Assembly: GCA_019240405.1 (NCBI GenBank)
Contig: JAFAYL010000034.1
Span: 124,001-188,000 of the forward strand
DNA from: Acidobacteriaceae bacterium
GTDB lineage: Bacteria; Acidobacteriota; Terriglobia; Bryobacterales; Bryobacteraceae
Direction of reading: 5' to 3'
Length of the DNA stretch: 64,000 bases
The notes under the pieces were generated by a model. It saw only the letters and a program-made list of their open reading frames with translations. It had not been told where the DNA came from and made no database searches. This document shows positions 1 through 64,000 of the stretch, piece after piece. Positions within the stretch are counted from its first letter, which is position 1. The number at the start of each line of letters is the position of its first letter. Made by a program: the position numbers and the translations under genes.

Positions 1-2619
1 ATCGCTTACGAATACTACCGGCAGCAGTCGCAGGATCCCAATCATGACATCTTCAACGCGTTCGTGCCTCCGCAGTTTATGCGGAATGGCGACTTTAACA
101 CTGCGGACATACAAAAGTATTTGGGTGGAAGTAATCCTGGATACGCTGTCACTGGCGGGGTAAACGGGTATGTGCCGGTGGGCGGTACGAACCCAGCATG
201 GCCCAACGGGATGATTCCACGCGCCGCGTGGAGCCCTTACGGCATTGCGCAGATGAACCTGTACCCTCTTCCCAATGCGAATCCGGCCACGAATAACGGG
301 AACAACTTTGTCTACTCCACGACGCATTCGGACAACATGTGGCAGATCCGCCCTCGGCTCGACTGGAGCATCAGCGACAACACAAAACTTTTTGTGAGTT
401 ACAACGGGCAGCGCGAGACGAACCTCGATAACAGCACTCTTTGGTGGGGCACGAATCCGACCGTGCCTTATCCCTCGCCGCTCGTTGCTCCGAATTCGTC
501 CGACTCGATTTCCGCTAACCTGACGAAAGTTTTCACACCGACCTTGACTAACGAATTCGTGTTCACGTACACGAACCTGTATGTCTCATTCGCATATCAA
601 AATCCGCAGAAGGTCAGCGCCGCAGCGGTCGGCCTAGATTACCCGCATATCTTTAATCAGGTTCCGCATCAGATTCCTACAATTACGGGCTGGAGCAACG
701 GCTTGGCGAATCTGGTGAATCCAAGCGGGTTTGAAAGCGGCTCACTCTATGCGAACAAGTGGCTGCCGACTGTGGCGGACAACGTCTCAAAGGTCTGGGG
801 CACCCACACGATGAAATTCGGCTTCTATTGGGAGCGCGCTAAGAACCAGCAGCCCAGTGATAACTATGCGAGCGGCCAGATGCAATACGGCGGAACCTGG
901 GGGACAGGCCACACGGGCAATGCATACGCCGATATGTTGATCGGCAACATTAGTGGCGGATACGCCGAAACCAACTTCGATCCGCTCGTCGCGATGCACT
1001 ACACGCCGCTCTCCTTCTATGCCCAAGATTCCTGGAAGCTGACGCGGCGGTTGACTTTAGAATATGGACTGCGATTCGAGCACCTGAGTCCCTGGATCGA
1101 CGACACTGGATATGGCGCTGCGGTTTTCGACCCATCGAAGTACATTGCGAGTGCACCCGGGGTTCAATTGACCGGCTTCGAATGGCACAAGATCGACCCG
1201 TCCATCCCGCTTTCCGGCACACCCTCCAGATTTCTGTTTTACGAACCGCGCTTGGGATTCGCGTTCGACGTTTTCGGCAACGGAAAGACCGTGCTGCGCG
1301 GAGGCTATGGCCGATACCGGTTCCACGATGAGCAGAACGTGCAGTCGGGCGCTATGCAATTGCCGCCTGGCTCCTTTACGTACAGCCCCCCGAATCCTAC
1401 CGGCCTTGTCAATGGAAAAAGCACGCCATTCCCAATTACATTTCCTTACATCGCAAGCCTTTCAGGCAAAGCGACTTATGTTGTTCCCGGCAGCATCACT
1501 GTAGTCGGGCTTCACGACGATGAAGAGCCGATGACCCAGAGCTACAGCTTCACCATCTCTGAGCGAATGCCTCTCGCCTCTACGTTCGAGGTCTCGTATG
1601 TCGGTAATACTAGCAACTATCTCAGTAACTGGAACAACAACTACGGTCAGTTGAACGACATAGGCTACGGCGTGTTGTTCGGTGATCCTTCGATATTTGG
1701 CCCAGCAAATGCAGGCCCGAAGGCGTTAACTCTGACTCCGAATACGTTGCAGTTTGAACCATTTTCGACTTACGGGACCATCAAGGAGGTCCGGCACAAC
1801 GAGTACTCCAACTACAACGGACTGCAGGCAAGCTGGAACAAGCAAAGTGGCAAGATGAGTTACCTCATCAATTACACCTTCAGCAAAGCGCTTGGTATTC
1901 GCGGCGAGGGTACGAATAACGGCGCCGGCGATCCCACGAACATCAACAACGATTATGGCGTGCTGCAGAACGATCGGACGCATGTGTTTAATGCCGCATA
2001 CGTATTCAATCTTCCCAGCCCGATTCACGGGAATCGCTTCGTTGCTGGAGCGATTAACGGATGGGAAGTTTCGGGCATAACACAATGGCAGAGCGGTCCC
2101 CCACTTCAAGACCAGGTAACAAGTAACTTCAACTTCAGTACGATTCTTCCCGTAGGAACGGTGCTTCCGAACGGATACGTGGTCAAGCCCGGCGATGATC
2201 TGACAGCGACGCAATCGGTAATCAATGGCAGCCCGAATATCAATGTCCAGCCTGTTCTACTTTGTGACCCGCGCAACAACGTGCCGTCAGGGTACGTTTT
2301 GAACAATGCATGCTTCGGTCCGCCCACCCCAGGTCACAACGGCGCGTTCATCATGCCGTACATCAAGGCGCCGGCATTCTGGGACACCGACTTATCTCTG
2401 ATGAAGAACTTCGTCATCTCGGAATCGAAGAAATTCCAGTTCCGGTTCTCGGCATACAATTTCATCAATCACCCGTTGTCGAGTTTCAATCCCACTGGTA
2501 CGGACACCAACCTGAACCTCTCGATAGCGGCTAATGGCGCCGTCAATTCGAATTTCGGGTTGCTCGCTTACAAGACGGGGCACCGGACAATCCAGTTCGT
2601 CGGGAAGTTCTATTTCTGA
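1..2619 (+). CDS. TonB-dependent receptor, Oar-like, 5' partial
   Basis: This is the C-terminal part of a large outer-membrane TonB-dependent receptor. The reading frame is open from base 1 and runs through the GTG at 64 that the ORF track took as a start, so the N-terminal signal, carboxypeptidase-regulatory domain and plug lie outside the window. What is visible is beta-barrel sequence: repeated aromatic strands (for example [21 protein letters not shown]) and a C-terminal aromatic residue (GKFYF), as expected for BAM-assembled barrels. The Oar-like subfamily is greatly expanded in Acidobacteriota and is assumed to import large or complexed nutrients. It ends 38 bases before the convergent GH31 gene, with a strong hairpin between them. 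The family call is firm; the substrate is unknown. Confidence 0.9.
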
Positions 2620-2621
2620 TG

Positions 2622-2647
2622 TGTAGCGCGATTTCGGTCGCGCTACA
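2622..2647. terminator. Perfect inverted repeat, likely bidirectional terminator
   Basis: TGTAGCGCGA and TCGCGCTACA form a perfect 10-bp stem around the 6-base loop TTTCGG. It sits in the 38-base gap between the convergent receptor and GH31 stop codons, which fits a shared terminator. No clear T-tract follows on either side, so it is not a textbook intrinsic terminator. Confidence 0.6.
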
Positions 2648-2657
2648 AACTTGTTAA

Positions 2658-5003
2658 CTACTGGGAGACGCTGATCAATTTGCCCTTATAGCGGACAACC
2701 TTGTCCGGTTGCGGGCTGATATCAACCCCCGTTCCGTGTCCGGCGCCAGCGAAAACGATATTGAGCGTCCGCGATTCGAGCATTCCGGGAAACCTTCCTT
2801 TTCGATCAGCTATCGTAAGCGTTCGGGCCGAGTTATTCCAGTGAATCGGGACTGCCGCGTAAGCCCCTTTCTCGTAATCGTACGTGTTGTTGTCGTCTTC
2901 ATAGAGCGTGAAATCACCATCTGCTCCGGGATAAACGCGCAGCTCAATAGGATCGGCGGGTCTCTCTTCTGCGAACTGGAGATCGGGGCCCATCGGAATG
3001 ATTGACCCGGCACGCACGTATAGCGGAATGCGGCTTAAAGGCGCTTCGGCGTCGACATCTGCTTCCCCGTTACGGGTAGCGCCCGTCCAAAAGTCATACC
3101 ATCGCGCGCCGGGCAGGTAAACGCGCCGCGTGTTCGCGCCTTGCTCGGTCACTGGGTTAACCAGAATCGCAGGTCCGAACATGAACTCGTCGCCCGTGTT
3201 CTGCGCCTTCACGTCTTCGCGAAAATCCATCACCAGCGGACGCATGTGCGTGTAGCCTTCATTTGTGACTTTCCATGCGAGCGAGTAAATGTAGGGCATG
3301 AGGCGATAGCGTAACCGGTCGAAGCTCGTGAGGATTGACTGGGCCGCCGCGCCATAGGACCAAAGCTCGTTCTGATCGGGCGCGCGCGTGCCGTGAACGC
3401 GAAATATGGGGCAGAATGCGCCGAATTGGAACCATCGCACAAATAGCTCGCGATACTTCCGGTCGTCGGGATGCCCGAGAATGAATCCGCCAATATCGGT
3501 AGTCCAGTATGGGATGCCGGAAAGCGCGAAATTCAAGCCGGCCGGGATCTGCCGCTTGTAAGTCAAAAAATCGGAAAGAACATCACCGGACCAGGCCGTC
3601 ACACCGTATCTCTGAATGCCGGCAAATGCAGAGCGCGAAAGAATAAAGACCCGCTTCTGATCTGTCTCGCTTCTTTGGCCTTGGTACACGCCCATTGTTG
3701 TGAGAAGGGAATAGATGTTGGCATAGCGCGCGCCATTACCAATCGAGATATTGTGGTCGAGCAATACATTTTCTTCGCGTCCTTCGGTCTCAGGCTCCGT
3801 TGTATCGAGCCACCACGCATCGGCCCCTATCTTGAACAGCGCGGTGTCGATCAAATCCCAATAGAATTTTCGAGCTGCCGGATTACTCGCATCATATAAA
3901 GCAGCTCCCTTGGGGTGAAAGCCTGCGACAGCGGTGCGCGCGAGGAAGTAGCCGCGCTGGTCCATTTGCGTATATGTCTGAGAGCCGGGATCGAAGAAGG
4001 GCCACACCGAAATCATGAGATGAAAGTGGTCTCGGTGCAATTGATCGATCATCGCTTTCGGGTCTGGGTATTTCTCGTTGAACTTGAACTCACCGGTTCG
4101 GGTCCACCAGAACCAATCCTGGACGATGTTGTCGATAGGAATGTGTAATTGCCGGTATTTTTCGGCGGTTGCCAGAAGCTCTTGCTGCGAGGCGTACTTG
4201 TTCTTGCTCTGCCAGTAACCGTAAGCCCATTTGCCGAATAGCGGCGCGACGCCTGTGAGCTCACGATATTCTGCAATGATACGGTCAAAGTCCGGACCGT
4301 ATAGAAAATAATAATCGATTGCGTCCGCCACTTCGGAGGTCAGAAAAAGGTAATGGACGAAGCGGTTATTAAAGCGGCTAACAGAAGTGTTGTTCCAGAA
4401 CACCCCGTAGCCGTTGCTCGAGAGGAACAACGGTACTGAGATGTTCGTGTTGTCTTGCGAAAGATCTACTGATTCGCCGCGGTAATTCCAAACCCCAGCT
4501 TGATGCTGGCCTAGACCGTAGAAAGCCTCATGCGAACCATAGATTTTGATCACGTCCTCAGCGTGATACGTGTGTTCGCCATTTACCACCGCCGGCCGCA
4601 TCTCTTTGGGTCCTTCAGCCATGACTATCTTGCCGTTCGCGTCGGAATAAGTGATGAGACCGTCGGCTTTGTCAACCCGAAACTTCAGCCGCCCAGTTGT
4701 CACCGTGAGGTCTTTGTCGCTTGACTCGAAACTCCATTTGGAGGAAGGCCAGTCCGTTTTGGTAACGACGTAGTCTGGACGCTTGTGGAGCGGCCAAGTT
4801 GGCGCGTAAATAACGCGAACAATGGAATCGGTGCAGATTTGCAGCTTCAGGGTTCCGGTTTCAAGCGTGAACAGAACTCCATCTGATTGCTTTTCGATGT
4901 GCGTTACCGGATTGGCTGGTATCCATTGAGCCTTGGCGCGAATAGTCGGCAGTAAGCCAAACAGGCAGAAGCCGCCGATGAATGAGCGCCATCGGTGCTG
5001 CAT
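2658..5003 (-). CDS. Exported GH31 glycoside hydrolase (alpha-xylosidase/alpha-glucosidase-like)
   Basis: A 781-residue retaining alpha-glycosidase of family GH31. An N-terminal hydrophobic stretch ending near AKAQW looks like a Sec signal peptide. An N-terminal beta-sandwich is followed by the TIM barrel, which starts around the GYWQSKNKY segment. The nucleophile is the Asp of WWLDTTEPE near residue 399; this form of the motif is more typical of alpha-xylosidase-type than of plant alpha-glucosidase-type GH31 enzymes. The tail resembles the usual C-terminal beta domains (DUF5110-like, YEDDNNTYDYEKG). The ATG lies one base after the stop of the upstream glycosidase gene, so the two are almost certainly co-transcribed. 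The exact linkage cleaved cannot be read from sequence. Confidence 0.9.
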   Translation of the reverse strand: MQHRWRSFIGGFCLFGLLPTIRAKAQWIPANPVTHIEKQSDGVLFTLETGTLKLQICTDSIVRVIYAPTWPLHKRPDYVVTKTDWPSSKWSFESSDKDLTVTTGRLKFRVDKADGLITYSDANGKIVMAEGPKEMRPAVVNGEHTYHAEDVIKIYGSHEAFYGLGQHQAGVWNYRGESVDLSQDNTNISVPLFLSSNGYGVFWNNTSVSRFNNRFVHYLFLTSEVADAIDYYFLYGPDFDRIIAEYRELTGVAPLFGKWAYGYWQSKNKYASQQELLATAEKYRQLHIPIDNIVQDWFWWTRTGEFKFNEKYPDPKAMIDQLHRDHFHLMISVWPFFDPGSQTYTQMDQRGYFLARTAVAGFHPKGAALYDASNPAARKFYWDLIDTALFKIGADAWWLDTTEPETEGREENVLLDHNISIGNGARYANIYSLLTTMGVYQGQRSETDQKRVFILSRSAFAGIQRYGVTAWSGDVLSDFLTYKRQIPAGLNFALSGIPYWTTDIGGFILGHPDDRKYRELFVRWFQFGAFCPIFRVHGTRAPDQNELWSYGAAAQSILTSFDRLRYRLMPYIYSLAWKVTNEGYTHMRPLVMDFREDVKAQNTGDEFMFGPAILVNPVTEQGANTRRVYLPGARWYDFWTGATRNGEADVDAEAPLSRIPLYVRAGSIIPMGPDLQFAEERPADPIELRVYPGADGDFTLYEDDNNTYDYEKGAYAAVPIHWNNSARTLTIADRKGRFPGMLESRTLNIVFAGAGHGTGVDISPQPDKVVRYKGKLISVSQ

Positions 5004-5004
5004 A

Positions 5005-7215
5005 TCAAAAACTCACTTTCCCGCGCAGCACGGTGATAGATGCTTTCGGCAGCGTGTAACTTGCCTCGCTCCCGCCAGCAACATTGCGCGCGACGGGCGG
5101 TCCGTCCGGATCGGCATAGCTGTCCCGGCCTTTGTCGTGCCAGACGTACTGTTCGGCGCCAAACGTGACCAGCCGGACAGGACCCGAAAAGTAAACCTTG
5201 TGCTTAGCCGATTCAAACACAACACGCACATCATGCGAGTTCTTCTCATCTCTGTTCACCAGCATTAACGACCATTTGCCATCTGGGCGGAGGAGGGCGT
5301 ATGACGTGATGAGGTCATTTCCATCCCCATCTTTAACCTCGATTGAAGACCGAAACATCCGATGCACGCCCGAACGGTGCTGGGCCCATTCGCGGTTAAT
5401 CAAATGAGCAGCAAAATAGAGTGAAGTGTATCCGGTGATGTTGTACTCGCGGTCGGAGACAAAGTTCGACCATGTGGCCCATCCGAGGCAACTCGGTTCT
5501 ACAGGTTGCGGCTGGATCGGCGAGTGGTAGAACGCAGCGCCCCCTCCCTCGAAGAAAGAACCGATGTTGTCGGCCAGCCAGAGCGCAGCGTAAATTGTGC
5601 TCATCGGGCCTGTGAGTTGCGCGGAAAGATGACTCTCGGTCACCATGAGCGGAACATTTTTCGGCACGCCATCCTTCCGCCAGACGTCAAGGATATGTTT
5701 CATCAATAGCGGCTCGGTATAGAGTGTTTTCCAGGTAATATCGCACTGCTCGAACGGATAGTGTTCGAAAGAAACAAAAGCCAGCTCGTCCAGATGCCCG
5801 TGGGCTTTCAGGTAATCAATAAAGCGGCCCATCCACGATGTCCGGCCTTGCGCGTCGGGCCACACGCGAATATCCTCGTTGACTCCTTCAAAAATCGGGC
5901 CGCCTAGCTTGATCTTCGCATCCACCTTATGGATAGCCGCCGCCCATTGGATGTAAAGTGCGCCGTAGTCTTCGGGCAGCGCGTGCTTGCCATCGGGCTC
6001 CTCGCCCATTTCGATGCCGCGAATCGGGTAGCCACGCTTCTCGATATAGGCAATCTGCGCCGCGGCATCATCGGGCGTTCCGTAGAGCAAAGTGACGGGA
6101 ATGAGTGCGGGGAGTCCGTTCGTAAGCCCGCTCGTAAAGAAAAGATCAAACCCGGTATGCTGGCCGCCGCCGGCTGCATTTACGTCGCCTGCGGAGTGCC
6201 ACGGGTCAATGGATGACGAGCAGAATGCCGGCGCGTCCTTACCCGAGGCGCCCTTTGCCGCATCGCTAAAAGCGCCGCCGTTCTCGATAGTTCCCGCATG
6301 GATGTCCTGGATAGCATAACCTACGCAATTACGAATGTCGCCCGATCCATGCACGTCGCAAGTATTGGAGGACTCCGTCATCCAGACACGAAGGAAACGC
6401 GTCGATACCGGTTCGGTGGAAAGAGTCAACGCCAGTTGGCCGCCCGACGAATTTTTTATGTCGCCTGCCGGGAAAGTCACCCATCTGCCTTGAGGCCCTC
6501 CGTCGAAATCGAGCGCGCCTGTTCCGACCCAATACTGCACTTGATACGTCCTCGCGTAAGGGCTGGCCCACCCAATGCGAATCGCGTTCACTCGTTTTTC
6601 TGCTTTGAGGTCCATCACCACCCATTGCGGATGAAGCGCGTCGCTTTCACCGGTGAACTTGCTGGTCAAATATGGATTGCTCTTCCAGTAAATGAGATTA
6701 GGCCCGCGCACGGGCGCATCGCCGCTGGTCGAAAAGCCGCGATGGGGCAGCGCGTATTCGAGAATGTAGCGAATTGGCTCTCCGAGCTCGGAGCTGCCCG
6801 TAAAGTAACCGCTCCTGCGTTCCGGATCGCTCCACGATCCATGCTCGTTCCAGTGCCACGCCGCCATGCGCAGCTCCGAGTTGTTTCGATATGTGATGGG
6901 TCCCCAGCCTGCTGAGAGTGATTCCTGAATGATGTGTGGCGTATACACCTCATCGATATCTCTGTGCGAAAGCACGTCGATGGAGCTGCCGAGCGCTTCG
7001 TCAGGATCGAATGAATTGATTTCGTGGCCTGCCGTCGCATCGATGCGGACCGTAGGGACCGTATCTCCGGCCTGAGGAAAGCGTGCCTCTACGAGCATAG
7101 AAAATACAATCACGGCGAAAGCGAACCTTGAAGCACGTGCAAGCAAAACCGCGTTGAACCTCCGGGTCAAAATTATACAGTGGGATCGGTCATAAAGCGA
7201 ATCGTGAAATGGCAT
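5005..7215 (-). CDS. Exported clan GH-A glycoside hydrolase (GH39-like) with discoidin-like module
   Basis: A 736-residue exported protein. After the signal region there is a discoidin/F5-8C-like beta module around residues 150-270 (MDLKAEKRVNAIRIGWASP, then STRFLRVWM). A TIM-barrel catalytic part follows, with probable acid/base Glu in GIEMGEEPDG (about residue 404) and probable nucleophile Glu in LMVTESHLS (about 526). The roughly 120-residue spacing fits GH39 and related clan GH-A families. The ATG at 7215 overlaps the divergent apbE start. A TTG at 7170 would give a cleaner signal peptide (MTRRFNAVLLARASRF...) and remove the overlap, so the start is uncertain. It is the first gene of a two-gene operon with GH31. 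Confidence 0.75.
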   Translation of the reverse strand: MPFHDSLYDRSHCIILTRRFNAVLLARASRFAFAVIVFSMLVEARFPQAGDTVPTVRIDATAGHEINSFDPDEALGSSIDVLSHRDIDEVYTPHIIQESLSAGWGPITYRNNSELRMAAWHWNEHGSWSDPERRSGYFTGSSELGEPIRYILEYALPHRGFSTSGDAPVRGPNLIYWKSNPYLTSKFTGESDALHPQWVVMDLKAEKRVNAIRIGWASPYARTYQVQYWVGTGALDFDGGPQGRWVTFPAGDIKNSSGGQLALTLSTEPVSTRFLRVWMTESSNTCDVHGSGDIRNCVGYAIQDIHAGTIENGGAFSDAAKGASGKDAPAFCSSSIDPWHSAGDVNAAGGGQHTGFDLFFTSGLTNGLPALIPVTLLYGTPDDAAAQIAYIEKRGYPIRGIEMGEEPDGKHALPEDYGALYIQWAAAIHKVDAKIKLGGPIFEGVNEDIRVWPDAQGRTSWMGRFIDYLKAHGHLDELAFVSFEHYPFEQCDITWKTLYTEPLLMKHILDVWRKDGVPKNVPLMVTESHLSAQLTGPMSTIYAALWLADNIGSFFEGGGAAFYHSPIQPQPVEPSCLGWATWSNFVSDREYNITGYTSLYFAAHLINREWAQHRSGVHRMFRSSIEVKDGDGNDLITSYALLRPDGKWSLMLVNRDEKNSHDVRVVFESAKHKVYFSGPVRLVTFGAEQYVWHDKGRDSYADPDGPPVARNVAGGSEASYTLPKASITVLRGKVSF

Positions 7216-8175
7216 GTCGCGATTATTCTGTTGGCCGGCCTTGCATCGCTTGCCGGAACCCGCGAACGGCCGTTCGAAGCTTCGGCAGACGTGATGGGGA
7301 CGACGTTCAGCATCCAGATCTATGGAACGAATGACGTTCTCATGAAGAGGGCTGCGGAAGATGCCTTTCGGGAGGCACGCAGGCTAGATCGAATGCTCTC
7401 AAATTACATTTCCGATAGCGAGCTCAATCAAGTAAATAAATGCGCCGCGCAACATCCCGTCACCGTCTCTCGCGAATTATTCGAGCTGATAAAAACTTGC
7501 CGCGAGTATAGCCTAAAAAGCGACGGCGCTTTTGATATTACCGTGGGGCCATTGATGAAAGTTTGGGGGTTCTATAAAGGTTCAGGCAGCCTGCCAAGCC
7601 CAACCGACATTCAGCAAGCGCTCGCGAGTGTCGGCTACAGCAATATAGACCTGGATTCGACAGCGTTGACGATCCGGTTCAAGAAACAAGGAATGAATTT
7701 GGATCCGGGAGGCGTGGGGAAAGGCTATTCCGTCGATCGCATGGTGGCGATCCTCAGACAAAATGGCCTTGACCGCGCACTTGTTTCAGCCGGGGGAAGC
7801 AGCATTTACGGCATCGGCGCGCCGCCCGACAGTCCGAGAGGATGGCGCATTCGCATCCGTGATCCTAAGCAAGAAAGCAAAACCATTGCCGAAGTGTTTC
7901 TGCGGGATCAATCAATTTCAACCTCCGGGAGTTACGAGAAATTCTTTTGGGCAAATGGCAGGCTGTACAGTCACATTATGGATCCGCGGACGGGTTATCC
8001 TGCAACGGGCATGCTGTCCGTGTCTGTTGTTTCCCCGATCACTTTGGACAGCGAAATCTGGGCTAAGCCGTACTACATTCTCGGCCGCGCTTGGACGGAA
8101 AGGCACAAACACAAAACGTTTCGTGTTCTGATGTGTGAAGACAAACCGGAATCCGGATGTGCGTGGATCGCCTAA
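7180..8175 (+). CDS. apbE: FAD:protein FMN transferase (ApbE family), exported
   Basis: A 331-residue ApbE-family enzyme, which covalently attaches FMN from FAD to Ser/Thr of extracytoplasmic proteins. Family signatures are present: DVMGTTFSIQIYG near residue 38, LDPGGVGKGYSVDRM near 177, SGSYEKFF near 247 and HIMDPRTGYP near 267. The hydrophobic N-terminus suggests export or membrane anchoring. Start choice: GTG 7180 (ORF track) or GTG 7204, the latter giving MKWHVAIILLAG. The usual C-terminal metal-site segment (ADALST-like) reads LDSEIWAKPYYILG here, replacing the expected Asp and Thr; this may be a subfamily trait. No FMN-bind target motif was found in the neighbouring genes, so the protein it modifies is unknown. 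It is followed after 9 bases by the DUF362 gene. Confidence 0.85.
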   Translation: MGSVIKRIVKWHVAIILLAGLASLAGTRERPFEASADVMGTTFSIQIYGTNDVLMKRAAEDAFREARRLDRMLSNYISDSELNQVNKCAAQHPVTVSRELFELIKTCREYSLKSDGAFDITVGPLMKVWGFYKGSGSLPSPTDIQQALASVGYSNIDLDSTALTIRFKKQGMNLDPGGVGKGYSVDRMVAILRQNGLDRALVSAGGSSIYGIGAPPDSPRGWRIRIRDPKQESKTIAEVFLRDQSISTSGSYEKFFWANGRLYSHIMDPRTGYPATGMLSVSVVSPITLDSEIWAKPYYILGRAWTERHKHKTFRVLMCEDKPESGCAWIA

Positions 8176-8184
8176 GCATGAGTC

Positions 8185-9300
8185 GTGAATAGAAGGCGCT
8201 TTCTTCATCTCGCTGCGGCATCTCCGCTGCTGGCTCACTCAAGAGATATTCCGGGGTATCACATTGTGACGCGGTTCACGCCGGCTAGAAATCCCGGCAT
8301 GCCCGGCCATTATCCCGGGAAGGCTGTTCGTGTTCATTCGGATCGTGCGATTAACGTTTCCTCAAATCGCGTGGATGCGAGCTGCATGAAAGCGATGCTT
8401 TCTGCGGGCATGCGCCAGTTGACCGGCGCGTCAGACGATCGCGATGCCTGGCGGCAGTTCATTTCTCCAGACGACACTGTCGGCATTAAGGTGAATTGTT
8501 CCGGCGCGCCGGAGATCAATTCAAATCCGGAGCTCGTCGCGTCGATTATAGAGAACCTACTTAGCCTGGGATTGCCACCGGAGCGCCTCTATATTTACGA
8601 CCGGTTCGCGTATCAAATGAGGATCGTGAATTTCGAGACTCATGTTCCCAAGGGCGTCAAAATCGCGGCTGCAGAAAGCTCCCGCGGGTCCATCGCCGGA
8701 TATGATCCCTTTACCTACGTAGAAGTGAATTTCTTTGGAGAAGAAGATACGCGATCCAATTTGATTCGGCTAGTCTCGGAAAAATTTACGAAGATCATTA
8801 ACGTGCCCACGATGAAAGAGCATCGCGCCGCAGGCGTTACCGGATGTTTGAAAAATATCGCGTACGGAGATTTTTCGAATGTCGCGCGTTCACACAAACG
8901 GGAACAATCGAACACCTATTCTTTCATCGGGACCCTGGCGTCCGTGGAGCCGTTGCGATCCAGAACAGTTCTGAACGTAATGGATGGTTTGCGCAGCATC
9001 TGGCATGGAGGTCCGTTCCTGCAAGATCCGAGATTCCTGTTCTATCCAAAAGAAATCGTGGTAGGAACAGATCCCGTTGCGCTGGATCATTTGTTAATCG
9101 ACATGATTGAAGCGAAGCGCCGCCAGGAGGGAGCGCCTTCGATTTTCGACCGCTCGAGCGCTCACTTGAAGTTTGTTCATGAGCGAGATCCGAACTTCAA
9201 CAGTTTCATTCGAGAGCCGGGGCACGTGCAATACGCGTCGGAGCTGGGCTTGGGAATCTACGACAAAAGTCAAATCCACGAGAAGGCAATCGAGCTTTGA
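8185..9300 (+). CDS. DUF362 domain protein with Tat-like signal
   Basis: A 371-residue DUF362-family protein starting at GTG with a twin-arginine leader (NRRRFLHLAAASPLLAHS). Segments typical of the family are visible: DDTVGIKVNCSG, INVPTMKEHRAAGVTGCLKN and EIVVGTDPVALDH. There is no ferredoxin-type cysteine cluster, unlike some longer DUF362 proteins. The biochemical role of DUF362 is not established; Tat export implies that it folds, and possibly binds a cofactor, before export. The stop overlaps the next start as TTGA, so translation of the two is probably coupled. Confidence 0.8.
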   Translation: MNRRRFLHLAAASPLLAHSRDIPGYHIVTRFTPARNPGMPGHYPGKAVRVHSDRAINVSSNRVDASCMKAMLSAGMRQLTGASDDRDAWRQFISPDDTVGIKVNCSGAPEINSNPELVASIIENLLSLGLPPERLYIYDRFAYQMRIVNFETHVPKGVKIAAAESSRGSIAGYDPFTYVEVNFFGEEDTRSNLIRLVSEKFTKIINVPTMKEHRAAGVTGCLKNIAYGDFSNVARSHKREQSNTYSFIGTLASVEPLRSRTVLNVMDGLRSIWHGGPFLQDPRFLFYPKEIVVGTDPVALDHLLIDMIEAKRRQEGAPSIFDRSSAHLKFVHERDPNFNSFIREPGHVQYASELGLGIYDKSQIHEKAIEL

Positions 9301-10235
9301 CGCTTATCGTTGCCGCTCTCGTCCTTCCGTCGTTGTTTTGGGACAAGGGCGCTGAAACAGCCAATCTTCTCGATCGGGCTCGGATCAGCCATATCGATAC
9401 GCCTGCTTCGATAGCAGATTCCTGGAAAAGAGTTGCCGGAATCACGGTTGATGTGGTCGATCTTAAGCAACTGATTCATCTAACGACGCCTTCGGTGCGT
9501 TTCGATCCGCAAGAGGCATCGGCGACTCGCGCAGCTTGGGTGAATTCAAACGGCTGGAGATTTCTTCGCGATCCTGATGCGCGCTTCTACTATGAAGCGC
9601 CCGGGGCCTCGGCGCCGTTGGCCGCTGCAGAAGCGTTTACGTATGGAGTCTGGGCCGTAATTCACACCAACGAAGCAGGACTGCAACCGCTTGGCGGGAT
9701 GCTTGCCTTTCTCAAACAGCTGGACAGCGAATATCTGCCTGCGCTCGCCAACATCGGATTCATCGACGACGGTTCGCCGCAATCCGGCGAGTTCATGAAT
9801 CTGCTTGTTCGCCGTAATCTTCTCTTCAAGATTGTGAAGCAGCCGGATCCGAAGCTTGACTTGACTGTCGCGCTGGGGTCGCCGGACTATCCCAGATTTG
9901 AAGCCGGTAATCCCAGTCTGCTGGCGGAAAAGGTGCGGAGTCATCTGACGGACGAGAAGCGGCTTTTGCGCATCTATGGAAGCGAAGAGGTGATCGGCAG
10001 ACTTTTCGGCGATGGGAATCATGCGCGGCTGTACCTGATAAACTACGAGTCCGCGCGAGCGTCTATCGAAGGCATTCGGGTTCGCGTCCTGGGAGACTAT
10101 TCGAAGCAACAGATTACCGGTTACGAACTGCCCGATGCGAGACTTCTCGATGTATCGACGGGCGCCGGTGCTACAGAGTTCACGATACCGGAACTTAGAA
10201 CATTCGCGGTGATTACTCTCTCTCAACGAAAATGA
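9297..10235 (+). CDS. Exported protein of unknown function
   Basis: A 312-residue protein that I do not recognise. It starts at a TTG overlapping the previous stop (TTGA) and its own stop overlaps the next ATG (ATGA), so it is embedded in a coupled apbE-DUF362-unknown-amidohydrolase operon. The N-terminus (MTLIVAALVLPSLFW) is a short signal or anchor. The C-terminal third (HARLYLINYESARASIEGIRVRVLGDY) reads like a beta-sandwich of the kind closing glycosidases. The middle contains a Gly-Ser-Pro-rich turn (FIDDGSPQSGEFMN). No catalytic motif is obvious. Conserved coupling suggests that it works with the DUF362 protein or the deacetylase. Confidence 0.6.
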   Translation: MTLIVAALVLPSLFWDKGAETANLLDRARISHIDTPASIADSWKRVAGITVDVVDLKQLIHLTTPSVRFDPQEASATRAAWVNSNGWRFLRDPDARFYYEAPGASAPLAAAEAFTYGVWAVIHTNEAGLQPLGGMLAFLKQLDSEYLPALANIGFIDDGSPQSGEFMNLLVRRNLLFKIVKQPDPKLDLTVALGSPDYPRFEAGNPSLLAEKVRSHLTDEKRLLRIYGSEEVIGRLFGDGNHARLYLINYESARASIEGIRVRVLGDYSKQQITGYELPDARLLDVSTGAGATEFTIPELRTFAVITLSQRK

Positions 10236-11536
10236 AATTGCAAATAACCAGTCAGTGGATCTTAGGAATCTGGATGATTTTCGGTTTGCCTGCGTCCGCA
10301 CAGACACAATACGATTTGCTTCTTCAAGGCGGGCACGTTATCGATGCGAAGAACCAAATTAGTGCTGTGCGGGATGTTGCGATTCGAGATGGCAAAATCG
10401 CGGCGGTCGCGGAGCATATTGACCCTGCGTCGGCGCTAAAAACCGTCGACGTCAAGAACCTGTACGTCACACCGGGGCTGGTCGATATCCACGTGCACGT
10501 ATACGCGAGCACCGGAGAGCGCAATTCTTACGCTGGCGATAACGGTGTTTTCCCGGATGGATTTACTTTGCGCACCGGGGTTACAACCGCCGCTGACGCG
10601 GGGAGCTCTGGATACAAGAATTTCGAGGATTTCAAAGAGCACATCATCAATCGAGCGAAAACGCGCATTCTCCCTTTCTTGAATATCGTGGGCGCGGGTA
10701 TGCGCGGTCCAAAATACGAAAACAATCTGGCCGATATGGACCCGCAGAAAGCAGCGGAGATGGCGAACCGCTACAAAGGCCTGATCGTCGGAATCAAAAC
10801 CGCTCACTACGCAGGTCCCGAATGGACGCCCGTGGAACATGCGGTGCAAGCCGGAACGCTCGCGAACATTCCCGTTATGGTGGACTTTGGTGAAAACCGG
10901 CCCGAGCGGCCGATTAGCATCTTGCTCACGCAGAAGATGCGGCCAGGCGATATATACACACACGTTTATTCCGGTCTTCGAAATGAGCTAGATGCATCAG
11001 GTCATGTCAGCTCAGCGCTGTGGGAGGGCCGGAGACGCGGCGTTATCTTCGATGTCGGCCACGGCGGCGGTAGTTTTGCCTGGCGGGTCGCAGTGCCCGC
11101 GATCCGCGAGGGTTTCCTGCCGGATTCCATTTCGACGGACCTGCACATCGGAAGCATGAATTCCGGGATGAAGGACATGCTGAATCTGATGAGTAAGTTC
11201 CTCGCTCTCGGGCTTTCCGTTGACGATATCATCGCGCGATCTACCTGGAATCCGGCGCGTGAGATTCATCATCCGGAGCTGGGGAATCTTTCGGTAGGAT
11301 CTCCGGCTGACGTCATCGCGCTGCGCGTCGAACATGGTGACTTCGGCTTTACCGATATGTACGGCGCGCGAATGCGAGGAAATCAGAAGTTTGTTTGCGA
11401 GCTAACGATCAGAGACGGCAAGATAGTCTATGACCTGAACGGCATCAGCCGCCCCGATTGGGATAAACTGCCACCAAACTACAAAGAAGTGGGAGATCCG
11501 CGTTGGGACGGGCTAAATCCCGCTAAGAAACAATAA
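10232..11536 (+). CDS. Exported amidohydrolase/deacetylase family metallohydrolase
   Basis: A 434-residue amidohydrolase-superfamily enzyme with a Sec-type signal (WMIFGLPASAQTQ). The metal site is readable: HVH in GLVDIHVHVY, a candidate carboxylated Lys in VGIKTAH, later His in THVYSG and DVGHGGG, and the Asp in STDLHIG. It resembles the group often annotated amidohydrolase/deacetylase (Atu3266/EF_0837-like), genes of which tend to sit beside SelA-like PLP ammonia lyases; two such PLP genes lie 2-7 kb away here. From recollection of that family, some members hydrolyse acetylated 2-hydroxy acids. Removal of an acyl group from a sugar-acid or amino-acid intermediate is inferred. Its start overlaps the previous stop (ATGA). 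Confidence 0.8.
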   Translation: MKLQITSQWILGIWMIFGLPASAQTQYDLLLQGGHVIDAKNQISAVRDVAIRDGKIAAVAEHIDPASALKTVDVKNLYVTPGLVDIHVHVYASTGERNSYAGDNGVFPDGFTLRTGVTTAADAGSSGYKNFEDFKEHIINRAKTRILPFLNIVGAGMRGPKYENNLADMDPQKAAEMANRYKGLIVGIKTAHYAGPEWTPVEHAVQAGTLANIPVMVDFGENRPERPISILLTQKMRPGDIYTHVYSGLRNELDASGHVSSALWEGRRRGVIFDVGHGGGSFAWRVAVPAIREGFLPDSISTDLHIGSMNSGMKDMLNLMSKFLALGLSVDDIIARSTWNPAREIHHPELGNLSVGSPADVIALRVEHGDFGFTDMYGARMRGNQKFVCELTIRDGKIVYDLNGISRPDWDKLPPNYKEVGDPRWDGLNPAKKQ

Positions 11537-11541
11537 GGCGA

Positions 11542-12837
11542 CTAAGCCGCGACACTTACATTTCGAGTAACAGGCTCTGGCCGAACGGGTAACCAGGCAA
11601 GCGCGCCTGCTGCACACAGAGAAGCGGCAACTATAAAGGACGCCGTCCAGCCGAAACGGTTCGCGATTGCAGGTGTAAGTGAAGCCGTCAAAGCTCCGCC
11701 AAGCTGTCCTCCCATATTCATGAAACCTGAGACTGAACCAGCAGAGGCCTTCCCTATATCTGCCGATACAGACCAGAATGAGCTTTGGGAGAGATAGAGC
11801 GCGCCCGCCCCGCCAGCCAACACCAGACTTGCGAGACGAGGGCTCTCAACCCGCATTGCGAACCCGACGAAACCGGCGCACACCAGAATGGCGGCACATG
11901 CCAGAAAGCACCGGCCCACGCGCTTACCCCATTTCTTAGTAAGTCGATCGCTGATCCATCCGCCAAGCGGGGATCCGACAGCCATGGCAAGGAAGGGTAG
12001 CATCGTGTAATAAGAACTCGCTCTGACGTCCAGCTTCCTAACTGAACTTAGGTAGATAAAGAACCAGCTAAAGAATATGTACGCTGCATAGCCATAGGTG
12101 AAGTAACTGAATGTTATCGCTTGAACATTGTGGTCCCGCAGAATTCTGGTCCAAGGAAGTTTTGTATTTTGAGAACCTGCTTCACCAGCGTTCGGCAGTC
12201 CGGCCTGAATGAAAGCCCGTTCGCTCGCTGAAACCCGCGGGTGCTCCGCCGGTTTGTCTCTGGCGAAGGCGTACCAGATCACGCCCGCAATGAGTCCAAG
12301 AATTGCGCTCGCCCAGAATGACGCTCTCCAGCCTTGGTGCAGCATCAGGTAGCCGATCAGTGGCGGAGTAATCCCGGCGCCGAAACCCACTCCCGCGAAA
12401 ATGATTCCGTTCGCGATGCCTCTCTCGGTGGAAGGAATCCACGCGGCAACGACGCAGTTCGACGCGGGGTAAACAACTGCTTCCCCCATTCCGAGCAGAA
12501 AGCGCGCAGCGATCAGAAATAGCAACGCGCTTTTCGCACCGACGGGAAGAAACGTGATGATCGCCGTGAAGAGACCCCACCAAACAACGCCGCCTGCTAA
12601 AACCCTTCGAGGCCCGATTTTATCGGCCAAGGATCCGCCCGGAGCCTGAAACAGTGCGTAGCCCAAAACAAAAGCGCTGAAGACCCATCCCAAGTGCACA
12701 TTGTCGAGATGGAATTCGTTGGCGATCGCCTGACCGGCAATGGAGATATTGACTCTGTCGAGATAAGCGATCGCGCTTACCAAAAACATCCACCAGATCA
12801 GCAGCCAACGGATGCGGCTGTTTTGAGTGCTAGCCAT
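11542..12837 (-). CDS. MFS transporter, ACS (anion:cation symporter)-like
   Basis: A 431-residue major facilitator with about 12 hydrophobic segments and the loop 2-3 signature GGSLADKIGPRRVLAGG. The first helix ends in AIAYLDRVNISIAG, a common start for the ACS family of sugar-acid/organic-anion symporters (glucarate, galactonate, phthalate types). It is the last gene of the RraA-PLP-RidA-MFS operon (15 bases after RidA). It is one of very few products in this region without a cleavable signal, which makes it the likely uptake step for acids produced outside the cytoplasmic membrane. The substrate is inferred from neighbours only. Confidence 0.85.
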   Translation of the reverse strand: MASTQNSRIRWLLIWWMFLVSAIAYLDRVNISIAGQAIANEFHLDNVHLGWVFSAFVLGYALFQAPGGSLADKIGPRRVLAGGVVWWGLFTAIITFLPVGAKSALLFLIAARFLLGMGEAVVYPASNCVVAAWIPSTERGIANGIIFAGVGFGAGITPPLIGYLMLHQGWRASFWASAILGLIAGVIWYAFARDKPAEHPRVSASERAFIQAGLPNAGEAGSQNTKLPWTRILRDHNVQAITFSYFTYGYAAYIFFSWFFIYLSSVRKLDVRASSYYTMLPFLAMAVGSPLGGWISDRLTKKWGKRVGRCFLACAAILVCAGFVGFAMRVESPRLASLVLAGGAGALYLSQSSFWSVSADIGKASAGSVSGFMNMGGQLGGALTASLTPAIANRFGWTASFIVAASLCAAGALAWLPVRPEPVTRNVSVAA

Positions 12838-12852
12838 TGCCGCCCAAGCGGC

Positions 12853-13314
12853 TTAGATATACGCGATCACGTCGATCTCGACCAGAGAATTCCCTGGGAC
12901 GCCCGCGGCCGCAGTAGTTGTTCTCACGGGTGGCTCAGACCCAAAGCGGCCCATAAAAACTTCATTCATGCCCTGATAATCTTTGAGATCCGCCAAGTAA
13001 ACCTGACACTTCAAAACTTTCTCCATGGAAGAGCCTGAGGCTACGAGTTTTTTCTGAATTTCATCGAGCACGTGCTTGGTGTGCGCTTTGATATCACCTT
13101 CAAAGTGAGCTCCAATGCCGGAGAGAAAGAGCAGGTTTCCATAGGAGACTGCCGGACTAAAAAGCGGCGTCTTCTCGGGCTTCTTGCCGTCCTCCCAAAG
13201 AACTTTCTTCGTTGCGCTGGATTGAGCCGCAGCTTGCCCTGATCCTGCGGTAACAGCAACCGCCGCGGATGCCGCACTTTTTCCAATAAACTGCCTTCTG
13301 TTACTGTTTCGCAT
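12853..13314 (-). CDS. RidA (YjgF/YER057c/UK114) family protein with Tat-like signal
   Basis: A 153-residue protein with a RidA domain that keeps the Arg of PPVRTTTAAAGVPG and the Glu of LVEIDVIAYI; in RidA these hold and hydrolyse imine/enamine products of PLP enzymes. It carries an N-terminal twin-arginine leader (NRRQFIGKSAASAAVAVTAG followed by an Ala-rich stretch), unusual for a family that is normally cytoplasmic. A GGAG Shine-Dalgarno lies five bases before the ATG at 13314. It is 13 bases downstream of a SelA-like PLP gene, a very natural partner: the PLP enzyme would release 2-aminoacrylate-like imines that RidA hydrolyses. Confidence 0.85.
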   Translation of the reverse strand: MRNSNRRQFIGKSAASAAVAVTAGSGQAAAQSSATKKVLWEDGKKPEKTPLFSPAVSYGNLLFLSGIGAHFEGDIKAHTKHVLDEIQKKLVASGSSMEKVLKCQVYLADLKDYQGMNEVFMGRFGSEPPVRTTTAAAGVPGNSLVEIDVIAYI

Positions 13315-13327
13315 ACATTCTCCATTC

Positions 13328-14992
13328 TTAAGCGCGCTTGACCGGCTTCACAACTCCTCGGGGTGCCTGATATTCATGGCGCTGCGCCGACCATCGAGCC
13401 TCGCCGTATTCACCCATATTCACATCGCCAGCCATCTTGTCGCCATCCACTGTGCCACTAAACTCGAAAAATAAACGCGTGCCTTGGATCTTCTGCGAGC
13501 TACGGAAGTGTACCTGATTTACGGCCACTGTGCCGCTGAGATCGCCGGATACGTACTCGCCGCGATGTGTGCCCACCAAATTCGCGCCGTCCTGTTCAAA
13601 GATCAGCGTGTGAGTCGCAGAGCCACGGCCGAATTCTAACTGCGCTTCCCATTGCCCCGCGATTACGGCCAGCTGTCCTTGGGGCAAAACTGGATTCTGA
13701 AACTTTGGCGGCTTTGAAAGAACTTCATACAGGCGTTCAGCTACAATCTCATGATCGCCGGGCATCATCATGTACGGCGTAATCGAAACGCTGCTCGCCA
13801 TGTTATAGGGGCGATTCCCAGAAGCGCTGCCAAATATGATTCTAGGCTCGGTATCGAGCAGCACCTTACTGACTTCCTGACCGGTTATCCCCAGCCGAGT
13901 GCCATCCCATTCGATACGGAGCACCGGGGTTTTATTCGAAAGCCCCTCGGGAGGTTCGACGCGCGTGGTGACGCCATTGACTTTTGTCACCTTTGCTGCG
14001 ATCTGATCAAGCCACTTCTGCCACTCCCGGCTTTCTGCTTCGTAGTCGCGCTTGGTCCACATCTCGACGGCCGCGAGCATCCCCATAATCTCTTCTTTGC
14101 CGACTTTCAGCGAGCGCCCGAACGCGTGATGCGGAGCGCTATTCGCCCATGCTGCTTGCAGCAGATTCTTCTCGCCTAGCAGCAGACCGGCGCTCTGCGG
14201 CCCTCGAATGCACTTGCCCCCGCTATAGGCAACCGCCGTTGCCCCGCGCTGCAAGTGCACGTTCGGTATCGTGAGCACTTCTGCGGCTGCATCGACAATC
14301 ACCGGCACGTTGTGGCGCCGCGCGACCTCTGAAACTGCTTGCGTTCCAAGCGGCCCGGTGTCGCCTTCCCCGGCGAGAATGTAAACCATCGCGGTATTCT
14401 CATTGAATCCGGAATCGAGCTCGGACCTCTCCTTCATTTCGACGATCTTGACGCCCACCATCCGGATCGCGTGATCGTACACGTTGCGCGAATATTCCGG
14501 AATGATCACCTCGTCTTTGAGCCCTCTAAGATCCGGAAGACGCTGCATGCGTTCAGGGTTCGATCCGGCGATGCACGCAGTCGTGCAGTGGGTTAGCGCT
14601 GCGCAACAGCCGTTGGTCACAATGCCCCACTCGGCCTGTGTGAGCTCTGCAAGCCGCTTGCCCACGCCGTCCATCAACTCGTCCATCTGAACGTACGCGC
14701 GCGACGCGTCATCCATCGCTTGCTTCACTTCGGGAAGGGTTTCGGATCCGGTGATGATCGTAAACGTGCCGCGCGCGTTGATAACTGGCCGCACGCCGAT
14801 TGCGCGATACAACTCGCCGTGGCTGTTGACTTTCGTTGCAGTATTAGAAGTGCCGCTGTTGACCTTGGAAAACGCCGGGAACGCTCCTACAAGGCTCAGC
14901 AGGCCGCCTTGCCGGAACAAATCTCTTCGATTAAAACCACTTTCGCGGCTCGAGAATTTTGACCGGAGGAAATCGGGAACTACGCGTCTCAT
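13328..14992 (-). CDS. Tat-exported SelA-like PLP enzyme with C-terminal beta domain
   Basis: A fold-type I PLP enzyme of the SelA/DgaE-like group (the D-glucosaminate-6-phosphate ammonia lyase relatives). The PLP lysine is in AYSGGKCIRGPQSAG and the Asp pairing with the pyridine nitrogen is in PVIVDAAAE. The ORF track starts at 15100, inside the preceding RraA gene. I take the ATG at 14992 (554 residues), which leaves a twin-arginine leader (FNRRDLFRQGGLLSLVGAFPAF). The last ~90 residues after the PLP domain form an extra beta-rich module (GQWEAQLEFGRG...FEQDGANLVGTHRG), also found at the N-terminus of the GH27 protein at 49526. Probable role: beta-elimination of ammonia or water from a hydroxylated amino or sugar acid. 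It is second in the RraA-PLP-RidA-MFS operon. Confidence 0.85.
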   Translation of the reverse strand: MRRVVPDFLRSKFSSRESGFNRRDLFRQGGLLSLVGAFPAFSKVNSGTSNTATKVNSHGELYRAIGVRPVINARGTFTIITGSETLPEVKQAMDDASRAYVQMDELMDGVGKRLAELTQAEWGIVTNGCCAALTHCTTACIAGSNPERMQRLPDLRGLKDEVIIPEYSRNVYDHAIRMVGVKIVEMKERSELDSGFNENTAMVYILAGEGDTGPLGTQAVSEVARRHNVPVIVDAAAEVLTIPNVHLQRGATAVAYSGGKCIRGPQSAGLLLGEKNLLQAAWANSAPHHAFGRSLKVGKEEIMGMLAAVEMWTKRDYEAESREWQKWLDQIAAKVTKVNGVTTRVEPPEGLSNKTPVLRIEWDGTRLGITGQEVSKVLLDTEPRIIFGSASGNRPYNMASSVSITPYMMMPGDHEIVAERLYEVLSKPPKFQNPVLPQGQLAVIAGQWEAQLEFGRGSATHTLIFEQDGANLVGTHRGEYVSGDLSGTVAVNQVHFRSSQKIQGTRLFFEFSGTVDGDKMAGDVNMGEYGEARWSAQRHEYQAPRGVVKPVKRA

Positions 14993-15014
14993 CGTCAACA
15001 CTATAACGAAGCCG

Positions 15015-15749
15015 CTATAACCGGCCAAACTTTGCGACCGCCTCGCGAATCGACCTATATTTCTCGATGAAGGAATACATGCTGTGTTCGCTTTCATCAA
15101 GCTGTTGCGCTTTCTTCAGAACTTCGGCTGCTTTCTCCCTCGGAACAGCAACAACACCGTCCATGTCGGCGACGATGATATCCGAAGGGCGAACCTCGAC
15201 CCCCGCGCAGTTGACTGTAATATTTTTTCCTCCAACGCGATAGTGATTCACGGTTGTAGAGGGCACGACCCCGCGGCTGAAAACAGGAAACTGGAGCCGC
15301 GTGATTTGCGGAGTATCCCGAATCCCTCCATCGACAATCGCACCTGCAAGTCCTCTGTATTTCATCGCGGTGCTCATCAGGCCGCCGATTCCGGCATAAT
15401 CCAGGCCGGCCTCGACCACCATTACGTAGACTGATCCAGGCGCGGCTTCATCGATCAAATCCAACATCCCTTCCTGGGCCTTCGATCCGTCAGTATGCTC
15501 TTCTTTGTGCAGAAGCACAGTCACGGCGGGGCCAGCAAATTTTGTCGGCATCAGCGGGCGCATGTCGTGTGCCATATACGCGCGTCTGCCATATAGTTGT
15601 TCCATGGCATCTGCGACGGAAGCAGCTTCCACCAGGCGAAATCCCTGTACGATGTTTTCCTCGTCGTTCGCAGCGTGTACGCGTCCTCGATGAAGCGCGA
15701 GAATCAGAAAACAGCCGGCGCCAGCCGCGGCACTCAATTTGCGTCTCAT
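15015..15749 (-). CDS. RraA-family aldolase/regulator-like protein with signal peptide
   Basis: A 244-residue RraA/HMG-aldolase family protein. The conserved core is present: ASVADAMEQLYG, then GGLMSTAMKYRGLAGAIVDGGIRD, whose Arg and Asp correspond to the substrate and metal residues of 4-hydroxy-4-methyl-2-oxoglutarate aldolases, and DIIVADMDGVVAVP. Bacterial RraA itself binds RNase E, but catabolic relatives cleave 4-hydroxy-2-oxo acids or decarboxylate oxaloacetate. Here an N-terminal Sec-like leader (AAAGAGCFLILALHRGRVHA) argues against RNase control and for an exported enzyme. It is the first gene of a four-gene operon; its 5' end overlaps the probable start of the divergent cytochrome gene. 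Confidence 0.8.
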   Translation of the reverse strand: MRRKLSAAAGAGCFLILALHRGRVHAANDEENIVQGFRLVEAASVADAMEQLYGRRAYMAHDMRPLMPTKFAGPAVTVLLHKEEHTDGSKAQEGMLDLIDEAAPGSVYVMVVEAGLDYAGIGGLMSTAMKYRGLAGAIVDGGIRDTPQITRLQFPVFSRGVVPSTTVNHYRVGGKNITVNCAGVEVRPSDIIVADMDGVVAVPREKAAEVLKKAQQLDESEHSMYSFIEKYRSIREAVAKFGRL

Positions 15750-16547
15750 AGATCGACCATTCTATATACCGCCGTTTTCTGTTCGATTACGATTTCGCTT
15801 TCGGCGCAAGTGCGCCCTCAGTCTTCGAGCTCAACTCAAGCCAGCCAGCAGCTCTTTAGCGCGAATTGCACGGGATGTCACGGCCTTGATGGGCGCGGCG
15901 GCGAGCACGGGCCGAACATCGCCACAAATCGAGACGTGCAGCGGTTAGACGATCGGGACATTCTCCGAATTCTTCGCGATGGCGTTCCCGGCGGGGGGAT
16001 GCCCGGCTTCCGCTCAGAATTTAACGACGATCAACTCAACGCGGTTGTCCGCTATGTCCGCCTTCTCCAGGGCAAACACGCAACGATGATCGTGAGGGGT
16101 GATCAGAAGAAAGGCGAGGCGCTATTTTTCGGAAAAGCTCGATGCTCCGAATGCCACATGATTGGAGGCAAGGGTGGCTTCATCGCATCTGACCTTTCCG
16201 GATACGGCCAGGAGCACTCGCCTGACGTTATCCGGGAAGCGATTATCGATCCGAACAAGAATCTGGAACCGCGGCGGCAAATCGTCACTGCTATTACCCG
16301 GGATGGCCGAAAATATACAGGAATCGCGCTCAATGAGGACAACTTCTCCCTGCAGTTGCAAACTCTCGACGGAGCGTTTCACTTGTTCGAAAAATCGGGT
16401 TTGGCCAAGGTCGAGCACGAACCGAGATCGCTTATGCCCTCCAACTATGTCTCAACGCTGAGCCCTGGCGATCTGGACGACCTGGTTGCATATCTTGCTG
16501 CGGCGACTACACCCGGCGGATCAGAGCCAGGCAGAGATGAAGAGTGA
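15690..16547 (+). CDS. Exported di-heme c-type cytochrome
   Basis: Two CXXCH heme sites (CTGCH near residue 60 and CSECH near 152), each in a small cytochrome c domain, followed by a C-terminal segment resembling the putative heme-binding region of PVC/acidobacterial proteins (HSPDVIREAIIDPNKNLEP). The signal region is STILYTAVFCSITISLSAQ. The ORF track start at 15597 is deep inside the divergent RraA gene. ATG 15690 is the nearest ATG upstream of the signal, and even it overlaps RraA by 60 bases. It heads an operon with the SMP-30, PLP and PQQ dehydrogenase genes, so it is the likely electron acceptor for the quinoprotein. Confidence 0.85.
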   Translation: MKRENQKTAGASRGTQFASHRSTILYTAVFCSITISLSAQVRPQSSSSTQASQQLFSANCTGCHGLDGRGGEHGPNIATNRDVQRLDDRDILRILRDGVPGGGMPGFRSEFNDDQLNAVVRYVRLLQGKHATMIVRGDQKKGEALFFGKARCSECHMIGGKGGFIASDLSGYGQEHSPDVIREAIIDPNKNLEPRRQIVTAITRDGRKYTGIALNEDNFSLQLQTLDGAFHLFEKSGLAKVEHEPRSLMPSNYVSTLSPGDLDDLVAYLAAATTPGGSEPGRDEE

Positions 16548-17518
16548 TAAAGGCTGGAAACGCGTTGTTGCTTTTTGCCGCGTTGCAAACTGCGGGTGTT
16601 CTCCTAATCTCCGAGAGCCATGGCGAGACACGACGTGAATTCGAGCTGATTGCACACTCTCCGAAGTTCTGGAAGCTCCTAGACCATCACGCGCAACTCA
16701 CAACTCTCGCGACCGGCTTCGGTTTCACTGAAGGGCCAGTTTGGGATGCTGCTGGTTTTCTTTACGTCAGCGATGAGACACAGAATAAGATCTATAGTGT
16801 CCACCCTGGCGGAAGCAAAGAAACGATTATCAAACTGGGGGATCCGGACGGAAACACGTTCGACCGGCAGCATCGCCTCATCGATTGCGCGAGCATCTTG
16901 CGCGCGATTATTGCTGTGAAGCCGGATGGAACATATACGATCCTTGCGGACCGGTTTCAGGGCAAGCGCTTTAACAGCCCCAATGACGTCGTGGTCGGGC
17001 CTGACGGTGCGCTTTATTTCACGGACCCCACGCTCGATTTGCCCAAGGGCAAGAAGCAGGAGATCCCGTTTCAGGGCGTCTACCGGTTGGGGGAAGACGG
17101 ACAAGTGCAGTTGCTGGCGAAAAGTATGTCGCAGCCCAACGGTCTCGCCTTTTCCCCCGACGGCAACAGACTGTATGTTGACGATAGCGATCAGAAAGAT
17201 ATTCAGGTGTTCGACTTTTCGCCTCCCGTGACTCTCGCAAATGGCCGCGTTTTTGGACAGGAACGCGAAAAAGGCGGTGTACCGGACGGCATGAAGGTCG
17301 ATGAATCAGGAAATCTCTTCGTCGTCGGACCGAAGGGAATTTGGGTGTGGGACGCAAACGGCCATCATCTCGGGACAATTGTCACCCCTGAACAGCCCGC
17401 GAACCTTGCTTGGGGCGACAAGGATTACGAGACGCTTTACATTACCGCGACCACTTCGGTGTATCGCTTGCGAACCAAAACACGCGGATTCGTTCCGTAT
17501 TTGAAGCTCTCCCGTTGA
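16544..17518 (+). CDS. SMP-30/gluconolactonase family lactonase, exported
   Basis: A 324-residue six-bladed beta-propeller of the SMP-30/gluconolactonase/LRE family. The metal ligands expected for the family are visible: Glu in FTEGPVWD, Asn in NSPNDVVVGPDG and Asp in VPDGMKVDESGN. The N-terminus has a Sec-like signal (LLLFAALQTAGVLLISESHG). The GTG start overlaps the cytochrome stop (GTGA). Lactonases open the sugar lactones made by quinoprotein sugar dehydrogenases, and such a dehydrogenase gene lies two genes downstream in the same operon; this link is inference, but chemically coherent. Confidence 0.88.
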   Translation: MIKAGNALLLFAALQTAGVLLISESHGETRREFELIAHSPKFWKLLDHHAQLTTLATGFGFTEGPVWDAAGFLYVSDETQNKIYSVHPGGSKETIIKLGDPDGNTFDRQHRLIDCASILRAIIAVKPDGTYTILADRFQGKRFNSPNDVVVGPDGALYFTDPTLDLPKGKKQEIPFQGVYRLGEDGQVQLLAKSMSQPNGLAFSPDGNRLYVDDSDQKDIQVFDFSPPVTLANGRVFGQEREKGGVPDGMKVDESGNLFVVGPKGIWVWDANGHHLGTIVTPEQPANLAWGDKDYETLYITATTSVYRLRTKTRGFVPYLKLSR

Positions 17519-17557
17519 TCGCGGTGTATGTTCTGAAATGAGGCGTTCTCTATTTCT

Positions 17558-18808
17558 GTGAAGAAATCTCATTCCCGGCGTAGTTTTTTCGGGTGGACCA
17601 CAGGTCTGTTGGCGAGCCAAGTATCGCCGGCGCGCACGATCGACAAGGCCCAACCCCCGAGCGAACCTGATTATTACGACAAGCTCGGCGTAACGAAGAT
17701 CATCAATGCCGCTGGAACCTATACCGTTCTGACCGCTTCGATCATGCCGCCTTCCGTGCAGGCGGCGGTCGATCGAGCGGCCAAGTACCCGGTTCGCTTA
17801 TTGGAACTGCAATGCGCGGTGGGCGAGTATCTCGCAAAGCGGCTGAATTGCGAAGCCGCAATGGTTACTGCTGGCGCGTCGAGCGCATTGACACTCGGTA
17901 CTGCCGCGTGTATCGATTTAATAAACAAATTGCCCCCGCAAGCTGTTCCGATGCAGATATCAAACCTGAAGAACGAGGTGATCATCCAAAAGACTCATCG
18001 CTACGGCTATGATCACGGGCTTGAGATTTGCGGCGTACGCTTTGTCGAGATTGAAACACTGCCGGAGTACGAGAATGCGTTCACGAGCCACACGGTGATG
18101 GCGCATTTCTTTAATGCCGCTGAAGGTGGCCAGATAAGCCGCGAGGATTGGATTCGAATAGCCCATAAGCACGGCGTACCCTGCTTCAACGATGCCGCCG
18201 CTGACGTCCCCCCGATCTCCAATTTGTGGAACTATACAAAAATGGGTTTCGATCTGGTGACATTCTCCGGCGGAAAAGGCATTCGAGGTCCGCAGAACGC
18301 CGGCCTGCTTTTGGGCCGAAAAGACCTTATCGCGGCGGCGACTCAGACCAATAATCCTTTCGATGACGGCATCGGCCGTGGAATGAAAGTGGCCAAGGAG
18401 CAGATCGTCGGAATGGTCGCGGCAGTCGACTGGCTTCTCGAGCAGAGCGATGATGAGATGCAGGCCGACTTTCAGCGCCGCGCGGTTCGAATTGCCGGTC
18501 ACCTGAAAGACATCCCGACCCTCGAATCGAAAGTTGTGGTTCCGGAAGTCGCGAATCATGTTCCGCACCTGTTAATCCGGTACGATCAACAGCGCGTCAG
18601 AATCGCGCCGCTGGACGTTGCAGAGAAACTGCGAACGGGCAATCCGAGCATCGAGTTGAATCCCTCTACAGGCAAAAGGGAAGGTTCGAGCGGACTGCAT
18701 TCCGATGAGAACACGATTGTTGTCGGTGTATGGATGCTTCAACCCGGCGAAGATATGATCGTGGCCAGCCGTCTGCGCGAGATCTTATCCAGATCGGTCG
18801 AGGGATAG
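17558..18808 (+). CDS. Second Tat-exported SelA-like PLP enzyme
   Basis: A 416-residue paralogue of the PLP enzyme at 13328, without the C-terminal beta domain. It shares the motif around the Schiff-base Lys (TFSGGKGIRGPQNAG), the opening LGVTKIINAAGTYTVLT and the DAAADVPP segment holding the pyridine-binding Asp. The N-terminal SRRSFFGWTTGLLAS is a twin-arginine-type leader after a GTG start. Family knowledge points to ammonia lyase, racemase or aldolase-like chemistry on hydroxylated amino acids; the substrate is unknown. It lies between the lactonase and the PQQ dehydrogenase in one operon, so the two PLP paralogues are divided between two divergent operons. Confidence 0.85.
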   Translation: MKKSHSRRSFFGWTTGLLASQVSPARTIDKAQPPSEPDYYDKLGVTKIINAAGTYTVLTASIMPPSVQAAVDRAAKYPVRLLELQCAVGEYLAKRLNCEAAMVTAGASSALTLGTAACIDLINKLPPQAVPMQISNLKNEVIIQKTHRYGYDHGLEICGVRFVEIETLPEYENAFTSHTVMAHFFNAAEGGQISREDWIRIAHKHGVPCFNDAAADVPPISNLWNYTKMGFDLVTFSGGKGIRGPQNAGLLLGRKDLIAAATQTNNPFDDGIGRGMKVAKEQIVGMVAAVDWLLEQSDDEMQADFQRRAVRIAGHLKDIPTLESKVVVPEVANHVPHLLIRYDQQRVRIAPLDVAEKLRTGNPSIELNPSTGKREGSSGLHSDENTIVVGVWMLQPGEDMIVASRLREILSRSVEG

Positions 18809-18816
18809 AAGGCTAA

Positions 18817-20466
18817 GTGTGGCGTGAGCGGCATTTTGTTGTTATAGTCACCATCTGCAGTTCATTCGCTCTTTGGACCGCCGCACAAACTAACCCTCAA
18901 TCACCCATTTCGGTTGCAATCGATGTCCGCCCTGCCGATCTGCTCGTCCAGCCTCCGGCAGTCAACTGGTCCTCGTATAACGGCGATTATTCAGGACGTC
19001 GCTTCAGCGCACTTAAAGAGATCACGGCGCAAAATGTTGACCAACTTCGAGCGCAATGGGTATTCCATTCGTCAAATTCCAGCAATCTGGAAGCAACGCC
19101 CGTGGTCGTGAACGGCGTCATGTTCATGACATCGGCAAACGAGGCTTTCGCTCTCGACGCCCGCACCGGCCGTGCGCTCTGGCACTATTCGCGCCCAGTT
19201 ACGGAAGGCCTCGTCGATGACGCATCGGCTCATCACAATCGCGGCGTGGGTGTTTGGCATTCGCGGGTCTACATGGAAACGGATAATGCGCATCTGCTTT
19301 GCCTCGATGCCCGCTCGGGTCACCTCATCTGGGATGTTGCTTATGCCGAAGGCAACTCCAACTATGGTGCAACGAGTGCGCCGTTAGTGATCAAGGACAA
19401 AGTTTTGGTCGGAACTTCAGGGGGAGATGATGGCGTTCGAGGTTTTGTTGCTGCCTTCGATGCTACGACGGGAAGAGAAGCCTGGCGCTTTTGGACTATT
19501 CCCGCGCCCGGCGAGTTCGGCTCCTCGAGTTGGCCGGGTGAGATGTATCTGCGAGGTGGAGCTACCACCTGGATGCCAGGGACGTACGATTCGGAGCTGA
19601 ATACTGTGTATTGGGGAACGAGCAACCCGGCCCCCGATTTCGATGGCGGCCCCCGGCCGGGCGACGATCTTTACAGTGACTGTGTGTTAGCGCTCGATGC
19701 CGACAACGGCAAGCTTAAATGGTATTTTCAATTCACGCCGCACGACGATTTTGACTACGACGCGACGGAAACTGCTGTGCTGATCGATACACGGTACAAA
19801 GGCGCGCTACGCAAGCTGTTGGTCGAAGCGAATCGCAACGGCTTCGTTTATATTCTCGACCGGACGAATGGAAAATATCTTTCGGCAGCTCCGTTCGTGA
19901 AGAAGCTGAACTGGGCAAAAGCGATCGAGGACACGGGCAGGCCTGTCCGGAGCGGCGCTGAGCCTTCTCAGAATGGAACGCTCATCTGTCCAGACATGAC
20001 CGGCGCAACGAACTGGTTCTCGCCTTCGTACAACCCTTCCACGCATCTGCTCTACTTCATGGCCCTTGAAAATTGCCAGATGTATTTCGTCAAGCCTCAA
20101 CAATTCACTCCTGGAAAACAGTATTATGCGACGGGCGTGAAGCATGCTCCCGGCCAATACGGACAGAAAATCCTGCTGGCTTATGATCCCGAGACCAACA
20201 CGTTTGCATGGCGCTATCCGCAAATTGGCGGGGGGCACTCCTGGGGTGGAACCATGACCACGGCTGGTGGACTGGTATTCTTTGGCGACGATTCCGAGGC
20301 GTTTGAAGCCGCGGACGCGCAGACCGGGGCGCCGCTTTGGCATTTCAACACCGGTCAGTCAATGCATGCTTCACCCATGAGCTATGCCGTCGAGGGCAAA
20401 CAGTATGTCGCCATTGCGGCCGGCAGCGACGTGTTTACGTTCGCGCTGCCAGATGGGAAACGCTGA
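18817..20466 (+). CDS. PQQ-dependent dehydrogenase (quinoprotein), exported
   Basis: A 549-residue eight-bladed propeller of the PQQ alcohol/glucose dehydrogenase type. The signal peptide ends near LWTAAQT. PQQ-propeller docking repeats (ALDARTGRALWHY, AFDATTGREAWRFW) and the catalytic segment DDFDYDATETAV near residue 310 are present. The adjacent-cysteine pair of methanol dehydrogenases is absent, and there is no fused cytochrome domain, so the separate di-heme cytochrome of the operon probably takes the electrons. It starts at GTG, 8 bases after the PLP stop. The substrate is an alcohol or aldose; the neighbouring lactonase favours a sugar. Confidence 0.88.
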   Translation: MWRERHFVVIVTICSSFALWTAAQTNPQSPISVAIDVRPADLLVQPPAVNWSSYNGDYSGRRFSALKEITAQNVDQLRAQWVFHSSNSSNLEATPVVVNGVMFMTSANEAFALDARTGRALWHYSRPVTEGLVDDASAHHNRGVGVWHSRVYMETDNAHLLCLDARSGHLIWDVAYAEGNSNYGATSAPLVIKDKVLVGTSGGDDGVRGFVAAFDATTGREAWRFWTIPAPGEFGSSSWPGEMYLRGGATTWMPGTYDSELNTVYWGTSNPAPDFDGGPRPGDDLYSDCVLALDADNGKLKWYFQFTPHDDFDYDATETAVLIDTRYKGALRKLLVEANRNGFVYILDRTNGKYLSAAPFVKKLNWAKAIEDTGRPVRSGAEPSQNGTLICPDMTGATNWFSPSYNPSTHLLYFMALENCQMYFVKPQQFTPGKQYYATGVKHAPGQYGQKILLAYDPETNTFAWRYPQIGGGHSWGGTMTTAGGLVFFGDDSEAFEAADAQTGAPLWHFNTGQSMHASPMSYAVEGKQYVAIAAGSDVFTFALPDGKR

Positions 20467-21194
20467 TGCCCGCCTATTCGATCCCGTTATTCTGCCTCTT
20501 GGCCTTGCGCGCGCATTCGGAGGAGCCTTGCATGTTCAAACAACCTGCAGCGACATTCTCAATCCGTCATGTAGAGGGTCATCCTGAGCTCACCATCAAT
20601 CCGGACGCTGACGAGTGGAAGAATGCGGCAGCCGAATCCATGTGGAAGGATTGCACCCATCCCATCGACTACCCGCACTTGAAAACAGAGATCCGCGCGT
20701 TCTGGACGGATACAGATCTTTACTTTTTGTTTCGTTGTCCGTACACGGTTTTGAATTTGTTCCTACCCGCGAATAACGCCGCTCCCCGCGTTGGTCTTTG
20801 GGACCGCGACGTTGTAGAAATGTTTCTCGGCGATGATTGGACGAACATCCGCCATTATCGAGAATTCGAGATCGCGCCTACCGGCGATTGGATCGATCTC
20901 GCGATCGACCTGGATCGGCAAAGTTACGATCACACGTGGAGATCGGGCTGGCAAACGATGGCGCACATCGATGAGCAACACAAGATCTGGTACGCTGCTG
21001 CGCGGATTCCACTTTCCGCAGTCAGCAGTAAACCGGTTCGCGACGGCACAAAATGGCGTATGAACCTCTATCGAATTGAAGGCCTCGGTCCGGATTCTCA
21101 GAGGCATTTTCTTTGCTGGCAGCCGACTTGTGTGCAGAATCACGATCCCAACCATGTGCCTGAGCACTTCGGGACTCTGATCTCCCATAAGTAA
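20466..21194 (+). CDS. Carbohydrate-binding family 9-like exported protein
   Basis: A 242-residue protein similar to CBM9-like domains of sugar-binding exported proteins (INPDADEWKNAAAES, EIRAFWTDTDLYFLFRCPY, DVVEMFLGDDW). The ORF track start at 20337 lies inside the dehydrogenase gene. The ATG at 20466 overlaps the preceding TGA by one base (TGATG) and begins a signal-like MPAYSIPLFCLLALRAHSEE. It is the last gene of the cytochrome-lactonase-PLP-dehydrogenase operon. CBM9 modules bind reducing ends of glycans; a stand-alone version could present sugar ends to the quinoprotein, but that is a guess. Confidence 0.75.
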   Translation: MPAYSIPLFCLLALRAHSEEPCMFKQPAATFSIRHVEGHPELTINPDADEWKNAAAESMWKDCTHPIDYPHLKTEIRAFWTDTDLYFLFRCPYTVLNLFLPANNAAPRVGLWDRDVVEMFLGDDWTNIRHYREFEIAPTGDWIDLAIDLDRQSYDHTWRSGWQTMAHIDEQHKIWYAAARIPLSAVSSKPVRDGTKWRMNLYRIEGLGPDSQRHFLCWQPTCVQNHDPNHVPEHFGTLISHK

Positions 21195-21275
21195 GTCCAC
21201 TCAGATAGGACATTCAATACGTTGCTCTGAGGCCTGAAATCGTGTATTGTTCTCTCAAAGCGGGGGAAATTCAAC

Positions 21276-24200
21276 CTGGGCACGCACAATACATCAGCTC
21301 GCATTGCATTTTATGGCTTATTCGCGCTGTTCGGCGCGCAACTGCTCAAAGCCGATGTCACCGGAGCCATTCTTGGAACAGTGACTGATCCCACTGGCGC
21401 AGCCGTTCCGAGGGCGGTCGTGACACTGAGAGATCCGGATACAGGACTAGTTCGCCGCGTTCAGACGAACTCCACGGGTGATTACGAATTCCTCGCCGTA
21501 CCCGTAGGGGAGCACTATGCACTCGAGGTGACTGCGTCCGGATTCGATACAGCTGTCGAAACAGGTATTAAGCTTTTGGTTAATCAAAAGTATCGCGCCG
21601 ATTTCAAGTTAGTCTTGGGTACCGTGAGCCAGACGGTCGAAGTCTCGGGAACCGGAGCTCAAGTCGAGACCAGTAACACCCAGCTCGGCGACGTGATCGA
21701 AAGTAAAAAGATGACCAGCCTGCCGCTTAATGGCCGCAGCTATATTGATCTGCTCGGTCTGCAACCCGGCGTCGTGCCCGTCGCATCCGACGCAGCCGTT
21801 AATGACCGGCCTGTTTCGGGAAATGGTAATCCCGGCAATCTGTCGGTCAATGGAAATCGCGAATCCGCAAATTCTTTCCTGGTGAATGGCGGCGATGTTG
21901 AAGAGAGCGTGAATAATGGCGCGTCTGTGGTTCCGACGCTGGATTCCATTCAGGAATTTCGATTGTTGACGAATTCCTTCAACGCTGAATTCGGGCGCTT
22001 CTCGGGAGGAATAGTAAACGTCGTGACGAAATCCGGAACAAACGAATTTCATGGATCGCTCTATGAATTCTTCCGCAACGATAAGCTCGATTCGCGCAGT
22101 TTTTTCGACCCGACACGCGGCGCTTTCAAGCGAAATCAGTTCGGAGGAGTTTTCGGCGGTCCAATCCTGAAGAACCGGCTCTTCTTTTTCAGTGATTATC
22201 AGGGTACACGGCAAGTGCGCGGAGTCTCTTCAGGTGATATCCCAGTCCCTTCGCTGTTGGAACGAAGCGGTGACTTTTCCGATCTCGCGACAACTGGTTA
22301 CTCATCTTTCACGGGCGTCGTGCGAGGGCTAGACATTCCCGGTAATTTTCCCGCTGTATTGACTCAGCGGCTCGGCTACACGGTTACTTCCGGCGAGCAA
22401 TACTGGTTTCCCGGTTGTACAGATACAGCCCAATGTGTTTTTCCTGGTGCTGCAGGACCAGTGATCCCACAATCAGCATGGTCGCCGGTAGCGAAGGCCG
22501 AATTGAAATTCATTCCCCTGCCCACGGGTGTTTCGGGTGGGCATCCATTTTTCTCCAGCGCTTCTGAGGACGAGCGAAATCGCGATGATAAGCTCGGCGA
22601 GAAGATTGACTTGAATACGCAGCGGTTTGGAAATTGGGGCTTCTATTATTACTTTGACGATACGACCTTCCTAAGCCCTTATCCTGCGTTTACGTCAAAC
22701 GTGCCTGGCTTCTCCGCTGTCACACCCTCGCGGGCGCAGCAGGTCAGCATAAATCAGACCAGCATCCTAAGCCCCACGGCCGTGAACGAGGTCCATCTCA
22801 GCTATACACGATTAGCTTTATTGAAAAACAAGCCCGTCGGCGGACTGGGCAAGATTACAGATTTTGGTTTCGTCGAGGGCGGACTCGGCGTGATTCCTTC
22901 GAATCCAGCTTACGAAGGCGTGGCGCCCGTTGCGCTGAATCAAACCGGGGTGAATTTCGGGCTCCCGGATGGCACTACCGGCCAGTACAACAACACATAT
23001 CAGATATCGGATAACTTCTCAAAAGTCATCGGCAGTCACACGGTCAAGTTTGGCGGTGACGTGCGCTACCTGCAAATCAATGAACGTAACGCTTACACCT
23101 CAAACGGCTGGTTCCAATTCTCCGGGACAGAGACGGGTAACGACTTTGCGGATTTTCTGCTCGGCGCTCCTGACATTTTCGAGCAAACGAGTAATCAGTA
23201 CCTCGACTCTCGAACCCGCTACGGCGCGCTTTACGTTCAGGATTCCTACAAGGTCCGGTCTGATCTCACAGTAAACTACGGCCTCCGTTGGGAAGTGAGC
23301 GAGCCGTTCTACGACACGCAAAATCGTATTCAGACGTTCAATCCTGGCGAGCAATCGAAGGTGTACCCGGATGCTCCCACAGGATTTGTATTTCCAGGTG
23401 ACCGCGGAATTCCTAAAACGCTTGCGCCCGTGCAGTGGGATCACTTTACGCCACGGCTAGGCGTCGCGTATTTGCCCGGGTCAACGAGTGGCTTGCTGGG
23501 AAAGATCTTTGGCGGGCCCGGCAAATCAAGCATCCGCATGGGTACGGGCATCTTCTATACCGCGATTGAGGATCTAACGCTCTTCAACGAGGTGGGCGAT
23601 GCCCCCTTTGGGCTGTTCTATACAAGTCCCGTATTGGTCTATCTAGAAGAGCCATATAAAGCCCGCACAACGGCCGAAAATCCGGGACAGCGATTCCCTT
23701 TCACGATTCCGCCACCTGGCGCAACCGGTATCTGGCCGCAATACCTGCCCATTTCAGGTGCGCCGACCTACAAGCGGGACAATAAGCTGCCCTACGCGGA
23801 AGACTTCAACTTTACGATTCAACGCCAGCTCTTCAATACAGCCGTGCTTTCCGTCGGGTATGTGGGAACGCGCGGACATCACTTGCTGTCAACCGTCGAA
23901 TCCAACCCGGGGAATGCTGCAAAGTGCCTCGCAGTTGCCGCCGCGCTCCCCCTAGGTCAAGGCTGCGGTCCATACGGTGAAGACACGATTTACACGTTGC
24001 CCAGCGGACAGGTTGTTTACGGCACGCGGCCATACTCAGTCACCTCGGGACGCTACCTCAGTCAGGGCCTTTTGGATTTCAGCAGCAATACCTGGGAGCA
24101 GACGAGCGGCAATTCGAATTACAATTCGCTGCAAGTCAGCCTGCAAAAATCGGTCGGAGCTTTGACCCTATTGGCTGGTTACACGTGGTCGAAATCCCTC

Positions 24201-24806
24201 GACAATTCATCCGGCTTCTACGATCAGATCAACCCGTTCAATCCGAAGCTGAGCAAATCGCTTTCCGCTTTCGACATCACGCACAACTTCGTCCTGAGCT
24301 ACAACTACGAGCTTCCCCTGCATCACCTGTCGAGCAAGCTTTGGAACGGAATGCTGTCAGGTTGGGCGATTTCGGGCATAACACGATTCACCACGGGATT
24401 CCCGATCACTTTGGGAGAAAACGACGATGCCGCGCTCTGCGGTTGCAGTGGCGTGGACTATCCCAACTACAACGCCCAGCCGATCCACTTTTATGATCCG
24501 CGCAATTCACCGAATCATATTTATTTCTCGACCGATGACTTCAGCACCGAAACGATTGGGGTCGCTGGCAATGCGAACCGGCGATTCTTCCATGGCCCGG
24601 GCATCGATAATTGGGATCTCGTGCTTCACAAAGATACGCACATCTTCGAAAAGAGCATGCTCGAGTTCCGCGCGGAGTTCTTCAATGTCTTCAATCATGC
24701 CCAGTTCACAAACCCTTCTGGAACCGTGAACGCCAGCAATTTCGGCCAGGTCACAAATGCTCGCGATGGCCGGATCGGGCAGATGGCTTTGAAGCTGAGT
24801 TTCTAA
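21276..24806 (+). CDS. TonB-dependent receptor, Oar-like, probable CTG start
   Basis: A ~1176-residue outer-membrane receptor: signal peptide, carboxypeptidase-regulatory Ig-like domain (GAILGTVTDPTGAAVPRAVVTL), plug (SLPLNGRSYIDLLGLQPG, SVNGNRESANSFLVNG) and a long barrel ending in KLSF. The ORF track starts at GTG 21381, which would cut off the export signal. The frame stays open upstream to 21231 and encodes TSARIAFYGLFALFGAQLLKA, a good signal peptide. No in-frame ATG, GTG or TTG precedes it, but a CTG at 21276 lies nine bases after GGGGG. I therefore propose CTG as the start. The receptor is immediately followed by the AGE epimerase gene. Confidence 0.85.
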   Translation: MGTHNTSARIAFYGLFALFGAQLLKADVTGAILGTVTDPTGAAVPRAVVTLRDPDTGLVRRVQTNSTGDYEFLAVPVGEHYALEVTASGFDTAVETGIKLLVNQKYRADFKLVLGTVSQTVEVSGTGAQVETSNTQLGDVIESKKMTSLPLNGRSYIDLLGLQPGVVPVASDAAVNDRPVSGNGNPGNLSVNGNRESANSFLVNGGDVEESVNNGASVVPTLDSIQEFRLLTNSFNAEFGRFSGGIVNVVTKSGTNEFHGSLYEFFRNDKLDSRSFFDPTRGAFKRNQFGGVFGGPILKNRLFFFSDYQGTRQVRGVSSGDIPVPSLLERSGDFSDLATTGYSSFTGVVRGLDIPGNFPAVLTQRLGYTVTSGEQYWFPGCTDTAQCVFPGAAGPVIPQSAWSPVAKAELKFIPLPTGVSGGHPFFSSASEDERNRDDKLGEKIDLNTQRFGNWGFYYYFDDTTFLSPYPAFTSNVPGFSAVTPSRAQQVSINQTSILSPTAVNEVHLSYTRLALLKNKPVGGLGKITDFGFVEGGLGVIPSNPAYEGVAPVALNQTGVNFGLPDGTTGQYNNTYQISDNFSKVIGSHTVKFGGDVRYLQINERNAYTSNGWFQFSGTETGNDFADFLLGAPDIFEQTSNQYLDSRTRYGALYVQDSYKVRSDLTVNYGLRWEVSEPFYDTQNRIQTFNPGEQSKVYPDAPTGFVFPGDRGIPKTLAPVQWDHFTPRLGVAYLPGSTSGLLGKIFGGPGKSSIRMGTGIFYTAIEDLTLFNEVGDAPFGLFYTSPVLVYLEEPYKARTTAENPGQRFPFTIPPPGATGIWPQYLPISGAPTYKRDNKLPYAEDFNFTIQRQLFNTAVLSVGYVGTRGHHLLSTVESNPGNAAKCLAVAAALPLGQGCGPYGEDTIYTLPSGQVVYGTRPYSVTSGRYLSQGLLDFSSNTWEQTSGNSNYNSLQVSLQKSVGALTLLAGYTWSKSLDNSSGFYDQINPFNPKLSKSLSAFDITHNFVLSYNYELPLHHLSSKLWNGMLSGWAISGITRFTTGFPITLGENDDAALCGCSGVDYPNYNAQPIHFYDPRNSPNHIYFSTDDFSTETIGVAGNANRRFFHGPGIDNWDLVLHKDTHIFEKSMLEFRAEFFNVFNHAQFTNPSGTVNASNFGQVTNARDGRIGQMALKLSF

Positions 24807-26093
24807 GTGCGTTTTATCAACCTTCGTCTCTTGAGCGCTCTCGTATGCGTTGCGGGTGCGCTTCCTGGAGCTGCGCCGCTGGACATCACGCGCGATTGGC
24901 TGGTCATTTTTCGCGAAAATCTCCACAATACTCTGCAATTCTGGATCGATCACTCGGTTGATCGCGAATACGGAGGTCTGCTCGGAAGACTCGATCAGCA
25001 AGGCAACGCGAAACCGCCAGGCAACAAGTCTGTTGTGCTGGAATCCCGCGCGTTGTGGTCGTTTGCAGAGGCGTATCGCCGCTTTCCGGATCCTGCTTAC
25101 CAGCGCATGGCCGCTGAATGCCTGACTTTTCTCCGCGAGAAGATGTGGGACAAAGAACACGGCGGCTATTATTTCCTGGTCACGCGCGAAGGAAAGGTGC
25201 TTGACTCGACTAAGCAGTTGAATCCCTTGTCTTACGTTCTCGAAGGCTTGGCGGAATATGCCATCGCGTTTCACGACGATCAGGCACGGCGCGAAGCGGT
25301 GCAGTTATTCGAAGTGATTGACCAACATGCCCATGACAACGAGCACGGCGGCTATCACATCGCATTCACGGCGGACTGGCAGTGGATCAAAGACTACAAG
25401 CCCGGGCCGAACGCGTCAGGCTCCTTCGGCCGAAAGTCATACGATTGGCATCTCGGGCTGCTCGAGGCTTTGACGACAGCCTACGACGTAACCGGAGATG
25501 CCCGCATTCGCGCGCGCGTTGATGAACTGCTGGATATTTTCGTGAACAAAATCGTCGATCCGGAAATCGGTTATGGCCGATACTATTTCACGGAAGATTG
25601 GACGGTGGCGGATCGAAACGGAGACTCAAGAGAGTGCGAATACGGCCTGGATCTTGAGGCTAGCTGGCTTCTCACGGAGGCCGCTTCAGTAGTCGGTCGA
25701 AATCAAGATCCGAAGATTCGGCGGGCTAGTTTGGCGCTCGTGGATCATGCACTGCGCTACGGGTTCGATAACGAGCGCGGCGGTCTCTACCGCACTGGCC
25801 CGGCAAAAGGACCCGCAACAAACAGGGACATGGAATGGTGGCAACAAGCGGAAACGCTCGTCGCGTTTCTGAATGCATATCAACTAACCGGCGATCCGAA
25901 GTATTTCACAGCGTTTGAGCTTGAGGCTCAATTCGTTGACAACCATTTCGTCGACCATACTTATGGCGAGTGGTACACGGCAATCTCGCACGATGGGAAA
26001 ACTGACACCGAGAAGACCGGTCCCTGGAAAGCTCCTTATCATGTGACTCGCGCTTGTCTCGAGGTGATTTCGCGACTTGGCAGGACGTTGTAG
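24807..26093 (+). CDS. Exported AGE-family epimerase (cellobiose 2-epimerase-like)
   Basis: A 428-residue (alpha/alpha)6-barrel enzyme of the N-acylglucosamine/cellobiose 2-epimerase family. Family signatures are visible: DREYGGLLGRLDQQGN near the N-terminus, DNEHGGYHIAF in the middle, and the C-terminal KTGPWKAPYHVTRACLE, which carries a catalytic His in cellobiose epimerases. The first ~25 residues (LLSALVCVAGALPGAAPLD) are a Sec signal, although family members are usually cytoplasmic. The GTG start directly abuts the stop of the TonB receptor, implying coupled import and sugar isomerisation. Epimerisation of a released oligosaccharide or aldose is the expected activity. Confidence 0.85.
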   Translation: MRFINLRLLSALVCVAGALPGAAPLDITRDWLVIFRENLHNTLQFWIDHSVDREYGGLLGRLDQQGNAKPPGNKSVVLESRALWSFAEAYRRFPDPAYQRMAAECLTFLREKMWDKEHGGYYFLVTREGKVLDSTKQLNPLSYVLEGLAEYAIAFHDDQARREAVQLFEVIDQHAHDNEHGGYHIAFTADWQWIKDYKPGPNASGSFGRKSYDWHLGLLEALTTAYDVTGDARIRARVDELLDIFVNKIVDPEIGYGRYYFTEDWTVADRNGDSRECEYGLDLEASWLLTEAASVVGRNQDPKIRRASLALVDHALRYGFDNERGGLYRTGPAKGPATNRDMEWWQQAETLVAFLNAYQLTGDPKYFTAFELEAQFVDNHFVDHTYGEWYTAISHDGKTDTEKTGPWKAPYHVTRACLEVISRLGRTL

Positions 26094-26103
26094 CAGCGGC
26101 TGC

Positions 26104-27666
26104 ATGTTGTTTCGTGCCCTGCTGATTATTGTCTGCCTTCAAATCAGCGTGCTATGGACTGTTGCGAGTCCACAAGAAAAGCCCGTTAACGGCGAAACGG
26201 CTCAATCGTATATAGCCCAGGCGCGGAAAGCGTTGCGCGCCGGTTACACCGATGAGGGCGAGCATCTTTTGAAACTAGCGATACAAGCTGACCCAAGCTG
26301 CGCAGACGCATATCTTTTGCTCGGGTCATCAGAATTCCGGCGAGGCGACATTTCGCGATCGATTGAACACTTCGACCGCGCTGTCAAGCTGCGTCCAGAA
26401 TTGTACAGCGCCCATTACAATCTCGCACTTGCGTACCTCCGCGCGAACAAGCTCACGGACGCGCGCGCCGAACTCGAACAAGCTGTGACCCTGGATCCGC
26501 AGCAGCCGGACGCAGTCTATAACTTAGGCATCGTTTTGCTGGATCTCGGTGAAACTCGTGCCGCGATCCGGCAGCTAAAACGGGCGAGCGACCTCAATCC
26601 CCACTCGCCCGATGTCGCATTCAATCTCCTTCGCGCCGAACTCACGGACGGACAGCTCCAAGAAGCACACACAGAGGCACAGAGAGCCGCGGTTAATCTC
26701 GCCTCAGATGCCCAATGGAACGCTGCCGTTGGTGGACTCTTCCTGAACCACGCCGATCCAACGACTGCCGCGCTTTATTTTAGGGAAGCTTACCGGCTTC
26801 GACCTGACGACACTCGTGTGCGAAATCAACTCGCGCTCGCGTACCTTCAGGCGCATCAGCCAGAAGCGGTATTTAACACGATAAACCCGGCGACCACCGC
26901 TGACGATCATTACCTTCGGGCGAGCGCGTATTATTTATTGCACCAATTTTCAGAAGCGGACGAGGAATCCGCGATCGCGTTTCACCTAGCGCCCAATGTG
27001 CCCTCGATTCAGCTCCTGCGCGCTCACATTTTGCAGCGTTCGGGCAAACAGGAATCGGCCTTGAAGTTGTTAGGGCAAACGATACGTATGAAACCCGATT
27101 GGGATGAACCTTACTACAGTGCCGGTGTGAGCTATTACTTTCTAGGCCGGTACAACGAAGCGCGCGAAAGTCTCCGCCGTGCTCTCGAACTGAACCCTAG
27201 CTCTGTAAAAGGCTTATTCCTTATGGCGACAACTATTGCTCACCAAGGCGCGGCTGCTGATGCCGAACCGTATTTCCATCGTGCAGTCGTTCTGCAGCCG
27301 TCCAACGCGCGCTTGCATTGCCATCTCGGCTTGGTCTTTTTGCAAGAAAACGAAAACGCGAAAGCCGAAGAATGTTTCAGAAGAGCGATCGAGTTGAAAC
27401 CGGATTACGCGCTGCCGCATTACGAGCTGGGGAAACTCTTGATGCACTCGAACGAATTTCCCGAAGCGGCCCGCGAATTGGAAGCGGCTATCATTCACGA
27501 CCCAAGCCTCACTTCCGCTTATTACCAACTGAGCCGCGTCTATTCGCGCCTCGGAGAGGCCAAAAAGTCAGAGCTGGTTCTTGCAAGATTCAAAGAACTT
27601 CACAAGCAAGAAGACGATACCCAAACTGTTCACGAAGATGTCGTGAAACAGGTAGTTTCCGACTAA
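26104..27666 (+). CDS. Exported tetratricopeptide-repeat protein
   Basis: A 520-residue protein built almost entirely of TPR units (for example HYNLALAYLRANKLTDARAEL and YNLGIVLLDLGETRAAIRQL), about twelve to thirteen copies after a Sec-type signal (LLIIVCLQISVLWTVAS). The ORF track begins at 26077 within the epimerase gene; the ATG at 26104 lies ten bases after that stop and begins the signal cleanly. TPR proteins of this type scaffold protein assemblies in the acidobacterial envelope; no enzymatic domain is present. Its position between the epimerase and the amidase suggests the same transcript, but the function is unknown. Confidence 0.85.
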   Translation: MLFRALLIIVCLQISVLWTVASPQEKPVNGETAQSYIAQARKALRAGYTDEGEHLLKLAIQADPSCADAYLLLGSSEFRRGDISRSIEHFDRAVKLRPELYSAHYNLALAYLRANKLTDARAELEQAVTLDPQQPDAVYNLGIVLLDLGETRAAIRQLKRASDLNPHSPDVAFNLLRAELTDGQLQEAHTEAQRAAVNLASDAQWNAAVGGLFLNHADPTTAALYFREAYRLRPDDTRVRNQLALAYLQAHQPEAVFNTINPATTADDHYLRASAYYLLHQFSEADEESAIAFHLAPNVPSIQLLRAHILQRSGKQESALKLLGQTIRMKPDWDEPYYSAGVSYYFLGRYNEARESLRRALELNPSSVKGLFLMATTIAHQGAAADAEPYFHRAVVLQPSNARLHCHLGLVFLQENENAKAEECFRRAIELKPDYALPHYELGKLLMHSNEFPEAARELEAAIIHDPSLTSAYYQLSRVYSRLGEAKKSELVLARFKELHKQEDDTQTVHEDVVKQVVSD

Positions 27667-27683
27667 ATAGGACAACTTCTATA

Positions 27684-27911
27684 ATGTTCCGCATGACTCG
27701 TCGTGAATGGACTCTCTTGATCGCTGCCCCGGCGCTGGCGCAAGTAACATCCAGGACGTCCCCACAAGGTGCGCCCGCTCCACCTAAACCGCCGGCCACC
27801 CCCGAGGAACGGCTTAAAAAAGCATATGACGACGTCCGGAGCGTCAGTGATCGATTGTCAAAGCTCGAGCTTCCTATGAATATAGAGCCCGCTTTCGCTT
27901 TCAAAGTCTGA
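27684..27911 (+). CDS. 75-residue Tat-leader microprotein upstream of amidase
   Basis: A short ORF present only inside a longer shadow on the ORF track. ATG 27684 (or ATG 27693) begins a twin-arginine-type leader (TRREWTLLIAAPALAQV), followed by a Pro/Ala-rich linker (GAPAPPKPPATPEERL) and a short charged helix ending in NIEPAFAFKV. It lies 9 bases upstream of the amidase ATG, in a different frame. The spacing and export signal suggest a co-transcribed partner that might carry the leaderless amidase through the Tat system, or a leader detached from the amidase by mutation. Both ideas are inference. Confidence 0.6.
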   Translation: MFRMTRREWTLLIAAPALAQVTSRTSPQGAPAPPKPPATPEERLKKAYDDVRSVSDRLSKLELPMNIEPAFAFKV

Positions 27912-27920
27912 ACCCTTCCC

Positions 27921-29366
27921 ATGGGCAGGCCGGCTACCAAACTCGACGAAACCACGGTTGCTTTCGCCACTGTCGCTGAGCTCGGCACGATCCTCAGAAA
28001 CCGTCAAATTTCCTGTGTTGAGCTGACGAAAATCCTTAGCCGTCGCCTTGACACCTTCGGCCCTCAATACAACGCCCTCGCGCTTTCTCTTACCGCGCAC
28101 GCCCACAAATACGCGAAGGATGTAGACGACGATCTCAAGCGCGAGCGTTTTCGCGGCCCATTACAAGGCATCCCGTATGCCGTGAAAGATTTGATCAGCG
28201 TTGCGAAATACCCCACCACTTGGGGCGCAAAGCCGTTTGCCGATCAAGTCTTTGATTACGACGCAACGGTAATTAAGCGGCTCAACAAAGCAAAGGCCAT
28301 TTTGCTCGGCAAACTTTCCATGGTGGAGCTTGCCGGGGGCGGAGGTTACAGCTCCGCATCAGCCTCTTTGCAAGGACCCGGTCTTAATCCCTGGAATAAA
28401 TCATATTGGTCTGGCGGGTCGTCAAGTGGTTCCGGTGCGGCCGTAGCTGCGGGGCTCGTGCCTTTCGCTCTGGGCTCTGAAACTTCCGGTTCCATTTTGA
28501 CTCCGGCATGTTTTTGCGGCGTGAGCGGCCTTCGTCCTACTTACGGGCTTGTGAGCCGTCATGGAGCCATGGCGCTCTCCTGGACGCTTGACAAAATCGG
28601 CGTCCTCGCGCGTTCCGCAGAGGATTGTGGGCTGGTGCTGCACGCCATCGCGGGCGGCGACAACGATGATCCAGCCTCCGCTCGCAAGAGCTTCTACTAC
28701 ACTTCGCAGTACTATCGAAAGTTCAGCGACTTCAAAATCGGATACGCGGAAATCGACTTCTCAGCGTGGCCTGACGAGCCTTTACGTCCGGCCTTCTCCA
28801 ACGCTCTTACGGTCGTGAAATCACTTGGAGCGCAAATGGTCGAAGCAAAGCTCCCCGACTTCCCTTATGGCCCGGTTATTGGCGCCATTATTGATTCCGA
28901 AGGCGCATCTGTCTTTGAGCAGCTTATCCGCAGCGGCAAGGTCGATCAGTTGGCCGATCAAAGCCAAATCGATGGGCTCAGGGCGTCATTGACTTACTCG
29001 GCCGCTGACTACTTGAAAGCAATGCGGGTGCGGAGCCTGATTCAAACCGCGTTCCACGACCTCTTTGCCGATCTCGATCTGCTCGTCGCTCCAACCCGCC
29101 TGAGTCTGCCTGATCGTTCGGACCAGCCCTTCGATGAGACAGAGCCGAAGCGTCCTGATCAAAAAGGTGTTGCTTCCGGGCTAGTGCAGGCGAGCAATCT
29201 CGCGGGTCTTCCAGCCCTAACTGTCCCGTGCGGATTCGTCAACGGACTTCCGATGGGCCTCCAATTTGTCGGGCCACCCTTTTCGGAAAACAGGATTCTT
29301 GCCGTCGCACGCGAATTTCAAAACCGCACCGATTTTCACAAAAGGCACCCGCCGGTTCCGGCTTAG
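27921..29366 (+). CDS. Amidase (amidase signature family)
   Basis: A 481-residue amidase-signature enzyme with the full Ser-cisSer-Lys triad: Lys in GIPYAVKDLIS, cis-Ser in SGGSSSGSGAAVAAG and nucleophile Ser in ALGSETSGSILTPA. No signal peptide is apparent. It is GatA-like in length, but no gatB or gatC genes are nearby, so a catabolic amide hydrolase is more likely than tRNA amidation. It follows the Tat-leader microprotein by 9 bases. Its stop overlaps the convergent ZIP-like gene's stop by three bases. Confidence 0.85.
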   Translation: MGRPATKLDETTVAFATVAELGTILRNRQISCVELTKILSRRLDTFGPQYNALALSLTAHAHKYAKDVDDDLKRERFRGPLQGIPYAVKDLISVAKYPTTWGAKPFADQVFDYDATVIKRLNKAKAILLGKLSMVELAGGGGYSSASASLQGPGLNPWNKSYWSGGSSSGSGAAVAAGLVPFALGSETSGSILTPACFCGVSGLRPTYGLVSRHGAMALSWTLDKIGVLARSAEDCGLVLHAIAGGDNDDPASARKSFYYTSQYYRKFSDFKIGYAEIDFSAWPDEPLRPAFSNALTVVKSLGAQMVEAKLPDFPYGPVIGAIIDSEGASVFEQLIRSGKVDQLADQSQIDGLRASLTYSAADYLKAMRVRSLIQTAFHDLFADLDLLVAPTRLSLPDRSDQPFDETEPKRPDQKGVASGLVQASNLAGLPALTVPCGFVNGLPMGLQFVGPPFSENRILAVAREFQNRTDFHKRHPPVPA

Positions 29367-29998
29367 ATCCGGCTATTATGCCGGCTCGGCGCAACACTGT
29401 GGAAGCCTACAAAGAGAAAGCTCCCGGCGATAATTGCCAAAACGATTCCCATCCACCAATCGCCGAATCTCGTGGCGCCCAATTGATCTGCTCGAGGCTC
29501 GATCAGCGCGCCGATTACCGTAAACCCCTCGACGGCTCCACTCGCTAGTAACGCCTTACCGGCCGGCGACATCGATCTCCGTGTAATCAGGCCCAGCGCC
29601 AATCCTTCTGGCAGCTTGTGTAGCGCCAGCCCGAGCGGTACAGCGATACTTGTCAGCTCCTGAGCGGATAAAACGCGCACGCCCCAGCCGTCGAGCAAAC
29701 TATGAACGGCGGTCGCGGCGAGTAGCGGTCCAATTACGTCCGCGGGGGAATGATTCCCGCGCGCCAGCCATCGGTCAAGGAGCACCAGCCCGCAACACAC
29801 CGCGACAGAGAACATCACCGCGAGCGTCCAGCCAATACGAGTTGCGACCTCAGGGATCACGAGAAATAGCGCAATCGCGAACAGAAGTATGCCTCCGGTC
29901 ACGGCGAGATGCGATGACAGCTTCCGCGATTGACCGAGAAATATGCCCGCCACTGCGCCTCCCCATGCCAGCAAGGTCAACAGCGAGGCAGCAAGCAT
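29363..29998 (-). CDS. ZIP-family metal transporter-like membrane protein
   Basis: A 211-residue integral membrane protein with about seven to eight hydrophobic segments. The metal-binding helix signature of ZIP transporters is visible as LALHKLPEGLALGL, with a second His-rich helix around TAVHSLLDG. Zinc or another divalent cation is the likely substrate. It is directly abutted by the cupin gene upstream (cupin stop followed at once by the ATG at 29998), so the two form an operon. Confidence 0.7.
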   Translation of the reverse strand: MLAASLLTLLAWGGAVAGIFLGQSRKLSSHLAVTGGILLFAIALFLVIPEVATRIGWTLAVMFSVAVCCGLVLLDRWLARGNHSPADVIGPLLAATAVHSLLDGWGVRVLSAQELTSIAVPLGLALHKLPEGLALGLITRRSMSPAGKALLASGAVEGFTVIGALIEPRADQLGATRFGDWWMGIVLAIIAGSFLFVGFHSVAPSRHNSRI

Positions 29999-30454
29999 TT
30001 ATTGCCCGGTCACTTTCACCACAAAATAAGTAAACGTCTTCCCATTCTCAATTACAAGCTGGTGGGGCGTTTTCGCTGGAATATGCACCACGTCCCCGGT
30101 ATGCAGGGCGCGGCGCTCGCCGCCTTGAATCGACGCGCCGCGAATCTCTCCAGGCTTTTCGGTGCGCGGATTTAGAATTTTTCCGCCGTCTACAAGTTGT
30201 GCCTCGCCGCTCACCACAAGAAATACATCGGCTTCGTGCTCGTGCAACTCAGCCGATCCGGTTTCCTCGCGAACTGCCAAAAGCGTGTAATGGTTTCCAT
30301 ACCTCGCGAGATCCTGGGCTGCGGATCGGGCGTGCTTTCGCGATAACTTCTGTCCTAACGCCTGTAGATCGCTGGCCGAAAATACGTCCACTCCGGTCTC
30401 ACCGTGAACCAGGAAAGCGATCGCTATCAATCCGATCGTGATTTTCACTTTCAA
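29999..30454 (-). CDS. Small exported cupin-domain protein
   Basis: A 151-residue protein: a short signal (IGLIAIAFLVHG) followed by a single cupin barrel. The two cupin motifs carry metal-ligand residues (ELHEHEADVFLVVSGEAQL and HTGDVVHIPAKTPHQLVIENG). The start codon is TTG at 30454 or GTG at 30448. It lies immediately upstream of the ZIP-like gene without any spacer, so a metal-linked role is plausible. Enzyme activity cannot be predicted from the cupin fold alone. Confidence 0.75.
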   Translation of the reverse strand: MKVKITIGLIAIAFLVHGETGVDVFSASDLQALGQKLSRKHARSAAQDLARYGNHYTLLAVREETGSAELHEHEADVFLVVSGEAQLVDGGKILNPRTEKPGEIRGASIQGGERRALHTGDVVHIPAKTPHQLVIENGKTFTYFVVKVTGQ

Positions 30455-30519
30455 AACGTCCTTTCGCGTGCTCGGTGCTGCCTGTTTAGACCAGACGATG
30501 CTGACCGGGGCTCCAGTTG

Positions 30520-33243
30520 CTATGTGTTTTCGAAGAATCTGGCTTTGAAGTGCTCGTGCCGCTCTCGCGCCTCTCTCAGCAGCCCGTCAAATTCTGCGTG
30601 GCCGTGTAGCTTTCTCAGGAGCGGGTCCACTGCGAAGTACGGATAGCAGAAAAACCCGCCATCGATCGTGCGTCGCAGCATTCGCAAAGCCGACGAAATA
30701 TCCCCCAAGACGGCGTATGCCTGGGCAACTTTGTAAAGACCTTCTGCATCGCTTACGCCGCTTTTCTCTATTCCATTCTCGGTTGTGCGCAGCAGCTTCA
30801 AGCCGGCTACGTTCTGCCGCCGGATGCCATCCGCCAGAGCTTTCCCTACCTCAGCCTGAAGCAACGAGGGCGCAAGCTGAAACGCTCGGTCGAAATCTGT
30901 CGTGGCTTGTTCGAGGTTGTTTCGGTAGTATTCGCCGAATCCTCTGTAGAACAGAATGTACGGCGCATTGCTCGCCGGTAGGCTCTCCAGAAATTTAGAA
31001 TACTCGTTCACGTACAGGTAACTGTTCAGCGCCGAACTGTTGATCTTTACCCCCGGATCGAGTTTCCGCGCGCGCTCACATTCAGCGATTGATTCCTTGA
31101 GCATTCCACCGAAACGGTATGCGTATCCCAATTCCCAGTGCGCCTCGGCATTGTTCGGACTACTCTTGAGAGCTTCTCTCAACAGCGGCACGGCCTGCTC
31201 AACTCTGCCGGTATCGGTGAGGAGATTCGCCATATAAACCCGCGGCTCAATCAAAGCCGGATTCAGCACGAGAGCTTTTTCATATGCTGCCTGTGCTTTT
31301 GCGTATTCCTCCAGACCTCCGAACTCGAGTGACCCGCTTGTGGTGTACGCTCTTCCCAAATGAGCCCACACAGGTGCGTAGTTTGGATCGATTTCCGCCG
31401 ACTTTTCGAGCATTTTTATAGCCACCGGGTAATCGCTCAGCGCGTAGAGATCTACGCCTCGGAGGTAGTATTCGTACGCCAGCGCGTTAACGGGGCGGTC
31501 AGGGTGTAACCGGGCAGATTCCTGGGGAGATAGGTTCAGCTCCAGTCCATGAACCACAGCCTGAGCGACGCGATCTTGGACAGCGGGTAGCTTGTCGTAC
31601 TTGACGTTTATCGTGTCCTCCCAGAATATGCGGTCTGCTTTCGTGTCGACCAACTGAGTATTGATGCGTAACTCTTCGCCTTCGCGAACAAAGCTTCCCG
31701 TAAGCAGAGTGTCGGCTTGCAGTTCCCGTGCGGCAGTCTTCGGGTCAATCGCCTGATTGCGATATTTTTCAATATCCGACGACGGCCGGACCGTAAGCGC
31801 GCCGATATAGCCGAGCTTCGTGATAATTGCATCCGCAAGCGAAAACCCCAGATAGTTGTTACCTTCATCCTGCTTGAGATTTCGAAAAGGCAAAACAGCC
31901 AAGCTGCGGGGAATCGGTGGAGCGCCGCTTACCGGCTTTCGCCTTAGCCCGTAGTAAGCCAATGCAGCGGCGGCGATCATGACCAGTATCAGAATCGCGA
32001 CTGTGTTTCTTTTTTTGCGTGCAGCCTCTTGATTCTGAGCTGCTGCGGCGATGCTCGCCTGACGCGCTAAAGGCTGCAGTTCAGCACGACGGGATCCCGC
32101 GGTTGTGTTTGATAGTTCGCTAACAATCCCAAGCTGCGCTTCAAACTCAAGATCCCTCTTAAGTTCCTGGAAATCGATCAGCAGCTCTTTCGCGCTCTGA
32201 TAACGAGCTTCACGATCTTTTCTGAGCATCTTGCCGATAATGCGTTCGAACTTGGGAGGCACGTCGGGCGCGAAGTCCAACAGCGGAGGCGGATTACCTT
32301 TCAAAATTTCCGCGATGATGTCACTCTGCGTTTCTGCCTCGAAGCAGGGCCTGCCGGCAACCATCTCGTACATCACGGTTCCAAACGAAAAAATATCGCT
32401 TCGTGTGTCCACCGGCACACCCCGCGCCTGCTCGGGGGACATATGCCGCGGGGTCCCGATGACGGTTCCGGGTTGTGTGCTCGAGGTAAGAGGCGCGGCT
32501 ACTCTTGCTTCCGGCTCCGTTCCATGCTCAGCCAGCTTCGCAATGCCGAAGTCCAAAACTTTGACTACTCCGTCATTGCGCACCATCAGGTTTTCAGGCT
32601 TTATGTCGCGGTGAATCACTCCCGAAGCGTGGGCTGCGACGAGAGCACCGGCGACCTGAATCGAAATTTCAAGCGTTGTGTTGAAATCAAGCCTGCCTGA
32701 AGCCAGCTTCTGTTTAACCGTCACCCCATCAATAAACTCGGTCGCAATAAAATGTAGGCCTTCGGCTTGTCCGACCTCATAAATCGTGATGATGTTGGGG
32801 TGATTCAGAGCTGAAACGGTTCGCGCTTCGTGCTCGAAACGGCGCAAGCGAGCATAGTCGTGCGTAAGCTCCGGTGTGAGCACTTTCACTGCGACTTTGC
32901 GTCTGAGGCGCAAGTCTTCGGCCAGATAAACTTCCCCCATGCCGCCCGCGCCAAGTATTGAAGCAATTTCGTAATGGTCCAGACGAGCGCCAGGCGCGAG
33001 CGCTTCCCGCCTGGTGTCTGAGATAAACTCGCGCGCAACGTTTTCAAAACCTTTTTCGAGAAGCCCTTCTCTCTTTTCCGAATATTCGAGCAGTGATTCC
33101 ACTTCTTTTCGTAGCTCCGGATCACTGCCGCAGGCGCGTTCCAGCAACTCAGCCCTGCTCTCCGGTCTGAGTTCCACAGCCTCGTAGAAAAGTTTTTCAA
33201 CAAGTCGCCAGCGCTCGGCTTGGGAAGAAGCTGCTGCGTTCAC
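30520..33243 (-). CDS. Membrane Ser/Thr protein kinase with FlgO/TolB-like and TPR sensor region
   Basis: A 907-residue protein: short N-terminal helical region, Hanks-type kinase (GAGGMGEVYLAE P-loop, AVKVL Lys, HRDIKPEN, DFGIAKL, GTPRHMSPEQARG), a single membrane segment (VAILILVMIAAAALAYYGL) and an extracytoplasmic part with an AVLPFRNLKQDEGNNYLGF domain followed by TPR repeats. All catalytic residues are intact. The ORF track start at 33336 runs back into the sigma gene; the GTG at 33243 lies one base after the sigma stop. This sigma-kinase pairing is typical of Acidobacteriota and suggests that the kinase is expressed with, and may control, the sigma factor. Confidence 0.9.
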   Translation of the reverse strand: MNAAASSQAERWRLVEKLFYEAVELRPESRAELLERACGSDPELRKEVESLLEYSEKREGLLEKGFENVAREFISDTRREALAPGARLDHYEIASILGAGGMGEVYLAEDLRLRRKVAVKVLTPELTHDYARLRRFEHEARTVSALNHPNIITIYEVGQAEGLHFIATEFIDGVTVKQKLASGRLDFNTTLEISIQVAGALVAAHASGVIHRDIKPENLMVRNDGVVKVLDFGIAKLAEHGTEPEARVAAPLTSSTQPGTVIGTPRHMSPEQARGVPVDTRSDIFSFGTVMYEMVAGRPCFEAETQSDIIAEILKGNPPPLLDFAPDVPPKFERIIGKMLRKDREARYQSAKELLIDFQELKRDLEFEAQLGIVSELSNTTAGSRRAELQPLARQASIAAAAQNQEAARKKRNTVAILILVMIAAAALAYYGLRRKPVSGAPPIPRSLAVLPFRNLKQDEGNNYLGFSLADAIITKLGYIGALTVRPSSDIEKYRNQAIDPKTAARELQADTLLTGSFVREGEELRINTQLVDTKADRIFWEDTINVKYDKLPAVQDRVAQAVVHGLELNLSPQESARLHPDRPVNALAYEYYLRGVDLYALSDYPVAIKMLEKSAEIDPNYAPVWAHLGRAYTTSGSLEFGGLEEYAKAQAAYEKALVLNPALIEPRVYMANLLTDTGRVEQAVPLLREALKSSPNNAEAHWELGYAYRFGGMLKESIAECERARKLDPGVKINSSALNSYLYVNEYSKFLESLPASNAPYILFYRGFGEYYRNNLEQATTDFDRAFQLAPSLLQAEVGKALADGIRRQNVAGLKLLRTTENGIEKSGVSDAEGLYKVAQAYAVLGDISSALRMLRRTIDGGFFCYPYFAVDPLLRKLHGHAEFDGLLREARERHEHFKARFFENT

Positions 33244-33244
33244 T

Positions 33245-33823
33245 TCAACTATTCGCGGCCCCTTCCGAAGCCATCTCACGATACAGCCACGCCTTTGCAA
33301 GTCTCCATTCACGAAGAATCGTGGCGGGAGAAACATTCATCGCGGCAGCAGCTTCGTCATGCGTAAGCCCACCGAAATACAGAAGCTCGACGATTTCGCT
33401 CTTGCGTGGGTCCCGCTCATTAAGCCGGCGCAATGCTTGATCTAACTCCAGCAAGCCGGACATCGTTTCCGGTCCGACAAGCACTGCCTCCTCGAGCGGG
33501 ATTTTCGCAGCTCCAGCCCCGCGCTTTTGCGTGGCATGCTCTCGTGCGTGATCCACTAGTATGCGCCGCAGCAGCCGCCCCGATAGCGCGTAAAAATGCA
33601 GACGGTCTCGAAAATTGACGCCCGAAGCCACCAGCCGGACGTACGCTTCGTTCACCAGCGCGGTGGCTTGCAGTGTATGATCGCGTCGCTCTGCGTTCAA
33701 ATACCGTGCGGCCGCCTTCCGGAGCTGGTCGTAGACCAACGGCATCAGGTCATCTAATGCCTGCTTATTCCCGTCGCTCCACTGTCGAAGTAGACTCGTG
33801 ACCGACTGCCGGTCGGCTGACAC
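33245..33823 (-). CDS. ECF-like RNA polymerase sigma factor (TIGR02999-type)
   Basis: A 192-residue sigma-70-family factor with region 2 (LMPLVYDQLRKAAARYL, TALVNEAYVRLV) and region 4 helix-turn-helix (LTHDEAAAAMNVSPATILREWRLAKAWL). The form of region 2 matches the TIGR02999/ECF-like group often coupled to Ser/Thr kinases. There is no anti-sigma factor next to it; the kinase gene one base downstream is the likely regulatory partner. It starts at GTG. Confidence 0.88.
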   Translation of the reverse strand: MSADRQSVTSLLRQWSDGNKQALDDLMPLVYDQLRKAAARYLNAERRDHTLQATALVNEAYVRLVASGVNFRDRLHFYALSGRLLRRILVDHAREHATQKRGAGAAKIPLEEAVLVGPETMSGLLELDQALRRLNERDPRKSEIVELLYFGGLTHDEAAAAMNVSPATILREWRLAKAWLYREMASEGAANS

Positions 33824-33854
33824 GTATCGTACCTCCCGATGATGTGCTCACCCT

Positions 33855-34373
33855 CTAGGCTATACCAACCTCAGCCTGCGCCAGTCTGTCGAGTGCCGGT
33901 CCCGTTAGCTCGAACACCGTCCAATCGCCGAGCGGAACTGCTCCCAGGTTTCGATAAAACCGAATTGCGGGCTCATTCCAATCGAGCACGGCCCAGGAGA
34001 GCCGGCCGCGTCCGCGCTGCTTGGCTAGCTTGGCCAAGTAGACGAGAATCGATTTGCCTACTCCTCTGCCGCGGTAATTGGGCTCGACAAACAGGTCCTC
34101 CAAATAGATCCCTGTGTATCCGCTGAATGTCGAGAACGTATGAAAGTAGACGGCGAATGCGGCTGGCGCGCTCCCGAAATACGCAAGGATGGCCTCGGCT
34201 GCGGAACCGGCCCCAAAAAGGCCTTCACGCAGTGTGTCTTCATTCACGATCACCTGATCCGAAAGCCTTTCAAATTCTGCCAGTTTCCGAACGAACTGCA
34301 GAATCAAGGGGGTATCGTGGGGTTCCGCGCGCACAATTTTCAGAGTCTCGCTAGCGCTAGGCCGTATACCCAT
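33855..34373 (-). CDS. GNAT N-acetyltransferase (SSAT/diamine acetyltransferase-like)
   Basis: A 172-residue GNAT protein. The acetyl-CoA-binding motif A is DLFVEPNYRGRGVGKSILVYL, and a WAVLDWNEPAIRFYRNLGA segment follows, a pattern common in spermidine/diamine and thialysine acetyltransferases. The ORF track start at 34472 runs into the leader of the divergent aldolase gene; the ATG at 34373 gives MGIRPSASETLKIVRAE, a normal GNAT opening. Substrate unproven. It is a single gene, divergent from the aldolase gene. Confidence 0.82.
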   Translation of the reverse strand: MGIRPSASETLKIVRAEPHDTPLILQFVRKLAEFERLSDQVIVNEDTLREGLFGAGSAAEAILAYFGSAPAAFAVYFHTFSTFSGYTGIYLEDLFVEPNYRGRGVGKSILVYLAKLAKQRGRGRLSWAVLDWNEPAIRFYRNLGAVPLGDWTVFELTGPALDRLAQAEVGIA

Positions 34374-34404
34374 CCGATTCAAGCCATTTCTGATACTATC
34401 GAGG

Positions 34405-34452
34405 CTGCGAGCTACACTTTGCGCCCTGGTGCATCTAATCTGTAGCTCGCAG
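34405..34452. repeat. 12-bp perfect inverted repeat in the GNAT/fsa intergenic region
   Basis: CTGCGAGCTACA (34405-34416) and TGTAGCTCGCAG (34441-34452) are exact reverse complements separated by 24 bases. They lie 33 bases upstream of the fsa ATG and between two divergent genes. The element could be a leader hairpin for the aldolase mRNA, an operator for a dimeric regulator, or a remnant of a dispersed repeat. Confidence 0.7.
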
Positions 34453-34484
34453 GAATCCCGGCGGATCGCCAAAAGAGGTGCAGC

Positions 34485-35141
34485 ATGAAATTTTTTCTGG
34501 ACACAGCCAATCTCGACGAATTGAAAAAAGGTGCCGCTTGGGGCATCGTGGACGGCGTAACAACTAATCCGACCCTAATTGCCAAGGAAGGCGTGCCGAT
34601 CGAAGAGCAGGTACGTAAGATTTGTGACATTGTTGACGGCGACGTCAGCGCGGAGGTTGTCTCGACCACTTCGAAAGAAATGATTGAGGAAGGCCGCCGC
34701 CTGGCGAAGATTCACAAGAACATCGTCGTGAAAGTTCCGTTAATTCGCGAGGGCATCGTGGCCTGTTCGACGCTCGCGAGAGAAGGCATCCGGACGAATG
34801 TCACGCTTTGTTTCAGCGCCGCGCAGGCATTGATGGCAGCCAAGGCTGGAGCGTATATTATCAGCCCTTTCATAGGCCGCGTTGATGATATCGGCTGGAA
34901 CGGAATGGATCTGATCCGCGAGATTGTGACCATTTACAAAAATTACGGTTACAACACGCAGATCTTGGCCGCTTCGATTCGTGGACCGCTGCACGTCATC
35001 GATGCCGCAAAGGCCGGCGCGCACATTGGAACCATGCCCTTCAAGGTGCTCGATCAGCTTTTCAATCATCCATTGACAGACAAGGGGCTCGATCAATTCC
35101 TGAAGGACTACAAGAAGGCGTTTGAGCTAGTTCCGGCGTAG
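34485..35141 (+). CDS. fsa: Fructose-6-phosphate aldolase / small transaldolase
   Basis: A 218-residue TalC/FSA-type transaldolase, the short family length. The Schiff-base Lys is in [11 protein letters not shown]; other conserved blocks are [42 protein letters not shown] and [14 protein letters not shown]. It acts on C6/C7 sugar phosphates in the cytoplasm. Sequence alone does not separate FSA activity from transaldolase activity. An AAGAGG Shine-Dalgarno precedes the ATG by 7 bases. A strong inverted repeat lies in the presumed leader. Confidence 0.9.
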
Positions 35142-35162
35142 ACCCGCGGCTCTTCGGCCGAG

Positions 35163-36071
35163 TTACGAGCGCTGGGTGCTAGCTCTTCGAAGCCGGTCGA
35201 GAATGCCCGCCCAATTCGGGGTGTCAGGCGGCTTCTCGACCGCTATCCAGTCCCAACCGCCGGCATCGGCTTCGTGTAATTTTGCATACAGCGCTGTAGC
35301 GTAAGCTGGCGGGTCTGTGGGCATGGGAATCACATACCCAGTACCGGAAGTTGGTCGTTCGCCGCGTTCGAGGATATACAGCGGCGTGCGGGGCGCGTAA
35401 TGGCGTGGATGCAGTCCAGGTGATGCGCTTCTATTCTGAGGAGCGGTATCCGTACTCCAAACGCGACCCGTTGCCGCTTCGAGTTCCGGTTTCGAGATCA
35501 TGCCGGGTCGGAGCACTGCCGGCGGATCTCGCGTGAGAGCAACCACTGTCGACTCGATTCCAACCTGGGTCGATCCTCCGTCCAGAATCATATCGACGCG
35601 ATTGCCTAATCCCACGCGGACATGCTCTGCGGTGGTCGGCGAAACTTCCGTAAAGCGGTTTGCGCTGGGCGCAGCGATGGGCACTGCGGCTCGGCGGATT
35701 AACTCAAGCGCGACCGGATGCGCCGGCACGCGAACACCTACGGAATCGAGGCCAGCCGTTACGAGATCTGGAATCGCCTGGCTTTTCTTGAGAACTAGTG
35801 TCAGCGGCCCTGGCCAGAACCGGCGAGCCAGCGTTTGAGCGATCTGTGGCCACTCAGCCGTGATTGACTTCGCCATGCCTTCATTCGCGACATGCACGAT
35901 TAAAGGACTGCTTGCCGGCCGGCCTTTCGCCTCGTAAGTGCGCCGCACTGCATTCGCATCGAGAGCATTCGCCCCCAGCCCATAAACGGTTTCGGTTGGA
36001 AAGGCGACTAGCCCGCCACTCCGGATCAGATCGGCTGCGCGGGCGAGCTCTTCTTCACTCGGCTCGTTCAC
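35163..36071 (-). CDS. sua5: L-threonylcarbamoyladenylate synthase (Sua5/YrdC)
   Basis: A 302-residue Sua5-type enzyme making threonylcarbamoyl-AMP for the t6A37 tRNA modification. The YrdC domain is clear: GGLVAFPTETVYGLGANA, KGRPASSPLIVHV and SANRFTEVSPTTAEHV. The C-terminal Sua5 extension is present (ASPGLHPRHYAPRTPLYIL) but shortened. The GTG start directly abuts the prfB stop, so two translation-related genes are co-transcribed. Confidence 0.9.
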   Translation of the reverse strand: MNEPSEEELARAADLIRSGGLVAFPTETVYGLGANALDANAVRRTYEAKGRPASSPLIVHVANEGMAKSITAEWPQIAQTLARRFWPGPLTLVLKKSQAIPDLVTAGLDSVGVRVPAHPVALELIRRAAVPIAAPSANRFTEVSPTTAEHVRVGLGNRVDMILDGGSTQVGIESTVVALTRDPPAVLRPGMISKPELEAATGRVWSTDTAPQNRSASPGLHPRHYAPRTPLYILERGERPTSGTGYVIPMPTDPPAYATALYAKLHEADAGGWDWIAVEKPPDTPNWAGILDRLRRASTQRS

Positions 36072-37206
36072 TTAATCGGGCAGATCTTCTTTGCCATCGC
36101 CCACGACCTTGCCCGTCTTTCGCCAAACCAAATAAGCATGAATGAAGGGCTCAATGTCGCCATCCAAGACACGGTCGACGTCGCCAATCGCCAGCTTCGT
36201 GCGGTGATCCTTAATCAGCCGGTAGGGCGCGAGAACGTAACTCCGAATCTGGCTGCCGAAATTAATCTCGAGCTTGCTATCTTCGAGCTTCTGATCCGCG
36301 GCGCGCTTCTTCTCCATCTCGAACTCGTACAGCTTCGCGCGTAACTGCTTGAGCGCCCCTGAACGGTTCTTATGCTGCGAGCGCTCGTTCTGACATTGAA
36401 CGACGATTCCGGTAGGCAAGTGCGTCATGCGAATCGCCGAATCCGTGCGGTTCACGTGCTGGCCGCCCGCGCCGCTCGCTCGAAAGGTGTCTACGCGCAG
36501 ATCTTCAGGGCGGATATCGATCTTGATTTCGTCCTCTATTTGGGGATATACAAACACAGAAGCGAAAGATGTATGCCGCCTGGCGTTTGCGTCGAAAGGC
36601 GAAATGCGAACCAGCCGGTGCACGCCAACCTCCGACTGCAACTGGCCGTAAATGCTCTCACCATTGATCTCGAATGTTACAGACTTAATCCCCGCGCCTT
36701 CGCCTTCCAGCCGGTCGGTGAGGACTGCTTCATACTTGTTCCGCTCGGCCCAGCGCAGATACATGCGCAACAACATCTCCGCCCAATCCTGGCTCTCGGT
36801 TCCGCCCGCGCCCGGATGAATCGTAATGATTGCGTCTCGCGCGTCATTTTCGCCCGATAGCAGCATTCCGGTTTCAAGATGCTCGAGTCGCGTTTCGAGC
36901 GCCTTCATCTCGCGCTCCAACTCGCCGTTGACGTTCTCGCCTTCTTTGGCGAGCTCGAATAGCGTGTCGATGTCTGAAGTTGCCGCAGTCACGGCACTCG
37001 CATTCTGGATTGCCTCTTCGAGACGCTTGCGCGCCTGCATCACACGCTGGCTCTTCTCAGGCTGATTCCAAAATTCGGGGTGATTGATTTCAGCTTCGAG
37101 TTTCGTTAGCTGTTGCTGCCTGGCGGGTGCGTCAAAGATAGCTCCGCACAGCGTCAGCTTGCTGCCGGAGCGTAGCGTACTCTCTTTCAAGTTCCTCTAC
37201 TGTCAT
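36072..37206 (-). CDS. prfB: Peptide chain release factor 2, programmed +1 frameshift
   Basis: Full RF2 read through a programmed frameshift; about 377 residues. The ATG at 37206 encodes MTVEELEREYATLRQQ and 24 codons ending in TAT CTT, then an in-frame TGA followed by C. A +1 shift at CTTTGAC continues as DAPARQQQLTKLEAEINHPEFW. Downstream landmarks are the stop-codon recognition tripeptide SPF (VRISPFDANARRH) and the GGQ catalytic loop (GAGGQHVNRTDSAIR). The ORF track model starting at 37190 is the wrong frame for the N-terminus. The gene is autoregulated: low RF2 favours the shift. The sua5 gene follows with no spacer. Confidence 0.95.
37131..37148 (-). promoter_or_regulatory. prfB: prfB programmed frameshift site
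   Basis: Reading on the minus strand, CGGAGCTATCTTTGAC contains the slippery CTT codon, the UGA stop and the following C of the canonical RF2 recoding site. A GGAG Shine-Dalgarno-like element lies upstream where the stimulatory SD is expected. The two frames join exactly at CTT TGA C, producing L-D. Confidence 0.92.
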
Positions 37207-37300
37207 TCAGTTGTAGTGTAGCGTGCGGGCTTGGCAATCACCTGCAGGAAACAGTGCAAATTCGTCAGAAAAACCTGTTCTTTTCGTACAATGAAGGCGA

Positions 37301-40300
37301 ATGCCGCAATCGACCGAGCCGGCTTTGGGCATCAATAGCTGGCTCGAAGACGAACTCTATTATCAATACCAGTTTGACCGAAGCAGTGTCGACCAAGCCT
37401 GGACTGAGCTGTTTAAAGAAGCGCCGCCGAACGGCGAGACTGGGGTAGCAGAACTCCAAACCGAAACTGCCGCGACTCCGCCTGAACCGCCGATCGAGGA
37501 GCCGCCAACACAAGAGCCTCCGCGAGAAGAGCCGCCCGCGCCCGCCCCGACACCGCAAGAAGCTAAGCCAGCGCGCGAAGCTCCTGCCGCTGAAACCGCA
37601 ATTGCGAAAACCAGCCCTGCTGAAACCGCCAAAGGCCCCAGTGACCAACTGATTCCTCTGCGCGGTCCCGCCGCGCGCATTGCGGAAAACATGATCGCGA
37701 GTCTATCGATTCCGGTCGCCACCTCGCAGCGGCAAATGCCCGTTCGGGTAATTGAAGAAAACCGGAACATCATCAATAAGCGAAGGGCGGTCGAGCGTCG
37801 CAGCAAGCTCAGCTTCACGCATCTTATCTCCTGGGCGATCGTCAAAGCCGTCAAATCGAATCCTGCTCTGAATCACGCCTACGCGGAAAGCGGCGGCGAG
37901 CCCTTCCGTGTCGTGAGGATCGACGTAAACATTGGACTTGCAATCGATGTGCCGGGCAAGGATGGCACGCGATCGCTGAAGGTTCCCAATATCAAGCACG
38001 CAGATGGAATGAATTTCGCGCAGTTCGTAGCCGCCTACGACGACATAGTGGTGCGCGCGCGCAACAACAAACTGCAAGTGTCCGATTTTGAAGGCACTAC
38101 GATTTCTCTCACGAATCCTGGCACAGTTGGCACGCTCGGGTCAGTGCCGCGCTTGATGCCCGGACAAGGCGCAATTATTGCGACCGGCGCAATCGATTAT
38201 CCGGCTGAGTTTGCGGGAGCAAGCGAAGAGACGCGCACCATGCTCGGGATCAGCAAGGTGCTCATGATTACGTGCACTTATGACCACCGCATCATTCAAG
38301 GCGCGGAATCAGGCGCGTTTCTCGCCAAACTGCAGCAGCTTCTACAAGGCGAGGATGGATTCTACGAGGGGATCTTCAGAGATCTCAAAATTCCTTACAT
38401 GCCGGTTCGCTGGCAAACAGACCAGCAAATTACGCCGAACCGGCAGGCGCAGCTTAATACAGATCCTGCAAAAGAGGCGGCAGTCATTCGGATGATCAGC
38501 GCCTATCGGATCCGAGGTCATCTCCTCGCCAACACGAATCCGCTGGGAAGCGAGCCAGGATATCATCCAACGCTCGATCCCAGTTCCTACGGGCTTTCGA
38601 TCTGGGACCTTGACCGTCCGTTTCTCTCCGGCGTGGTAAAAGCGCCGAGCGGTGCGATTGCCTCGTACATGCAGCCGTACGAGACGCTGCGCGAGATTCT
38701 CGAGCGGCTTCGCACGACATATTGCGGGTCGGTTGGCGTCGAGTATATGCACATCCAAAATCCGGAGCAGCGGCAGTGGCTGCAGGATCGGATGGAAGGC
38801 ACAATGAATCTCTGGAAGCTCGATGAGCCAGTACGACATCGCATCTTTAGCCGCCTGATTCAGGCCGAGGAGTTTGAGCATTTTCTGCAGACTCGGTTTG
38901 TCGGCCAAAAGCGCTTCGGACTCGAGGGACTCGAGAGCACAATTGTCGTGCTCGACGAGATTTTGGAACGGGCGGCGAACGAAAACGTTCAGGAAACGGT
39001 GATTGGCATGGCGCATCGCGGCCGTCTGAACGTGCTCGCGAATGTCGTCGGGAAATCCATGGCGCAAGTCTTCTCGGAATTTGAAGGCGAGCCGGATCCG
39101 GAGAGCGTGCAAGGCTCGGGCGACGTAAAATATCACCTCGGCGCAAGCGGCATTCACACCTCCAGCCGCGGGAAAGAGATCCTGGTTTCGGTTGCTTTTA
39201 ATCCCAGTCACCTTGAAGCAGTGGACCCGGTTGTGCAAGGCCTAGTGCGGCCGAAACAAGACCGCCTGGGCGATGAGAAGCGCGAGCGTGTTTTGCCTAT
39301 TCTGATGCACGGCGATGCTGCATTTATTGGTCAGGGCGTGGTCGCCGAAGTCTTGCAGCTCTCCCAGCTCGAGGGCTACACGACGGGCGGAACGATTCAC
39401 GTCATCACGAACAATCAAATCGGATTTACCACCAACCCGCTCGAAGGACGCACTAGCGTCTACTGCACCGACGTAGCGCTTTCGGTTCAGGCTCCGATCT
39501 TTCACGTCAACGCTGACGATCCCGAAGCGTGTCTTCGTGCGGCCCAGCTTGCATACGACTTTCGCCAGCGATTTAAGCGCGACGTAGTGGTCGATGTGAT
39601 TGGCTACCGGCGTCAAGGGCACAACGAAGCCGACGATCCGAGCTATACGCAACCGGTGATGTATCGCAAGATCAAAGCCACATCGACGGTTGCGAAGCAA
39701 TATTCCGAGAAGCTCGTGCAGGAAAAGATTCTGGCGCAAGACTACGTCGATAACATGCGCAAGCAGGTTCGCGAGCACCTGAACGATACATACGATGAGG
39801 CGAAGAAGCACCGCGAGCAGTTCGTGATTGAGGAGTTCGCTGAGGCGCCGTTTGAAGAAATCCATCAGCCTATTCCCTCGACCGCGACCGATTACCGCGC
39901 ACTCACGACGGTTATCGAGAAATGCACGACGCTTCCCGATGATTTCCAACTTCATCCAAAGTTGAAGCCGCTCATCGACAAGCGCCGCGAAGTGTTGAAA
40001 GGCGCGCCTCTCGATTGGGGGCTGGCCGAGACGCTCGCGTTCGGAAGCCTCGTTCTCGAAGGTACCCCCGTTCGCCTAAGCGGTCAGGACGTTTCGCGAG
40101 GCACCTTCACGCAACGTCACCTGAAGTTCAGCGATTACGAGACTGGCGCTTCCTATATCCCTCTCCAGCATCTTGATCCCGACCAGGCGAAGTTTGAAGT
40201 GGTCGACAGTTTATTGAGTGAATACGCCGTAATGGGATTCGAGTTCGGCTATAGCGTCGCCGATCCGCTCACGCTTGTCATTTGGGAAGCGCAGTTCGGC

Positions 40301-41122
40301 GATTTCGCAAATGGCGGCCAGATTATCATCGATCAGTTCGTGGTTTCGGCGGAAGCCAAATGGAATCAACCAAGCGGTCTGGTCCTACTGCTTCCACATG
40401 GTCTTGAAGGCCAAGGTCCGGAGCACTCGAGTGCGCGTATCGAGCGTTTCCTCGAACTATGCGCCGATGGCAACATGCACGTCGCGAATTGCACGACACC
40501 GGCTCAATACTTCCATTTGCTCCGCCGGCAGATGTACGGCGGCGCCGATCGGCGGGGAATCCGGAAGCCGCTAGTGGTTTTTACGCCGAAGTTTCTGCTT
40601 CGCTACCCGAAAGCGTCATCCCGTCTCGAAGAGCTTACGACCGGCACCTTCCAGGAAGTAATTGGAGATCCGCAGTACGTCGGCAGCCAGATCCGGCGCG
40701 TGCTGTTGTGCTCTGGAAAGGTCTACTACGACCTGGTGAACAAGCGCGAAGAGCTCGGCCGCGGAGATGTCGCGATTATTCGCGTAGAGCAGCTCTATCC
40801 ATTCCCCTTGCAGCGGGTTTCCGATATCCTACGGCGCTATTCCGATGCGGCCGAGCTGTTCTGGGTGCAAGAAGAGCCAGAGAACATGGGCCCTTGGTAT
40901 TTCGTTGAAGAGCAGATGCAGCCCATAATATGGACGGGCGGTGGAAGCGCAGGCCCGTTGCGCCGCCAGCTTCGTTATGTGGGGCGTCCGGCTGCAGCAA
41001 GTCCCGCGGCTGGCGCTCACAAAGTACACAACGATCAGCAGGAAGCGCTCATAGACGAAGCTTTTGCAACAAGTCCCGGCATAGCGCGCAAGGCAAAAAG
41101 GCTCGTTAGGAAGAAGCGCTAA
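37301..41122 (+). CDS. kgd: 2-oxoglutarate metabolism enzyme, E2-E1 fusion (Kgd-type)
   Basis: A 1273-residue fusion of the mycobacterial Kgd kind. Residues ~1-45 are the E1 N-terminal motif (NSWLEDELYYQYQFD); ~46-115 form a Pro/Glu/Ala linker; ~115-350 are an E2 acyltransferase-like domain (HLISWAIVKAVKSNPALNHAY; TYDHRIIQGAESGAF near 328); the rest is the thiamine-diphosphate E1 domain (GMAHRGRLNVLANVVGK near 569, HLGASGIHTS). No lipoyl domain is present, as in Kgd. Roles in the family include 2-oxoglutarate decarboxylation, carboligation and the E1 step of the dehydrogenase complex. It is monocistronic, divergent from prfB, and its stop overlaps that of the convergent tolC-like gene. Confidence 0.93.
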   Translation: MPQSTEPALGINSWLEDELYYQYQFDRSSVDQAWTELFKEAPPNGETGVAELQTETAATPPEPPIEEPPTQEPPREEPPAPAPTPQEAKPAREAPAAETAIAKTSPAETAKGPSDQLIPLRGPAARIAENMIASLSIPVATSQRQMPVRVIEENRNIINKRRAVERRSKLSFTHLISWAIVKAVKSNPALNHAYAESGGEPFRVVRIDVNIGLAIDVPGKDGTRSLKVPNIKHADGMNFAQFVAAYDDIVVRARNNKLQVSDFEGTTISLTNPGTVGTLGSVPRLMPGQGAIIATGAIDYPAEFAGASEETRTMLGISKVLMITCTYDHRIIQGAESGAFLAKLQQLLQGEDGFYEGIFRDLKIPYMPVRWQTDQQITPNRQAQLNTDPAKEAAVIRMISAYRIRGHLLANTNPLGSEPGYHPTLDPSSYGLSIWDLDRPFLSGVVKAPSGAIASYMQPYETLREILERLRTTYCGSVGVEYMHIQNPEQRQWLQDRMEGTMNLWKLDEPVRHRIFSRLIQAEEFEHFLQTRFVGQKRFGLEGLESTIVVLDEILERAANENVQETVIGMAHRGRLNVLANVVGKSMAQVFSEFEGEPDPESVQGSGDVKYHLGASGIHTSSRGKEILVSVAFNPSHLEAVDPVVQGLVRPKQDRLGDEKRERVLPILMHGDAAFIGQGVVAEVLQLSQLEGYTTGGTIHVITNNQIGFTTNPLEGRTSVYCTDVALSVQAPIFHVNADDPEACLRAAQLAYDFRQRFKRDVVVDVIGYRRQGHNEADDPSYTQPVMYRKIKATSTVAKQYSEKLVQEKILAQDYVDNMRKQVREHLNDTYDEAKKHREQFVIEEFAEAPFEEIHQPIPSTATDYRALTTVIEKCTTLPDDFQLHPKLKPLIDKRREVLKGAPLDWGLAETLAFGSLVLEGTPVRLSGQDVSRGTFTQRHLKFSDYETGASYIPLQHLDPDQAKFEVVDSLLSEYAVMGFEFGYSVADPLTLVIWEAQFGDFANGGQIIIDQFVVSAEAKWNQPSGLVLLLPHGLEGQGPEHSSARIERFLELCADGNMHVANCTTPAQYFHLLRRQMYGGADRRGIRKPLVVFTPKFLLRYPKASSRLEELTTGTFQEVIGDPQYVGSQIRRVLLCSGKVYYDLVNKREELGRGDVAIIRVEQLYPFPLQRVSDILRRYSDAAELFWVQEEPENMGPWYFVEEQMQPIIWTGGGSAGPLRRQLRYVGRPAAASPAAGAHKVHNDQQEALIDEAFATSPGIARKAKRLVRKKR

Positions 41123-42444
41123 CGTAATGCTCCGATTGTGTACTGCAGGGCGGCATATTGTGCCTGATACTCATATTTCGCGCTCAGATTTTCAATCTGC
41201 GCTTGCGTTAAGCTGAGCTGCGCCTGCGTAACATCGACGATTGAAGAAAGCCCGAGATTGTAACGCCCTTGGGCCAGATCAAGAGCTAACTGCGCCTGCG
41301 CGAGTAGTTGCTGAGCCACTGGGATTCGCTGATACGCAGTGGCGGCGCTCAGTAAAGCGGTTCGCACATCGTGCGAGATCTGTTGCGCGAGATCCCGACG
41401 CCTCTGATCCGTCGCCAGTACCTGATAATGCGCCTCCTCGCGCCGAGCCGTAAAGAGAAAACCGTTGAAGATCGGGATATTCACGTTGATGCCCGCGCCT
41501 TCATACTCATGGGGGACTCTTGTGGTCGTGTTGATGTACGGAAGCGCCCCGCCAACACCTAAGAACGTAATTGTCGGGCGGTTGAGATCTCGTTCGGCAG
41601 CCTCGAATCGCCGCGCGGCTTGCGTATCGAACTGAAGAGCTCGCAGCTCCGGGCGGTTCTGCAGCGCTTCGGCCACAAGAGCATTTGGATCGGAACGAGG
41701 AGCAGGCGCCTCGGGGCTTTCCGTGACGGTATAGTTCCGGGGCGTGTCTTCGCCAAGGGCTCGCGATAAATCAGCCAATGCTGTTTGCACATCGCCTTGA
41801 GCTCGGACCAGAAGCAGCTTCGCCTGGGACAAGCTGACATCCGCAAAACTCACGTCCACTTGAGATTTCAACTGGCTCTTGAAGAGAGCCGTCACTTGAT
41901 CCACCACGGTCTGACGCGCTGCGACGGTCTGCTCCGCAACTTTGACGACCGCTTGTGCCGCCAGCACGCCATAGTAGGCGCGATCGACACCGAGAACGAC
42001 GTCGTAGCGGGTAGCTTGGACGTTCTGATCGAAAGCTCGCGCTTGGAGCTCGGATTGGCCAACCAGGTTTCGCCTGCGCCCAAAGTCTGTGATGAGCTGG
42101 CCGACTTGAAGTCCCTGCCCCTCGCGGTTGAATAGAACGGAAGCAGCAAGCGCGCCCGCGCCGATACGGGTTAGGTCATAACCTTGACTTCCTGTTATCT
42201 CGCCATCGATGGTTGGATAATAAGCGGATTTGTTTTCTCGAACCCGTTGAACCGCCGCGCTGTATTGGTCCTCCGCCGCGAGAATGTGCGGGTGGTTCTT
42301 CAACGCAAGCGCTTCTGCATCATGCAAACTCAATGCAACCGAAGGGCCGCCCTGTGCAGGCAGAGCTCGCGGAGGCGGCATTTGGCCCAAGCCGGCGAGA
42401 GCGCACGTTAGTTGAAGAGCAAATGCGGCGGCGAGAGCTTTCAC
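41119..42444 (-). CDS. TolC-family outer-membrane efflux protein
   Basis: A 441-residue TolC/OEP-type protein: signal peptide (AAAFALQLTCALAG), then two internally similar halves of long coiled-coil helices (ALALKNHPHILAAEDQYSAAVQR; ALDLAQGRYNLGLSSIVDVTQAQLSLTQAQIE). It forms the trimeric exit channel for the RND pump encoded just upstream (13-base gap). It starts at GTG and ends convergent to kgd with overlapping stops. Confidence 0.92.
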   Translation of the reverse strand: MKALAAAFALQLTCALAGLGQMPPPRALPAQGGPSVALSLHDAEALALKNHPHILAAEDQYSAAVQRVRENKSAYYPTIDGEITGSQGYDLTRIGAGALAASVLFNREGQGLQVGQLITDFGRRRNLVGQSELQARAFDQNVQATRYDVVLGVDRAYYGVLAAQAVVKVAEQTVAARQTVVDQVTALFKSQLKSQVDVSFADVSLSQAKLLLVRAQGDVQTALADLSRALGEDTPRNYTVTESPEAPAPRSDPNALVAEALQNRPELRALQFDTQAARRFEAAERDLNRPTITFLGVGGALPYINTTTRVPHEYEGAGINVNIPIFNGFLFTARREEAHYQVLATDQRRRDLAQQISHDVRTALLSAATAYQRIPVAQQLLAQAQLALDLAQGRYNLGLSSIVDVTQAQLSLTQAQIENLSAKYEYQAQYAALQYTIGALR

Positions 42445-42457
42445 GGGGTCCTCGAAA

Positions 42458-45400
42458 CTAGGCGGGTTGTTGCGCCCTCTGTTTGCGGCGATAGATCAAC
42501 AGGTAAGCCGCGGGGACGATGAACACGGTGAGAACAACGGATGAGGTGAGTCCGCCGATAATGGCCTGCGCCATGGGCGCATATTGCTCGGCGCCCGTTC
42601 CCAGCTTCAACGCCATCGGGATCATTCCAATGATTGTGGCGAGCGATGTCATCAGAATCGGCCGCAGACGCACGCGGCAAGCTGTGATCACTGCGTCCGC
42701 AACTGACAAGCCTTGCTCTTCGAGTTTGTGCGCGAAATCGACAATAAGAATGCTGTTCGAATTGGCGACGCCGACCAGCATCAGCACGCCCATAAGTGAC
42801 ATTACGTTGATGGTTGTATGGGCGAAGAGAAGAATCAGCATCACCCCGGATACACCCATAGGAACAGCGAGCATGATGAGGACCGGATCGACAAACGAGC
42901 GGAACTGCGCGACCAAAATCAGGTAGAGCAGCACGACGGACAATGTGAGTCCGAATGCGAAGCTCTTAAAGGATTCGTTCATTCCCTGCACCATGCCGCG
43001 CAGGTTCACTCGAATGTTTGATCCGTGCGGAGTCTGGGCCAGAATCTTATTGATCTCGCTTGAGAGCCGCGAGAGATCCTCGCCTTTCGGCGTGACAAAA
43101 ACATCAATGGATCGCTGAATCTGATAATGATCCAGCTCGGTCGGGGTTTGAAGATTGACCAGTTTGACGACTGAATCGAGCGTAGTGGACTGCTTCAGGT
43201 TCGGTGCTCGAAGCGGAATGTTTCGCAGATCGAGCGGATCGTGAATCGCCGGTGTGCCGTGCTCGTAATATTGAACGGTTAAGAAATAGTCGTTGCCGGT
43301 TTTGTAATCGACCCAGTAATTGGGGGCGATCATTACGTTCGAGTTCAACGCCGTGATCACGTTATCCACCACGTCCTTTTCGCTCAAACCCAGCTCTGCC
43401 GCGTGCACGCGATCAATATCCATGCGCATGCCCGGATAATTCATATCCTGCGGAATGTAGACCTGACCTACACCCGATAGACTCCGAATTTTGCCCGCCA
43501 GCTCTTCCGCCAGCTGGTAATCGGCGTTTAAATCGGGGCTGGTAATCGAGACATCAATTGGGGCAGGCATGCCGGTGTTTAAGATCGCATCCACCATCGA
43601 TCCGCTCTGGAAGAACGTTCGCGCTTCGGGCAGCTTCTGTCGGATTAGGTTTTGAATCTCGTCCATGTATTCGTAGCTGCTCGCGCGATGATCCGGCGCG
43701 AGCTGCGTTTGCACAGTCGCCGTATACGCTCCCGTGTTGGTGCTGTAAAGAGCAGAGAAATCATTCACCACGCCGATATTCGAGACGATCATGTGGAAAT
43801 CGGGTGCCGCGACGGTGCGCTTGATGAGATCTTCCACTCGCGAGACGTATCTCTCCGTCAATTCGAGCCGTGATCCTGTAGGCGCTTTGAAGTTGATCGT
43901 GAACTGGCCGGCATCGGTGCGCGGGAAAAAGGAGAGTCCCAGGAGCGGATAAATCGCCAAACTCACGAGGAATGTGCCGAACAACACGGCTACTGTGAGC
44001 CCGGGCGCGCGCAGAAGAGTCCAGCGGACGGTTTTCTCGTACGTATCGAGCAGCCGCTGGAAACCTCGGTTGAAGCCTGCGTTGAAACGGGCCCACCCAG
44101 AAAGCTTGAGACCGCGTGTCGGCGCCGATAATATCTCGCCCGATTCCGACGCCTCCTTTTCTGTGAACTCAGGCGCGTGCGGTTCCGCGTGGGGAGCGCT
44201 TTTCAGAAAGCGCGAGCAAAACAGCGGGATAACGGTCATCGCGACGACAAATGAAACCAGCAGAGAGATACAAAACGCAAGCGCGAGGGCCGAGAACAGG
44301 AATTTGCTGACGCCGTAAAGGATCGTAACAGGGAAAAACGTAACTACTCCGACAAGGGTGGCGGCAAGCACTGCGAGTGTGACTTCGGAGCCGCCAAGCT
44401 GCGCCGCGATTGCTGGAGTTTCACCCATTTCAAGATGGCGATAGATGTTTTCGAGCGAAATTACGGAATTGTCAATGACGCGCGAGAACGCAAGTGCGAG
44501 CCCGCCGAGAATCATCGTGTTTACCGTACTGCCTATCAGATCGAGAATCACGAATGCGGCGAGCGCCGATAGCGGAATTGAGAGCAAAACTGCTGAAGTG
44601 GCGCGTACATTGCCCAAAAAAAGCAAAATCATGATACTGGTCAAGGCCAATCCGAGGAGACCCTCATGCAGCACTGTGCGAATTGCTTCTTTGACGAACG
44701 TGGATTGATCGAACAAAAGGTCCGCCGACATCTGCTTCGGGATGTCATACAAGTGGCCGATGAGTTTGCGGACGTCGTTCACCACTTGAATCGTATTTGT
44801 GTTGCCGCCCTGCTTCATGATCGGAATGTAAGCGGACCGCTGGCCGTCTACGCGCACAACGTTATACTGGATCGCGCTTGCGTCTTCCGCTTTTCCCACA
44901 TCGGCAACACGCACCCACGACTCGCCGACAGTCTTAATGGGAAGATCGTTCAGCTCGCTCACTTTGCTGACGAGGCTGTTCGAATAGACGTAGTAATCAT
45001 AAGGACCCATCTTCACGTCGCCGGCCGGCAGAATCAGATTGGAGTTGTTCACCGCCTGCACGACGTCCATTAAGCTCAGTTGGCGCGACATCAACTTGTA
45101 GGGATCGGTGTAGACCATGATTTGGCGGTACTTGCCGCCGAAAGGCGGTGGAATTTCAGCTCCCTTTACCACTGCAATCTGGTTGCGGATCGCAAACTGG
45201 GCGTAATCGTGTAGCTGCGTCTCGTTCAAGCCCTGCCCTTTTACCGCAACAAGGCAGACGGGCAAACTTGAAGGATCAGACTTCAGTACTACTGGCGGCA
45301 GAGTGCCAGGAGGAAGGCGCTTCAGATCAGCAAGCGCAAGATTCGACAGTTCTGTTACATCGGCGTCCGGATCCGTGCCGGGCTGAAAGAAAACTCGAAT

Positions 45401-45664
45401 GATGCTGATGCCCAGCAGCGAATGAGACTCCATATGGTCGATCCCCGCCGCCAAGGTGAAGAAGCGCTCGAGTGGTGAGGTGATGTCGGTCTCAACGTCC
45501 TGCGGGGGCATGCCTGTATAGAACGTCGCGACGACGACTTGCGGCAGATTGATGGGCGGAAAAAGGTCAACCGGCATCCGCGACACGCTCACCACGCCGA
45601 GCACGCAGACGATCAAGCAGACCACGACGATGAAGTACGGATTGCGAATAGAGAATTTCGACAT
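42458..45664 (-). CDS. RND-family efflux transporter (HAE1/AcrB-like) with D-N in TM4
   Basis: A 1068-residue inner-membrane RND pump with twelve hydrophobic segments and two large periplasmic loops. The N-terminus SRMPVDLFPPINLPQVVV and the motif SPLERFFTLAAGIDHMES are family-typical. In TM4 the proton-relay pair that is usually Asp-Asp reads SRVIDNSVISLENI, with D398 followed by Asn 399. This may be a subfamily trait rather than loss of function. It is flanked by MFP (6-base gap) and TolC genes in one operon; the substrate is unknown. Confidence 0.92.
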   Translation of the reverse strand: MSKFSIRNPYFIVVVCLIVCVLGVVSVSRMPVDLFPPINLPQVVVATFYTGMPPQDVETDITSPLERFFTLAAGIDHMESHSLLGISIIRVFFQPGTDPDADVTELSNLALADLKRLPPGTLPPVVLKSDPSSLPVCLVAVKGQGLNETQLHDYAQFAIRNQIAVVKGAEIPPPFGGKYRQIMVYTDPYKLMSRQLSLMDVVQAVNNSNLILPAGDVKMGPYDYYVYSNSLVSKVSELNDLPIKTVGESWVRVADVGKAEDASAIQYNVVRVDGQRSAYIPIMKQGGNTNTIQVVNDVRKLIGHLYDIPKQMSADLLFDQSTFVKEAIRTVLHEGLLGLALTSIMILLFLGNVRATSAVLLSIPLSALAAFVILDLIGSTVNTMILGGLALAFSRVIDNSVISLENIYRHLEMGETPAIAAQLGGSEVTLAVLAATLVGVVTFFPVTILYGVSKFLFSALALAFCISLLVSFVVAMTVIPLFCSRFLKSAPHAEPHAPEFTEKEASESGEILSAPTRGLKLSGWARFNAGFNRGFQRLLDTYEKTVRWTLLRAPGLTVAVLFGTFLVSLAIYPLLGLSFFPRTDAGQFTINFKAPTGSRLELTERYVSRVEDLIKRTVAAPDFHMIVSNIGVVNDFSALYSTNTGAYTATVQTQLAPDHRASSYEYMDEIQNLIRQKLPEARTFFQSGSMVDAILNTGMPAPIDVSITSPDLNADYQLAEELAGKIRSLSGVGQVYIPQDMNYPGMRMDIDRVHAAELGLSEKDVVDNVITALNSNVMIAPNYWVDYKTGNDYFLTVQYYEHGTPAIHDPLDLRNIPLRAPNLKQSTTLDSVVKLVNLQTPTELDHYQIQRSIDVFVTPKGEDLSRLSSEINKILAQTPHGSNIRVNLRGMVQGMNESFKSFAFGLTLSVVLLYLILVAQFRSFVDPVLIMLAVPMGVSGVMLILLFAHTTINVMSLMGVLMLVGVANSNSILIVDFAHKLEEQGLSVADAVITACRVRLRPILMTSLATIIGMIPMALKLGTGAEQYAPMAQAIIGGLTSSVVLTVFIVPAAYLLIYRRKQRAQQPA

Positions 45665-45670
45665 TGGGGC

Positions 45671-46918
45671 TTACTTCGCGCTGGACTCTGCGCCTTTACC
45701 GGCGTAGGACATCACTTGAATTGCTTCAGGATTCACAGCCTGACCAGGTTTCAAGCCGCTTCGATCACTCACGACCACTCGTTCCCCCTCGCGCAGGCCT
45801 GATAAAACTTCGGCGTAATCGGAAGTTTGGATTCCGATAGTTAACTCGCGGGTCTCGAGTCTGTCCTGTGAATCGACCAGCATCACCGTCGTTCGCGCCC
45901 CCTCGCGATCCACGGCCTGCAGCGGGACCGCAAGCGCATCGCCGTTTCTCTGCAATTGAAGAACAGCTTCGGCATAAAGACCAGGCATGAGCGCGTTATT
46001 TTCATTCGGAACGTCCACCTCCGTATGCATGGTTCGCGTGCTTTCTGCGATATCGACTGAGATCCGCGCGACGTGACCCGTAAAACGACGCCCCAGCGAA
46101 GGCACGCGCACCTCGACGGCCTGCCCCGTTCTGACGTAACGAACGTCCGATTCAGGCACCGGAATTACAAGACGGAACAGATTCTCTTGCGAGAGGCGAA
46201 CCAGCGGCATGGCCTGCGTGGAGCTTGTGCCTGCCTGCATCAGCGCGCCCAAATTGGCGTAGCGCTGTGTGACAACTCCATCAAACGGAGCTGTTATTCG
46301 TGAATAAGAAAATAGCGCCTGGTCATGAGCTAGCTTCGCCTTCGCCATGCCCAACTGGCTCTGAGCCGCTGCTAGAGCTGCTTTGGCAGCTTCGAGCTGT
46401 CCTTCTGTGGCCAGATCCTTGGCCTGAGCATCGTCAACTTCCTGTTGCGCCACCAGACCGGGCTTGCTCTGCGCTACCCCGTTTAGCCGCTCAAAAATAA
46501 GGCGTGAGACCTTGTGCTGGGCATCGGCCGTTGTAACGTCGTGCTCCGCGCGAGTCACCTGATCGCGGGCCGCTCCGATTTCCGCCTGATCTTGATCGAG
46601 CAGCGCCTGAAGCTCCGGTATCTCGAGCACTGCCATCAACTGACCCCGCCGGACATGAGTACCGTAATCGACGAGCAGTTGCTTGATGTAGCCCGACTCT
46701 TTCGCATAAATGTCGATTTCCTGGAACGGCACCAGCTCTGAGCTGAGCGTGAGCGTTGTCTCGAGCGGCTGGTTCTTGATCACCGCAACTCCTACAGTTT
46801 CAGGCGCCGATGGCGCCGTTTTCTGTTGTGCAGGCGCGTCCTTACGCGTGCACGAGGCGAGAAGCCCCGTTAACACGAGGAGAATAAGAACCGTGAACGC
46901 TTGCTTAGAGGCCCTCAC
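45671..46918 (-). CDS. RND efflux periplasmic adaptor (MFP), lipoprotein
   Basis: A 415-residue membrane fusion protein. The signal ends in a lipobox (LTGLLASC, Cys near residue 23), so it is probably anchored in the inner membrane by a lipid. The usual order of adaptor domains is seen: beta-strand/lipoyl half (EIDIYAKESGYIKQLLVDYGTHVRRGQLMAVL), helical hairpin (QDQAEIGAARDQVTRAEHDV), lipoyl half (FDGVVTQRYANLGALM) and beta-barrel. It is first in the MFP-RND-TolC operon, starts at GTG, and is divergent from the response regulator gene. Confidence 0.92.
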   Translation of the reverse strand: MRASKQAFTVLILLVLTGLLASCTRKDAPAQQKTAPSAPETVGVAVIKNQPLETTLTLSSELVPFQEIDIYAKESGYIKQLLVDYGTHVRRGQLMAVLEIPELQALLDQDQAEIGAARDQVTRAEHDVTTADAQHKVSRLIFERLNGVAQSKPGLVAQQEVDDAQAKDLATEGQLEAAKAALAAAQSQLGMAKAKLAHDQALFSYSRITAPFDGVVTQRYANLGALMQAGTSSTQAMPLVRLSQENLFRLVIPVPESDVRYVRTGQAVEVRVPSLGRRFTGHVARISVDIAESTRTMHTEVDVPNENNALMPGLYAEAVLQLQRNGDALAVPLQAVDREGARTTVMLVDSQDRLETRELTIGIQTSDYAEVLSGLREGERVVVSDRSGLKPGQAVNPEAIQVMSYAGKGAESSAK

Positions 46919-47042
46919 TCGTTTACGTATGCCAGTTTATGGCGTGAATCCGATTCGCGGAATACAGCCGTTGCTTGAATTTAGCTCCCGGCACTGCCCT
47001 ACTGAACAGGCAGTTTTACCAGCCTGCATGACAGCTACCATT

Positions 47043-47047
47043 GGAGG
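47043..47047 (+). promoter_or_regulatory. Shine-Dalgarno of the response regulator
   Basis: GGAGG lies 11 bases before the ATG at 47059 and overlaps the TTG that the ORF track used as a start (47041). It supports ATG 47059 as the real start. Confidence 0.6.
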
Positions 47048-47058
47048 GATCACTGACA

Positions 47059-47709
47059 ATGCCCCCGGTGCGAGTTCTCATTGCCGACGATCATCCTTTG
47101 ATTCGCAGCGGCTTGCGTGCCCTTCTTGAGAGGGAGGGCGAATTTCAAGTGGTGGGGGAGGCATCGGATGGCTACGAGGCTATCGAGCTCGCGACTCATT
47201 TGAAGCCGGATGTGGCTTTGCTGGACGTCGGAATGCCGCGGCTTAATGGAATCGATGCGGCGAAACATATCTCGGAACGCATGCCGCGTGTTCGAATTAT
47301 CGTCGTCAGTATGCATTCCGATGAGGCTTACGTATTGCGCGCGCTGAAATCCGGAGCGCGCGGTTATCTGCTGAAGGCGTCGCCGGAATCGGATGTTCTA
47401 GCGGCCGTTCGCGCCATAGCAGCGGGAAATGCGTATTTCAGTCCAGAGATTACGAAGTTACTGGTCGAAGAGTACGTAAACGAGGTACGCAGGAGGGGAG
47501 TCGAGGACAGCTATGACCTCCTGAGCATTCGCGAAAAGGAGGTTTTGCAGTTGCTCGTGGCGGGCAAAACGAACCGCGATATTTCAGACATGCTGCATAT
47601 CAGTGTGTCAACCGTCGAGACGCACAGGAACAACATCTTTCAGAAACTTGGGATTCACAATTTGCCAGAGCTGATTTTGTACGCCGTCCGTAAAGGGCTG
47701 ATTTCATGA
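47059..47709 (+). CDS. NarL/FixJ-type response regulator
   Basis: A 216-residue two-domain regulator. Receiver: DDH acidic pocket in VLIADDHPLIRSGL, phosphoacceptor Asp in VALLDVGMPRLNG and Lys in GYLLKASPESD. Output: LuxR-type helix-turn-helix LSIREKEVLQLLVAGKTNRDISDMLHISVSTVETHRNNIF. It is transcribed away from the RND efflux operon, 140 bases from its start, and converges on the histidine kinase with overlapping stop codons. Regulation of the efflux pump by this pair is a reasonable guess from position. Confidence 0.93.
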   Translation: MPPVRVLIADDHPLIRSGLRALLEREGEFQVVGEASDGYEAIELATHLKPDVALLDVGMPRLNGIDAAKHISERMPRVRIIVVSMHSDEAYVLRALKSGARGYLLKASPESDVLAAVRAIAAGNAYFSPEITKLLVEEYVNEVRRRGVEDSYDLLSIREKEVLQLLVAGKTNRDISDMLHISVSTVETHRNNIFQKLGIHNLPELILYAVRKGLIS

Positions 47710-49176
47710 GCGCGTGACTGAGGCGCGCGGCATGGCCGACTCCCGAGGTTGCGAGGGCGTGGGATTGAGCTCTTCGGGGAGAGGAAGCTCGAACCGGACA
47801 ATGCTGCCGCGGCCCCACTCGGAATCCACGTGAAGCGTGCCGCCCAGCCGCACGACACGCTCCTCCATGCCCACGATTCCGATTCCTTTTTCCTGAGCCG
47901 GGTCAAATCCCTTCCCATCATCCTGGATCGTTACATGCAACCGTCGATCGTCACGAACCAATGTCACCAGAACATGCCGCGCGCCGGAGTGACGGGAGGA
48001 GTTCCGGATGGCCTCCTGAACAACGCGATACACACACGTTTTGTGATCGTCAGGTAGATCTATGGACAGATCACCTGAAACCACTTCGACTTGAAGGGTT
48101 GTTGTGCGCGAAATCTCACGCGCCAGCCAGTTCAGCGCGGGCAGAAGCCCAAGGTCGTCGAGCATCGAGGGGCGGAGCAGCAAGGATATGTTACGCACAG
48201 CGGCAGCATTCCTTTCGGCCATTTCCTGAAGAGATTGAAGCTGCAGATTGGCCTCTTCAGGATCAATACGCGGCAATGCGGATCTCAAATTCTCTAACCC
48301 GAGCATCATGGCCCACAAAGTCTGGCCCACTTCATCGTGAAGCTCACGCGAAATGCGTCTGCGCTCGCTCTCTTGAGCCGACAGCAACTCGGCCGAAAGC
48401 TGCTGGAGCTCGCCGCGGGCACGAGCGACTTCACCAAAACGCGTCTCTGATTCCTGCTCCAGGTGAAGCACGCGCCAAAGGGTAACGCTCGCGAGCGCAA
48501 TGCCGATTGCAACGGTAAGGAGCAGCATCGCGAGCAGCTTTACTCGAAAAGAAGAGAAAAGCTCGTTGACCTGCTGACTGCTGGTTTCGAGCTCCCGTTC
48601 ACTTACCTGTTGGATTCGATCGGCCAGACTGACCATACTCATCCGGCGGGGCAGCACCTGTTCCCTGATGAATGAGTAACCGCGGGCGCGCCTCTCTTGG
48701 GGGGACCAGTCCAAAGCCGGCGCGAGCACTGCGAAATATGCGGTCAGCTCATCGCTGAAGAGTTGGAACGGCTGCTTTTCCTGCCGGTTGAGAAAATGCC
48801 GGTATTCGTCCATTCCGGATCGAATGCGGCGGCGGGTCTCTAAGAAGTCAGCGCGGTGAGTGGCGACGAGCGTTTCATTGTCGTCGAGCAGAAGATCGCG
48901 AATGTACGTGCCCGAAAGATAGATATCGGACCGCAGCTTCTCCAGCGTCCGCTCGCGCCCCACAAAGGCCTGCTGAATTTGCTGTTGTCGGATTTCTATT
49001 TGATACAGGAACGAGACCGCGCTAAGCCCAATAATGCCCATCAGTAGCAGCAGTCCGGTGAAACCAACCCAGAGCAGAACGCGAATGCGTCGTCGAGACA
49101 AACCGTCGTGCGCGTTCAGATTCTGGACTGCGCCAAGTGACACAATTAACAACCGCTTCAAGTCTAGACGCAACAT
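47704..49176 (-). CDS. NarL-family sensor histidine kinase (HisKA_3)
   Basis: A 490-residue membrane sensor. TM1 (VLLWVGFTGLLLLMGIIGLSAV) and TM2 (LLAMLLLTVAIGIALASVTLW) flank a ~170-residue helical periplasmic region resembling CHASE3/four-helix sensors (LVATHRADFLETRRRIRSGMDEY). A short coiled coil leads to the HisKA_3 dimerisation helix with the phosphorylated His in RRRISRELHDEVGQTLW, then a HATPase domain (VVQEAIRNSSRHSGA, DDGKGFDP). It pairs by type with the LuxR-family regulator whose gene it meets end to end. The ligand is unknown. Confidence 0.92.
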   Translation of the reverse strand: MLRLDLKRLLIVSLGAVQNLNAHDGLSRRRIRVLLWVGFTGLLLLMGIIGLSAVSFLYQIEIRQQQIQQAFVGRERTLEKLRSDIYLSGTYIRDLLLDDNETLVATHRADFLETRRRIRSGMDEYRHFLNRQEKQPFQLFSDELTAYFAVLAPALDWSPQERRARGYSFIREQVLPRRMSMVSLADRIQQVSERELETSSQQVNELFSSFRVKLLAMLLLTVAIGIALASVTLWRVLHLEQESETRFGEVARARGELQQLSAELLSAQESERRRISRELHDEVGQTLWAMMLGLENLRSALPRIDPEEANLQLQSLQEMAERNAAAVRNISLLLRPSMLDDLGLLPALNWLAREISRTTTLQVEVVSGDLSIDLPDDHKTCVYRVVQEAIRNSSRHSGARHVLVTLVRDDRRLHVTIQDDGKGFDPAQEKGIGIVGMEERVVRLGGTLHVDSEWGRGSIVRFELPLPEELNPTPSQPRESAMPRASVTRS

Positions 49177-49282
49177 TCAAAAGGTGCCATACAGCGGGGA
49201 CCCGATTTTATGGTTCGGGATTGCCTGAACTGGCGCCCGCGAAGGGGCCACACTAGGTGAAAGTACCGGAACCCTAATTCCC

Positions 49283-49291
49283 TGTTATAGT
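49283..49291 (+). promoter_or_regulatory. Candidate extended -10 promoter of the DUF3309 gene
   Basis: TGTTATAGT matches an extended -10 element (TG-n-TATAGT, five of six consensus bases in the hexamer). It lies 28 bases upstream of the DUF3309 ATG in a 142-base intergenic stretch. No convincing -35 hexamer was seen, as expected for extended -10 promoters. Confidence 0.35.
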
Positions 49292-49318
49292 TTCGGGTAC
49301 AAACGCATCTACACCGGC

Positions 49319-49474
49319 ATGGGACTGATCCTGCTTGTGGTTTTGCTGATTCTTTTAATTGGCGCCATTCCAACTTGGCCCTACTCGCGGGGCTGGGGTT
49401 ACTATCCCTCCGGCGGGCTCGGCCTGGTGTTAGTGATCATAATTATTCTGTATCTGCTCGGCTATTTCCATTGA
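49319..49474 (+). CDS. Small DUF3309-family membrane protein
   Basis: A 51-residue ORF too short for the ORF track. It encodes two hydrophobic segments (LILLVVLLILLIGAIPTW and GLGLVLVIIIILYLLGYF) around a Gly/Tyr-rich turn (SRGWGYYPSGG). This is the pattern of the DUF3309 family, short proteins widespread in soil bacteria and of unknown function; stress or envelope roles have been supposed. It stands alone between the histidine kinase and the GH27 gene. Confidence 0.8.
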   Translation: MGLILLVVLLILLIGAIPTWPYSRGWGYYPSGGLGLVLVIIIILYLLGYFH

Positions 49475-49525
49475 TTCTTTCGTAATTGGCGGTTCTTTCA
49501 CGCCGCTCTTTGTTTAGAAAGACTC

Positions 49526-51064
49526 ATGGCAATTAAGCGACGGCTGTTATTTCTTCTCCTCCTCACAGCCGCCACACTAATCTACGTTTTTGCTCAAGAA
49601 ACAGGGGTTGCAACCCGTGACATCACAGGTGTTTGGGTTCTCCATATTCCGAATGCAGATGGAACCGTGCAGGATACGTTTCTTAAGCTCTCGCAAAACG
49701 GCGCAACCATCACAGGCAGCATCGTCAGAAATTATCATGAAACGAAGATTTCTGAAGGTTCTTACCGCAACGGGAAACTGCACCTTACAGTTAATCCCTG
49801 GCGAACGATCGTATTGACCTACGAGGGTACCCTCAGCGATAACCACCTCAAAATCACTTTTTCAGAGACCGGCGGACGGGAGAATCCTCCCTCCGTGACG
49901 GTTTCCGGGGAACGCTCCTCCGAGGCTGCGTTGTCGCCCCCCGCGCCGTTGCCTCTCCCCGCCTTACATGATGTTCCGGACAATGGTCTCGCCCGCACGC
50001 CACCCATGGGCTGGAACAGTTGGAACTACTTCGAAGGAAAAGTCGACGATGCAACGGTCAGGAGCATCGCGGATGTGATGGTTTCTTCCGGAATGGCTAA
50101 AGCGGGTTATGCACACGTCAATATCGACGATACCTGGGAAGACGGCCGGGACGAGGCCGGTAATATCCGGGCAAACCGCAAATTTCCCGATATAGCGGCT
50201 CTTGCCGCTTACGTTCACTCGAAAGGCCTAAAGATCGGCATCTACTCCTCGCCTGGCCCAAAGACCTGTGGCGGTTATGAGGGGAGCTACGGTCACGAAC
50301 TCCAGGATGCCAAGACCTACGCTAGCTGGGGAATCGATTATCTCAAGTACGATTGGTGCTCGGCTGGTGCGATTTATAAAGACCGGGACATGCGCGCCGC
50401 ATACCAGAAGATGGGTGAAGCTCTCCAATCTACCGGCCGGCCGATCGTGTTCAGCCTTTGCCAATATGGGCGCGAAAAAGTTTGGACGTGGGGCGCAAAA
50501 GTTGGCGGAAATCTTTGGCGGACCACCGACGACATCGGTGATGATTGGCCGAGCATGAGCGGGATCGGCTTCAGACAAGCGGAAATTTCGAGCTACATGC
50601 AGCCGGGGCACTGGAACGATCCCGACATGCTCGAGATCGGCAACGGCGGCATGACGGATGACGAGTACCGGGTGCATATGAGCCTCTGGTGTCTTCTCGC
50701 CGCTCCGCTGCTTGCGGGGAATGATCTGAGAAAGATGTCTGATGCCACACTCGCGATCCTAACCAATAGGGACGTGATTGCTGTAGATCAGGATCCGGCT
50801 GCACGGCCACCCAAGCGGATGGTTCGAAATAACGAAACCGAGGTCTGGTCCCGACCCATGCAGGACGGCTCTACGGTTGTGGCGTTATTCAATCGGGGCG
50901 AGAAAGCGAAGGACGTCACAGTCACCTGGCAGGAGCTGGGGTTAATCGGTCACATCCAAGGGCGCGACCTCTGGAAGCATGAGAGAGTCGGACTTTCAGG
51001 CCCTACATACACGACTCTGGTTCCTAAGCACGGGGTAGTTATGTTACGCATCCAAAAGGGTTAG
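49526..51064 (+). CDS. Exported GH27 alpha-galactosidase with N-terminal beta module
   Basis: A 512-residue retaining alpha-galactosidase. The signal peptide is followed by a beta-rich module at residues ~30-130 (DITGVWVLHIPNADG...LSQNGATITGSI) related to the C-terminal extension of the PLP enzyme at 13328. The GH27 barrel starts at TPPMGWNSWNYFEG. The nucleophile Asp is in DYLKYDWCS and the acid/base Asp in WRTTDDIGDDW. The C-terminal antiparallel beta domain follows (VWSRPMQDGSTVVALFNRG). It acts on terminal alpha-galactosides outside the cytoplasm. It stands as a single gene before the trehalose operon. Confidence 0.92.
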   Translation: MAIKRRLLFLLLLTAATLIYVFAQETGVATRDITGVWVLHIPNADGTVQDTFLKLSQNGATITGSIVRNYHETKISEGSYRNGKLHLTVNPWRTIVLTYEGTLSDNHLKITFSETGGRENPPSVTVSGERSSEAALSPPAPLPLPALHDVPDNGLARTPPMGWNSWNYFEGKVDDATVRSIADVMVSSGMAKAGYAHVNIDDTWEDGRDEAGNIRANRKFPDIAALAAYVHSKGLKIGIYSSPGPKTCGGYEGSYGHELQDAKTYASWGIDYLKYDWCSAGAIYKDRDMRAAYQKMGEALQSTGRPIVFSLCQYGREKVWTWGAKVGGNLWRTTDDIGDDWPSMSGIGFRQAEISSYMQPGHWNDPDMLEIGNGGMTDDEYRVHMSLWCLLAAPLLAGNDLRKMSDATLAILTNRDVIAVDQDPAARPPKRMVRNNETEVWSRPMQDGSTVVALFNRGEKAKDVTVTWQELGLIGHIQGRDLWKHERVGLSGPTYTTLVPKHGVVMLRIQKG

Positions 51065-51119
51065 GGAGTACGTAACAGGACCGCGTTTTCTCCTAGGCGC
51101 GAATTTACGGCTAATCGGT

Positions 51120-51125
51120 TATAAT
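51120..51125 (+). promoter_or_regulatory. Candidate -10 box of the trehalose operon
   Basis: A perfect TATAAT lies 94 bases before the otsA start in the 154-base gap after the GH27 gene. No good -35 hexamer is present at the standard distance, so the assignment is tentative. Confidence 0.3.
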
Positions 51126-51207
51126 TAGTCGGATTCACTAGCGGGCCCCCGACAGACTCCGCGAGACCAAACGAAACTGTTCTAGTACTCCTGACTCTAA
51201 ATACATG

Positions 51208-51214
51208 AAAGGAG
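51208..51214 (+). promoter_or_regulatory. Shine-Dalgarno of otsA
   Basis: AAAGGAG lies four bases before the ATG at 51219. The spacing is somewhat short, but the match is strong and supports this start over any later codon. Confidence 0.6.
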
Positions 51215-51218
51215 CTTA

Positions 51219-52766
51219 ATGTTGAAGGTTTGGAGACGTGAGGTTCTGCGCGAATTCGTTCGCACGAAACTGAACGGCTATCGGTTCATTCTCGTTTCAA
51301 ATCGGGAACCGTTCGAGCATCGCCATGCGAGCACCGGAATCAACTGTGTCCAACCGGCAGGCGGTTTGGCGAGCGCCCTCGATCCGGTTATGCGCGCTTG
51401 CGGCGGTTTATGGATCGCTCATGGGAGCGGTGATGCCGATACGCAAACGGTAGATAAGTTCGATCGCGTTAAGCTTCCTCCCGACGACGCGCAGTACACT
51501 TTGCGCCGCGTTTGGCTTTCTAAAGAGGAGCACGAAGCGCATTATCTCGGTCTTTCGAACCAAGGTATCTGGCCGCTATGCCACGTCGCGTTCACACGGC
51601 CTGTTTTCGATGCCGATGACTGGCAAGCTTATCGCCGCGTCAACGAGCGGTTCGCGGAGACCGTGCTGGAGGAGGCCGGCAGCGATCCGGCTTTTGTGTT
51701 TATCCAGGATTACCATTTCGCGTTGCTCCCCAGGATGCTCCGTAATGCGAGACCGAATCTGGTGATTGCCCAGTTCTGGCATGTCCCGTGGCCCAATTCA
51801 GAAGTTTTCAATCTATTCCCGTGGAAGGACGAAATCCTCGACGGGCTGCTCGGAAATGACCTACTTGGATTTCAGCTTCAACATCACTGCCAAAACTTTT
51901 TGAAAACCGTGGACTGCTCGCTGGAGGCGCGCGTCGACGAATCGGGTTCAGAAATTTGCCGCGGCGGTCATTCGACGCATGTGCGGCCATTTCCGATCGG
52001 AATCGATTTCGATGCGCATGCGGAATTGGCGGATTCGGATGCAGTTGCGAACCAAACACGCCGCTGGCGCGAGGAGTTGTCTTTGAAGGGCAAGATGCTC
52101 GGGATTGGCATCGACCGTCTTGATTACACCAAAGGGATTCCGGAGCGGTTGCGGTCTTTGGGCCGGCTTTTGGAAATGCATCCGCAGTACAGGGGCAAGC
52201 TGGTGTTCGCGCAGATTGCTGTACCGAGCAGGTCAAGCCTACCTGAATACCGAAACATTGAGCAAGAAGTGGACTATCTCACCGCGCAAATTAATCGACG
52301 CTGGGGAACTAGTTCCTGGCGGCCGATTGTGCTGATGAAGCGGAATTACAACGCCTCTGAGATGATTGCTCTTCATCGGCTGGCTGATTTCTGTGTCGTC
52401 TCTTCGCTGCACGATGGCATGAATCTGGTTGCGAAGGAATTCGCGGCGAGCCGGGCCGATGAAGACGGTGTCCTGGTGCTGAGCAAGTTTACCGGAGCCG
52501 CCCATGAGCTCAAGGAAGCCTTGCAAGTGAATCCGTTCTCGGTCGAAGAATGCGCGAATGCATACCGTGACGCGCTGACCATGCAGCCCGATGAGCGGAA
52601 GCGGAGGATGCGGAAGATGCGCGAGAGCGTGGAAGACAACAATGTGTATCGATGGGCAGGAAAATTGCTTTCCGAGCTGGCGAGAGTAGAAACCAAAGAA
52701 AAGCAAGTGCCGGTTTCTGCCTTGGAAACTGAATTCCAACCGGCTGCTCTCGGTGTTGCAGTATGA
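51219..52766 (+). CDS. otsA: Trehalose-6-phosphate synthase (GT20)
   Basis: A 515-residue GT20 glycosyltransferase making trehalose-6-phosphate from UDP/ADP-glucose and glucose-6-phosphate. Conserved parts: FILVSNREPF, PAGGLASAL glycine loop, FIQDYHFALLPRML (substrate Asp), GIDRLDYTKGIPERL near 296 (phosphate-binding Arg and Lys) and LHDGMNLVAKEFAA (sugar-nucleotide Asp and Glu). The segment GGLWIAHGSGDAD differs from the E. coli OtsA WSG form; it fits a variant group common in non-enteric bacteria, so a related phosphate-sugar acceptor such as glycerol-3-phosphate is not excluded. The stop overlaps otsB (ATGA). Confidence 0.9.
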   Translation: MLKVWRREVLREFVRTKLNGYRFILVSNREPFEHRHASTGINCVQPAGGLASALDPVMRACGGLWIAHGSGDADTQTVDKFDRVKLPPDDAQYTLRRVWLSKEEHEAHYLGLSNQGIWPLCHVAFTRPVFDADDWQAYRRVNERFAETVLEEAGSDPAFVFIQDYHFALLPRMLRNARPNLVIAQFWHVPWPNSEVFNLFPWKDEILDGLLGNDLLGFQLQHHCQNFLKTVDCSLEARVDESGSEICRGGHSTHVRPFPIGIDFDAHAELADSDAVANQTRRWREELSLKGKMLGIGIDRLDYTKGIPERLRSLGRLLEMHPQYRGKLVFAQIAVPSRSSLPEYRNIEQEVDYLTAQINRRWGTSSWRPIVLMKRNYNASEMIALHRLADFCVVSSLHDGMNLVAKEFAASRADEDGVLVLSKFTGAAHELKEALQVNPFSVEECANAYRDALTMQPDERKRRMRKMRESVEDNNVYRWAGKLLSELARVETKEKQVPVSALETEFQPAALGVAV

Positions 52767-53599
52767 GCGCCGTTGCGCGAGTCCATCACCCCGTACCGCT
52801 CCTGAAGAACCTTCAATATATTGAGCCGCGGGTGGCGGAGGCGCCTCGGATCTCGCTGTTTTTGGATTTCGACGGCACTCTGTCGCCAATTGTTCTGAAT
52901 CCGGCGGAAGCGTGCCTGGAGCCGACCATCTGCCCGATTCTAAAAAGGCTACGTGACCGCCTGGATTTCGATTTAGCGGTCATCAGCGGCCGGGCATTGG
53001 TCGATGTGCGCGAGCGGATCGGTTTGAATAAGGTGATTTATGCCGGGAATCACGGGCTGGAAATCGAATTCGAATCCATGCGCTTTCGCGAGCCCAGAGC
53101 CGAATCGTTGCGCCGCGAGCTTCGATGCGTACTGCTTCAATTGAAACTCGCTCTGAGCGAGACCGAAGGTTTGGAGATCGAAGATAAAAGTCTCACGCTG
53201 AGCGTGCACTTCCGCCGGGTGAGCGAGCATTTGCACGATTGGGTGCGCAGCGTGGTTTACAGCGCAGTCGGTCGGTCGAAGTCTTTCACGTGCGGGGAAG
53301 GCAAGATGGTTCTCGAAGTGCGTCCGCAAGTAACCTGGAATAAAGGACACGCGATTAAATGGATCGCGCGAGAAGTGCTCCCGGCGGGATCGTTGCCGGT
53401 ATTTATCGGAGATGATGTCTCGGATGAGGATGGTTTTGCAGCAATACCTGATGGGATTACCATCAGAGTCGGGGAGCCTACCGAAACGCAGGCGCAGTTT
53501 CTGCTGCCGGATGTTCCAGCGGTAGGGCAGTTCCTTGAATGGCTAGACCACGCGAAACCGAATGCAACACTCGCAAATTCTCAGCGGGCTGGAAGATGA
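52763..53599 (+). CDS. otsB: Trehalose-6-phosphate phosphatase (HAD)
   Basis: A 278-residue HAD phosphatase. The nucleophile motif is LFLDFDGTLSPIV, followed by AVISGRALVDVRERIG, Lys in WNKGHAIKWIA and the metal motif FIGDDVSDEDGF, all as in trehalose phosphatases. It is translationally coupled to otsA by an ATGA overlap, and its 3' end overlaps treS by 38 bases. With otsA it forms the complete OtsAB trehalose route for osmotic or desiccation protection. Confidence 0.92.
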   Translation: MSAVARVHHPVPLLKNLQYIEPRVAEAPRISLFLDFDGTLSPIVLNPAEACLEPTICPILKRLRDRLDFDLAVISGRALVDVRERIGLNKVIYAGNHGLEIEFESMRFREPRAESLRRELRCVLLQLKLALSETEGLEIEDKSLTLSVHFRRVSEHLHDWVRSVVYSAVGRSKSFTCGEGKMVLEVRPQVTWNKGHAIKWIAREVLPAGSLPVFIGDDVSDEDGFAAIPDGITIRVGEPTETQAQFLLPDVPAVGQFLEWLDHAKPNATLANSQRAGR

Positions 53600-56500
53600 T
53601 CCCCTCTGGTACAAAGACGCGATTCTGTATGAACTTCACGTCCGGGCCTTCTACGACAAAAATGGCGACGGAATGGGTGATTTCCGTGGCCTTGCCGAAA
53701 AATTAGACTATCTCGAAGATTTAGGCGTCACCGCCATTTGGCTGCTTCCTTTTTGTCCTTCTCCCTGGAAGGATGATGGCTACGATATCTCCGATTACCG
53801 CAACGTTCATCCAGCGTACGGGACCCTGCGCGATTTTCAGAACTTCCTGAAAGAGGCTCACCGCCGGGGATTGCGTGTGATTACGGAGCTGGTCATCAAT
53901 CACACTTCCGACCAGCATCAATGGTTCCAGCGGTCCAGAAAATCCGAGCCTGGTTCTCGCTGGCGTGATTTCTACGTTTGGAGCCACACACCCGATAAAT
54001 ACGCTGGCACGCGGATCATCTTCAAGGATTTTGAGCCCTCAAATTGGAGCTGGGATCCGGTCGCGAAAGCGTATTACTGGCATCGATTCTATTCGCATCA
54101 GCCCGACCTGAATTTTGATAGTCCCCTGGTGCAGCGTGCGGTGATGCATACGCTCGATTTCTGGTCGCAGATGGGCGTAGACGGGTTCCGCCTGGATGCC
54201 ATTCCGTACTTATATGAGCGGGAAGGCACCAATTGCGAAAATCTCCCCGAGACCCACATTTTTCTAAAGCAACTGCGCCAGCATCTCGACGCGGAGTATC
54301 CGAATCGCATGCTGCTCGCTGAAGCGAACATGTGGCCGGAAGATGCCGTCGCGTACTTCGGGAGCGGCGATGAGTGCCACGTCTCGTTCCATTTCCCGTT
54401 GATGCCGCGCCTATTCATGGCTCTTCGTCTTGAAGACCGAATGCCGATCGTCGAGATTCTGCGGCGCACGCCTCCCATTCCAGAAACGTGCCAGTGGGCG
54501 ATGTTCCTACGCAATCACGATGAGCTGACGCTTGAGATGGTCACGGATGAAGAGCGGGATTACATGTATCGGATGTACGCATCGGACCAGCGCGCCCGCA
54601 TCAATCTTGGTATTCGCCGCAGGCTCGCTCCGCTGCTGGGTAACGATCGTCCCCGCGTGGAAGTAATGAACGCTCTCCTGTTCTCGCTCCCGGGAACACC
54701 CGTGATCTACTATGGCGACGAAATCGGGATGGGAGACAACGTCTATTTGGGCGACCGTAATGGGGTGCGAACGCCTATGCAGTGGAGCCCTGACCGGAAT
54801 GCAGGATTCTCGAATGCGAATCCGCAGAAGCTGTATCTGCCGGTCAATATCGATCCTGCGTATCATTACGAATCGATCAATGTGGAAGCACAGCAAGATA
54901 ATCCGCACTCCCTGTTGAGCTGGATGAAGCGGTTGATCGCCTTGCGCAAGCAGTACAAAGCGTTTGGGCGCGGCACCCTTGAATTCCTTCAGCCATCAAA
55001 CCAGCGTGCAATCGTATTTCTGAGGCGATACGAGCAAGAGACCATTCTGGTGATCGCGAACTTATCGCGTTTCGCGCAGCCGGTTGAGCTCGATCTTCAC
55101 AAATTCCGCGGCTATACGCCGGTTGAGATGTTCGGCAGGACAGACTTTCCGGTCATCGGCGAACCTTACTATCCGTTGACCTTGGGACCCAATTCTTTTT
55201 ATTGGTTCTCACTCGAGCAGCGGAGTGTCCCGGTTTCCGTTTCCGCGCCGGCTCTGGACGGGGGGCGCCAAGCCGTGCCCATCGTTGCCGTGCCGGTACT
55301 TGCCGGACTCTGGGAAGACAATACGCGAGCAGCCATTGCCGCGGTGTTGCCGAAGTTTCTGAACGCGAGGCGATGGTTCCGGGGACGAACCCGGCGCTAC
55401 CGCTCGATCGAAATTATCGAGTCGATCCCGCTTGTGCCCAACAAGTATTTCATCCTGTTGGTGCGAATTGAGTATACGGCTGGTGATCCGGAGACTTACG
55501 TTGTGCCGCTCGGCTCGGCGCGTGGAGACGAGGCACAGATCCTTCAGGATGAGCATCCCGAAGCTCTGATCGCGGAGGTGCGCGCGGCTGACGGGGCGCG
55601 AAGTTTTCTTTATGCCGCGACGGTGAGCGACGAGCTTTTGAGCCTACTACTCGAGGCTTTTGCGCGGCGCAAGCGTTTTACAGCGGCGGGCGGGATTCTC
55701 AGCGCAGAGCGCAACCGGCGTTTTCGAAACCTGTGGGGCGGGACGCATCCGAATCTGCAGCCCGCGCACGAGCCTGCCTCGGAGGTCAACACTTCCATCC
55801 GGTATGGGGATCGATTTGTTCTGAAGCTTCTGCGTAAAGTGGAGCCGGGTCCCAATCCAGGGGTGGAGATGGGAAGAGTTCTCACTGAGCAGCAGACGTT
55901 TGCGCATGTCGCTCCCTTTGCCGGCTCGCTTGAATACACGCCCGACGCAGGCGAACCAACCACGCTGGCTGTGTTGCACGGATTTGTTCCAAATTCAGGT
56001 GACGCCTGGCGTCATACACGAGATCATCTGAGGGAGTTCTTCGAGCATACGCTCCCATCAAAACACTCGCGAGTGGAAGTGGAAGGCTCTGCGCCAACCA
56101 ACATCTACGCTTTGAGTTTTGCGCTCCGTGACGCTCCTGAGGTTGCGAAAGAAATCATCGGCCCATACCTTTTGCTTGCGGAGATCATGGGCAGACGCAC
56201 GGCGGAAATCCACCTGATTATGGCTCACCCAACGTCTGATCCGGCTTTCGCGCCAGAACCATATAACGATTTTTACCGCCAAAGCCTTTATCATAGTTAC
56301 GCAGGTCTTACGAGCCGTCGTTTTGAGTTTGTCCGTCAGCGCTATTCGGATATGGCCGAAGATGTACGCGTGCTCGCGGCAAAGGTTCTCGAACAGGAAA
56401 GCGCGATCGAATCGAAGTTTCGCGCGATCTTTGACCGGCGAGTGCACTCTGTGCGTACGCGGTACAACGGCCGGCTCCATTTGGGACATTTTCTGATTAC

Positions 56501-56936
56501 CGAAGGCGACGTAGCGATGTTCGACTTCGAGGGCGACCCGGATGTGCCACTCAGCGAGCGGAGGATCAAGCGATGTCCGTTGCGCGATGTCGCGAGCATG
56601 CTCCTCTCGTTCGGATATGCGGCCCAGACCACGGTCCGGCAGCTAATGGTGGGAGAACGCGCCGAGGTTGCCAGCGTGCCGAGGCTTCGATTATGGGGCC
56701 GATTCTGGTATTCGCATGTGAGTGCCGCTTTCGTGCGAGGGTACTGGAATGCAGCGAACCACGCGCCATTTCTGCCGGATTCACAAGAAGATCAACAGTT
56801 GCTTTTGACAGCCAATTTACTGGAACGCGCGCTCTTGGATCTTCGCGCCGATATCAATGACAAGCCGGACCTGGCTGGGATGCCATTTCGCGTCATTCTG
56901 CATCTCCTGAATGCTGAGGCCGAGCGGCGGATGTAG
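53562..56936 (+). CDS. treS: Trehalose synthase fused to maltokinase-like domain (kinase motif degenerate)
   Basis: A 1124-residue fusion. Residues ~1-555 are GH13 trehalose synthase (maltose alpha-D-glucosyltransferase): GVDGFRLDAIPYLY nucleophile, LLAEANMWPED acid/base, FLRNHDELTLEM. The remainder is a maltokinase (Pep2/Mak) domain: N-lobe NTSIRYGDRFVLKLLRKVEPGPNPG and metal site AMFDFEGDPDVPLSERR. The catalytic loop, normally HGDYHLGQ, reads NGRLHLGH around residue 969, replacing the catalytic-loop Asp with Arg and the His with Asn. Trehalose synthase activity should be intact; kinase activity is doubtful. The start at ATG 53562 overlaps otsB by 38 bases, completing the otsA-otsB-treS operon. 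Confidence 0.92.
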   Translation: MQHSQILSGLEDDPLWYKDAILYELHVRAFYDKNGDGMGDFRGLAEKLDYLEDLGVTAIWLLPFCPSPWKDDGYDISDYRNVHPAYGTLRDFQNFLKEAHRRGLRVITELVINHTSDQHQWFQRSRKSEPGSRWRDFYVWSHTPDKYAGTRIIFKDFEPSNWSWDPVAKAYYWHRFYSHQPDLNFDSPLVQRAVMHTLDFWSQMGVDGFRLDAIPYLYEREGTNCENLPETHIFLKQLRQHLDAEYPNRMLLAEANMWPEDAVAYFGSGDECHVSFHFPLMPRLFMALRLEDRMPIVEILRRTPPIPETCQWAMFLRNHDELTLEMVTDEERDYMYRMYASDQRARINLGIRRRLAPLLGNDRPRVEVMNALLFSLPGTPVIYYGDEIGMGDNVYLGDRNGVRTPMQWSPDRNAGFSNANPQKLYLPVNIDPAYHYESINVEAQQDNPHSLLSWMKRLIALRKQYKAFGRGTLEFLQPSNQRAIVFLRRYEQETILVIANLSRFAQPVELDLHKFRGYTPVEMFGRTDFPVIGEPYYPLTLGPNSFYWFSLEQRSVPVSVSAPALDGGRQAVPIVAVPVLAGLWEDNTRAAIAAVLPKFLNARRWFRGRTRRYRSIEIIESIPLVPNKYFILLVRIEYTAGDPETYVVPLGSARGDEAQILQDEHPEALIAEVRAADGARSFLYAATVSDELLSLLLEAFARRKRFTAAGGILSAERNRRFRNLWGGTHPNLQPAHEPASEVNTSIRYGDRFVLKLLRKVEPGPNPGVEMGRVLTEQQTFAHVAPFAGSLEYTPDAGEPTTLAVLHGFVPNSGDAWRHTRDHLREFFEHTLPSKHSRVEVEGSAPTNIYALSFALRDAPEVAKEIIGPYLLLAEIMGRRTAEIHLIMAHPTSDPAFAPEPYNDFYRQSLYHSYAGLTSRRFEFVRQRYSDMAEDVRVLAAKVLEQESAIESKFRAIFDRRVHSVRTRYNGRLHLGHFLITEGDVAMFDFEGDPDVPLSERRIKRCPLRDVASMLLSFGYAAQTTVRQLMVGERAEVASVPRLRLWGRFWYSHVSAAFVRGYWNAANHAPFLPDSQEDQQLLLTANLLERALLDLRADINDKPDLAGMPFRVILHLLNAEAERRM

Positions 56937-56947
56937 GAAGCCCAAGT

Positions 56948-57727
56948 TCATTCTGCTAAAAAATTCTCTAGCCTGACGTCGCTCTCCGCGATCAGTTTTC
57001 GAATGCGAGGCGAGGTGAGGGCTTCGAGCTCGCGTAATCGGCATTCCTTCAGGCGAGTGCGTGCGCTGAGTAGTTCCGGGCCGGCAAAACCGGGGTGACA
57101 CATGAACTCCGTCATACCGTCGGGCAAAGCGCGAATCGCAGAAGCAAATGCTTCTTCAGTAAGCGAACCGGTCAGGCGAAATCCAAGGAAGTGATCTGTC
57201 ATTCTCACGTTGTAGTCGCTTGTCAAGCGGGCATAGTATCCGCGCGCGAGGCGGAACGGAGCGCCGCTCCACAGCGAGATCGCGTCAAATGGAAGTCGTA
57301 CATAGCGCATACCAAATTCATGGGCGAGGCGGACAACAACTCGGAAGACCGCCGGCCATATATGTGTGTGTTTGTGCGAATCGAGATGCGTGGGCCGCAG
57401 CCTTGTTGCTACGATCCTCTCGATTTGCGCGCGAAGCTCCGCGTAAATGTCGAGTTGCTTTCGAGAGAGCGCAATAAGGAGTTGGCGAACAGTTTCGGGC
57501 AAGGGCCGGCCAGTCAGCAAAGAATTTCCTTGAACTAATACCAGGTGGCAACCGATATCGAGCGTGGCTGTCTCTCGAGCCAATCGCACCGCGTCATCGA
57601 AAGCGGCGCCATTCGCCATCAGTGTCGTTGCTGTAAGGACGCCTTCGCGATGGGCATGGACAATCCCTGCGTTTACATCATGCGTGAAGCCGAAATCGTC
57701 GGCATTAACCACCAGCCGCTTCGACAC
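56948..57727 (-). CDS. hpnK: ChbG/HpnK-family carbohydrate deacetylase
   Basis: A 259-residue YdjC-type deacetylase. Metal and catalytic residues are visible: NADDFGFTHDVNAGI, HLDSHKHTHIWP and EFMCHPGFAG. Relatives deacetylate chito-oligosaccharides (ChbG) or act in hopanoid head-group synthesis (HpnK). It starts at GTG three bases after the mlaD stop, so it belongs to the mlaE-mlaF-mlaD operon, which favours a lipid-linked substrate over chitin. No other hopanoid gene is in the window, so the symbol is tentative. Confidence 0.82.
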   Translation of the reverse strand: MSKRLVVNADDFGFTHDVNAGIVHAHREGVLTATTLMANGAAFDDAVRLARETATLDIGCHLVLVQGNSLLTGRPLPETVRQLLIALSRKQLDIYAELRAQIERIVATRLRPTHLDSHKHTHIWPAVFRVVVRLAHEFGMRYVRLPFDAISLWSGAPFRLARGYYARLTSDYNVRMTDHFLGFRLTGSLTEEAFASAIRALPDGMTEFMCHPGFAGPELLSARTRLKECRLRELEALTSPRIRKLIAESDVRLENFLAE

Positions 57728-57730
57728 GCT

Positions 57731-58807
57731 TCAGAAAACTGCCAGCTTGATCCTCAGGAACTTTTTCGGGTTCGCGCGAAAGTCCTTTAACAGCTCGTGG
57801 AGCTCGCGTGTCGTGCCGGTGGCCGCATCGTATAACTGCGGATTAACCAGAAGCTGCCCGACGGTCCCATTTCCAGAGTTGACCTTGTCGATAGTGAGAT
57901 TGATTTTGTCCAGTGTGGCCGAGAGCTGTTTCGCAAGCTGATCGTTGGTCAACAACTGTCCTGCTGTGCCCTTGCCTGCATTGAGGTTCGTAAGCATCGT
58001 GTTGAGCTGATTCAGCGAGCTATCGAGATCGTTGTAGACTTTCGGATCCTTCAATAAAAGCCCCGCAGTACCTTGCCCTTGTTGAAGTCCTTGCGTGATC
58101 TGATCGACCCTGGTTAGCGTCGCTTGGATTTGGTCGTACATCGCGTTGTCATTGATTAGATGCCCGATAGTCCCAGTTTTGGAATTCAAAGTGGTCGCCA
58201 AGAGCTGGACTTGATTTACTGTCTGAACGAGGGTGTTGTAAAGGGTTTCATCAACTAGCAGCTTGCCGATCGTGCCCTTCCCCACCTCGACCTGGCCCAC
58301 GATGTCCTGAATCCTGGTGAGGATCGCCTGGGCAGAATCTAGCACGCCAAAACCCTGTGCAACGAGTTGCTGAAATTCTTGGGTATTGGCTGATTTGAGA
58401 GTCGCACCGGGCCGAACGGTTTCTTGATTCTTTCCCTTATTGATCTGAAGAAACTTCGTGCTGCCGAGGAGGTTATCCGAAGCAATCGTTGCGAGAGAAT
58501 CGTCTGGAATTTGCCTCAGCATGTCCTCATCAACCACGAAATCGACCTTGATAATGCGCTGGGGATCGGTTTGTCCGGAGAGAGCGACATCGCTGATCTG
58601 CCCCGCTCCGATGCCGTTAATGCGGACGGGCGAGCCAGGTGTCAACCCTGCTGCATCCGCCACATAGACATGCAGAGTTGCTTGTTTCTTGAACCACGAC
58701 AGGTTTCCGGTGAGCAGAAATACCAGCAGAGTGACAAAGAATAGCGCCGCTATACCCAAAATTCCAACTTTCAATTGCGCCAGATTTACTTTTTGTTTAC
58801 TTGGCAT
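57731..58807 (-). CDS. mlaD: MCE/MlaD-family lipid-binding protein with C-terminal repeats
   Basis: A 358-residue protein: one N-terminal membrane helix (VGILGIAALFFVTLLVFLLTG), an MCE domain (VADAAGLTPGSPVRINGIGAGQISDV) and a long C-terminal helical region. That region holds five copies of the motif G-x-G-T-x-G-x-L-L (KGTIGKLL, TGTIGHLI, QGTAGLLL, KGTAGQLL, NGTVGQLL) at ~35-residue steps, each following an amphipathic helix. MlaD proteins form hexameric rings that pass lipids between membranes; extended C-termini in other MCE proteins form needles or barrels. It lies between mlaF (2-base gap) and hpnK (3-base gap). Confidence 0.9.
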   Translation of the reverse strand: MPSKQKVNLAQLKVGILGIAALFFVTLLVFLLTGNLSWFKKQATLHVYVADAAGLTPGSPVRINGIGAGQISDVALSGQTDPQRIIKVDFVVDEDMLRQIPDDSLATIASDNLLGSTKFLQINKGKNQETVRPGATLKSANTQEFQQLVAQGFGVLDSAQAILTRIQDIVGQVEVGKGTIGKLLVDETLYNTLVQTVNQVQLLATTLNSKTGTIGHLINDNAMYDQIQATLTRVDQITQGLQQGQGTAGLLLKDPKVYNDLDSSLNQLNTMLTNLNAGKGTAGQLLTNDQLAKQLSATLDKINLTIDKVNSGNGTVGQLLVNPQLYDAATGTTRELHELLKDFRANPKKFLRIKLAVF

Positions 58808-58809
58808 AA

Positions 58810-59655
58810 CTAGGCCTCGTGTCTAACGAATCTCTTCACATAATCATCGTCGCAACTTTCGAGTTCGCGACGTGTGCCAAGGAAGATCACCTCTCCCTCT
58901 TTCATCACAATGAATTTGGTTCGGCTATGACTTGGGTCCGTCTGCTCTTCTTCGGGCACGGGAACAAGCTCGGCTCGCTCCGGATTGTAACGGAAATTCG
59001 CCATCAGCTCGCCGTCCTGGTAGCGATGAGTCACGATCAACGATGTTGTGTTTCGAACATCCCTCTCTTTGGCAACGAGAGCCATAATCGTGTTCGCCGT
59101 GATCGGGTCCAATCCCGCAGTGGGCGAATCGTAAAGTATAAGCGGGGGTTCCGTAACGATTGCCCGGGCGATTCCCACGCGCCTGCGCATTCCGCCTGAG
59201 AGCTCACTCGGGAATTTATCGAAAGTCTGCTCCAGCTCGACGAACCGGAGAGCCTCGCGGGCACGCTGATCCGCTTCGCTTTGTAAAGATGCTTCATCAC
59301 CTTGCCGGCCGGTTGGCTGCTGATTCATTAAGGGGTATTCGACGTTTTCACCGATTGAAAGAGAATCAAACAGAGCGCCTTCCTGGAACAACATCCCCGC
59401 GCGGCCGCGAAGTGAATAGAGCTCGTGCTCCTTCCGCGACGTTACCTCTTCACCAAATATCTTGATCGTTCCCTCATCCACATGAACCAGGCCAATTACC
59501 GCCTTGAGCAATGTTGTCTTTCCACTGCCTGCCGCGCCCAAGATAATCCGCGTCTCACCGGCTTTTAAGGCAAGAGAGACATTGCGCAGCGCCCACGTCC
59601 CTTCATATTGAAGACTGACGCGCTGAAAGTCCAGAACCGAAGATTCGTCAGGCAC
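58810..59655 (-). CDS. mlaF: MCE-system ABC ATPase (MlaF-like), Walker B Glu replaced by Ser
   Basis: A 281-residue ABC ATPase. Walker A is GAAGSGKTTLL, the signature is ELSGGMRRRVGIARAI and the H-loop is LIVTHRYQD. The Walker B region reads LILYDSPTAGLDP, with Ser (residue 177) where the catalytic Glu normally stands. It may be a normal variant in acidobacterial MCE ATPases, or hydrolysis may be slow. It starts at GTG between mlaE (6-base gap) and mlaD. With MlaE it powers lipid transfer across the inner membrane. Confidence 0.92.
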   Translation of the reverse strand: MPDESSVLDFQRVSLQYEGTWALRNVSLALKAGETRIILGAAGSGKTTLLKAVIGLVHVDEGTIKIFGEEVTSRKEHELYSLRGRAGMLFQEGALFDSLSIGENVEYPLMNQQPTGRQGDEASLQSEADQRAREALRFVELEQTFDKFPSELSGGMRRRVGIARAIVTEPPLILYDSPTAGLDPITANTIMALVAKERDVRNTTSLIVTHRYQDGELMANFRYNPERAELVPVPEEEQTDPSHSRTKFIVMKEGEVIFLGTRRELESCDDDYVKRFVRHEA

Positions 59656-59661
59656 GGCGAC

Positions 59662-60486
59662 TCACAAATTCACAAAGATCTTGTCAATTAAGAACGTGAC
59701 GAAAAAGATCCATATAGAGGCTGCAACAACTGCCTGCGTGGTTGCTCGTCCAACGCCCTGCGTGCCTCCGGTTGTGCGCAAGCCGTAAAAGCATCCGATA
59801 AGCGCAATAAGCATTCCAAAGACGAAAGGTTTTCCCAGGCCTTGCCCCAGATCGTTCAATACGAGCGCGCGCCATGAGGTGGACCAGTATTGTTCGCTTG
59901 TAATGAGACGCAGAAGAGGAACTGCGACGACGAAGGCCCCAAATAAGCCGATTGCATCCGCAACTACAGTCAGGCATGGGAGCATGATCGCTGTTGCCGT
60001 GAGCCGTGGGGTAACAAGTTTTTGCACCGGGTCGGTGCCCAGCGCTCGCATGGCATCGATCTGTTCGGTGACTTTCATCGACCCCAGCTCGCTGGCGATA
60101 CCAGATGCATTGCGGCCGGCAACAAGCAAAGCTGTGAGCACCGGCCCGAGCTCGCGAACTAGTGTCAGCGAGACGATGGCGCCCACTTGGCTGCTCGCGC
60201 CATAGGTATTCAGCGCGCGCGACATTTGAAGGGCAATAATCGCTCCGCTGAAGGCGCCTGTGAGGATCACAATCGGGAGGCTGCCCACGCCGATGATGTC
60301 CATTTGTAGAAAGACATCGTCGTAATAGTGCGGCCGGCGGACAACGTTGCGAAAAGCCAGCCCGGCGAGGATTAAGAATTCCTGGAATGATCCAATCCAA
60401 GTCGTCAGGAATCGGAGCAAGCAGGAGCTCCCGGCAACGACCTCGCCCTCATATTGCACGATGCTAGCACGGCCTGACGAGTTCAC
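59662..60486 (-). CDS. mlaE: MCE-system permease (MlaE)
   Basis: A 274-residue MlaE-family membrane protein. The conserved segments are LPIVILTGAFSGAIIALQMS, VRELGPVLTALLVAGRNASGIASELGSMKVTEQIDA, including the cytoplasmic coupling helix EQIDAMRALGTDP that contacts the ATPase, and the C-terminal FGMLIALIGCFYGL. It is the first gene of mlaE-mlaF-mlaD-hpnK and starts at GTG. No mlaB or mlaC gene is present in the window. It is divergent from the third TonB receptor (84-base gap). Confidence 0.93.
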   Translation of the reverse strand: MNSSGRASIVQYEGEVVAGSSCLLRFLTTWIGSFQEFLILAGLAFRNVVRRPHYYDDVFLQMDIIGVGSLPIVILTGAFSGAIIALQMSRALNTYGASSQVGAIVSLTLVRELGPVLTALLVAGRNASGIASELGSMKVTEQIDAMRALGTDPVQKLVTPRLTATAIMLPCLTVVADAIGLFGAFVVAVPLLRLITSEQYWSTSWRALVLNDLGQGLGKPFVFGMLIALIGCFYGLRTTGGTQGVGRATTQAVVAASIWIFFVTFLIDKIFVNL

Positions 60487-60570
60487 ACAGGATTCGGACT
60501 GACGTGTAACCTCCCCTAACGTCCAGTCACCTTAATAACGAATACACGCGAAAATCGAGCGGTATCGATC

Positions 60571-63500
60571 TTGATCCGGCACTTTGCTATTTTTCGTTTC
60601 GCCTGGCTATTGCTCGCTGTATCCGAAGGACTGTTTGCGCAAACCGGAATTGTTAGCTCCGGTAACCAGCCAATTCCCGGTGCGGTGATCACCGCGACAA
60701 AGGAAGGTCAAACGATTTCCACCGTAACTGGACCGGACGGCCGTTATGCATTTCCTGCGATTGCCCCCGGGCCATGGAGCGTGACGGTAGAGATGTTCGG
60801 ATTCGAGCCTCTTAAACAAACAGTCGATTACTCGACCGCCAAAGGTCCGGTAACTTTTCAGTTGCAGTTGAAACCATCTCCATTAGCGGCGCGCGTCCAG
60901 CGATTCACGGCCCGTAACAGCGGAACCGGTCCATCGGGAAATCGAAATGCAAACGCGCAGCAAATCGATCAAGAGCTGCAGACCGAACTCGCTTCGCAGC
61001 AGCAGAGTGCTGCGCCTCAATCTGCCGGGAACGTAAGCACCAACGAGGCATTCCTGGTTTCGGGCAGCCTCAGCCCCGGCATGGCGCAAAATGCCCAGCC
61101 CGATTCCGGACCCGACACGAGATTTCAAATGGGTCCTAGCATCACTGGTTTCGGAGCCGCTTCCGGAAATAATCCGAGTGTGCCCGGATTCGGCAGTTCA
61201 CCGGGACAAGGAGGATTTGGCGGCGGATTCGGAAGTCCCGGCGGCGGCCGGGGCGGGTTTGGCGGACCTGGCGGCGCTCGGACACCCAGTGCTCGCGGCG
61301 GACGCGGGCCGGGCGCTCAATTCGGCAATAGACGACGCCAAAATCAAATCCGCGGCCAAATGTCGTTTACGTTGGCCAACTCGGCCGTGAATGCGAAACC
61401 GTTCTCGTTGAACGGCCTCGATATCCCACAAGCCGCCTACGCTCAAAGCCGTTTCAGTCTTATCGTCGGCGGTCCGCTTTCACTCCCCAAGCTCGTGAAA
61501 GATCCAAGCACGCAGTTTTTCATCACTTATTTTGGAACTCGCGCGCGTGATCCGGAGCTATTTACCGAAACCGTTCCAACGGATGCCGAACGACTAGGCA
61601 ATTTCTCGCAAGCAACTCAGTCACTCGGGACGACCGCGACGAATGTGCCCGTTGTGATCTTTAATCCGTCGACACATCAGCCATTTCCAGGCAACCTGAT
61701 TTCTTCCACTCTCTTGAATCCAATCGCGCTCGGCCTGCTCCGCTACTATCCGCTTCCGAACGAGCCTGGCAATGCGAACAACTATCAATACGAAACGGCA
61801 CAAGTGGGGAACACAGATAACCTGGGCGTTCGCGTCCAGCGCAACGTCACGAAGGATGATCGGCTCGCGCTCAACTTCCAATATCAAGATCGGGATGGCA
61901 CGACCGCACAGCCCTTCGGATATTTCGATAACACCAGCGGATACGGCATGAATGTCCAACTACAGTGGACTCGCAATCTCGGCGCAACTGCGCTCAGCAA
62001 TGCTCAGGTGCGTTTTAATCGGAACGCGAATACCATTAATCCGTTCTTTGCCTCAGGCCCGAACATCGCCACGGACCTAGGGATTCAGGGTACGTCTTCG
62101 AATCCACTTGATTTCGGGCCGCCTACGCTGAATTTCACTAATTTCGCGACACTGAGCGACGGAATAGCGACTCTCACTCGCAACCAGACGCAAGGGGGGA
62201 GTGAAAGCGTGAGCGTATTGAAAGGTCTCCATAGCATCACGATTGGTGGCGGTTATACCCGAGCCGACTTGAGCACCGTCACCGATCCAAACGGTCGCGG
62301 CACGCTCAATTTTACGGGGCTTGCGACGAGTGCCCTAGGACCGGATGGCCGCCCAGTACCGGGGACGGGATACGATCTTGCAGATTTCTTGCTCGGCTAT
62401 CCTCAGTCGAGCTCGATCCGCTACGGCGATACCAGCAATTATTTCTTGCAAAACCAGTGGAACGCATACGCGCAGGATGAATGGAAACTGCGCCCGAGCT
62501 TCACTCTTCTTTTAGGCATCCGCTACGAGTACTTCTCGCCATTCGCCGAGAAGTATGGAAGAATGGCCAACCTCGATATCGCTTCCGGTTTTAGCAATGT
62601 AGCTCTCGTGACCCCAACCAAGCCGGGACCCTATACTGGCGCATTCCCTAGCGGGCTGATCAACCCGGATTACAAGGATTGGTCCCCGCGAGTCGCGCTC
62701 GCCTGGAAAATTCCATGGATCAAGCGGTCGACCATTTTCCGCGCCGGATACGGAATCTACTACAACGGGCAAGCCTATATTCAATTCGCATCGCAACTTG
62801 CCCAGCAGCCTCCATTTGCTGTTTCAAACACAGTGAACACGAGTGATCTTGAGGTCTTGACACTTGAGCGAGGCTTCCGGACCACGACCCCTCATGACAT
62901 CACGAATACATTCGCCGTAGATCGCTTCTATCGAACGCCTTATGCGGGTACTTGGAACGCAACGCTTCAACACGAACTTCCGGGCGGCTTTTTTGTGGAA
63001 CTCGGCTATCTGGGAACGAAGGGAACACATCTTGATGTGAGAACCCTTCCGAATCAGCCACCGCCTGGGAGTGGATTCTCGCCTGCCGAGCGCAACCAAT
63101 TGGGTCGCGCAGTCGGATTTATTTATGATTCCTCGATTGGCAACTCTATTTTCAACGCGCTTCAGGTTCGCGCGGTAAGGCGATTCAACAGAGGCATCTC
63201 GATCAATCTCTTCTATCAGTACGCAAAATCCATTGACGATTCCTCAACGTTCGGCGGTGCGGGCAATACCGTCGCGCAAAACTGGCTCAACATAGCGGCG
63301 GACAGGGGACTCTCGAGCTTCGATGTTCGACATGAATTGAATGGAACCTTTGTATGGACATCGCCCATAGGCTCTGCCGGATCGCGATTTGCTCCTGACA
63401 CGCTATCCGGGAGACTGCTGAAAGACTGGCAACTCAGCGGCAGCATTACCGGCCAAACCGGAAATCCTCTTACAGCTCGCGTTCTCGGTAACACGGCACA

Positions 63501-63858
63501 GCTCGGTCAAACCGGAGGAATCGGAAGCGAGCGCGCGGAGGCGACGGGCCAGCCAGTTGATACTGGATCCGGTTTTTTCAATCTGGATGCGTTTACCGTG
63601 CCCCCTCCGGGCCTGTATGGAAATGCGGGGCGCAATACGATTCCAGGGCCCGGATTATTCACTGTAAATCTTGCATTCGCGCGATCCTTTCAGCTCAGCG
63701 AGCGGCGGCGTCTGGAGTTTCGCGTTGAAGGCAATAACGTGCTGAATCATGTTAACTACACGAACCTGTATACGGTAGTAAATGCGGTTAATTACGGTTT
63801 CCCGAGCGCGGCTGGTGCGATGCGCACGCTCGATGCTGTCGTGAGGTTCCGGTTTTGA
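60571..63858 (+). CDS. TonB-dependent receptor, Oar-like, with Gly-rich N-terminal insert
   Basis: A 1095-residue outer-membrane receptor starting at TTG. It has a signal peptide (FAWLLLAVSEGLFAQ), a carboxypeptidase-regulatory domain (AVITATKEGQTISTVTGPDGRYAFPAI), then a low-complexity stretch at residues ~205-255 rich in Gly (GQGGFGGGFGSPGGGRGGF) before a barrel ending in VVRFRF. The plug region is atypical and short compared with the receptor at 21276: the SLPLNGR-type plug motif is not obvious. It is followed with TTGA overlap by a VWA-like protein, a pairing seen often in Acidobacteriota. Confidence 0.88.
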   Translation: MIRHFAIFRFAWLLLAVSEGLFAQTGIVSSGNQPIPGAVITATKEGQTISTVTGPDGRYAFPAIAPGPWSVTVEMFGFEPLKQTVDYSTAKGPVTFQLQLKPSPLAARVQRFTARNSGTGPSGNRNANAQQIDQELQTELASQQQSAAPQSAGNVSTNEAFLVSGSLSPGMAQNAQPDSGPDTRFQMGPSITGFGAASGNNPSVPGFGSSPGQGGFGGGFGSPGGGRGGFGGPGGARTPSARGGRGPGAQFGNRRRQNQIRGQMSFTLANSAVNAKPFSLNGLDIPQAAYAQSRFSLIVGGPLSLPKLVKDPSTQFFITYFGTRARDPELFTETVPTDAERLGNFSQATQSLGTTATNVPVVIFNPSTHQPFPGNLISSTLLNPIALGLLRYYPLPNEPGNANNYQYETAQVGNTDNLGVRVQRNVTKDDRLALNFQYQDRDGTTAQPFGYFDNTSGYGMNVQLQWTRNLGATALSNAQVRFNRNANTINPFFASGPNIATDLGIQGTSSNPLDFGPPTLNFTNFATLSDGIATLTRNQTQGGSESVSVLKGLHSITIGGGYTRADLSTVTDPNGRGTLNFTGLATSALGPDGRPVPGTGYDLADFLLGYPQSSSIRYGDTSNYFLQNQWNAYAQDEWKLRPSFTLLLGIRYEYFSPFAEKYGRMANLDIASGFSNVALVTPTKPGPYTGAFPSGLINPDYKDWSPRVALAWKIPWIKRSTIFRAGYGIYYNGQAYIQFASQLAQQPPFAVSNTVNTSDLEVLTLERGFRTTTPHDITNTFAVDRFYRTPYAGTWNATLQHELPGGFFVELGYLGTKGTHLDVRTLPNQPPPGSGFSPAERNQLGRAVGFIYDSSIGNSIFNALQVRAVRRFNRGISINLFYQYAKSIDDSSTFGGAGNTVAQNWLNIAADRGLSSFDVRHELNGTFVWTSPIGSAGSRFAPDTLSGRLLKDWQLSGSITGQTGNPLTARVLGNTAQLGQTGGIGSERAEATGQPVDTGSGFFNLDAFTVPPPGLYGNAGRNTIPGPGLFTVNLAFARSFQLSERRRLEFRVEGNNVLNHVNYTNLYTVVNAVNYGFPSAAGAMRTLDAVVRFRF

Positions 63859-64000
63859 GATTCGCCAGCTTCATCTTAATTCCCGCTTTAGTCCTCGAGC
63901 CCGCGCTCCCGCAGCAAATCCCTACTTTCTCGACCACGACGAATTTAGTCGTCGTAAACGTAACCGTCGTCGATCGCAACGGCAAGCCGGTTGAAAATCT
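63855..64000 (+). CDS. VWFA-related exported protein, 3' partial
   Basis: The first 48 codons of a protein that continues beyond the window. A TTG start overlaps the receptor stop (TTGA). A short signal (FASFILIPALVLEPALPQQ) is followed by TTTNLVVVNVTVVDRNGKPVENL, the opening typical of the acidobacterial VWFA-related domain family (TIGR03436-like). Too little is present to confirm the VWA domain itself. Confidence 0.6.
   Translation, partial: MRFASFILIPALVLEPALPQQIPTFSTTTNLVVVNVTVVDRNGKPVEN

Follow-up and report, generated by a model that had tools for sequence, protein, structure and literature searches.

Two divergently oriented genes in a 64,000-nucleotide stretch of a contig from a soil acidobacterium of the Acidobacteriaceae (JAFAYL010000034.1, positions 124,001 to 188,000; here called the window) encode PLP proteins, designated A and B, that carry twin-arginine leaders. 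Our main reading, to which we assign a probability of roughly 0.5, is that they are paralogous Tat-exported ammonia-lyases that form an extracytoplasmic branch of the DgaE/Cap15 group and act on non-phosphorylated 2-amino-2-deoxy-aldonic acids of the glucosaminate type. An exported amino-sugar pathway is suggested by the conserved Tat signals, the single clade into which the exported proteins fall, the intact PLP lysine, the loss of the phosphate and His163 sites found in DgaE, and the recurrence of partners with export signals. That the proteins are exported, what type of reaction they catalyse, on which substrate and in which order of steps, and what distinguishes A from B are all points that we infer.

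Genes of the window

Both proteins contain an SGGK-x-IRGPQ Schiff-base motif (SGGKCIRGPQSAG in A and SGGKGIRGPQNAG in B) and a twin-arginine leader (SGFNRRDLFRQGGLLSLVGAFPAF and SHSRRSFFGWTTGLLASQVSPA, respectively), so that the earlier note's account of motifs and leaders is borne out by the sequence. The two are full-length PLP proteins sharing 36% identity. The mechanically listed open reading frame of A opens at TTG 15100, within rraA; translation more probably begins at ATG14992, and the leader is retained with that start. The two divergent gene sets described earlier are seen in the window, A lying near RidA and RraA in a minus-strand set (RraA-A-RidA-MFS) and B near the lactonase and quinoprotein in a plus-strand set (cytochrome c-SMP30-B-quinoprotein).

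Table 1. Features of the A and B region, in window coordinates
Feature	Position	Strand	Remarks
AmiH, amidohydrolase/deacetylase family metallohydrolase	10232..11536	+	NF006689; Sec-type signal
MFS transporter; closest subfamily that of galactonate transporters, whose cut-off it does not reach	11542..12837	-	
RidA family protein (enamine/imine deaminase type)	12853..13314	-	PF01042; Tat leader NRRQFIG
Protein A, Tat-leader PLP enzyme (DgaE/Cap15-like)	13328..14992	-	554 aa from ATG14992; Schiff-base Lys260
C-terminal beta domain of protein A	about residues 446-538		
RraA-type aldolase family protein	15015..15749	-	PF03737; DGGIRD motif; Sec-type signal
Cytochrome c with additional CxxCH heme-binding domain	15687..16547	+	start uncertain, ORF opens at 15597
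SMP-30/gluconolactonase family protein	16544..17518	+	PF08450; Sec-type signal
Protein B, Tat-leader PLP enzyme (DgaE/Cap15-like)	17558..18808	+	GTG start; 416 aa; Schiff-base Lys240
PQQ-type quinoprotein dehydrogenase	18817..20466	+	just over TIGR03075 cut-off; Sec-type signal
CBM9-like exported protein	20337..21194	+	without own Pfam match; start uncertain

The RidA domain is well above its cut-off (75.2 bits against 27.3). AmiH scores 420.3 with NF006689 (cut-off 371) and 222.2 with TIGR03583, the narrower EF_0837 model, below the cut-off of 432.15. Homologues of the CBM9-like protein recur beside other loci, and it is tentatively counted as part of the module. A pqqE-type gene is present in the genome. 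Scanning viral contigs with protein B gave no match.

Recurrent partners and the nature of the substrate

In a same-genome comparison of 49 regions around A or B with 40 control regions, RidA was found beside the PLP gene in 24 regions (no controls), AmiH in 26 (one control) and RraA in 17 (one control). Enrichment of the quinoprotein (4/49) and SMP30 (0/49) was not significant in the same set, and the oxidation steps proposed below therefore rest on the window, on loci L130, L195, L198 and L200, and on Bacteroidota analogues. In Acidobacteriaceae the genes form a single operon, RraA-B-RidA-A(-AmiH), whose Granulicella version includes a lactonase. Bacteroidota versions have in addition a sugar dehydrogenase-cytochrome c, a deacetylase and SusD, and in the loci of Ginsengibacter and Lewinella, B and AmiH are accompanied by GSDH-cytochrome c, CBM9, RidA and PIG-L plus either RraA or SMP30.

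The Acidobacteriaceae operon is paralleled by the cytoplasmic AmiH-DgaE-KDGP aldolase-lactonase operon of Klebsiella. Amidohydrolase/deacetylase, pyruvate-type aldolase and lactonase partners are common to the two systems; in the present case, however, an RraA-type protein replaces the KDGP aldolase, RidA is added and there is no PTS. A route from GlcNAc through glucosamine to glucosaminate, with a DgaE homologue, has been predicted in Natrarchaeobius (PMC12343721). It resembles our proposal in its deacetylation, oxidation, DgaE homologue and RidA/RutC-family neighbour, but its proteins are leaderless, its oxidation is of the glucose-dehydrogenase type and a kinase step is assumed. A leaderless haloarchaeal relative adjoins GH20, a PIG-L deacetylase and a gene annotated as D-aminoacylase.

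That last gene bears on a reading that we consider unlikely, in which the module would break down N-acyl D-amino acids or D-hydroxy-amino acids, such as those of peptidoglycan or humic peptides, and A and B, rather than being amino-sugar enzymes, would be exported ammonia-lyases or racemases of D-amino acids. The generic amidohydrolase/deacetylase character of the AmiH family is compatible with it, rhizobial-type relatives have ABC transporters, asparaginase or aspartate ammonia-lyase in their wider neighbourhood, and an MFS carrier together with RidA would be suited to dehydration of an amino acid. Yet the partners include lactonase, sugar dehydrogenase, CBM9, GlcNAc deacetylase and SusD, which indicate a sugar substrate, and a racemase would need neither RidA nor an aldolase.

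Family placement and active site

All leader-bearing sequences in the tree fell into one clade (100/97 support), separate from leaderless DgaE, Cap15, rhizobial and haloarchaeal relatives, the haloarchaeal ones lying within its sister group. Phylogeny against DgaE and SelA had been set beforehand as a refuting test, and the exported clade proved distinct from both of these cytoplasmic proteins. The predicted folds of A and B match DgaE and Cap15 with TM-scores to target of 0.84-0.88, while the match to SelA is poorer (about 0.5-0.66). With the SelA model TIGR00474 the two proteins score 21.6 and 28.0, far under the cut-off of 267.9, and a separate true SelA elsewhere in the genome scores 508. 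SelA (L-seryl-tRNA(Sec) selenium transferase) belongs to the same broad superfamily and matches weakly around the PLP lysine, but its fold is much more distant, and score, fold and the separate gene rule out A and B as true SelA. The label "SelA-like" applied to them previously is thus loose, and DgaE/Cap15-like is the better description.

With DgaE itself the two proteins share the PLP fold (TM-score to target 0.85-0.86) and the Schiff-base lysine, equivalent to DgaE Lys213, which is invariant in all 173 sequences compared (46/46 A and 127/127 B). They differ from it in their Tat leader and in falling below both DgaE cut-offs: A and B score 160.9 and 155.8 with TIGR01437 (cut-off 385.3), and 153.7 and 116.4 with NF047797 (cut-off 600). 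The phosphate-binding Arg346 of DgaE is missing from 46/46 A and 123/127 B sequences, being retained in none of the former and four of the latter. The position of Arg301 holds arginine in 16 of 46 A sequences and uncommonly in B; at that of Arg332, where the alignment is gappy, the DgaE residue is not the common one in A and is found in 25 of 127 B. Neither His162 nor the proton donor His163 is the common residue in A or B, whereas both are kept in three DgaE-type controls. The cut-offs and the losses of Arg346 and His163 rule out A and B as DgaE orthologues. A strict link between loss of His163 and presence of RidA was not supported, as rhizobial-type relatives have both His163 and RidA, and this counts against the main reading.

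Cap15 (PDB 8t7j), an O2- and PLP-dependent enzyme of capuramycin biosynthesis, is as near to A and B in fold and sequence as DgaE is; that it is an oxygenase and no lyase likewise counts against the main reading. Its substrate is a beta-hydroxy-alpha-amino acid, taken together with O2 (PMC7497351), and the Tat-exported PvdN is also counted among O2-reactive PLP enzymes, so that A and B might be exported O2-dependent oxygenases or oxidases of beta-hydroxy-alpha-amino acids, with a Cap15-like fold and a PvdN-like location. We think this quite improbable. Cap15 is a biosynthetic oxygenase that groups with DgaE outside the exported clade, has a histidine at position 163 that is absent from A and B, and is not found, as far as examined, in an AmiH/RidA/RraA setting; the RidA, aldolase and deacylase partners better suit beta-elimination and keto-acid formation.

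Relation of A to B

From the pairing of A with B, sequential or stereospecific steps had been suggested. A and B occur together in 21 sampled genomes, against about 2 expected by chance, although relatedness of the genomes inflates this co-occurrence, and they share a common operon in Acidobacteriaceae. These figures could speak for compulsory consecutive steps or for two subunits of one exported enzyme. However, eight sampled genomes have A but no B-type protein and seven have B but no A, and either alone can adjoin the same AmiH and RidA partners; since the two are often single, obligatory sequential steps or a two-subunit enzyme are very unlikely, and retention of the catalytic lysine in both speaks against these readings as well. 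A and B are probably paralogues that differ in substrate or stereochemistry, which fits better than an obligatory relay.

Export signals

Leaders were scored with a TATFIND-like rule (RR motif and uncharged stretch near the N-terminus), and control open reading frames were taken from the same genomes, every possible start up to codon 90 being permitted for them. The rule was satisfied by 46 of 51 A homologues, 113 of 129 B homologues and 41 of 46 RidA homologues, compared with 16 of 472 controls (3.4%). Within the window it was satisfied by A, B, RidA and a DUF362 protein; AmiH and RraA, unlike these first three, have Sec-type signals. The leader is kept across the clade, which rules out upstream read-through from a misread start, so that the downstream start named in the earlier note as a possible refutation does not apply. 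Judged from their sequences, the leaders of A and B are genuine Tat-type signals, neither chance nor misread starts. That they are non-functional and A and B cytoplasmic is very hard to credit: the leader of B itself has a weak hydrophobic stretch (h-region), less marked than that of its relatives, and export is a prediction, but the leader is conserved clade-wide in loci of several phyla, the genome encodes TatC (PF00902, 208 bits), and RidA, AmiH and RraA bear export signals too, several for the Sec route.

The earlier note had named racemases as the main periplasmic PLP precedent, but PvdN and PtaA of Pseudomonas were already shown experimentally to be carried to the periplasm by Tat as folded holoenzymes, PvdN with PLP bound before export (PMC6206403). 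Both differ from A and B in serving siderophore tailoring, with no catabolic operon, and, to the extent covered by PDB searches, lie outside the DgaE/Cap15 sequence group. An exported member of that group was not found described in the literature searched, largely outside the subscription journals, in agreement with what had been claimed.

Proposed pathway and its significance

PLP enzymes that deaminate sugar acids are known from the cytoplasm. In the pathway proposed here, A and B would acquire their fold and their PLP there and then pass the Tat pore, by analogy with PvdN. The quinoprotein and cytochrome c would oxidise an amino sugar, free or N-acylated, to a lactone, which the lactonase would open; AmiH, to judge from its family, may then take off the N-acyl group. 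A or B would eliminate water, and the Tat-exported RidA would hydrolyse the resulting enamine/imine to a 2-keto-3-deoxy acid and ammonia. This acid would either be split by the RraA-type aldolase into pyruvate and an aldehyde or be imported by the MFS carrier.

It is possible, though we would put it at somewhat less than even odds, that these steps make up a complete extracytoplasmic oxidative amino-sugar pathway, not described before, that frees the nitrogen and already splits the carbon skeleton outside the inner membrane, and that is common to Acidobacteriota and Bacteroidota/Balneolota and perhaps to Gemmatimonadota and Planctomycetota. With the proposal, genes whose annotation had been loose become a pathway that can be put to the test. 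It would also give a catabolic use to the Tat export of cofactor-loaded enzymes, so far documented for siderophore tailoring, and, if true, would mean that common soil bacteria release the amino-sugar nitrogen of chitin, peptidoglycan and glycans outside their inner membrane.

Gene organisation

The Schiff-base motif and twin-arginine leader that the earlier note had described for both PLP enzymes, here called A and B, are present in both. The two proteins share 36% identity, and a search of the 4.45 Mb host assembly (G000), whose class also contains the Acidobacteriaceae, with B recovered A as its sole relative. Gene order on the minus strand is RraA (RraA-type aldolase family)-A-RidA (enamine/imine deaminase type)-MFS, with intergenic gaps of 13-22 bp, and on the plus strand cytochrome c-SMP30 lactonase-B-quinoprotein. 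A trio of genes in the window recurs as a group next to the related loci L076, L163 and L164.

Features of the A and B locus and its surroundings
Feature	Window position	Strand	Description
Protein A	13328-14992	minus	554 aa; SGGK-x-IRGPQ and twin-arginine leader
Beta domain of A	13328-13700		residues about 440-545
Protein B	17558-18808	plus	416 aa; SGGK-x-IRGPQ and twin-arginine leader
AmiH	10232-11536	plus	amidohydrolase/deacetylase family metallohydrolase
Trio	7180-10235		ApbE, DUF362 protein with Tat-type leader, unnamed protein (9297-10235)

Export signals

A TATFIND-like rule was satisfied by the window's A, B and RidA, and by 46/51 A relatives, 113/129 B relatives and 41/46 RidA relatives, but by just 16/472 control ORFs (200 aa or longer, drawn from 40 regions chosen arbitrarily in the same genomes), even though any start within the first 90 codons was accepted for the controls. 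AmiH (2/62) and RraA (1/29) rarely satisfied the rule and have Sec-type signals instead; the majority of the partner-protein N-termini inspected resemble Sec, lipoprotein or Tat signals. The host genome contains a TatC gene. The hydrophobic stretch in the leader of the window's B is weak. Like leaders occur on relatives from contigs of Bacteroidota, Balneolota and Gemmatimonadota MAGs and one Planctomycetota MAG, although MAG contigs can be misassigned. In our judgement, A and B would be exported through Tat with a probability of roughly 0.93. Some B-type leaders (L098, L099, L101, L115, L118) end in a lipobox-like sequence (LLATGC, GGVAGGC), so these may be Tat-exported lipoproteins.

Fold and phylogeny

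The closest solved structures by sequence are DgaE (7lc0), a cytoplasmic PLP ammonia-lyase type, and Cap15 (8t7j), an oxygen- and PLP-dependent enzyme. These two were also the best fold matches to the AlphaFold models (mean pLDDT 89 for B and 83 for A, both leaders disordered), while SelA was far behind; since the genome also encodes a separate true SelA, that identity was ruled out for A and B. The C-terminal beta domain is an extra part of A, and in many Acidobacteriota genomes it matches stretches that lie apart from PLP proteins.

In a tree of 68 rows, all 56 leader-bearing sequences fell within a single clade of 57 (ultrafast bootstrap 100, SH-aLRT 97), apart from DgaE, which answers the earlier note's call for a phylogeny against known cytoplasmic groups. 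Haloarchaeal and Mesorhizobium proteins form the sister group; on the opposite side of the tree (100/99) are DgaE, Cap15 and rhizobial proteins. The one exception within the clade is a leaderless plasmid protein of the A group (Sinorhizobium meliloti pMl1, L128:7953-9557), so that two changes of leader state are required, such as a single gain and a single loss. This protein retains A's C-terminal domain, its gene is surrounded by PEP mutase, cytidylyltransferase and CDP-alcohol transferase genes, and it likely has a different role.

Recurrent partner genes

Neighbourhoods of about 20 kb around 49 A/B regions were compared with 40 control regions from the same sampled genomes. RidA (24/49 versus 0/40), AmiH (26/49 versus 1/40), RraA (17/49 versus 1/40) and MFS (9/49 versus 0/40) were enriched near A/B, with a significance that the p-values overstate because of kinship among the genomes; quinoprotein (4/49) and SMP30 (0/49) were not significantly enriched against the 40 controls in this same-genome set. 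The order RraA-B-RidA-A was retained in 12 of 13 fetched Acidobacteriaceae loci, with AmiH directly next in nine. The same order was seen in named members of Acidicapsa, Bryocella and Edaphobacter; Granulicella shares it too, with a lactonase after it. At four loci (L130, L195, L198, L200), B-type genes are accompanied by varying sets of genes homologous to those for cytochrome c, SMP30, RraA, quinoprotein and MFS in the window. One of these loci also encodes, near its B-type enzyme, a protein (L198:3265-4608) that has a Sec-type signal and three RidA-type domains. In Ginsengibacter (L194), B and AmiH lie with SusD, a GSDH-type dehydrogenase that includes a cytochrome c domain, CBM9, RidA, PIG-L deacetylase and RraA; the Lewinella locus (L184) has GSDH-cytochrome c, CBM9, SMP30, AmiH, RidA and B. 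SusD also adjoins the Sinomicrobium version (L202), together with a TonB-dependent receptor and FecR, and these two Bacteroidota versions (L194 and L202) resemble a polysaccharide utilisation locus.

A and B occurred together in 21 sampled genomes, where about 2 were expected; by our own count, A occurred without B in 8 and B without A in 7, sometimes still accompanied by AmiH and RidA. This favours paralogues of differing specificity over obligatory consecutive steps; of the sequential or stereospecific steps suggested earlier, a compulsory sequence is unlikely.

Active site

Every A (46/46) and B (127/127) sequence keeps the PLP lysine. Of the DgaE reference residues (PMC9529869), the Arg346 equivalent is missing in all A and retained in 4/127 B, and other residues prevail at His162/His163 in both groups. 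These changes fit a substrate that is not phosphorylated, which would be expected for an enzyme outside the cytoplasm. A and B were rejected as DgaE orthologues, but their mechanism may be DgaE-like. DgaE without His163 builds up an intermediate unseen in wild type, and its authors suggested that protonation keeps a potentially toxic intermediate from being released (PMC9529869). The presence of an exported RidA next to enzymes lacking the His163 equivalent is consistent with this idea, but only suggestive, because rhizobial-type relatives have both RidA and the histidine.

Proposed pathway

Leaderless counterparts have similar company. Klebsiella has an amidohydrolase-DgaE-KDGP aldolase-lactonase operon, and Martelella and Qingshengfaniella keep AmiH, RidA and PLP genes together with ABC transporters. 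One leaderless haloarchaeal relative neighbours a GH20 protein, PIG-L deacetylase and D-aminoacylase, and another PIG-L, glucose dehydrogenase and RidA; a GlcNAc-glucosamine-glucosaminate-DgaE homologue route has been predicted in haloarchaea (PMC12343721). Lyase chemistry is the rather likely activity of A and B, and an amino-sugar acid is a substrate with about even odds. The route proposed for A, B and their partners would run from dehydrogenase/cytochrome c through lactonase, deacylase, PLP ammonia-lyase, RidA and aldolase to a carrier.

The Pseudomonas enzymes PvdN and PtaA are established cases of PLP holoenzymes exported through Tat (PMC6206403), so the principle is already known. In the papers searched, we found no earlier description of a DgaE-type clade that is exported together with a module of partner genes. 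Taken together, the partner genes probably represent an oxidative amino-sugar route relocated outside the inner membrane.
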